This document shows positions 1 to 23,904 of a stretch of 23,904 nucleotides of DNA, piece by piece. The position numbers and the translations under genes are program-made. The first letter of the stretch is position 1; each line of letters opens with the position of its first letter. Source of the stretch: a virus; the IMG/VR virus record IMGVR_UViG_3300030106_003602, positions 1 through 23,904 of that record, one strand, 5' to 3'. The notes under the pieces were generated by a model. It was given only the letters and a program-made list of their open reading frames with translations. It did no database searches and was not told where the DNA came from.

Positions 1-2
1 CT

Positions 3-629
3 GACCTAGACACTAATGGTCAAAACATTATTATTGATAGTACAAAAGCTATCTTAGACGAAAACTCTAATGAGCAAATTAAATTTGCTACAACAGGTTC
101 AGCTGTTAACGAATTTTCAGTCACCAACGCAGCAACAAGTAATGCTCCTGCATTATCAGTAACGGGTGGTGACACTAACATCGACATGACTCTAACTCCA
201 AAAGGAACAGGTAGAGTTACATTAAATGGCGGTGGAAAAATTCAACAAATAGCAGAGAAAGTAACTATTGCAGCTACAGGCACAACAGGTGTAACTAACT
301 TCGACGTAATTACACAGTCAGTATTGTTACACACAACAAACGCTGCAGGTAACTTCACAGTTAACGTTAGAGGTGATGGTTCTAACTCTCTTGATTCTAT
401 CATGGATACAGGTGAGTCAATTACCATTGCATTTTTAGTGACTAATGGAGGAACACCTTATTACCAAAGTGCGTTTCAAATTGATGGAAGTTCAGTAACA
501 CCTGAATACTCAGGCGGTTCAGCACCTTCTTCAGGAAATGCTAACTCCATTGACACTTACTCGTACAGTATTATTAAAACAGGGTCTGCTACTTTTACAG
601 TTTTAGCAACTCAAACACAGTTCGCGTAA
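3..629 (+). CDS. Tail fibre / structural protein, 3' part (5' end outside window)
   Basis: The reading frame is open from the first complete codon at position 3 to the TAA at 627-629, so the gene begins before the window; an internal ATG at 186 is not the likely start. About 208 residues are visible. The text is rich in Thr, Asn, Ser and Gly, with the pattern VNEFSVTNAA followed by DTNIDMTLTPKGTGRVTL. In marine phages this pattern is typical of beta-rich tail-fibre repeat stalks (family recognition from memory). The last 120 residues look like a compact beta domain, possibly a fibre tip or attachment domain. It is followed by a strong ribosome binding site and a glycine-rich adhesin, which supports a host-recognition role at the virion surface. 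The exact family cannot be assigned because the N-terminus is missing. Confidence 0.72.
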   Translation, partial: DLDTNGQNIIIDSTKAILDENSNEQIKFATTGSAVNEFSVTNAATSNAPALSVTGGDTNIDMTLTPKGTGRVTLNGGGKIQQIAEKVTIAATGTTGVTNFDVITQSVLLHTTNAAGNFTVNVRGDGSNSLDSIMDTGESITIAFLVTNGGTPYYQSAFQIDGSSVTPEYSGGSAPSSGNANSIDTYSYSIIKTGSATFTVLATQTQFA

Positions 630-635
630 TAAAAT

Positions 636-643
636 AGGAGGAG
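636..643 (+). promoter_or_regulatory. Strong Shine-Dalgarno for the adhesin gene
   Basis: AGGAGGAG lies 7 bases before the ATG at 651. It is the longest anti-16S match seen in the window, where most genes rely on overlapping stops and starts. It suggests high-level translation of the adhesin. Confidence 0.7.
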
Positions 644-650
644 AAAGATT

Positions 651-1481
651 ATGCCAATAATTGGAGCAAGAGGCGCAGCCTCATCAGCAGGATTCGGAGG
701 AATCGGAGGAGCAGCACCAAGAGCCCCTTACTCAGCTAGTTACTTAGTAATAGCAGGAGGTGGCCCAGGTTGGTTCTCAGGTCAAGCTCAAGAATCGGGT
801 GGTGGCGGAGCAGGCGGGTATAGATCTGCTTATCCTTCAGACTCAGTTTCAGGCGGTGGCGGATCAGTCGAAGCCCAAAAAACTTTAAACCCAGGTATAA
901 CCTACACACTCACTGTTGGTAGCGGAGGACAAGATAGTACTTTTTCAGGATCTGATATTACAGATGTGTCAACAACAAGAGGCGGAAAAGGAGCAGGTCC
1001 TTATGACCCTTCTACATCTGGTGGATCAGGTGGTGGCGGAAATTCTCAAGGCAGATCACCTTCTCCAGGAACTGCAAACGAAGGTTATGCAGGCGGGTCT
1101 CGAGGCGGCGGCGGGGCCGGCGCGGTTGGGGGATCATCAGGCGGGGGCGCGGGTGTGTCTTCTACAATTACTGGATCTTCAGTTGCGAGAGCTGGCGGCG
1201 GAGCTACGGCCGGGGGAACCGGGGGATCGGGCGGCGGCGGAAATGGCGGCCAAGGAGACCAAACAGGTCAACCAGGAACTGCTAACACAGGTGGCGGATC
1301 AGGGGCTGGCGGGTTAGTTCCAGGTCAAGATAGGGCCCCAGGAAGTCCAGGTTCAGGTGTAATTATTTTAAGAATGCCTTTGAAAAGTTTTTCAGGGACA
1401 ACTACAGGATCTCCAACAGAAGCAACGGATGGTACTGATAAAGTTTTAACATTCACAGCATCGGGGACATTAGACGGTTAA
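651..1481 (+). CDS. Glycine-rich tail adhesin / fibre tip protein
   Basis: A 276-aa protein dominated by glycine runs. Residues 30-60 (SASYLVIAGGG, then a GGGGAGGY block) match the start of the glycine-rich domain found in phage tail-tip adhesins. The C-terminal 30 residues (GTDKVLTFTASGTLDG) resemble the usual short beta ending of these proteins. By analogy with T-even gp38-type adhesins, the glycine stretches may form packed polyglycine-II helices displaying variable loops that touch the host receptor; this is inference. Pro-Gly pairs occur around residues 138-140 and 205-235. Positions 1090-1250 are unusually GC-rich and use GGC/GGG codons, unlike the GGA/GGT codons of neighbouring genes, hinting at recombination or a different origin for the loop region. 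Start chosen at ATG 651, behind a perfect Shine-Dalgarno. Confidence 0.75.
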   Translation: MPIIGARGAASSAGFGGIGGAAPRAPYSASYLVIAGGGPGWFSGQAQESGGGGAGGYRSAYPSDSVSGGGGSVEAQKTLNPGITYTLTVGSGGQDSTFSGSDITDVSTTRGGKGAGPYDPSTSGGSGGGGNSQGRSPSPGTANEGYAGGSRGGGGAGAVGGSSGGGAGVSSTITGSSVARAGGGATAGGTGGSGGGGNGGQGDQTGQPGTANTGGGSGAGGLVPGQDRAPGSPGSGVIILRMPLKSFSGTTTGSPTEATDGTDKVLTFTASGTLDG

Positions 1482-1483
1482 TT

Positions 1484-1924
1484 ATGGCACATTACGTAAA
1501 AATAGTTGATAACGTAGTTACTGAAAACATTGTGGTTCATAATAGTTGTGAACTAGATGAAAACGGTCAAGCATCAGAAGCAGTAGGAGTTGCTTGGGTC
1601 AAAAATCATCAAAATGATCCTGATGGAACTTGGTTAAAAACTTCTTACAATTCTAATAGAGGTGTTTATTACAAAGACGGAACAAACGTTCCTCATGAAG
1701 ATCAATCTAAATTATTTAGAAAAACTTTTGCTGAAGTAGGATTTGACTATGATCCTGTTAATGATTGGTTTAAACCAAATAAACCTGTAGACTCATTTGT
1801 ATGGAGCGACGAACATTGGGACTACAGACCACCACAAGCTGTACCTGATGACGGACAACAATACGATTGGAATGAAGAACAATACCAATCTACAGGTAAT
1901 GGTTGGGTCGTAAGATCAGAATAA
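1484..1924 (+). CDS. Small phage protein of the cyanophage/pelagiphage 'MAHY' type
   Basis: A 146-aa acidic protein starting MAHYVKIVDNVVTENIVV, 2 bases after the adhesin stop. It carries a Trp/Asp-rich C-terminal half (RKTFAEVGFDYDPVNDWF, then VWSDEHWDYRPP). I recognise this pattern from short conserved proteins encoded beside tail-fibre genes in marine myo- and podoviruses. Their role is not established; a tail-fibre accessory, chaperone or virion decoration role is commonly supposed. The central region SYNSNRGVYYKDG is also typical of the family. No catalytic motif, signal peptide or membrane segment is visible. The gene ends at 1924, directly abutting the stop codon of the opposite-strand oxygenase at 1925, so it marks the left boundary of the oxygenase island. 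Confidence 0.65.
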   Translation: MAHYVKIVDNVVTENIVVHNSCELDENGQASEAVGVAWVKNHQNDPDGTWLKTSYNSNRGVYYKDGTNVPHEDQSKLFRKTFAEVGFDYDPVNDWFKPNKPVDSFVWSDEHWDYRPPQAVPDDGQQYDWNEEQYQSTGNGWVVRSE

Positions 1925-2539
1925 TTATTTAAAAGCAGCGCCAGAAGCCCAACAGACTAAAGAGTTTCTTTCACCTTTTTTGACAGGTGTAACTTCATGC
2001 AACATAAAACTAGGAAAGACAACTAATAGACCTTGCTCTCTTTCTATTTTAGTTCCGTTTCTAGATTCATAAATTACAAGATCTCCACCTTTATATTTTT
2101 TAGGATCTGTTAATTGTATTGTACAAGATAGCTTTCTTACCATTACACCCGTGCCTCTATCAGTGTGAGCGAAGTAGTGTTGTTTTGGTCCGTAGGATGT
2201 AAATTGAAGAGACTCAGCTAATCCCCACATATCAAATTTATAATGTTCATGATTTAGCATAACCATAGCATCAACGACTTTTCTATATAACCAAACATAA
2301 TCGTTAACAGGTTTAATCCAAGATATAGAACTATCTCGTGCACCTTTTATTTCAGCAGTTTCTTCAGGGTTTGTACCGCCTATTTTACCTTTAGTTGTAA
2401 ACAAACTTTTACCGTATTTAACTATGTCATCACATTGTTCAGGTGTTAAAAAATTTCTTACCCACGCATACGGAGGCAGTTGATCTAAATGAAACGGCCA
2501 TGCCGTTGTGTTCATTTTTATTATTTCATCGTATTTCAT
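1925..2539 (-). CDS. 2OG-Fe(II) oxygenase, prolyl-4-hydroxylase-like
   Basis: A 204-aa protein with the double-stranded beta-helix signature of P4H/PKHD-type dioxygenases. H125-T-D127 sits in HYFAHTDRG, the distal H181 in FMLHEVTPV, and R191, the likely 2OG carboxylate ligand, in KGERNSLVCW. The GGDLVIYES strand at residues 151-159 and LLVVFPSFMLHEV at 171-183 are classical. Such enzymes couple 2-oxoglutarate decarboxylation to hydroxylation, often of Pro, Lys or Asn in proteins; the substrate here is unknown. It is the last gene of a three-gene leftward unit and overlaps the preceding gene by 14 bases. ATG at 2539 is used; an alternative ATG nine codons in (M9) would also keep the whole domain. 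It is closest in motif layout to the product of 5870-6430. Confidence 0.88.
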   Translation of the reverse strand: MKYDEIIKMNTTAWPFHLDQLPPYAWVRNFLTPEQCDDIVKYGKSLFTTKGKIGGTNPEETAEIKGARDSSISWIKPVNDYVWLYRKVVDAMVMLNHEHYKFDMWGLAESLQFTSYGPKQHYFAHTDRGTGVMVRKLSCTIQLTDPKKYKGGDLVIYESRNGTKIEREQGLLVVFPSFMLHEVTPVKKGERNSLVCWASGAAFK

Positions 2540-3017
2540 TTTTTATTCCTTTATAAGCTAGTGTTATTCTAGGTATTCCTTTTTCTTTCGGAGCTAGTCC
2601 ACGATGCCACAACTTTGCGTTAAATACAACAAGTTTATTTTGTTCAAAAGTTATTTTATGCACCTTATTATCTTTGTCTTTTATTTCAAACAATCCCGAA
2701 TCTTTTTTTAAAGTTGGCGTAACCATTAACATATAAGTTCTATCACCATCGTCTTTATGCCATCCTCCATCCATACCATTAAACTGCATATTGATGTATA
2801 TTCTTTTGAATTGATTTACTTTAAATTTGTTAAGAATTTTATAAGTTACAAAATTAGTAACTCCATCAGTATGAACTTCTGTATAAAAGAACGTACCTTT
2901 AGTTATACCAGGTCTAGACGCATGGCCATATTGATGTTGAGTATTAATTAAATAATGATTTGTTAAATAATTTATAAAGTCTTTATCTAAAAAATTTTTG
3001 TATTCTTCTACAATCAT
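2526..3017 (-). CDS. 2OG-Fe(II) oxygenase
   Basis: A 163-aa protein starting MIVEEYKNFLDKDFINYL, the usual short helical lead-in of small phage 2OG oxygenases. Ligands visible: H87-K-D89 in GGWHKDDGD, H138 in LWHRG, and R150 in GIPRITLAYK. The core has the expected order: an acidic turn, a strand with SGLFEIKD at 107-114, then LVVFNAKLWH at 129-138. Substrate unknown. The start codon overlaps the upstream stop as ATGA (3014-3017), which implies translational coupling within the leftward three-gene unit. It is smaller than the downstream prolyl-hydroxylase-like neighbour and clearly diverged from it, so recent tandem duplication is unlikely. Confidence 0.87.
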   Translation of the reverse strand: MIVEEYKNFLDKDFINYLTNHYLINTQHQYGHASRPGITKGTFFYTEVHTDGVTNFVTYKILNKFKVNQFKRIYINMQFNGMDGGWHKDDGDRTYMLMVTPTLKKDSGLFEIKDKDNKVHKITFEQNKLVVFNAKLWHRGLAPKEKGIPRITLAYKGIKNEIR

Positions 3018-3586
3018 CTCATTAATGGTCCTTCCATAAACAAAGCTAGTGTTTTTCTTTCTCCTGTTTCTACAGGCATAACCATATGATTAAGGTAAGA
3101 TCTAAATACAAGAACATCACCTGGCTGAGTAAACTCATTTACGATATAAGGACCTGAATTAAAAATGTGAAAGGCACCACCTCTATATGGTTTAGTAGAA
3201 ATATTAATTAAACAAGTTAACTTCATATCCTTGTATTGTTTAGTAGTCTGATCAATGTGCCACCCATAATTACCCTTAGTCTTTGAAGAATATAAATTAT
3301 AATTAATAAAATCTTTATCTCTTAATGGATAAACAGAATAACCAAAATGATTATCATTTGTGTGTATAATTAAATTTTCTAAATCACCTAATAGATGTTT
3401 TATTTTACCCCAATAAATTAACTTGGTATCTACATTTTTAATTTTATTATTGTCATGATCTTTAGCTGCGTGCTGCTCTGGTTCATCACCGTCAAAATTT
3501 TTACGTGCAAAATTATCTATTTCTTTAACTTCGCTTTTTGTAAAAACGTTTTTAAAATACCAATAATCAGGTCTTGTGCTAGCCAT
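3014..3586 (-). CDS. 2OG-Fe(II) oxygenase
   Basis: A 190-aa protein with H110-I-D112 (NYGWHIDQ), H167 (YLNHMVMPVETGER) and R177, an intact facial triad plus 2OG-binding Arg. YRGGAFHIFNSG at 134-145 is the strand before the distal His, and QPGDVLVFRSYLNH at 154-167 the standard closing segment. The N-terminus (YWYFKNVFTKSEVKEIDNF) is the helical cap common in phage and bacterial P4H-like enzymes. It is the first gene of the leftward unit: a sigma70-like promoter candidate lies at 3611-3637 and would give a leader of roughly 18 bases. The gene downstream starts within its stop codon (ATGA). Function beyond Fe/2OG-dependent oxidation cannot be told from the sequence. Confidence 0.88.
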   Translation of the reverse strand: MASTRPDYWYFKNVFTKSEVKEIDNFARKNFDGDEPEQHAAKDHDNNKIKNVDTKLIYWGKIKHLLGDLENLIIHTNDNHFGYSVYPLRDKDFINYNLYSSKTKGNYGWHIDQTTKQYKDMKLTCLINISTKPYRGGAFHIFNSGPYIVNEFTQPGDVLVFRSYLNHMVMPVETGERKTLALFMEGPLMR

Positions 3587-3610
3587 ATCTTTATTTCTAT
3601 CTATTGGACA

Positions 3611-3637
3611 ATTATAATAAATGCTTTATAAAGTCAA
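3611..3637 (-). promoter_or_regulatory. Candidate sigma70-like promoter for the leftward oxygenase unit
   Basis: On the minus strand TTGACT (3637-3632) and TATAAT (3616-3611) are separated by 15 bases, slightly short but acceptable. The predicted start near 3604 gives a leader of about 18 bases to the ATG at 3586. The -35 box lies inside the first codons of the divergent gene at 3621. AT-rich DNA produces such matches by chance, so this is only a candidate. Confidence 0.4.
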
Positions 3638-3971
3638 TGTGAATATAAAGTTTGCGAAAGAATACTTAAATAATACAGTATGGAATCTTAATAACTCAGA
3701 CTGGCAAGTGTCAGGTATTATTAAGAATAGGTCTAACGAAAACTTGAAGTTTGACATTCGTTTTTTAAAAGACTATAAACATAAAGGATCAGGAAAGATT
3801 ATATCGGAAAAATCAAAAGCTGATAAAGTTTTGTTTGAAGATAAGTCCTCTTGGTTATTAATAGACACGAAAGAGTTGATAAAATATATGAAAGTAAAAC
3901 AACTTAAACAAGTAACAATAGAAGAGTTAAAAGCTAATATAGATTGGACTATAGAATTACCGAAAGCATGA
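3621..3971 (+). CDS. Hypothetical protein, only non-oxygenase in the island
   Basis: A 116-aa basic, lysine-rich protein that I do not recognise. Visible features are a central stretch of charged strands (KFDIRFLKDYKHKGSGKI), then SEKSKADKVLFEDKSSWLLIDTKEL in two short segments, a helix rich in Lys, and the ending DWTIELPKA. There is no HxD motif, signal peptide or membrane segment. The D/K-rich core (D45, D68, D74, D82, K84) could suit a small nucleic-acid-binding or nuclease-like fold, but no recognised catalytic signature is present. It heads the six-gene rightward unit, and the next gene starts inside its stop codon (ATGA at 3968-3971), so it is probably co-translated with the oxygenases. 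A regulatory, adaptor or substrate-presenting role is possible but unsupported. Confidence 0.7.
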   Translation: MLYKVNVNIKFAKEYLNNTVWNLNNSDWQVSGIIKNRSNENLKFDIRFLKDYKHKGSGKIISEKSKADKVLFEDKSSWLLIDTKELIKYMKVKQLKQVTIEELKANIDWTIELPKA

Positions 3972-4477
3972 AACTAGATTTATTTCCTGTAACAGTATTT
4001 ATTGGTAACGTTGATTTAAAAAAGATAAAATTAAAATCAGAAATTAACACAGCGTTTTTATCCAATACTCCTACGTCTATAGATAGTAAAAATGAATTAG
4101 ATCCTGAAAGCGCTAAATATATTTTAAATGTCATTGGTAATTTATTGCACGAACAATACAAACATTTTAAATTAGATCTCTTAAGCATATGGAGAAACAA
4201 ATATCAAAACAATGACTTTCAAGAACCCCACATTCATTGTAACTCAAAGTTTTCTTTTATAATTTACGAAAAAGTAAATAAGGTAAATACTGTTTTTTTC
4301 AATCCTGCTAAATATTTAATAGACTGTATAGGTGCAGATTATGTTTATAGAAACTTTACACCTCAACTTAAAACAGGACAAATTATTATCTTTCCTTCTT
4401 ATGTTGAGCATATGGTAAATAAAAATTCAGATCAAGTAACTATATCAGGGAACCTAGGTTTTAAATTTAATGCATAA
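3968..4477 (+). CDS. 2OG-Fe(II) oxygenase-like protein, HxH type with Arg-to-Gln change
   Basis: A 169-aa protein from the ATG at 3968, preferred over 3944 because it overlaps the preceding stop as ATGA and begins MKLDLFPVTVFIGNVDL, the usual N-terminus of this family. It resembles the putative 2OG-Fe(II) oxygenase group in which the first metal motif is HxH: here H88-I-H90 in QEPHIHCNSKFSFIIYE, with the distal H148 in FPSYVEHMV. Where the related protein at 6924-7502 has NRVSISFN, this one reads DQVTISGN, so the usual 2OG-anchoring Arg is replaced by Gln or lies elsewhere. It may use a different co-substrate contact, bind metal by three His, or be catalytically altered. Substrate unknown. 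The next gene begins 8 bases before its stop. Confidence 0.8.
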   Translation: MKLDLFPVTVFIGNVDLKKIKLKSEINTAFLSNTPTSIDSKNELDPESAKYILNVIGNLLHEQYKHFKLDLLSIWRNKYQNNDFQEPHIHCNSKFSFIIYEKVNKVNTVFFNPAKYLIDCIGADYVYRNFTPQLKTGQIIIFPSYVEHMVNKNSDQVTISGNLGFKFNA

Positions 4478-4979
4478 AATATACAAAAGTGAAACAGTAA
4501 TTAAAAATAAAACTAAACTAGTAGAAGATCTTACCTATTGTAAAAATCGTAATTTATTTTCTAATTATACTTGGGAATACTACAAATATAATGTCTTTAT
4601 GCTTAATCCAAATAGTTTACTTATGAATAAATTATGTCTTGATTTAAAAAAAATTGTTAGAAACTATTTACAAACCGAAGATCCTTTATGGATGCAATGC
4701 TGGTTAAACTTTCATAAACAAGATGAAATATTAGATTGGCATAATCATGCGTGGCCTTACCATGGTTACATAAGTGTAAGACCCCACAACACAACAACTG
4801 TTTTTAAAAATTTTGAGATTAAAAATAAAATAGGCAATATATACATCGGTCCAGGAAACTTAGAACATAAAGTAAGAATAGATAAAAAATTTACCACACC
4901 AAGAATAACAATTGGTTTTGATATAAAAACAATACACAACAAAGTAGACGAAAAAATGATGTCTCTAATGCCTATATAA
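4470..4979 (+). CDS. 2OG-Fe(II) oxygenase-like protein, HxH type
   Basis: A 169-aa protein overlapping the previous gene by 8 bases. It has H91-N-H93 in LDWHNHAWPYHGYISV, distal H133 in GNLEHKVRI and R145 in TTPRITIGFDI, so the layout of a 2OG oxygenase is kept with His instead of Asp in the second metal position. WMQCWLNFHKQDEILDWH at 74-91 is the strand leading to the metal motif, and IGNIYIGPGNLEH at 121-133 replaces the more common L..FPS..LH segment. The 22-residue C-terminal tail after the core is probably a helix. H98 or D89 could act as alternate ligands. Role unknown; co-transcribed with adjacent oxygenases. Confidence 0.8.
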   Translation: MHKIYKSETVIKNKTKLVEDLTYCKNRNLFSNYTWEYYKYNVFMLNPNSLLMNKLCLDLKKIVRNYLQTEDPLWMQCWLNFHKQDEILDWHNHAWPYHGYISVRPHNTTTVFKNFEIKNKIGNIYIGPGNLEHKVRIDKKFTTPRITIGFDIKTIHNKVDEKMMSLMPI

Positions 4980-4980
4980 A

Positions 4981-5868
4981 ATGGACCCAATAAATTATAT
5001 AAAAGTAAAAACTATCGGTATTAAACATTCTCACAGTAATTTGTTTGAACACAGTTATAATCTTTATTTATTGTTACAACACATGAACTGTCCCAAACAT
5101 GTTTGTTTAGCCGGTCTGTATCACTCTATCTACGGCAATCAATATTTTAAACCACAGTTTGCTGTTAAGAGAAGTTTTATTAAAAAAACAATCGGTGTAA
5201 AAGCAGAAGCCTTAGTTCATAAATTTAATAACACTGAAAATAGAGACGAGTATTTTTTAAAACATGCTAACAAGTATAAAGAATTATTTTTAATTTGTTA
5301 TGTTAATTTATTAGATCAATCGGAAGATATCGATGATTTGTTAAATAGATATGTAGAAAAGTATAAAGAAATAAATAAAAAATTTAAAATAAGCAAACAC
5401 GTTAATGTTATAGATAATCTTTTAGATCAAACAGATTACTATAATTTATCTAGCGCTGTGTTAGATAAAGGTTTTCCTTGGTACTTTTCTGCTAGCAAAG
5501 TCGAAGATAATTATCCTCAGTTCGTACACAATTTTGTTTACAATAGTGCAGTCACTTCTGATTACATAAAATATTTAGATCCTATATTTGAAAAATTAAA
5601 TGCTAAAAGATTATTCAGAGTTAAATTAAATTACACTTCTAAAACATCTAAGATTATTAATTATGCTTTTCATCAAGATGTTAACATAGCTTGTAAAACA
5701 GCAGTGTATTATATTAATACAAACAATGGATATACAAGAATAAAAGATGGTAAAGATATTGAGAGTAAAGCAAATAGAATAGCTATCTTTAATAGTTCTC
5801 TTGAACACGCAGGATCCTCTTGCACCGATAAAAATTACAGGATAATATTAAACATAAATTATTTATAG
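4981..5868 (+). CDS. Fusion of DUF6817 (HD-like) domain and 2OG-Fe(II) oxygenase
   Basis: At 295 aa this is the largest oxygenase of the island because it has two domains. Residues about 6-115 look like DUF6817, a helical HD-related domain: H16, H24 (LFEHSYNLYLLLQ), CLAGLYHSIYGNQYF at 42-56 with H48, then IGVKAEALVHKF at 71-82 and ICYVNLLDQSE. The usual HD pair is HS in this family. Residues about 145-295 form an oxygenase with H231-Q-D233, YYINTNNGYTRI, H276 (SLEHAGSS) and R287 (NYRIILNINYL). The C-terminal half is clearly related to the protein at 7540-8052. The domain pairing suggests a two-step reaction on one substrate, but this is inference. It starts 1 base after the preceding TAA at 4977-4979. 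Confidence 0.82.
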   Translation: MDPINYIKVKTIGIKHSHSNLFEHSYNLYLLLQHMNCPKHVCLAGLYHSIYGNQYFKPQFAVKRSFIKKTIGVKAEALVHKFNNTENRDEYFLKHANKYKELFLICYVNLLDQSEDIDDLLNRYVEKYKEINKKFKISKHVNVIDNLLDQTDYYNLSSAVLDKGFPWYFSASKVEDNYPQFVHNFVYNSAVTSDYIKYLDPIFEKLNAKRLFRVKLNYTSKTSKIINYAFHQDVNIACKTAVYYINTNNGYTRIKDGKDIESKANRIAIFNSSLEHAGSSCTDKNYRIILNINYL

Positions 5869-5869
5869 A

Positions 5870-6430
5870 ATGGATAAAGACTTAAATCGTTATATATTAA
5901 AAACTAAGTTACTTACTAAAAAAGAATGTAAGACAGCGGTAGAAGAATTAAAAGATGCTAAATGGCATGAGCATTATTGGAATAGTCCTAGAGCTGGTAT
6001 TACTAGCGATAACGGTAGCCAAGAACCTGAAACAACATCTGAACTTATACCCTCACATGAATCGATTATGAATAAACTACATCCAAAAATATTACAGTAT
6101 ATGAAATACATTGATCTTCCTTGGTATGACGCATGGAACGGTTACACTAATTTAAAATTTAATAAATATACAACTAATACAAAAATGAAAATACATTGTG
6201 ATCACATACATGGTTTTCATAATTGTGGGCCTACAGGTGTTCCTATTCTGAGTTGTTTAGGATTGTTAAATAATGACTTTGAAGGAGGCGAAATAATGAT
6301 GTTTGAAAATGAAAAAATAAAATTAGAACCAGGTCAGTTGCTTATTCATCCATCCAATTTTTTATTTCCCCATGAAATAAAACCTGTTATAAAAGGTTTT
6401 CGATATTCATTTGTAAGTTGGGTATTTTAA
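5870..6430 (+). CDS. 2OG-Fe(II) oxygenase, prolyl-4-hydroxylase-like
   Basis: A 186-aa protein with H109-C-D111 (MKIHCDHIHG), FEGGEIMMFENE at 137-148, GQLLIHPSNFLFPHEI with H168, and R178 in KGFRYSFVSW. The triad and 2OG Arg are intact. The ending KPVIKGFRYSFVSW closely parallels PVKKGERNSLVCW of the protein at 1925-2539, indicating the same P4H-like subfamily although the rest has diverged. Three extra His (H112, H114, H117) follow the metal motif. The first 60 residues, including the HEHYWNSPRAGI segment, probably form the substrate-side cap. It starts one base after the stop of the fusion gene and is followed after one base by the next oxygenase, so it lies within one operon. Confidence 0.88.
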   Translation: MDKDLNRYILKTKLLTKKECKTAVEELKDAKWHEHYWNSPRAGITSDNGSQEPETTSELIPSHESIMNKLHPKILQYMKYIDLPWYDAWNGYTNLKFNKYTTNTKMKIHCDHIHGFHNCGPTGVPILSCLGLLNNDFEGGEIMMFENEKIKLEPGQLLIHPSNFLFPHEIKPVIKGFRYSFVSWVF

Positions 6431-6431
6431 T

Positions 6432-6932
6432 ATGGGAATAAAGATATACAAAAATGTTTTACCAGAAGATTTAATTAAAGAGGTATTTACTTATTTAGAT
6501 AATAATGCTTACAGAAATGTTTGGCGTTCAACAATATATTGGAAAGATAATTTAAAAGCTAAAAATCCAACAGCCTTACAAGTTACAGATCTTCCTATTT
6601 TTATGTCTGAAAGAGTTATTGATAATTTTGTAAAATTAAATAAATCTTACAAAAAATATAAACATCATTGTATGTTTTATATATGGCCACCTTTGAGTCA
6701 CATTGGCTGGCACAATGATGGTAAATGGCAAATGGGTGCAAGTATATATCTAAACAAAGAATGGGATAGAAATGACGGAGGTTTGTTTTTATATAAAGAA
6801 AAAGGACAAAATAAATTTTATGTCCCTGAATATAATACTTGTGTTGTTAACACTGACCACACTGATCATGCAGTATCAGCTTTGGCTTCGCATGGTCCAC
6901 ACAGATTAAGTATTCAAATATTTTCAGAATGA
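6432..6932 (+). CDS. 2OG-Fe(II) oxygenase
   Basis: A 166-aa protein with H94-N-D96 in SHIGWHNDGKW, NDGGLFLYKEKG at 114-125, a distal His most likely H146 in TDHTDHAVSAL (H143 is possible), and R158 in GPHRLSIQIF. The GWHxDG form and the G-P-x-R-x-S ending are typical of small P4H-like enzymes. The N-terminus (MGIKIYKNVLPEDLIKEVFTYL) is the standard helical lead-in. It is the last gene of the rightward unit; its final 9 bases overlap the 3' end of the opposite-strand gene at 6924. No terminator fits between them. Substrate unknown. Confidence 0.88.
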   Translation: MGIKIYKNVLPEDLIKEVFTYLDNNAYRNVWRSTIYWKDNLKAKNPTALQVTDLPIFMSERVIDNFVKLNKSYKKYKHHCMFYIWPPLSHIGWHNDGKWQMGASIYLNKEWDRNDGGLFLYKEKGQNKFYVPEYNTCVVNTDHTDHAVSALASHGPHRLSIQIFSE

Positions 6933-7502
6933 GTAATTAAAAGAGATAGAGACTCTATTTTCTTTTGAGTTATTAACATCTACAGAATGTCTTAGCCAAG
7001 ACGGAAATAAAACTAAAAAACCATCTTTAGGACTAACGTGCCATGCAGAAGAATTATATCTATCATAAGAATTAACATGTGTTCTTGGTAAATAGCTGCT
7101 CATCAAATCACCTATTGGATTTTCAAATATTAAATCTCCTGAGTCTTTAGGTGTTGATACATAATAAACTCCTGAGATGATAGCTTGAGGATGCATGTGA
7201 GATTTATTACTACAACCAGGTTTATTCACATTAACCCATAGGTTTGACATTTTAATATCTTTTTTAATTCTTAAAGAAGAAGAAAAAACTCGCATAGGTG
7301 TTTCTAAACTTTTGGTAAACTCATTTATAATCTTATCAGGTTTATCTAGTAGATTAGGACTTTGATATCCACCCGCATTAGATTTAATCACCGAAACTTT
7401 TTTCTTAGATAAACTTAAACACAACTTCTTGAGTCGTTTAAGATCATTAGGAACTTTAGTGTTTAAAGTTGGGACGGTGAATAATTCTGCTATCTGTATC
7501 AC
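6924..7502 (-). CDS. Putative 2OG-Fe(II) oxygenase, HxH family (2OG-FeII_Oxy_5-like)
   Basis: A 192-aa protein that matches the widespread phage/cyanobacterial family of putative 2OG oxygenases: LWVNVNKPGCSNKSHMH, then ISGVYYVSTP, DLIFENP, and LVLFPSWLRHSVDVN with NRVSISFN. Predicted metal ligands are H102, H104 and H172, with R183 for 2OG. It begins with GTG at 7502-7500: an in-frame TAA lies directly upstream, AGAGG sits 6 bases before the GTG, and the next Met is residue 70, too late for the domain. It is the last gene of the right-hand leftward unit. Its 3' end overlaps the convergent neighbour by 9 bases. Biochemical function is uncharacterised in the family as far as I know. Confidence 0.87.
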   Translation of the reverse strand: MIQIAELFTVPTLNTKVPNDLKRLKKLCLSLSKKKVSVIKSNAGGYQSPNLLDKPDKIINEFTKSLETPMRVFSSSLRIKKDIKMSNLWVNVNKPGCSNKSHMHPQAIISGVYYVSTPKDSGDLIFENPIGDLMSSYLPRTHVNSYDRYNSSAWHVSPKDGFLVLFPSWLRHSVDVNNSKENRVSISFNYSF

Positions 7503-7508
7503 TTACTG

Positions 7509-7513
7509 CCTCT
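7509..7513 (-). promoter_or_regulatory. Shine-Dalgarno deciding the GTG start
   Basis: AGAGG on the minus strand, 6 bases before the GTG at 7502, with an in-frame TAA between them. This makes GTG the only start that keeps the full oxygenase domain. Confidence 0.6.
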
Positions 7514-7539
7514 ATTCAATTCTGTCATTGGAAAGTACA

Positions 7540-8052
7540 TTAATAATAATTTAAATTGATAACCATTCTTCTATCTGAATTAGTTTGAGATACAGCTCTG
7601 TGTTTAATAGCTGAATCAAACATAACAATATGATTTGATTTTGACTGAACCATTTTTCTTTGTTTTCTTGACGCGCTATATTTATAGCTGCGTTGAAACT
7701 CTGTATATCCATTATTAGAATTTACATAAAATATGGCAGTCTTATGTTGTAGCTTAGGATCATTGTATTGATCAACATGCCAAGATGATTTTATTTCTTT
7801 ACCCTTGTTAATCGTAAGGTTAGCCCTAATATTTATTATCGCTATAGGTTTTAAATACTCCACTATAGGAGCTACCAAATTAAAGTAATCCGACTGTATA
7901 TTATGACTCCAATAAAAAGGATGATAAAAATAAGAACTGTCTTTCACACTAGCTTGATGTGGGTGATAGAACCACGGAAACTTTTCAGACATCATTGTGT
8001 CATGTAATGTTTGAAGATCTCCTAATTTTAATACTGCTTCTTTTACAATCAT
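7540..8052 (-). CDS. 2OG-Fe(II) oxygenase with NNGYT signature
   Basis: A 170-aa protein with H92-V-D94 (SSWHVDQYND), FYVNSNNGYTEF at 108-119, MFDSAIKHRAVSQ with H151, and RRMVINLNYY with R162 (R161 alternative). The NNGYT strand takes the place of the common GGxL strand before the distal His. The order K-T-A-x-x-Y-V/I-N-x-N-N-G-Y-T, then N-x-I-x-x-F-x-S-x-x-x-H, then R-x-x-x-N-x-N-Y is shared with the C-terminal half of the fusion protein at 4981-5868, so the two are paralogues or recent relatives. Here the DUF6817-like domain is absent. The start overlaps the upstream stop by four bases (ATGA at 8049-8052). A 37-base gap separates it from the next gene. Substrate unknown. Confidence 0.87.
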   Translation of the reverse strand: MIVKEAVLKLGDLQTLHDTMMSEKFPWFYHPHQASVKDSSYFYHPFYWSHNIQSDYFNLVAPIVEYLKPIAIINIRANLTINKGKEIKSSWHVDQYNDPKLQHKTAIFYVNSNNGYTEFQRSYKYSASRKQRKMVQSKSNHIVMFDSAIKHRAVSQTNSDRRMVINLNYY

Positions 8053-8588
8053 AAAAACCTACTCCATGAAACAACCATTCTTTTACTAAAAGAGTGTGCA
8101 GCGTGAGGTGTTCCTTTAGGTATATAAATAGCACCACCTTCTGATACTTCGTATACTTTTTGTAAACTAGGAAAAGAATAATATGCAGATCCGCATAAAC
8201 CTATGATACAAACATCCTCATTATCTGAGTGAGGATTACCCATGCTACTTTTAAACGATGTAAAAATATCAGGTCTAAAATTTTTATCATCTAAATTTTT
8301 GCCAAACACATTAGCAAGCTGTTCGTGTAAAGAACTAATTTTAGGATGCCTTCTTACATCGAAAGTTTCAAAGACGTGAGAAAACACATCAGCATGATTT
8401 ACACCAACATCAGGATTATGTTTTATCTCTGATCTAAAGTGAGACAAATCTAAAAGCTGAAATAAATCCTCAAAATAGAAGGGCGATTTGTAGTCGACAA
8501 TATTTTGAAAATGGACTATATCTCTTGGTAGAGGCGTCGTATTGAAGAATTTAATAAACTCTGATTTTAGGGTATTTTTTTCTTTCAT
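8049..8588 (-). CDS. Cupin-type Fe(II) oxygenase-like protein
   Basis: A 179-aa protein whose C-terminal 70 residues form a cupin/JmjC-like beta barrel: H120-S-D122 in MGNPHSDNEDVCIIGLCGSAYY, GGAIYIPKGTPHAAHSF at 151-167 with H162 (H165 alternative), and the ending KRMVVSWSRFL with R170. The PKGTPHAAHSF block is the classic second cupin motif, so this member is nearer to cupin_8/JmjC-like hydroxylases than to the P4H-like neighbours. The N-terminal 110 residues (PLPRDIVHFQNIVDYKSPFYFEDL in part) resemble the helical lead-in of such proteins, but I cannot name a family. It is the first gene of the leftward unit, with a promoter candidate 12 bases upstream. Whether it uses 2OG is less sure than for the others. 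Confidence 0.72.
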   Translation of the reverse strand: MKEKNTLKSEFIKFFNTTPLPRDIVHFQNIVDYKSPFYFEDLFQLLDLSHFRSEIKHNPDVGVNHADVFSHVFETFDVRRHPKISSLHEQLANVFGKNLDDKNFRPDIFTSFKSSMGNPHSDNEDVCIIGLCGSAYYSFPSLQKVYEVSEGGAIYIPKGTPHAAHSFSKRMVVSWSRFL

Positions 8589-8599
8589 ATTTAATGTGT

Positions 8600-8627
8600 A
8601 CTATACTAATTATTAATATATAATCAA
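8600..8627 (-). promoter_or_regulatory. Candidate sigma70-like promoter for the right leftward unit
   Basis: On the minus strand TTGATT (8627-8622) and TATAGT (8605-8600) are spaced by 16 bases, giving a start near 8593 and a leader of only about 5 bases before the ATG at 8588. No Shine-Dalgarno is seen, so the first mRNA could be almost leaderless. The region is very AT-rich, so a chance match is possible. A TATAAT at 8619-8624 on the plus strand lacks a partner -35 box. Confidence 0.4.
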
Positions 8628-8630
8628 GTT

Positions 8631-10583
8631 ATGGCTTTAAAAAAGGTAAAATTTCAACCAGGTTTTGATAAGCAAGGGACTCCTGCCGCATCTCCAGGTA
8701 AATGGATAGACGGAGACTTTGTTAGATTTAGATATGGAATACCTGAAAAGATCGGAGGATGGCAACAAATAACCAATGATCAAAATACATTACCAGGTGT
8801 AGCAAGAGCTCAACACACATGGACATCTTTAGCCGGAGAAAAGTATGCAGCGATTGGAACTTCTCAAGGTTTGTTTTTATATTACGGAGGTGCATTCTAT
8901 GACATTTCGCCTTTAGATGCTGCTCTATCTGGCACCGGTACGTTTACAACTTCAGCTGCAGCTGGGGCCACAGTAACAATTAATTTTACAGGTCATGGAT
9001 TAGAACCAGGTCGATATATTGTTTTAAGTTCTGTATCCATAGGGGCCAACACAACTTTAACAGCAGACGATTTTACTGCTCACCCTTTTGAAGTTTTAAC
9101 TACTGCCACTAATTCTTTTACCATCAGTTTAACTAATCCTGCTGCCGGTGTTACAACAACAGAGAACAACGTTACAGGAATGAGCGCTGGTGGATCTGTA
9201 ACCGTTACCCCATACACTGAAGTGGGACCTACAACTCAAACTACAGGTTATGGTTGGGGCACATACTTATGGGGCAATGGCACATGGGGAACAGAACGAG
9301 CAACTTCTAACGTTATTCTTGAGCCAGGTAATTGGTCTCTTGATAACTTTGGAGAAATATTAGTAGCGACAATTGCTAACGGTAAATCTTTTACTTGGGA
9401 TGCAGGAGCAACTAATCCTAGAACTATAAGAGCTGCTGTGATGAGCGGAGCGCCAACAGCCTCTAGACTAACCATTGTTTCTGAAACAGACAGACACTTA
9501 TTTCACTTAGGAACCGAGACAACAATCGGTAACTCATCAACACAAGACCCTATGTTTATTAGATTCTCAGATCAAGAATCTACGTCTGTATATGCACCTA
9601 CAGCTACAAACACCGCTGGAACTTTTCAATTAGATAAAGGCAACAAGATCGTAGCTGCTGTTCAAGGTAAAGATTATATTTTAATATTAACCGATCAAGC
9701 TGCTTATATCGCTCAGTTTGTTGGACCTCCATTTACTTTTAGTATTAGACAAGTTGGAACCAATTGTGGTTGTCTCGGACAACACGCAGTTGCCTTTGCG
9801 CAAGGTGCTGTTTATTGGATGGGTCTTTCAGGCGGATTCTTTCAATACGATGGTACGGTAAAACAATTACCATGTTTAGTAGAAGACTTTGTATTTACTA
9901 CAGGTGATGGAAATTTAGGTTTAAACTTTAATGCGAGTGAAATTGTTTACGCAGGACATAATAGTTTATACACAGAAGTAAATTGGTTTTATCCAAAATC
10001 AGGATCTACACAAATTGATCGAGTGGTTACTTATAATTATGGAGAAGCGAGTTGGTATACCGGATCACTAGACAGAACCACTTATCAAGATGCGGATGTT
10101 TATAGTGCACCTTACGCTACCGATTACATTCCAAAAGGATCTACGGATTCTAACAGTCCTTCGGACGTGCCGTTGTTCCCTATATCAGGAATTACCAACA
10201 CTTATGGGTCAACGGTCTATTATGCTCATGATGTAAATGTAGATCAAGTTAATAGCACCGGTACGAGTGCCATAGCTGCGTTTATCCGATCATCTGATTT
10301 TGATATTGATGATGGTGAGTTTTTAATGTCGATGAGAAGATTTATTCCTGATTACAAACAAATAGTTGGTAACTCTTTAATATCATTATTTATTAGTGAC
10401 TTCCCGTCACAACAACAGTCAGTGTCTCCACTAGGACCATTTACTGTTACAAGCACGACAACTAAAATAGACACAAGAGCAAGAGGCAGATTGCTAAGTG
10501 TAAAAATAGAAAACGAATCAGTTGGTGAGACTTGGCGATATGGATCTCTAAGACTTGATGCACAACCCGATGGAAGGAGATAA
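8631..10583 (+). CDS. Tail/head-completion structural protein, P22 gp10-like
   Basis: A 650-aa protein starting MALKKVKFQPGFDKQGT, with WIDGDFVRFRYGIPEKIGGW at residues about 25-44 and ending RYGSLRLDAQPDGRR. These ends are typical of a large structural protein that is widespread in marine podovirus-like genomes. It resembles phage stabilisation proteins of the P22 gp10 type, which plug the portal-tail junction (assignment from pattern memory). Residues 100-205 are Thr/Ser/Gly-rich and may be an inserted Ig-like domain. The rest is beta-rich with repeated Trp-Gly segments (GYGWGTYLWGNGTWGTE), consistent with a propeller. It resumes the rightward virion gene order after the oxygenase island. 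The small gene downstream starts 2 bases after its stop, with an AAGGAG ribosome site inside its last codons. Confidence 0.6.
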   Translation: MALKKVKFQPGFDKQGTPAASPGKWIDGDFVRFRYGIPEKIGGWQQITNDQNTLPGVARAQHTWTSLAGEKYAAIGTSQGLFLYYGGAFYDISPLDAALSGTGTFTTSAAAGATVTINFTGHGLEPGRYIVLSSVSIGANTTLTADDFTAHPFEVLTTATNSFTISLTNPAAGVTTTENNVTGMSAGGSVTVTPYTEVGPTTQTTGYGWGTYLWGNGTWGTERATSNVILEPGNWSLDNFGEILVATIANGKSFTWDAGATNPRTIRAAVMSGAPTASRLTIVSETDRHLFHLGTETTIGNSSTQDPMFIRFSDQESTSVYAPTATNTAGTFQLDKGNKIVAAVQGKDYILILTDQAAYIAQFVGPPFTFSIRQVGTNCGCLGQHAVAFAQGAVYWMGLSGGFFQYDGTVKQLPCLVEDFVFTTGDGNLGLNFNASEIVYAGHNSLYTEVNWFYPKSGSTQIDRVVTYNYGEASWYTGSLDRTTYQDADVYSAPYATDYIPKGSTDSNSPSDVPLFPISGITNTYGSTVYYAHDVNVDQVNSTGTSAIAAFIRSSDFDIDDGEFLMSMRRFIPDYKQIVGNSLISLFISDFPSQQQSVSPLGPFTVTSTTTKIDTRARGRLLSVKIENESVGETWRYGSLRLDAQPDGRR

Positions 10584-10585
10584 CT

Positions 10586-10720
10586 ATGCCATTAACACCT
10601 AAAGGTAAAAAAATTATGAAGTCTATGAAAAAACAATATGGTAAGAAAAAAGGTGAACAAGTTTTTTATGCTTCAAAAAATAAAGGTAAAATTAAAAGAG
10701 TAGATAAGAAGAAAGCATAA
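10586..10720 (+). CDS. Small lysine-rich phage protein (44 aa)
   Basis: ATG at 10586, TAA at 10718-10720. The 44-residue product MPLTPKGKKIMKSMKKQYGK... is about 40 % Lys and ends with KNKGKIKRVDKKKA. A near-identical short protein is a common neighbour of virion genes in marine phage genomes, and I recognise the KGKKIMKSMKKQYGKKKGE pattern. The charge suggests nucleic-acid or virion-interior binding, but no function is known to me. AAGGAG lies 6 bases before the start (10574-10579). The next gene starts on the last base of its stop (TAATG). Confidence 0.8.
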   Translation: MPLTPKGKKIMKSMKKQYGKKKGEQVFYASKNKGKIKRVDKKKA

Positions 10721-10884
10721 TGCCTAAAATCACAGCTTACATTCCTGAACCTGCAGAGGATTATAATCCACAGAATCAAAGACAGATTGTACAGTCCTTG
10801 ACAACAATCAAACAACAGCTTAATACTACATTTCTAAAAGAACAAAAAGAAGAACTAGAAAGGTTTAATTTTTTTAATGGCTAA
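10720..10884 (+). CDS. Small hypothetical protein (54 aa)
   Basis: Starts at 10720 in a TAATG overlap with the lysine-rich gene, ends TAA at 10882-10884. The product begins MPKITAYIPEPAEDYNPQNQ and continues as an amphipathic Gln/Lys/Glu helix (residues 20-48) that is likely a coiled coil. It ends FNFFNG. It resembles short virion-associated proteins of marine phages, but I cannot name it. The following gene starts 8 bases before its stop, which supports translation of both. Confidence 0.65.
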   Translation: MPKITAYIPEPAEDYNPQNQRQIVQSLTTIKQQLNTTFLKEQKEELERFNFFNG

Positions 10885-11212
10885 TATTTATTTAAATGCA
10901 AAAGCCGATTTAACAACTACAGATCTAACTACTCTGTATACGTGTCCGTCTAATTCTAGGGCTATTGTAAAATCTTTATTAGTAACAGAAGACGCTAACT
11001 CTGGAACAGAGATCAACGTTACATTAGTTAACGCTGCTTCAGCTATATTTAATATTGCAAAAGATAAAACTATATCAGCTAAAGCTACAGAACAGATTTT
11101 AACTGAACCATTAATTATGATGGAAGGCGAATCTTTAAAGGTTCAAGCAACTCAAGCTAATGAGTTATTTGCCATAGCATCAATTTTAGAAATGAATAGG
11201 GATGACAACTAG
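10877..11212 (+). CDS. Small beta-rich virion protein
   Basis: A 111-aa protein (MANIYLNAKADLTTTDLTTLYTCPSNSRAIVKSLLV) with alternating hydrophobic and polar strands and the ending LFAIASILEMNRDDN. Short proteins with this opening, in which a LTT.LYT.P.NS.AIV pattern follows the first strand, are common in marine phages near tail genes and are probably beta-sandwich decoration, tail or head-tail components. No enzyme motif, no membrane helix. It starts inside the end of the preceding gene and overlaps the next by 11 bases, so these small genes form one tightly coupled set with the gp10-like gene. Confidence 0.65.
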   Translation: MANIYLNAKADLTTTDLTTLYTCPSNSRAIVKSLLVTEDANSGTEINVTLVNAASAIFNIAKDKTISAKATEQILTEPLIMMEGESLKVQATQANELFAIASILEMNRDDN

Positions 11213-11384
11213 AATAAAATGTGAAACTGTTTATACTTGGCGTAACAAGAAAACAGGAGAAGTTTTTAAAGAAGAGAAAGAAGGACCCGATATTGTAAAA
11301 GACTGTACAGTAAAGGTAGATCCAAAAGGATTAGAAATAATACAGAAAGTAATGCAACAACAGAATGATAAATCAAAAGCCTAA
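11202..11384 (+). CDS. Small hypothetical protein (60 aa)
   Basis: A 60-aa charged protein (MTTRIKCETVYTWRNKKTGE) with a short beta hairpin followed by a likely C-terminal helix (GLEIIQKVMQQQNDKSKA). It overlaps the preceding gene by 11 bases and the following glycosyltransferase by 20 bases. I do not recognise a family. Its position suggests that it is translated with its neighbours. Overlap at both ends and ordinary codon use argue that it is real. Confidence 0.55.
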   Translation: MTTRIKCETVYTWRNKKTGEVFKEEKEGPDIVKDCTVKVDPKGLEIIQKVMQQQNDKSKA

Positions 11385-12297
11385 AGGTGGAACTGAATTA
11401 CAATTAGAATATCTATCTAACTATGTTGATAAAGAACTATTAGATAAAGTGCAGATAACAACCTCTGTGCCTGAAAAAATTCCACTACATCCAACTAAAC
11501 CGAATGTATTATGGCAAAAGAATTCTTGGGATCAACCAAACATTTTCCCCTGGTTCAATGATTCCAAGAATACCACTAAATATGATATGTACGTATTTAA
11601 TTCACATTGGAACTTAGAACAATTTCGTAAAAAATTTAAAATGCCTTTAGATAGATGTACTGTAATTAAAAATGGTATTGATAACATACCTGTAAGAAAA
11701 CCATATCAACAAGGTGAACCTATAAAACTTATACATCATTGCACACCATGGCGAGGGTTGTCCGTATTACTTGGTGCTATGCAGCTTGTAAAGAGCAACG
11801 TAACTTTAGATGTGTATTCAAGCTGTGAAGTATACGGAAAAGATTTTGCAGAAAAGAATGATCCACAATATCAAGGTCTATACGATCAAGCTAGAAAATT
11901 AAAAAACGTAAATTACATAGGATATAAACCTAACAGTTATATTAAAGAACATTTAAAAGATTATCATATGTTTGTGTATCCAAGTATATGGGAAGAGACT
12001 TCATGTATCTCGGCTATTGAATCAATGGCTGCGGGTCTTTACTGTATGCTCACGGACCTCGGAGCTCTCTATGAAACTTGTGCCGAGTACGCTTTATATA
12101 TTCCTTATGATAATAATTATCGAGCTTTGTCTCAAAAATTTGCTTACGCTATCGATGCGGTTGTGCCTACGTTGTCCGATCCTTCTTTACACGAACATTT
12201 AATGTTACAATCAGAATACGCAAGAAAGTATTATGGTTGGTCTAAGCAAGCTCTCAACTGGAAACGAACATTGGAAGGATTAATAAATGCAAAATAA
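11365..12297 (+). CDS. GT-B glycosyltransferase (GT4-like)
   Basis: A 310-aa protein with the layout of retaining GT-B glycosyltransferases. GGTELQLEYL at 8-17 is the N-terminal sugar/nucleotide loop, KYDMYVFNSHW at 72-82 and VIKNGID at 100-106 are usual landmarks of the first domain, and HHCTPWRGL at 124-132 opens the second domain. EETSCISAIESMAAG at 210-224 is the E-x7-E nucleotide-sugar motif (E211 and E219). It is shorter than typical bacterial GT4 enzymes, missing much of the N-terminal domain. Likely role: transfer of a sugar to a virion, host-surface or nucleic-acid target; the acceptor is unknown. It starts inside the preceding gene and its own end overlaps the next glycosyltransferase by 11 bases, so the pair is probably co-translated. 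Confidence 0.82.
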   Translation: MINQKPKGGTELQLEYLSNYVDKELLDKVQITTSVPEKIPLHPTKPNVLWQKNSWDQPNIFPWFNDSKNTTKYDMYVFNSHWNLEQFRKKFKMPLDRCTVIKNGIDNIPVRKPYQQGEPIKLIHHCTPWRGLSVLLGAMQLVKSNVTLDVYSSCEVYGKDFAEKNDPQYQGLYDQARKLKNVNYIGYKPNSYIKEHLKDYHMFVYPSIWEETSCISAIESMAAGLYCMLTDLGALYETCAEYALYIPYDNNYRALSQKFAYAIDAVVPTLSDPSLHEHLMLQSEYARKYYGWSKQALNWKRTLEGLINAK

Positions 12298-13150
12298 CGA
12301 ACCGATATGGTTTGGTGAAGGTGTTGAAACAATAGACCTAACCAATAAACCAACTATGGTAAACCCTAAATATAAAATTATGGTGTGTACACCGATGCAC
12401 AGTGGAGCAAGTATTCACTATGTTCAGTCTATGCTTAAATTTCAACAAGCCTGCATTATGAAAAATATTGTTGTTAGTTTTACTTTACTTAAATCTTCAC
12501 TTGTTCAACAAGGTAGAAACTTATGTGTAGCTGATTTTATAAACCATAAAGATAATTATACTCATCTTTTGTTTATAGACTCCGATATTGATTTCCAACA
12601 TAAAACTATATTTACTATGTTAGAAAAAGATAAAGATATTATAGCATGTCCTTACCCTATGAAGTTTTTAGATTGGGATAAGATGTTTAGAAAGCTTCAA
12701 AAACATGGAGCTAAAAATCCGGACCATATGTCTAAGTTAGGTTTTACTTTTCCTATAAAAATGAAAGATCCTAAAAAATTTAATGTAGAAGAAGGGTTAG
12801 TAGAAGTTACTCATGCTCCTACAGGATGTATGTTAATTAAAAGAAGTGTTATAGAAAAGATGATAAAGGCTCACCCCGAGTTAGAGATCTATCAACCCAC
12901 TTTTATCAACGGTAAAGAAACTAAAAAGCCTAATATGTATAACTTATTTGAGTGTTTGCATGACCCTAAAACTAAAAGATACTTTGGTGAAGACTTCGGT
13001 TTCTGTCAAAGATGGCTAGAAATGGGCGGTAAAACTTATCTTTATGTCTTAGACTACATTACTCATGTAGGAGATCATCAATATTGTGGTCGTTTTTGGG
13101 ATGAACTAACCGATCTTAAAACAGTTGACCCTGTTAAAAAAATCAAATAA
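12287..13150 (+). CDS. GT-A glycosyltransferase (GT2-like)
   Basis: A 287-aa protein with a GT-A fold: YKIMVCTPMHSG at 29-40 is the first nucleotide-binding strand, and THLLFIDSDIDF at 92-103 contains the D98-S-D100 metal-binding DxD. HAPTGCMLIKRSVIE at 176-190 and FGEDFGFCQRWLEMG at 233-247 carry the acceptor loop and the likely catalytic E235/D236, with H260/H264 near the end. The layout resembles inverting family 2 type enzymes found in phages and viruses. No membrane segment is seen, so it acts in the cytosol. It is paired with the GT-B gene, which suggests two consecutive sugar additions. Acceptor unknown. Confidence 0.8.
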   Translation: MQNNEPIWFGEGVETIDLTNKPTMVNPKYKIMVCTPMHSGASIHYVQSMLKFQQACIMKNIVVSFTLLKSSLVQQGRNLCVADFINHKDNYTHLLFIDSDIDFQHKTIFTMLEKDKDIIACPYPMKFLDWDKMFRKLQKHGAKNPDHMSKLGFTFPIKMKDPKKFNVEEGLVEVTHAPTGCMLIKRSVIEKMIKAHPELEIYQPTFINGKETKKPNMYNLFECLHDPKTKRYFGEDFGFCQRWLEMGGKTYLYVLDYITHVGDHQYCGRFWDELTDLKTVDPVKKIK

Positions 13151-13203
13151 AGTCATATATTACAGGATTCTGCGCCTGCCTAACAATAAATTTAACGGAA
13201 ATT

Positions 13204-15288
13204 ATGGCTATATCAAGATCACAAATGAGAAGACAATTATCAAATCGGGGAGGTATCACTAACCTTTCACCGAGACAAAACTTTGGTTTAGGTAGTAAAC
13301 TTAAAAGATTTGTACGTAAAGTTATACCTAATGAAGTTTCAAAAGTAGCCTCAGCAGCAGCTCCCTTTGTTGCACCGTTTAACCCTGCTCTAGCCGCAGG
13401 AATGGCAGGCATAGGATCCTTTGATCAAACAGGAAGTTTAAGTGATGCATTAAAAAGAGGTGCATTAACTTATGGTGGTGGCCAAGCTGCAAGATATATA
13501 GGTGGTGCAGGCTTTCAAGGTAATCCTTTTGAGGCAGGTGGAGCGTTTACTCGATCTGGTTTTACATCAGGTTTTAGTTCTCCGTTAGGAACTGAAACTG
13601 GTCTTGGTAAATTTTTTGACAAACCTGGAGCTCCAATAAAAGAAGTTCAACCATTAGGTTATGAAGCTAGTGAAGTAGCATTGACAGGAGGCAGCCCTGT
13701 TATTGAAGCTAGTGAAGTAGCTTTAACAGGAAATACAAAAGAGACAGTTAAGAGTAGTGTTTTTAAAGAAATGTTAGAGAATCCAAGTATAGAGAATATT
13801 GGTAATGCTGCTGTGCAAGGCGCAAAAAAATTAGGTAAAGCTATTTTCTATGACAAAGACGGTAACTTAGATAAAAATGTTTTATTAGGCACTATAGCTT
13901 TTACAGCTTCTTACGCAGAGGCAAAAGCACTAGCCAATGACGTTGGTGTAGAACTAACAGAGGCAGAATACGATGAAGCAACTAAAGCTGAAAAGAAAGC
14001 AGAGTATGCAGCTAATCTTCAAAACTTTTATGGTGGTAAAAAAGAAGGTGGTAGAATAGGTTTTTCTGAGGGATCTTTTGATATAAAAAAGCAAAATACA
14101 AACTTTTTAATTCAACTTGTTAGAATGGGAAGAGGAACTCCGGAGATATTTGAAGAGTTAATGTTACGAGATGTTAAAGGAATTGATTCTCTTATGTTAG
14201 ATGAAATTGGTGGTAAGAAATTAGACAAACCAACAGAAGTCTTTCAAGTTAATGAAGAACAATTAGGTATGTATGATCCTAGAAAAAGAAGTGTTATAGA
14301 AAGTTTTTTATATGATTTAAGAGAAAACAACCCTGACATTTATGGAAATTATAAAGAGCCTATGACATTTAGGCCTGTAAAAGCTCCACCGTCAGTCTAT
14401 AAAGCTCCACCGTCAGCTTATAAAGCTCAAGGCGGAAGAATAGGTTTTAATGAAGGAACTAAATCTTTTTTTGAAAAATTTAAAGATTCTTTAGATGTTT
14501 TTAGACCAGGTGCAGGTATAACTGGTTATGATGTAGACATGGAAGCCATGGAGAAAGATGTTCGTGAAAATCCTGAAATGGTAAATGAAATTACAAACAT
14601 AGAGTTTGGTGTAGGAATACCTGACGAGCCAACAGACCAAGGTCCTTTCATAAGATTTGATAAAGAAAAAGAAGAAGCTGAAATGTTAAAAGAAATATTA
14701 AGAGAACTAGAAGCTGACGGTGGCAGAATAGGTTTAAAAGAAGGAACAGGTGGTAAAAAGAAATATGGCTTTGGTATCGAATCAGCTGTTAAACAAATAG
14801 ATCCTTTGCAAAAAGGATTTGGAGATTTAAAAACAATGGGTGGTGGTTTACCTTTAGTTTTTACAAGATTAGAAAAATCTTTTTTATTTAAAAACTTAGC
14901 TAAATTAGGTGGAGCCGACAGATCTTTTACAATGCCTCAGCTATATAGAATATTAAGTAATCCAAGTAAGTTTCCTAAAGATGCTCAAGCACTAAAAGCT
15001 TTCTTAAAAATCAAAGGTTTTTCTAAAGGAGGAGACGTAGGAGCTGTGAATGAGATACCCGTAAGAAAAAATAAAGTAGGCGTTGAAGAATTAGATATGA
15101 GAGCTTCAGGAGGCTTTGTTCCTATAGGAGTAAAAGAAAAAGCAGATGACGTTCCTGCGATGTTATCTAAAAATGAGTTTGTATTAACAGCCGATGCAGT
15201 TAGAGGCATAGGCGGAGGTAGTGTTGAAAAAGGCTCAGAAAAGTTATACAACTTAATGAAAACAGCAGAACAAGTAGGTAAAGCATAA
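13204..15288 (+). CDS. Large virion protein with GGRIG repeats, internal/ejection type
   Basis: A 694-aa Gly/Ala-rich protein with a basic N-terminus (RSQMRRQLSNRGG). Its C-terminal 70 residues (ASGGFVPIGVKEKADDVPAM, then LSKNEFVLTADAVRGIGGGS) are a conserved ending of phage minor virion proteins that I recognise from marine phages. Three copies of GGRIG(F/L)-x-E-G occur at residues 282-290, 410-418 and 506-514, roughly 96-128 residues apart, separating weakly conserved segments. Two in-frame tandem repeats lie between (see separate entries). Residues 70-135 are compositionally simple and helical. Likely part of the internal or tail-ejection complex, as it is followed by three other such proteins. 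It begins 53 bases after the glycosyltransferase stop, the largest gap in the region; no clear promoter is seen there. Confidence 0.6.
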   Translation: MAISRSQMRRQLSNRGGITNLSPRQNFGLGSKLKRFVRKVIPNEVSKVASAAAPFVAPFNPALAAGMAGIGSFDQTGSLSDALKRGALTYGGGQAARYIGGAGFQGNPFEAGGAFTRSGFTSGFSSPLGTETGLGKFFDKPGAPIKEVQPLGYEASEVALTGGSPVIEASEVALTGNTKETVKSSVFKEMLENPSIENIGNAAVQGAKKLGKAIFYDKDGNLDKNVLLGTIAFTASYAEAKALANDVGVELTEAEYDEATKAEKKAEYAANLQNFYGGKKEGGRIGFSEGSFDIKKQNTNFLIQLVRMGRGTPEIFEELMLRDVKGIDSLMLDEIGGKKLDKPTEVFQVNEEQLGMYDPRKRSVIESFLYDLRENNPDIYGNYKEPMTFRPVKAPPSVYKAPPSAYKAQGGRIGFNEGTKSFFEKFKDSLDVFRPGAGITGYDVDMEAMEKDVRENPEMVNEITNIEFGVGIPDEPTDQGPFIRFDKEKEEAEMLKEILRELEADGGRIGLKEGTGGKKKYGFGIESAVKQIDPLQKGFGDLKTMGGGLPLVFTRLEKSFLFKNLAKLGGADRSFTMPQLYRILSNPSKFPKDAQALKAFLKIKGFSKGGDVGAVNEIPVRKNKVGVEELDMRASGGFVPIGVKEKADDVPAMLSKNEFVLTADAVRGIGGGSVEKGSEKLYNLMKTAEQVGKA
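13663..13731 (+). repeat. In-frame 42-bp-spaced direct repeat (EASEVALTG twice)
   Basis: Copies at 13663-13689 and 13705-13731 encode EASEVALTG at residues 154-162 and 168-176. The 42-base period equals 14 residues. The copies differ by a few bases but keep the amino acids, so selection on the protein motif is likely. Confidence 0.8.
14380..14421 (+). repeat. 21-bp tandem repeat (KAPPSxY twice)
   Basis: Two adjacent 21-base units at 14380-14400 and 14401-14421 encode KAPPSVY then KAPPSAY, and a third begins (KAQ). It sits directly before the second GGRIG motif and resembles a flexible linker formed by slippage. Confidence 0.8.
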
Positions 15289-16184
15289 TGGCAACAACAT
15301 ACGAAACACTTAGTAGACGAGCACCCTTTTTAGAAGCAGCTCAAGAAGAATACATAGATTTATTAACCCAACAAGTAGGTAGAGCTCCAGGTTCGGCTGG
15401 TGTTCCTACATTAGCTGAATTGGGTCCACAAGTTGCTGGTCAAAATGTTTTAACTCAACAAGCACAACAAGCGGCAGCCACTCAAGCAGGTCTTGGTCAA
15501 TTAACATTTGGACCTGAAGGACAACTGACGGGAGCAGCGGCTGGCACAGGCGTTGCAGGCTTTCAACCATTCTTAGATCAAGCAGCAGCTTATTCGGGTC
15601 CACAAGCTTTTCAATCTTTTATGTCTCCGTATCAACAACAAGTTATTGATACAACATTAGCAGAGTTTGATGTACAGGCGCAAAGAGGTATACCTGCTTT
15701 AAGAGCTCAAGCGATTGGATCAGGAGCATTCGGTGGAGGAAGAGAAGGAGTTGCCTTAGCAGAGTATCAAACAACATCAGATAGAAACAGAGCTGCTTTA
15801 CAAGCACAATTATTACAACAAGGATTTAGTCAAGCTAATCAACTGGCCTCACAAGCGTTTGCACAGCAAAGAGGATTAGCCTCTTTACAACCATCTTTAG
15901 TAGCAGCTAATGTTCAACAGTTAGGTTCAGCAGGTACAAGTGGTTTAGCTTTCAATCAAGCATTATTAGATGCAGCACAACAAAGAGCACAGTTAGCTTA
16001 TCAAGAACCTATTAGCAGATTAAATGTTTTAGGCACAGGACTAGCGTCACAAGCAGGCGGTATACCAATATCTACACAAACTACACAACCAGGTGCAGGT
16101 GGAGGCACTGCCGGTCCACTATCACAGGCTCTTCAAACAGGCTTACAAGCTTACGGCCTAGGAACAATATTCGGAGGTAAATAA
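15288..16184 (+). CDS. Gln/Ala-rich virion protein, internal virion type
   Basis: A 298-aa protein very rich in Gln, Ala and Gly, with no charged domain core. FMSPYQQQVIDTTLAEFDVQ at 110-129 and GGGREGVALAEYQTTSDRNR at 149-168 are conserved landmarks of a structural protein that I recognise from marine podovirus-like genomes. The central part is probably a long helix bundle (Q/A heptads), which fits an ejected, channel-forming internal protein such as T7 gp14; this is inference. It starts in a TAATG overlap with the 694-aa gene, and the following gene likewise starts on its stop. The C-terminus ends in a Gly-rich tail (GTIFGGK). Confidence 0.6.
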   Translation: MATTYETLSRRAPFLEAAQEEYIDLLTQQVGRAPGSAGVPTLAELGPQVAGQNVLTQQAQQAAATQAGLGQLTFGPEGQLTGAAAGTGVAGFQPFLDQAAAYSGPQAFQSFMSPYQQQVIDTTLAEFDVQAQRGIPALRAQAIGSGAFGGGREGVALAEYQTTSDRNRAALQAQLLQQGFSQANQLASQAFAQQRGLASLQPSLVAANVQQLGSAGTSGLAFNQALLDAAQQRAQLAYQEPISRLNVLGTGLASQAGGIPISTQTTQPGAGGGTAGPLSQALQTGLQAYGLGTIFGGK

Positions 16185-17473
16185 TGATATTAAAAAGACC
16201 TTCTTTTAGACGTGGTGGTAATTCAGGCATAGCGATGCTAAGACAAAGGTATCAAAGAGGAAGTAATCAAAACTTTTTAAATCCAGGAAAATCTCAAACT
16301 GTAGCAGACTTTTACAAACAAAAAGGTGAAAGAATGGAACAAACTGGTAAGGGTATTGCAGAGTTTCTTAAAGCTGACCCAAGAGGTTCTGGCACATATA
16401 GAGGATATAAGATTCCTGAAAGACCACCAGTTGTTGCTGAAGCAGTTATACAGGACCAAGAAACAGAGGTAGGAAACTATCCTCAAGAATTTCCAACTGC
16501 TGCAGAAATAGCAGCTGTAACAGTAGAAAAACCTGAAAAAGAAATTACTAAACCTCTTGATAGTTCTATTACTTTAGATCCTAAAGAGGAAATAGCAAAA
16601 GAAGCAGAGTTTATAAAGGATCTATTAAAAAATGAAAATCTTACAAGAGGTGAGAATGCCTTAATATTGGCAAAAGCTATAGGCACACCAGGTTCAATAT
16701 CTGATAAAATAAGTAAAGCCGCAGATCTAGCTTTACCCGTTGTTAGAAAAAGAGATAAACAAGATAAGGCAGTTACTTTAAAAGCTTATGAATTGTTTAA
16801 GAAAAAAGAAGCAGAGCAAGCTAAAGCTGGTCAAGATACTCCACAAATAAAAAATGTTAAAAGAATTGCTTTGGCTAAAAAAAATCAAGGAGATCCAAGA
16901 CCTATAGAGGTTATTGAAGATGAACTTATAATTAAACAGGGAGACGCAGACTCTTATACTAAAAAAATCATAATATCTGCATCAGCAGAAATTATTGGTT
17001 ATATGAATGATATTGATAAACAGAGAAGAAAATTAGCTACTGAAAACGCTAAGAAAAAACCAAATCAAAAAAATATTGATAAGATAAATAAAAAAATTGT
17101 TGAATTGCAAGGAGAACTAGGACAATTTACAAAACTAAAAGGTTTTGAAGATATACTTCCAGGTGTTAAAAAAGCATATTTAGCTGAAGGTGGTAGAGTT
17201 AATAGAGCATTAGGTACACCAAAAGAAGAAGTAAAAGTAACAGAAACAGTTGTTGACACACCAGGTGCTCCTACACCAGAAAGACAAGTTCTTAAATTGT
17301 CTTACGCTGAATTAAGAAATAAATTACCAAAAGAAATATCGGATGACATTGTTGAGTTATTAGCAAACAGTACAGAGGCACTGCAAGACTTTGCTTATAT
17401 TACAACACAAGATGATGTAAGTAATTTTAATGTTAAATATGGAGTCAACTTAGTCATTCCTCAAACAGCATAG
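16184..17473 (+). CDS. Virion protein, probable internal/ejection component
   Basis: A 429-aa Lys/Glu-rich protein with an Arg/Gly-rich start (MILKRPSFRRGGNSGIAMLRQRYQRG). Residues 115-330 are mostly charged helices, including likely coiled coil around 265-305, and then LAEGGRVNRALGTP at 333-346, a motif like the GGRIG pieces of the protein at 13204. The C-terminal 80 residues (LSYAELRNKLPKEISDDIVE) are a predicted helical domain. I cannot assign a family; position and composition suggest one of the internal proteins. The start overlaps the preceding stop by TAATG. It ends 7 bases before the 1388-aa gene, with an AGGAGA ribosome site overlapping its TAG. Confidence 0.6.
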   Translation: MILKRPSFRRGGNSGIAMLRQRYQRGSNQNFLNPGKSQTVADFYKQKGERMEQTGKGIAEFLKADPRGSGTYRGYKIPERPPVVAEAVIQDQETEVGNYPQEFPTAAEIAAVTVEKPEKEITKPLDSSITLDPKEEIAKEAEFIKDLLKNENLTRGENALILAKAIGTPGSISDKISKAADLALPVVRKRDKQDKAVTLKAYELFKKKEAEQAKAGQDTPQIKNVKRIALAKKNQGDPRPIEVIEDELIIKQGDADSYTKKIIISASAEIIGYMNDIDKQRRKLATENAKKKPNQKNIDKINKKIVELQGELGQFTKLKGFEDILPGVKKAYLAEGGRVNRALGTPKEEVKVTETVVDTPGAPTPERQVLKLSYAELRNKLPKEISDDIVELLANSTEALQDFAYITTQDDVSNFNVKYGVNLVIPQTA

Positions 17474-17480
17474 GAGAAAA

Positions 17481-20400
17481 ATGGCTTTTGAATCATTTAA
17501 GGGCTTTAGTAATAATCAAATCGAACAGCCAAGAGGCAGTGATGTTGGCTTTACAGATTATCTCATAGATGTTCCTGTTGGTGCTGTTAAAGGTTTAAGT
17601 CAAGCTGTTCAAGGTTTGTTATCTTTAGGTGCAATGCCTATCGACTATCTTGCTAACACAGATCTTCTTAATGGCATAAATGAGCTTTTTGATAAAATAA
17701 CACCTGACACTAAAACTGCTGTAGGTGATATTACATCAGTCATCGCACAGTTTGGTATTCCGTTTGGTGCAGCCGTAAAGATAGCAGGTGGTATCACAAA
17801 GTTAAAAGGTATAAGCACCATGACTCAATTGGGTTCTTTACCAACTAAAGCAGCTAAAGGAACAGAACTTGTAAAGAGAGCAGGATATTATGGAACTCTT
17901 GGTGGTCTTACAGATTTTGCCGTATCAACACCAGGTAAACTTGGAACAATTTCAGATCTAACAGGTCTCACACAACAAACAGATTTTGAAGGACTAACAG
18001 GTAAAGATAGAGCCGTTGAAGAATTAAAAGGTAAATTAAAGTTTGGTGCTGAAGGTGCATTAATTGGAGGTGCAGTCCCATTATTACCAACAGCAGCAAG
18101 TTTAGGATTTAGGTATGGTATTGTGCCTGGTGCAAAAGTTGTAGGCACAGTAGGTGGTAGAGCTTTAGAATATGTGGTTGATAAACCTTTAACGTTTGCG
18201 ATTAATAGAATTGTAGGTTCAAAAGAAAAAAGTATCTTACAACAATCTTTACTTAAATCAGGATCTCTTATTCAAAAAGGAGCAGAAAAAGCTGGACTCG
18301 CTGGTGATTGGAGACACAGACCTATAGAAGGTGGAGCAGTGTCTTATGTAAAAAGACAACTTACAAGATTAGCAGATCAATTTAAATCAGCTAAAGGTTT
18401 AACAGGTGAATTAAAATCTGTGCAAGACACTGTAGTAACTTCAGTAGCGGCAAAAGAAAAAACATTAAAAAGTATAGCAGGTAGAATTGATGATGCACAA
18501 AGAGCCTTAATTAAAAATTTTAAAGTTAAATTTGATAATGGTGATTCTATTTTAAAATTAAAAATAGAAAACAATAAAGTTAAAGATTATATTTTAGCAT
18601 CAGGACAAACAGCTGATGATATTTTAGCAACTATACCAAAAGACATTCACAAAGATGTAAAAGCATTTAAAGATATTATTGTTAAGACAAATGATAAATA
18701 TAAAATTTTTGGTGCAGATCTTAAACAAATGGCTATGTTAGATTATGATAGTTACGCTAAACAGAGATTTGGTGCTTTTAATAATAAAAAATTTAGATTT
18801 AATCCTTTACTAGAAAACAAAGCTTTTGATTTCTTTAAAGAACAAATTAAGAAAAACCCTGAGATGATGAGTGCTATAACTAAATCTGCTGCACAAACCA
18901 AAACTAGTGCAGACGTAATATTAAATCAAAGAACAAAAGATGCTTTATTAAACTTCAAACAAGACGTTATAAACGGTAATAAAGATCCAGAACAAATGTT
19001 TAAAAACATAGCGAAAGCTGCAAACTTTGATCCTAAAGATGTATTAAAGGGAAACGCACAAGTACCAGATGTAATTAAAAAATTATTAAATGTAGAGGAA
19101 GGTGCAACTGTTGGTGAATTAGCTTTTAAAGGTGTTACAAAAGATGTAACAGGAAGAAAGATTACAAAAGATGTAGAAACATTTCTTACTTTGAACGCAG
19201 GGCTTGATGTCGTATTAAATCAAAGTAAAAATATGTACGGTAAGTTAGGCTTTGATGATTTTGTTAGAAAAGGATTAAATACACCAGCTAATCCAAGAGG
19301 ATTAATTCACACCGATGAATCAATAGCTAGATTAAGATTAGATAGAAGTTTTAAAAATTTAAATAATCTTCAAAGAATAGGTGCTAGAGAAAAATTACCT
19401 AAGATTGTCACTACAAGTGAATTATTCAACGGTAATTATTTTGCAGCTCCTGAAATAGCAAACGCATTAGTTGGTGCAAAAGAAATTACGTCAGGATTAT
19501 ATAGTATCCCTTTTTATAAATCATTTATGGCTTTAAAAGCAGGAGCACAGATTTCTAAAACTATTTTATCTCCGATGACTCAAGTAAGAAACTTTACAAC
19601 AGCTTCTATGTTTCCGCTTGCAAACGGTTTAATAGGAGGTCGAATAGGATTTAAAGATGCATGGGGATTAACAATAGGTGATATTTTTCAAGGGGCTAAA
19701 ACAACTCCTGAAAAAATTGCTAAGATAGAAAGACTTATTGAACGTGGAGTTATTGATCAAAACATAAACGTTCAAGAGATGAGAAGAGTTTTAGAAGCGA
19801 CTAAAGATGGCAGAATAAGTTTTAATAAAATGATGAACACTCCTATCATGAGAAAGCTTACAGACATCTATCAAGGTGCTGATAACTTTTGGAAAATATA
19901 TACAGATAACTTTTATCAAGGTAGTTTAAAATCTGCCTTTGGTGATCCATCAGCTATAATCACAGGAGCAAAAGCAGGTACGCAAGCAGCTAAGAATGCT
20001 GATACATTTTTTAGAAATTACGATGATTGGTTTAGAACTGTTGCAGGTAGAGAATTAGATAGAATAAATCCTCTAACAGGTTTACCTAAAACGCCTTTAG
20101 AAGTAGCGGAAGAAGCGTCAGCTTATCTCGTAACAAACACTGTGCCAACTTACAGTAAGGTGCCTATGATAATTGAAAACATTAGAAACTTACCACTAGG
20201 TAATTTCGTAGCGTTCCCTGCAGAGATATTAAGAACTACATCAAATATTATATCAATCGGTGCAAGAGAATTAACAAGCACAAATCCTTTTATAAGACAA
20301 ATGGGTGCAAGAAGACTTGTAGGTGTTTCTACAGTATTAGGTGGCATTGGATACACAACTAAAAAAGGTGCACAATATTTAACAGGTGTGGACGATGAAA

Positions 20401-21647
20401 CTATGGATTCTTTTCAAAGATCTTTTGCTCCACCGTATCAAAGAAACTCTACATTAATTCCCATGTCTGCTCCTGATGAAAATGGTAAATTTAAATACTA
20501 TAACTTTTCATATTCTAATCCGTATGACACTTTAGTTGCGCCTGCGAACGCCGTGTTAGCAGCGTTTGGTGAAGGAAGATTAAGAAAAGACAACGTAACT
20601 TCAATTGTTATGGATGCCTTGTTTGGCGGTGCTATAGATCCAAACAAAAGAAAAGGTGCTATTACAGAATTTTTACAACCTTTCATTACCGAGTCTATTG
20701 GTACTGAGAGAGCATTTGACGTAACTGTAAGAGGTGGTCGAGACTCTAGAGGTAAAGTAATTTACTATCCTCAAGATGGTGCTGACGTAATTATTGCAAA
20801 ATCTTTAAATCATATTTTAGGTGGTTTATCTCCCGGTGCAGTAACATCTTCTACAAGAATATGGGATGGTGCAACAGGTAGATTTAGTGACTATGGAACT
20901 CAAAAAGATATGAGTGATGAAGTGGTGGCTCTGTTGTCAGGAGTTAGAGTTGAAGAAGCAAAACCTTTGGCTAGTGTTCCTTTTATTCTTACATCATATG
21001 GAAAAGATAAAAGTAATATTAGAAGTAAATTTTCAAGAAGAGCCTACTCAGCACGAACTACACCTGAAGAAAAATTAGGAGCGTACTCTCAATATGTTGT
21101 GGAGAGTTATGATTCACAAAATAAAATGTTTCAAACAATTCAAGACGCAACGAATTTAGGTATTGATGAGAGAACTTTAAAAAAATTATTTGAAAAAAGA
21201 TTAACTAAAACAGAAACACGAGCTTTGTTTAGAGGTGAGTTTAAACCACCAGCTTATAGTAAAGATGCTTTCAAAGCCACTGTAGAAAGACTCGAAGCTG
21301 AAAATCCACTTGAGGCCGAAAAGATAGAGGAACAAAATGACGTGGTCATGGATATTTACAATGATGTTCAAAGAGATTTAAGAAAATTTGAATTGGGTCA
21401 ATCATTAACTGACTTACAACGTGAATTAGATGAATCTTTAAGTCCAGGTGTAGAAGAAACAAGAGATCTTAGAAGCGATCTAGTAGCACCTACAACTGGT
21501 ATTGAACAAGTAGCCGAATTACCACCGCCTCCACAAATAGGAGCACCGGTGAATCAACAAGTAGCTGCGGCAGGTAATACTGTAGGCAATCAATTTAATT
21601 TATTTGCAAATAACCCTAAAGCAAGGATATTATTTCCTTTTGGATAA
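17481..21647 (+). CDS. Large internal virion / ejection protein (1388 aa)
   Basis: The largest gene in the window. Residues 20-210 contain hydrophobic, glycine-rich stretches (VPVGAVKGLSQAVQGLLSLG, VIAQFGIPFGAAVKIAGGI, GALIGGAVPLLPTAASLGF) that could insert into membranes. Then follows a long Lys-rich helical region (300-700), a second hydrophobic block (790-1010) with GGRIGFKD at 719-726, and an acidic, Pro-rich tail (VAELPPPPQIG) ending NNPKARILFPFG. Size and order match the largest ejected internal proteins of podoviruses (T7 gp16-like), which form a trans-envelope channel; no lysozyme-type motif was recognised. Start: ATG 17481 after AGGAGA at 17472-17477. The next small gene begins 4 bases after the stop. 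Confidence 0.65.
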   Translation: MAFESFKGFSNNQIEQPRGSDVGFTDYLIDVPVGAVKGLSQAVQGLLSLGAMPIDYLANTDLLNGINELFDKITPDTKTAVGDITSVIAQFGIPFGAAVKIAGGITKLKGISTMTQLGSLPTKAAKGTELVKRAGYYGTLGGLTDFAVSTPGKLGTISDLTGLTQQTDFEGLTGKDRAVEELKGKLKFGAEGALIGGAVPLLPTAASLGFRYGIVPGAKVVGTVGGRALEYVVDKPLTFAINRIVGSKEKSILQQSLLKSGSLIQKGAEKAGLAGDWRHRPIEGGAVSYVKRQLTRLADQFKSAKGLTGELKSVQDTVVTSVAAKEKTLKSIAGRIDDAQRALIKNFKVKFDNGDSILKLKIENNKVKDYILASGQTADDILATIPKDIHKDVKAFKDIIVKTNDKYKIFGADLKQMAMLDYDSYAKQRFGAFNNKKFRFNPLLENKAFDFFKEQIKKNPEMMSAITKSAAQTKTSADVILNQRTKDALLNFKQDVINGNKDPEQMFKNIAKAANFDPKDVLKGNAQVPDVIKKLLNVEEGATVGELAFKGVTKDVTGRKITKDVETFLTLNAGLDVVLNQSKNMYGKLGFDDFVRKGLNTPANPRGLIHTDESIARLRLDRSFKNLNNLQRIGAREKLPKIVTTSELFNGNYFAAPEIANALVGAKEITSGLYSIPFYKSFMALKAGAQISKTILSPMTQVRNFTTASMFPLANGLIGGRIGFKDAWGLTIGDIFQGAKTTPEKIAKIERLIERGVIDQNINVQEMRRVLEATKDGRISFNKMMNTPIMRKLTDIYQGADNFWKIYTDNFYQGSLKSAFGDPSAIITGAKAGTQAAKNADTFFRNYDDWFRTVAGRELDRINPLTGLPKTPLEVAEEASAYLVTNTVPTYSKVPMIIENIRNLPLGNFVAFPAEILRTTSNIISIGARELTSTNPFIRQMGARRLVGVSTVLGGIGYTTKKGAQYLTGVDDETMDSFQRSFAPPYQRNSTLIPMSAPDENGKFKYYNFSYSNPYDTLVAPANAVLAAFGEGRLRKDNVTSIVMDALFGGAIDPNKRKGAITEFLQPFITESIGTERAFDVTVRGGRDSRGKVIYYPQDGADVIIAKSLNHILGGLSPGAVTSSTRIWDGATGRFSDYGTQKDMSDEVVALLSGVRVEEAKPLASVPFILTSYGKDKSNIRSKFSRRAYSARTTPEEKLGAYSQYVVESYDSQNKMFQTIQDATNLGIDERTLKKLFEKRLTKTETRALFRGEFKPPAYSKDAFKATVERLEAENPLEAEKIEEQNDVVMDIYNDVQRDLRKFELGQSLTDLQRELDESLSPGVEETRDLRSDLVAPTTGIEQVAELPPPPQIGAPVNQQVAAAGNTVGNQFNLFANNPKARILFPFG

Positions 21648-21650
21648 ACT

Positions 21651-22199
21651 ATGATTACTGAAATTAAACCTATACAACAATTACAAGATATATATCAAAG
21701 TAGCTTTTTTAGCCCCGTGCGAACAGGTGTGGATTTTGTTGCTAAAAATTTAACAGGTCTGCCTTTGGTTGGAACAATAGCAACAGGCATAGGATCTTTA
21801 GTCGGTCCCATGTCACCAAGAGATCAACTTATGCAATCAAAATTTTCTGTGGGCGCTAACCCTCAATTAGTTTCTACTTATGGTGATAACAGAGGCGGTA
21901 ATATGCCAGGTCAAGATCCTTACGGTATAAACACAGTTTCAGCTTTTGGAAATTATCCGGTGTATGCTCAAGAAAAAGTTGCACAGTTAGCAGCCAAAGG
22001 AAACTTAACACCTTTTCAACAACAAAAATTAGAATTTTATCAAGATGTTGTTGACGAAGAAACAGCACGAATAGATAGAGATTATCCAGGCGGAACAACG
22101 TTTGATTTCGCTGAGTATGAACAAGACACAAATGGAGGAAATGTAACAACCAGTCCTACTACAGAAGGTAGAGCTGCGGAAAGTTACTACGATTTATAA
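21651..22199 (+). CDS. Hypothetical virion-associated protein (182 aa)
   Basis: A 182-aa protein with an N-terminal helix-rich half including VDFVAKNLTGLPLVGTIATG (24-43), which is weakly amphipathic and hydrophobic, and a charged C-terminal half (EYEQDTNGGNVTTSPTTEGR). It follows the 1388-aa gene by 3 bases and ends on the first base of the next start (TAATG at 22197-22201). I do not recognise a family. Position suggests a virion or morphogenesis role tied to the large internal protein. Confidence 0.55.
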   Translation: MITEIKPIQQLQDIYQSSFFSPVRTGVDFVAKNLTGLPLVGTIATGIGSLVGPMSPRDQLMQSKFSVGANPQLVSTYGDNRGGNMPGQDPYGINTVSAFGNYPVYAQEKVAQLAAKGNLTPFQQQKLEFYQDVVDEETARIDRDYPGGTTFDFAEYEQDTNGGNVTTSPTTEGRAAESYYDL

Positions 22200-22408
22200 T
22201 GCCAAACGGAAAACCACCAAAAACAACCGGCGAACATTTAGTATCTCTTTACGGGTATGTAACAGGATTTAAAAAACAAATAGATCATCTACATCAAGAC
22301 ATAAGTAAACTAGAGAGAAAAACAGACAGTGTAATTTATTGGATTATAGGTGGAGCATTTACAACAATACTTACACTCGTAGGTTTATTTAATTTATTTA
22401 TAAATTAA
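22199..22408 (+). CDS. Small membrane protein, holin-like (XhlA-type layout)
   Basis: A 69-aa protein with a charged N-terminal half predicted to form a coiled coil (residues 22-42, KKQIDHLHQDISKLERK) and a single membrane helix near residues 46-68 (VIYWIIGGAFTTILTLVGLF). This layout is seen in XhlA-like and some class III holins, which let endolysin reach the cell wall. No endolysin gene is visible in the window. Spanin or virion-membrane roles are alternatives. It begins on the last base of the previous stop (TAATG). Confidence 0.6.
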   Translation: MPNGKPPKTTGEHLVSLYGYVTGFKKQIDHLHQDISKLERKTDSVIYWIIGGAFTTILTLVGLFNLFIN

Positions 22409-22485
22409 AGAATACCAAGAACTTTAAAAGTTATATAACAAGAGATAACTATTAAGATAAAGAACAAAAAATCTGGCTCGTTCAT
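22405..22485 (-). CDS. Candidate 26-aa membrane peptide coupled to the helicase stop
   Basis: The ATG at 22485-22483 overlaps the helicase stop as ATGA on the minus strand, and the frame runs to TAA at 22407-22405. The product (MNEPDFLFFILIVISCYITF then KVLGIL) is one hydrophobic helix with an acidic start. Its stop overlaps the opposite-strand holin-like gene's stop region by 4 bases, so the space is fully used. Codon overlap of this type is common for real genes here, but the length is short and no Shine-Dalgarno is obvious. Confidence 0.4.
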   Translation of the reverse strand: MNEPDFLFFILIVISCYITFKVLGIL

Positions 22486-23904
22486 ATCCAATCTTTTAAT
22501 TCTTCCCCCATAATTTGAGAAGCTATATTAATTTTTTTACGTAAAGCTTTTACTATCTTTTCATCAACAGTCTTTTCACAAATAATATCCACGTACGTCA
22601 TTTTTCTTTTCTGACCTATACGATTTATTCTAGCTTCTGATTGTGTTCTTTTCTCAAGATCATAACCGTTTGAATAATAAACCATCGTATCAGCTTCCGT
22701 AAGTGTAATACCATAACCACCGGTCTGTGGTGTACCAATAATAAATCTAACATCACTATCAGGATCTTGTATTTTTTTAATAGCTTTTTGTCTGTCTTCT
22801 GTAGATGTATCACCATAGTAAGTAACATATGACTTATCCCCAAATGTTTTTTTAACATGTTTAACTATTGTTTCTATATCGTTCCTCCAATGTGCCCATA
22901 TTACAACTTTACCCTGTGCTTCGTTTAACACATCAATCAAAGCATTAACTCTGTCGTTTTTAATTTCTGTAACTTCACCCGTATCCGATTTAAAATGTCC
23001 ACAAGTAATTTGTTGTAGTCTCATAAGCTGCACTAATGCTGTAGCTGTGCTCATTGTTTCACCATCTTTAATAGCCAGAGCCATTCTTTTCATCTGATCA
23101 TAGAGTCTTTGTTGATCAGGCGTAAGCTGTATAATTCTTTTCTGATAAGTATAAGCGGGTAGATCTAAACATTCTTCCTTTAATATACGGAAAGAAAAAG
23201 GTTTTAATTTCTCTGATAGCTCTTCTAGATTTTTATATCCCACTACAATCTGTACAGACCTACCACCAAAATTAGCCGTGGCCATTTTAGCGTATCGAGT
23301 TCTAAATGTGTAATAAGATGAATGGCCTAATAACCAAGGATCAAGGAACTCACATTGTTTGTATAAATCAAGCGGTGATTTAGTTACCGGTGATCCTGTA
23401 AGTATTCTTCTATATTTAGATTGTTCTCCAAGCTTAACAATATTTTTAGTTCTTTTAGCATCGGGATTTTTAATAGTTGTGGACTCATCAATAGCCATCA
23501 AAGTATTATGTGATCTTAAAAATTTAGCGGCAAAGTCAACCCCTTTTTGAGTTGAAAAAGCTTCTACGTTCATTACTAAAATATGAAGCTCCTCTCCTGT
23601 TTTGAATAAAGTGCCTAATTTTCTTGATTGACTTTTAGTAATATTGGATTGCCATAACACAACTTCTTTATCAATATGATCAGCTAAATGTGTGGGTATC
23701 TCACTATCAAACCAATTTTTATACACACCTTTTGGTGCAACTAACAAAGCTCCATTAATCTTGCCTTTGTCATAAAGCATAGCGATATTGTCAAGAAGCA
23801 CCTTAGATTTACCCGTACCCATTTCCATAAAGTACGCAAATACTTCTTTATTCCAAGACATTTCTAATGCCTCAAGCTGATGCCCATAAGGCTTCGTTTT
23901 AAAT
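22482..23904 (-). CDS. SNF2-family DNA helicase/ATPase, 5' end beyond window
   Basis: The frame stays open to the window edge: beyond the ATG at 23861 it reads KPYGHQLEALE (about 23862-23894), the Q-motif of SNF2 enzymes, so the true start lies outside the window. About 473 residues are visible. Motifs, counting from the Met at 23861: Walker A GTGKS (15-19), DEST Walker B (125-128), LTGSPV motif III (154-159), GYGITLTEAD (382-391, motif V) and QSEARINRIGQ (407-417, motif VI). These make an intact ATP-dependent DNA translocase. Phage SNF2 proteins usually act in replication or recombination; no nuclease domain is seen. It is the only gene outside the oxygenase island (other than the candidate micro-gene) that runs leftward, so it probably belongs to the replication module. 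Confidence 0.88.
   Translation of the reverse strand, partial: FKTKPYGHQLEALEMSWNKEVFAYFMEMGTGKSKVLLDNIAMLYDKGKINGALLVAPKGVYKNWFDSEIPTHLADHIDKEVVLWQSNITKSQSRKLGTLFKTGEELHILVMNVEAFSTQKGVDFAAKFLRSHNTLMAIDESTTIKNPDAKRTKNIVKLGEQSKYRRILTGSPVTKSPLDLYKQCEFLDPWLLGHSSYYTFRTRYAKMATANFGGRSVQIVVGYKNLEELSEKLKPFSFRILKEECLDLPAYTYQKRIIQLTPDQQRLYDQMKRMALAIKDGETMSTATALVQLMRLQQITCGHFKSDTGEVTEIKNDRVNALIDVLNEAQGKVVIWAHWRNDIETIVKHVKKTFGDKSYVTYYGDTSTEDRQKAIKKIQDPDSDVRFIIGTPQTGGYGITLTEADTMVYYSNGYDLEKRTQSEARINRIGQKRKMTYVDIICEKTVDEKIVKALRKKINIASQIMGEELKDWI

Follow-up and report, generated by a model that had tools for sequence, protein, structure and literature searches.

An oxygenase-rich island in a marine phage is exchanged together with the adhesin-like gene beside it

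Introduction

Why would a marine phage devote about 6.7 kb to a row of small, mutually dissimilar oxygenase genes, and on what might the encoded enzymes act? The question is raised by positions 1925-8588 of the window, i.e. the whole 23,904-nucleotide stretch analysed here (IMG/VR record IMGVR_UViG_3300030106_003602). The original prediction described ten oxygenases in eleven genes and proposed either a dedicated system for modification in several steps or a locus that collects accessory enzymes, with tail or adhesin residues, the host surface, nucleic acid or small molecules as possible targets.

Results

The window belongs to a marine phage of the type infecting SAR11, an abundant ocean bacterium. 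Its virion genes point to a relative of the HTVC023P-type pelagiphages, a group itself defined by PolA phylogeny; a DNA polymerase gene is absent from the window. The right-flank gene is 56-59% identical to its HTVC023P/HTVC027P counterpart, and the order of glycosyltransferase, large virion protein and helicase genes matches that of HTVC023P-type phages. A nucleotide search against phage records returned only short matches of 69-77% identity, and protein searches were therefore used. The locus and its surroundings comprise the following features.

651..1481, plus strand: Gly-rich adhesin-like protein (Pfam Gly_rich_2 PF21722 above cut-off; phrog_2295), left member of the exchanged block
1484..1924, plus strand: small tail-associated protein separating adhesin from island (phrog_7759, of unknown function)
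1925..2539, minus strand: gene A, predicted PKHD-type 2OG-Fe(II) oxygenase (2OG-FeII_Oxy_3 6e-16; phrog_61 2e-36)
2526..3017, minus strand: gene B, predicted phrog_274-type 2OG-Fe(II) oxygenase (phrog_274 8e-22; 2OG-FeII_Oxy_3 4e-4; HxD invariant)
3014..3586, minus strand: gene C, predicted 2OG-Fe(II) oxygenase (2OG-FeII_Oxy_3 2.6e-10; phrog_61 9e-16)
3621..3971, plus strand: gene D, 116-aa companion protein of the island, fold possibly PD-(D/E)XK-like
3959..4477, plus strand: gene E, predicted 2OG-FeII_Oxy_5-type oxygenase, HxH variant (PF13759 7e-9; phrog_81 2e-27); an alternative in-frame TTG start is possible at 3944
4470..4979, plus strand: gene F, oxygenase-like, HxH variant (phrog_2696 3e-46, function unknown; phrog_81 4e-5; PF13759 0.006)
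4981..5868, plus strand: gene G, DUF6817 (HD-like) domain (2e-15 at residues 13-83) fused to a predicted 2OG-Fe(II) oxygenase (phrog_274 9e-43 at 137-294)
5870..6430, plus strand: gene H, predicted 2OG-Fe(II) oxygenase (2OG-FeII_Oxy_3 3e-10; phrog_61 7e-26)
6432..6932, plus strand: gene I, predicted 2OG-Fe(II) oxygenase (2OG-FeII_Oxy_3 3e-6; phrog_274 5e-6)
6924..7502, minus strand: gene J, predicted 2OG-FeII_Oxy_5 / TIGR02466 oxygenase, HxH variant (PF13759 2e-28; phrog_81 8e-43; TIGR02466 2e-37)
7540..8052, minus strand: gene K, predicted phrog_274-type 2OG-Fe(II) oxygenase (phrog_274 1e-37; 2OG-FeII_Oxy_3 4e-5)
8049..8588, minus strand: gene L, cupin/JmjC-like oxygenase candidate (phrog_4992 7e-10; weak Cupin_2/JmjC_2)
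8631..10583, plus strand: virion structural protein, constant right flank (phrog_3287; 'stabilization protein' in a relative)
11365..13150, plus strand: two glycosyltransferase-like genes, constant downstream backbone (the first Glycos_transf_1, the second weak Anp1 only)

The twelve closely packed ORFs of the island fall into three units of alternating direction (A-C minus, D-I plus, J-L minus), as predicted. Promoter and terminator scans gave no more sites than shuffled sequence, and the transcription units are thus deduced from gene direction alone. The flanks also agree with the earlier description, i.e. the Gly-rich adhesin-like gene and the small tail-associated gene to the left and the phrog_3287 virion gene to the right. 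The putative adhesin is assigned through its low-complexity Gly-rich family; by sequence it has no match in the PDB. The glycosyltransferase-like pair lies 3 kb downstream of the island and is present in most relatives with enough downstream sequence.

Based on Pfam and PHROG profiles, ten genes (A, B, C, E, F, G, H, I, J and K) are assigned to the 2OG-Fe(II) oxygenase superfamily as a predicted function. The Pfam scores of B, F, G and K lie under the gathering cut-off, and these genes are assigned through phrog_274 (E 1e-22 to 1e-42) together with the motif for B, G and K, and through phrog_2696 (3e-46) with phrog_81 (4e-5) and the motif for F. Gene A in addition matches PiuC-type PKHD hydroxylases in the PDB (2e-7 to 2e-11). 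The label 'DNA endonuclease V' attached to phrog_274 was rejected for G and K, both of which have 2OG matches and HxD. An eleventh gene, L, has weak profile matches, so that 10 to 11 of the 12 genes are predicted oxygenases; the original prediction, ten of eleven, holds and is an understatement. A profile comparison did not connect L to other oxygenase families, and its assignment hence rests on conserved residues, H120, D122, H162 and R170 (HxD...H...R), invariant across nine sequences with identity down to 29%. Metal ligands are visible in each oxygenase, as stated earlier. The families of A/C, B, G/K, H, I and L keep an invariant HxD, while those of E, F and J have an invariant, non-canonical HxH in its place.

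All twelve genes show dN/dS of about 0.04-0.29 in all comparisons, and this purifying selection indicates that none is a decaying copy. The oxygenase genes of the window island share only 22-31% identity with one another, and in nearly every case the closer match lies in another island; they thus come from a shared pool. Duplication in place was rejected on the same grounds. In a defence-system library the oxygenases match generic 2OG profiles only, and scans of proteins A-L gave no match to Tet_JBP/AlkB-type Pfam families at E<=1.

Gene D was rejected as an oxygenase by profile comparison. Its AlphaFold2 model (pLDDT 88.6) gave eight best VIA-align rows that are all nucleases, mostly PD-(D/E)XK (Z 5.1-7.5), while Foldseek gave no significant match among PDB structures or viral models. 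One relative scores 0.003 against the profile of a type II restriction enzyme, and the conserved residues (G32, D45, R47, K69, D82 and E85) do not form a clean D...(D/E)xK motif. A 2OG gene lies within 5 kb in 68 of 72 relatives, and the gene D-type protein usually sits at the right edge of its island. One may speculate that gene D acts as a homing-type nuclease helping the block to replace its rivals.

The site is a hypervariable hot spot beside the adhesin, with constant flanks and variable content, an arrangement that the original prediction had proposed to look for. Among relatives with both flanks, 62 of 62 islands contain oxygenase genes, which account for 309 of 371 island genes (83%), against only 1 of 407 flank genes, oxygenases outside the islands being counted with profiles over all ORFs. 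Each island holds 1 to 12 oxygenases from a pool of about 58 sequence families, and the locus does not correspond to a common fixed module of known function. Relatives carry extra cargo, namely a NodU-like carbamoyltransferase, methyltransferases, a tryptophan halogenase and a sulfotransferase with an APS-kinase-like gene. The cultured phages HTVC023P/HTVC027P have 3-4 oxygenase-like genes at the corresponding site. The window and locus L091 have all eleven enzymes in common, in conserved order and at 58-96% identity. Gene F is a variable member of the cassette, found among the other window-type cassettes in L091 only, and the gene c9 is likewise variable in the same cassette.

Comparison of relatives reveals that adhesin, small tail-associated gene and oxygenase island constitute one cassette exchanged between conserved flanks, which we hold with high confidence. 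Three loci (L085, L088 and L090) are 83-98% identical to the window at the DNA level inside positions 650-8640 and 57-76% outside, and the small tail-associated protein is 92-95% identical in the cassette-sharing L085-L090. The left edge of the block lies at about 600-720 and the right edge is sharp at 8640, at the start of the virion gene. In the reciprocal case, the backbone of L005, L007, L008 and L009 is 79-92% identical and the block is unrelated. Backbone-cassette pairs were found again in separate metagenomes (L085/L087/L090 and L088/L089) and are therefore not assembly chimeras.

The enzyme set carried depends on the adhesin carried, as comparison across loci demonstrates. For 22 loci, retrieved solely with the virion gene, island and adhesin similarity correlate once the virion gene is controlled for (partial Mantel 0.51, p=0.0005), as opposed to 0.06 (p=0.23) for island and adjacent virion gene given the adhesin. 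The coupling holds after centring and with a measure based on shared orthologs. A second lineage, whose adhesin is of the tail-collar type, shows it too: adhesin and island correlate at 0.39 (p=0.0005, 19 loci), and the gene between them is uncorrelated with the island (-0.04). In both lineages this intervening gene correlates less with the island than the adhesin does, a low correlation that could stem from saturation. We note that identity values are noisy for proteins of low complexity. Joint movement of enzyme set and adhesin is a new result, unseen in the original prediction.

Related island families have been labelled ferrochelatases, and phrog_2954/3531 is the published partner of the 2OG genes. 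The model of phrog_2954, a related island family, folds as a prolyl-4-hydroxylase (Foldseek 3e-10); at E<=0.001 it has 881 matches in the PDB, of which P4H and other 2OG enzymes are the best. HTVC023P gp67, of the ferrochelatase-labelled family, has no Pfam match at E<=0.1 and no NCBIfam match. A ferrochelatase partnership was rejected on the basis of the fold.

Discussion

The swapping of adhesin and enzyme set as one block suggests a role for the enzymes in host recognition, as opposed to a random assortment, and we regard such a functional link as likely. Whether the locus serves host recognition as a cassette, with enzymes that tailor the contact between adhesin and receptor, a role that we infer, is just under an even call, and the host surface as the substrate is a tentative choice. 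The proposed mechanism would operate as follows. The cassette replaces other versions of itself, as the comparison shows, through exchange ending at the adhesin start and the virion gene start. The oxygenases, expressed with the virion genes, would then most likely oxidise a host surface glycan or receptor, or cytoplasmic precursors thereof, and the oxidised target would be the receptor recognised by the cassette's own adhesin. Infected cells and debris would no longer bind progeny virions or competitors of the same type, and each adhesin would hence require its own matching set of tailoring enzymes.

The tailoring-enzyme cargo of relatives and the glycosyltransferase-like pair 3 kb downstream support this glycan-linked reading. 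Glycans are typically decorated by carbamoyl-, sulfo- and methyl-transfer, and 2OG enzymes that act on lipopolysaccharide include LpxO and KdoO. The tryptophan halogenase of relatives fits a glycan target poorly. Against such a target, too, several of the oxygenases fall in PKHD/prolyl-hydroxylase-like groups, best known for acting on proteins or peptides. In its broadest form, which we put forward as doubtful, the locus would be a swappable chemical code for recognising hosts, used by phages of the most abundant marine group. Its interchangeable blocks would each combine an adhesin with a matched oxidative enzyme set, as many as twelve enzymes drawn from the pool of about 58 families, with halogenase, carbamoyl-, sulfo- or methyltransferase in some versions and possibly spread by a homing nuclease.

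The nearest alternative to oxidation of the host surface is oxidation of the adhesin, in which the enzymes would hydroxylate the phage's own adhesin or tail tip and so tune receptor binding, maybe followed by further tailoring. This is rather unlikely in our judgement. Coupling of island and adhesin is equally expected here, each adhesin needing its own set; gene A is closest to PKHD-type hydroxylases, and the related phrog_2954 folds like the prolyl-4-hydroxylase of P. putida, which was solved with a protein substrate, EF-Tu. However, eleven dissimilar enzymes are many for one 276-aa Gly-rich protein, the carbamoyl- and sulfotransferase cargo is better suited to glycans or small molecules, and a literature search found no hydroxylated phage tail protein directly. 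It is also improbable that the site is a collecting locus only, where unrelated accessory enzymes gather and track the adhesin by hitchhiking. Some coupling is expected within one recombination block, and the spread from 1 to 12 oxygenases, the unrelated additional cargo, the low mutual identity of the window genes and their closeness to other islands, and the variation of F and c9 within a single cassette are all compatible with collecting. On the other hand, random uptake does not predict that one superfamily fills most of the island and is almost absent from flank genes, and the intervening gene is less correlated than the adhesin in both lineages. The eleven-enzyme set, kept in order in the window and L091 with all genes under purifying selection, argues in the same direction. 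Both halves of the original alternative, a multi-step system or a collecting locus, are thus partly supported, by the persistent set and by the variable pool, respectively.

Regarding the suggested targets, those linked to the adhesin, i.e. tail or adhesin residues or the host surface, are favoured. Modification of phage or host nucleic acid, or protection of phage DNA, would be in agreement with the activities of the Tet/JBP and AlkB 2OG groups, with the label of phrog_274 and with one weak match named 'alkylated DNA repair', and is nevertheless highly improbable, as the island proteins lack Tet_JBP/AlkB-type Pfam matches at E<=1, the DNA hypermodification genes of the phage group lie near PolA (PMC9599517) and the island is coupled to the adhesin. 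A drawdown of 2-oxoglutarate or iron has been proposed for cyanophage 2OG oxygenases (PMC3037559), and marine phage genomes often carry several 2OG genes (PMC3037559, PMC9599517). A device that depletes these host resources, as a metabolic sink or a signal, would, however, need neither about 58 divergent families nor adhesin matching, and the ferrochelatase partner of the iron argument is itself a 2OG-fold protein, making this explanation scarcely credible.

Since the adhesin predicts the enzyme set and is swapped along with it, these oxygenases likely belong to host recognition. Should adhesin and enzymes be matched, the pairing of SAR11 and phage could be predicted with the help of enzyme content, and the loci represent a large natural library of small oxygenases. 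The fold result removes the ferrochelatase argument used in PMC9599517 and PMC11561400; this point and host recognition are both testable in cultured phages.

Several 2OG-Fe(II) genes were reported in 2022 in HTVC023P-type pelagiphages, together with 'ferrochelatases' (Wittmers et al. 2022, PMC9599517). The phage group is the same and non-orthologous 2OG genes are also near each other there, but that work describes eight orthogroups, nearby and not adjacent, as ferrochelatase partners and does not analyse the site, whereas the window has 11 adjacent genes in a defined hot spot exchanged with the adhesin. Alteration of the host surface and avoidance of coinfection have been proposed for a host-recognition cluster in pelagimyophages and cyanomyophages (PMC7029224), which likewise is hypervariable, adjoins tail fibre genes and carries carbohydrate-active cargo. 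That cluster spans about 45 kb in T4-like myophages and is rich in glycosyltransferases, in contrast to the islands of 2-8 kb described here, which are found in podophages, consist almost purely of oxygenases and form a precisely bounded block. Fe(II)-dependent oxygenases are also frequent in under-recruiting marine phage islands filed under host recognition (PMC3909814), where cassette structure and adhesin coupling, both seen for the window, were not demonstrated. In Alteromonas phages (PMC10579305) a receptor-binding gene and its partner are shared between distant phages, as here, the partner being a cognate tail fibre chaperone instead of an oxidative enzyme set. Finally, the 2OG genes of T4-like cyanophages (PMC3037559) share the family phrog_274, but in the regions viewed they stand singly among replication, tail and hypothetical genes, whereas here they form an adhesin-linked block.

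Results

A bounded block comprising an adhesin gene and an oxygenase-rich island is exchanged between phage backbones, and the content of the island follows the adhesin. In the window, a 23.9-kb IMG/VR virus record, the island consists of twelve genes (A to L), bordered on the left by a small tail-associated gene and on the right by the gene for a virion structural protein, here called the right-flank gene:

651-1481, Gly-rich adhesin-like gene
1484-1924, small tail-associated gene
1925-8588, island, in three units by strand: A, B and C minus; D to I plus; J, K and L minus
3621-3971, plus strand, gene D
4981-5868, plus strand, gene G
7540-8052, minus strand, gene K
8631-10583, virion structural gene (phrog_3287)

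The gene set of the window is common to seven loci (L085-L091), and a part of it is found on a short contig (L059). DNA identity to the window in L085, L088 and L090 is 83-98% from ~650, the start of the adhesin gene, to 8640, as opposed to 57-76% outside on both sides, with a sharp right edge where the virion gene begins. Consistently, protein identity is 88-99% for the island genes compared to 66-68% for the virion gene, and dS drops from ~1.6 to 0.04-0.85 for the island genes. The reverse case is represented by L005, L007, L008 and L009, where the right-flank gene is 91-93% identical to that of the window, whereas adhesin and island are without similarity to the window's above background. 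The same pairings of backbone and cassette turned up in separate metagenomes, evidence against assembly chimeras. Since L091 keeps all eleven enzymes of the window in unchanged order at 58-96% identity, the set has persisted for some time; each of the twelve genes has a dN/dS of ~0.04-0.29.

Coupling was assessed by partial Mantel tests of island similarity versus similarity of each neighbor gene, in a main set of 22 loci retrieved by the right-flank gene alone and hence blind to the adhesin. The island tracks the adhesin when the right-flank gene is controlled (0.51, p=0.0005), whereas no correlation was detected in these loci with the directly adjacent right-flank gene when the adhesin is controlled (0.06, p=0.23). 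The adhesin effect persists using centered matrices or shared-ortholog counts (0.40-0.52, p=0.0005), with a small right-flank gene effect for centered matrices (0.14-0.17, p=0.02-0.03). In a second lineage of 19 loci, with a tail-collar type adhesin and minus-strand islands, the adhesin effect is again present (0.39, p=0.0005) and that of the right-flank gene is smaller (0.17, p=0.02). The adhesin similarity measure is limited by noisy alignment of Gly-rich sequences. Contrary to the expectation from simple hitchhiking, the gene in-between adhesin and island correlates below the adhesin in both lineages (0.20 and -0.04), although it may be saturated.

Ten island genes (A, B, C and E to K) belong to 2OG-Fe(II) oxygenase families according to Pfam and PHROG profiles, with PKHD-type hydroxylases such as PiuC as the nearest match of A. 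The ten oxygenases counted in the original prediction are either correct or one short: L displays only weak cupin/JmjC matches, but H120, D122, H162 and R170 are kept in an alignment reaching down to 29% identity; D is a non-oxygenase. As the first metal motif, the families of A/C, B, G/K, H, I and L have HxD and the families of E, F and J have HxH, without exceptions (4 to 54 sequences per family). Because E, F and J thus depart from the classical triad, their chemistry may differ. In G, a DUF6817 (HD-like) domain, the HD motif of which reads HS, is fused to the oxygenase domain, an arrangement reminiscent of PhnY/PhnZ, where a 2OG enzyme is paired with an HD-type oxygenase.

Relatives were collected as 87 IMG/VR loci via the right-flank and left-flank genes, and island counts were limited to the 62 loci carrying both. 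Every one of these islands contains at least one oxygenase-like gene, in total 309 of 371 island genes (282 by profile comparison at >=90% probability, a few large families having been assigned manually, and 27 by motif). Gene content between shared flanks, the check suggested along with the original prediction, ranges from 1 to 12 oxygenase-like genes per island. Outside the islands, all family profiles against every ORF recovered oxygenases for 1 of 262 downstream and 0 of 145 upstream genes. The single case, in L048, is located four genes past the virion gene and immediately precedes the first glycosyltransferase; this position could be a second insertion site. The island oxygenases fall into ~58 sequence families. 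Those of the window share 22-31% identity with one another and nearly all are more closely related to a gene in the island of another phage; the locus was put together from a common pool rather than by in-place duplication.

Further tailoring enzymes, among them a methyltransferase, occupy the islands of relatives:

L031 2282-3793, also L008, L005 and L006, tryptophan halogenase or related flavoprotein
L028, L045, L050, L055, L082 and L083, NodU-like carbamoyltransferase
L017 3431-5258, sulfotransferase with APS-kinase-like gene

Most islands in the lineage of the window contain gene D. Of 72 further relatives of D, 68 have an oxygenase gene at a distance of up to 5 kb and 65 the virion gene, usually 14-48 bases downstream. 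The model of D (pLDDT 88.6) has no significant match by Foldseek; in VIA-align, the best eight rows, including the homing endonuclease I-Ssp6803I, are all nucleases, mostly of PD-(D/E)XK type (Z 5.1-7.5). Values below 8 can arise from arrangements that are common among proteins, and D lacks a clean catalytic motif. We hypothesize that D could have a homing role. In second-lineage loci (L048, L057, L067, L068, L071 and L078), the island end where D sits in the window's lineage, directly upstream of the virion gene, is taken by a methyltransferase and a 109-aa ParB-like protein.

The phrog_274 family is labeled 'DNA endonuclease V', or denV in many cyanophage records; for G and K this identity is rejected by 2OG-oxygenase matches and HxD. 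Similarly, ferrochelatases have been described as partners of these phage oxygenases (PMC9599517, PMC11561400), the latter naming phrog2954. HTVC023P gp67 (L093 8295-8915), annotated 'putative ferrochelatase', matches phrog_2954, with no match found in Pfam or NCBIfam. The family is present in many islands with conserved HxD, H and R, and its AlphaFold2 model (pLDDT 93.6) adopts a prolyl-4-hydroxylase fold, with 881 Foldseek matches at E<=0.001, among which P4H (3e-10 for the P. putida enzyme) and further 2OG enzymes rank highest. The fold and the conserved HxD...H speak against a ferrochelatase, and the published co-occurrence therefore looks like an annotation artefact, with oxygenase beside oxygenase. 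For an island gene of L089 (8083-8625) with an HxD...H...R pattern, a match to phrog_1644, labeled 'minor coat protein', was obtained. The same name is carried by gp037 of the pelagimyophage HTVC008M (L101 6876-7580), in a small cluster near tail genes with one 2OG gene and two 'endonuclease V' genes, possibly a parallel island in another phage family.

Discussion

We infer that the block functions in host recognition. Most likely, the enzymes would tailor a host surface molecule recognized by the block's own adhesin, late in infection, so that the altered surface blocks re-adsorption and same-type competitors. Such tailoring is supported indirectly: relatives carry glycan-type tailoring enzymes, glycosyltransferase-like genes are located downstream, and LpxO and KdoO are 2OG enzymes of lipopolysaccharide. 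Host-recognition clusters of pelagimyophages have been given a similar interpretation (PMC7029224), which points in the same direction. Modification of the adhesin itself is almost as plausible, while DNA modification and a role of the enzymes as a 2OG sink fit poorly.

The host is probably SAR11, as HTVC027P and HTVC023P, cultured HTVC023P-type pelagiphages, have right-flank genes with 56-59% identity to that of the window, and the downstream order of glycosyltransferase, large virion protein and helicase is shared with their records. Both have 3-4 oxygenase genes, annotated or cryptic, at the same site. In the virion region of the window (13204-17473), proteins of 694 and 429 aa repeat the motif GGRIGF/GGRVN several times.

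Multiple 2OG genes are known in the HTVC023P-type group (PMC9599517). It is also known that metaviromic islands contain Fe(II) oxygenases (PMC3909814) and that host-recognition modules are exchanged (PMC10579305). Relative to the literature found, it is new how large and pure the locus is, that it constitutes a hot spot, that it is exchanged with the adhesin and depends on it, and that the ferrochelatase label needs correcting.
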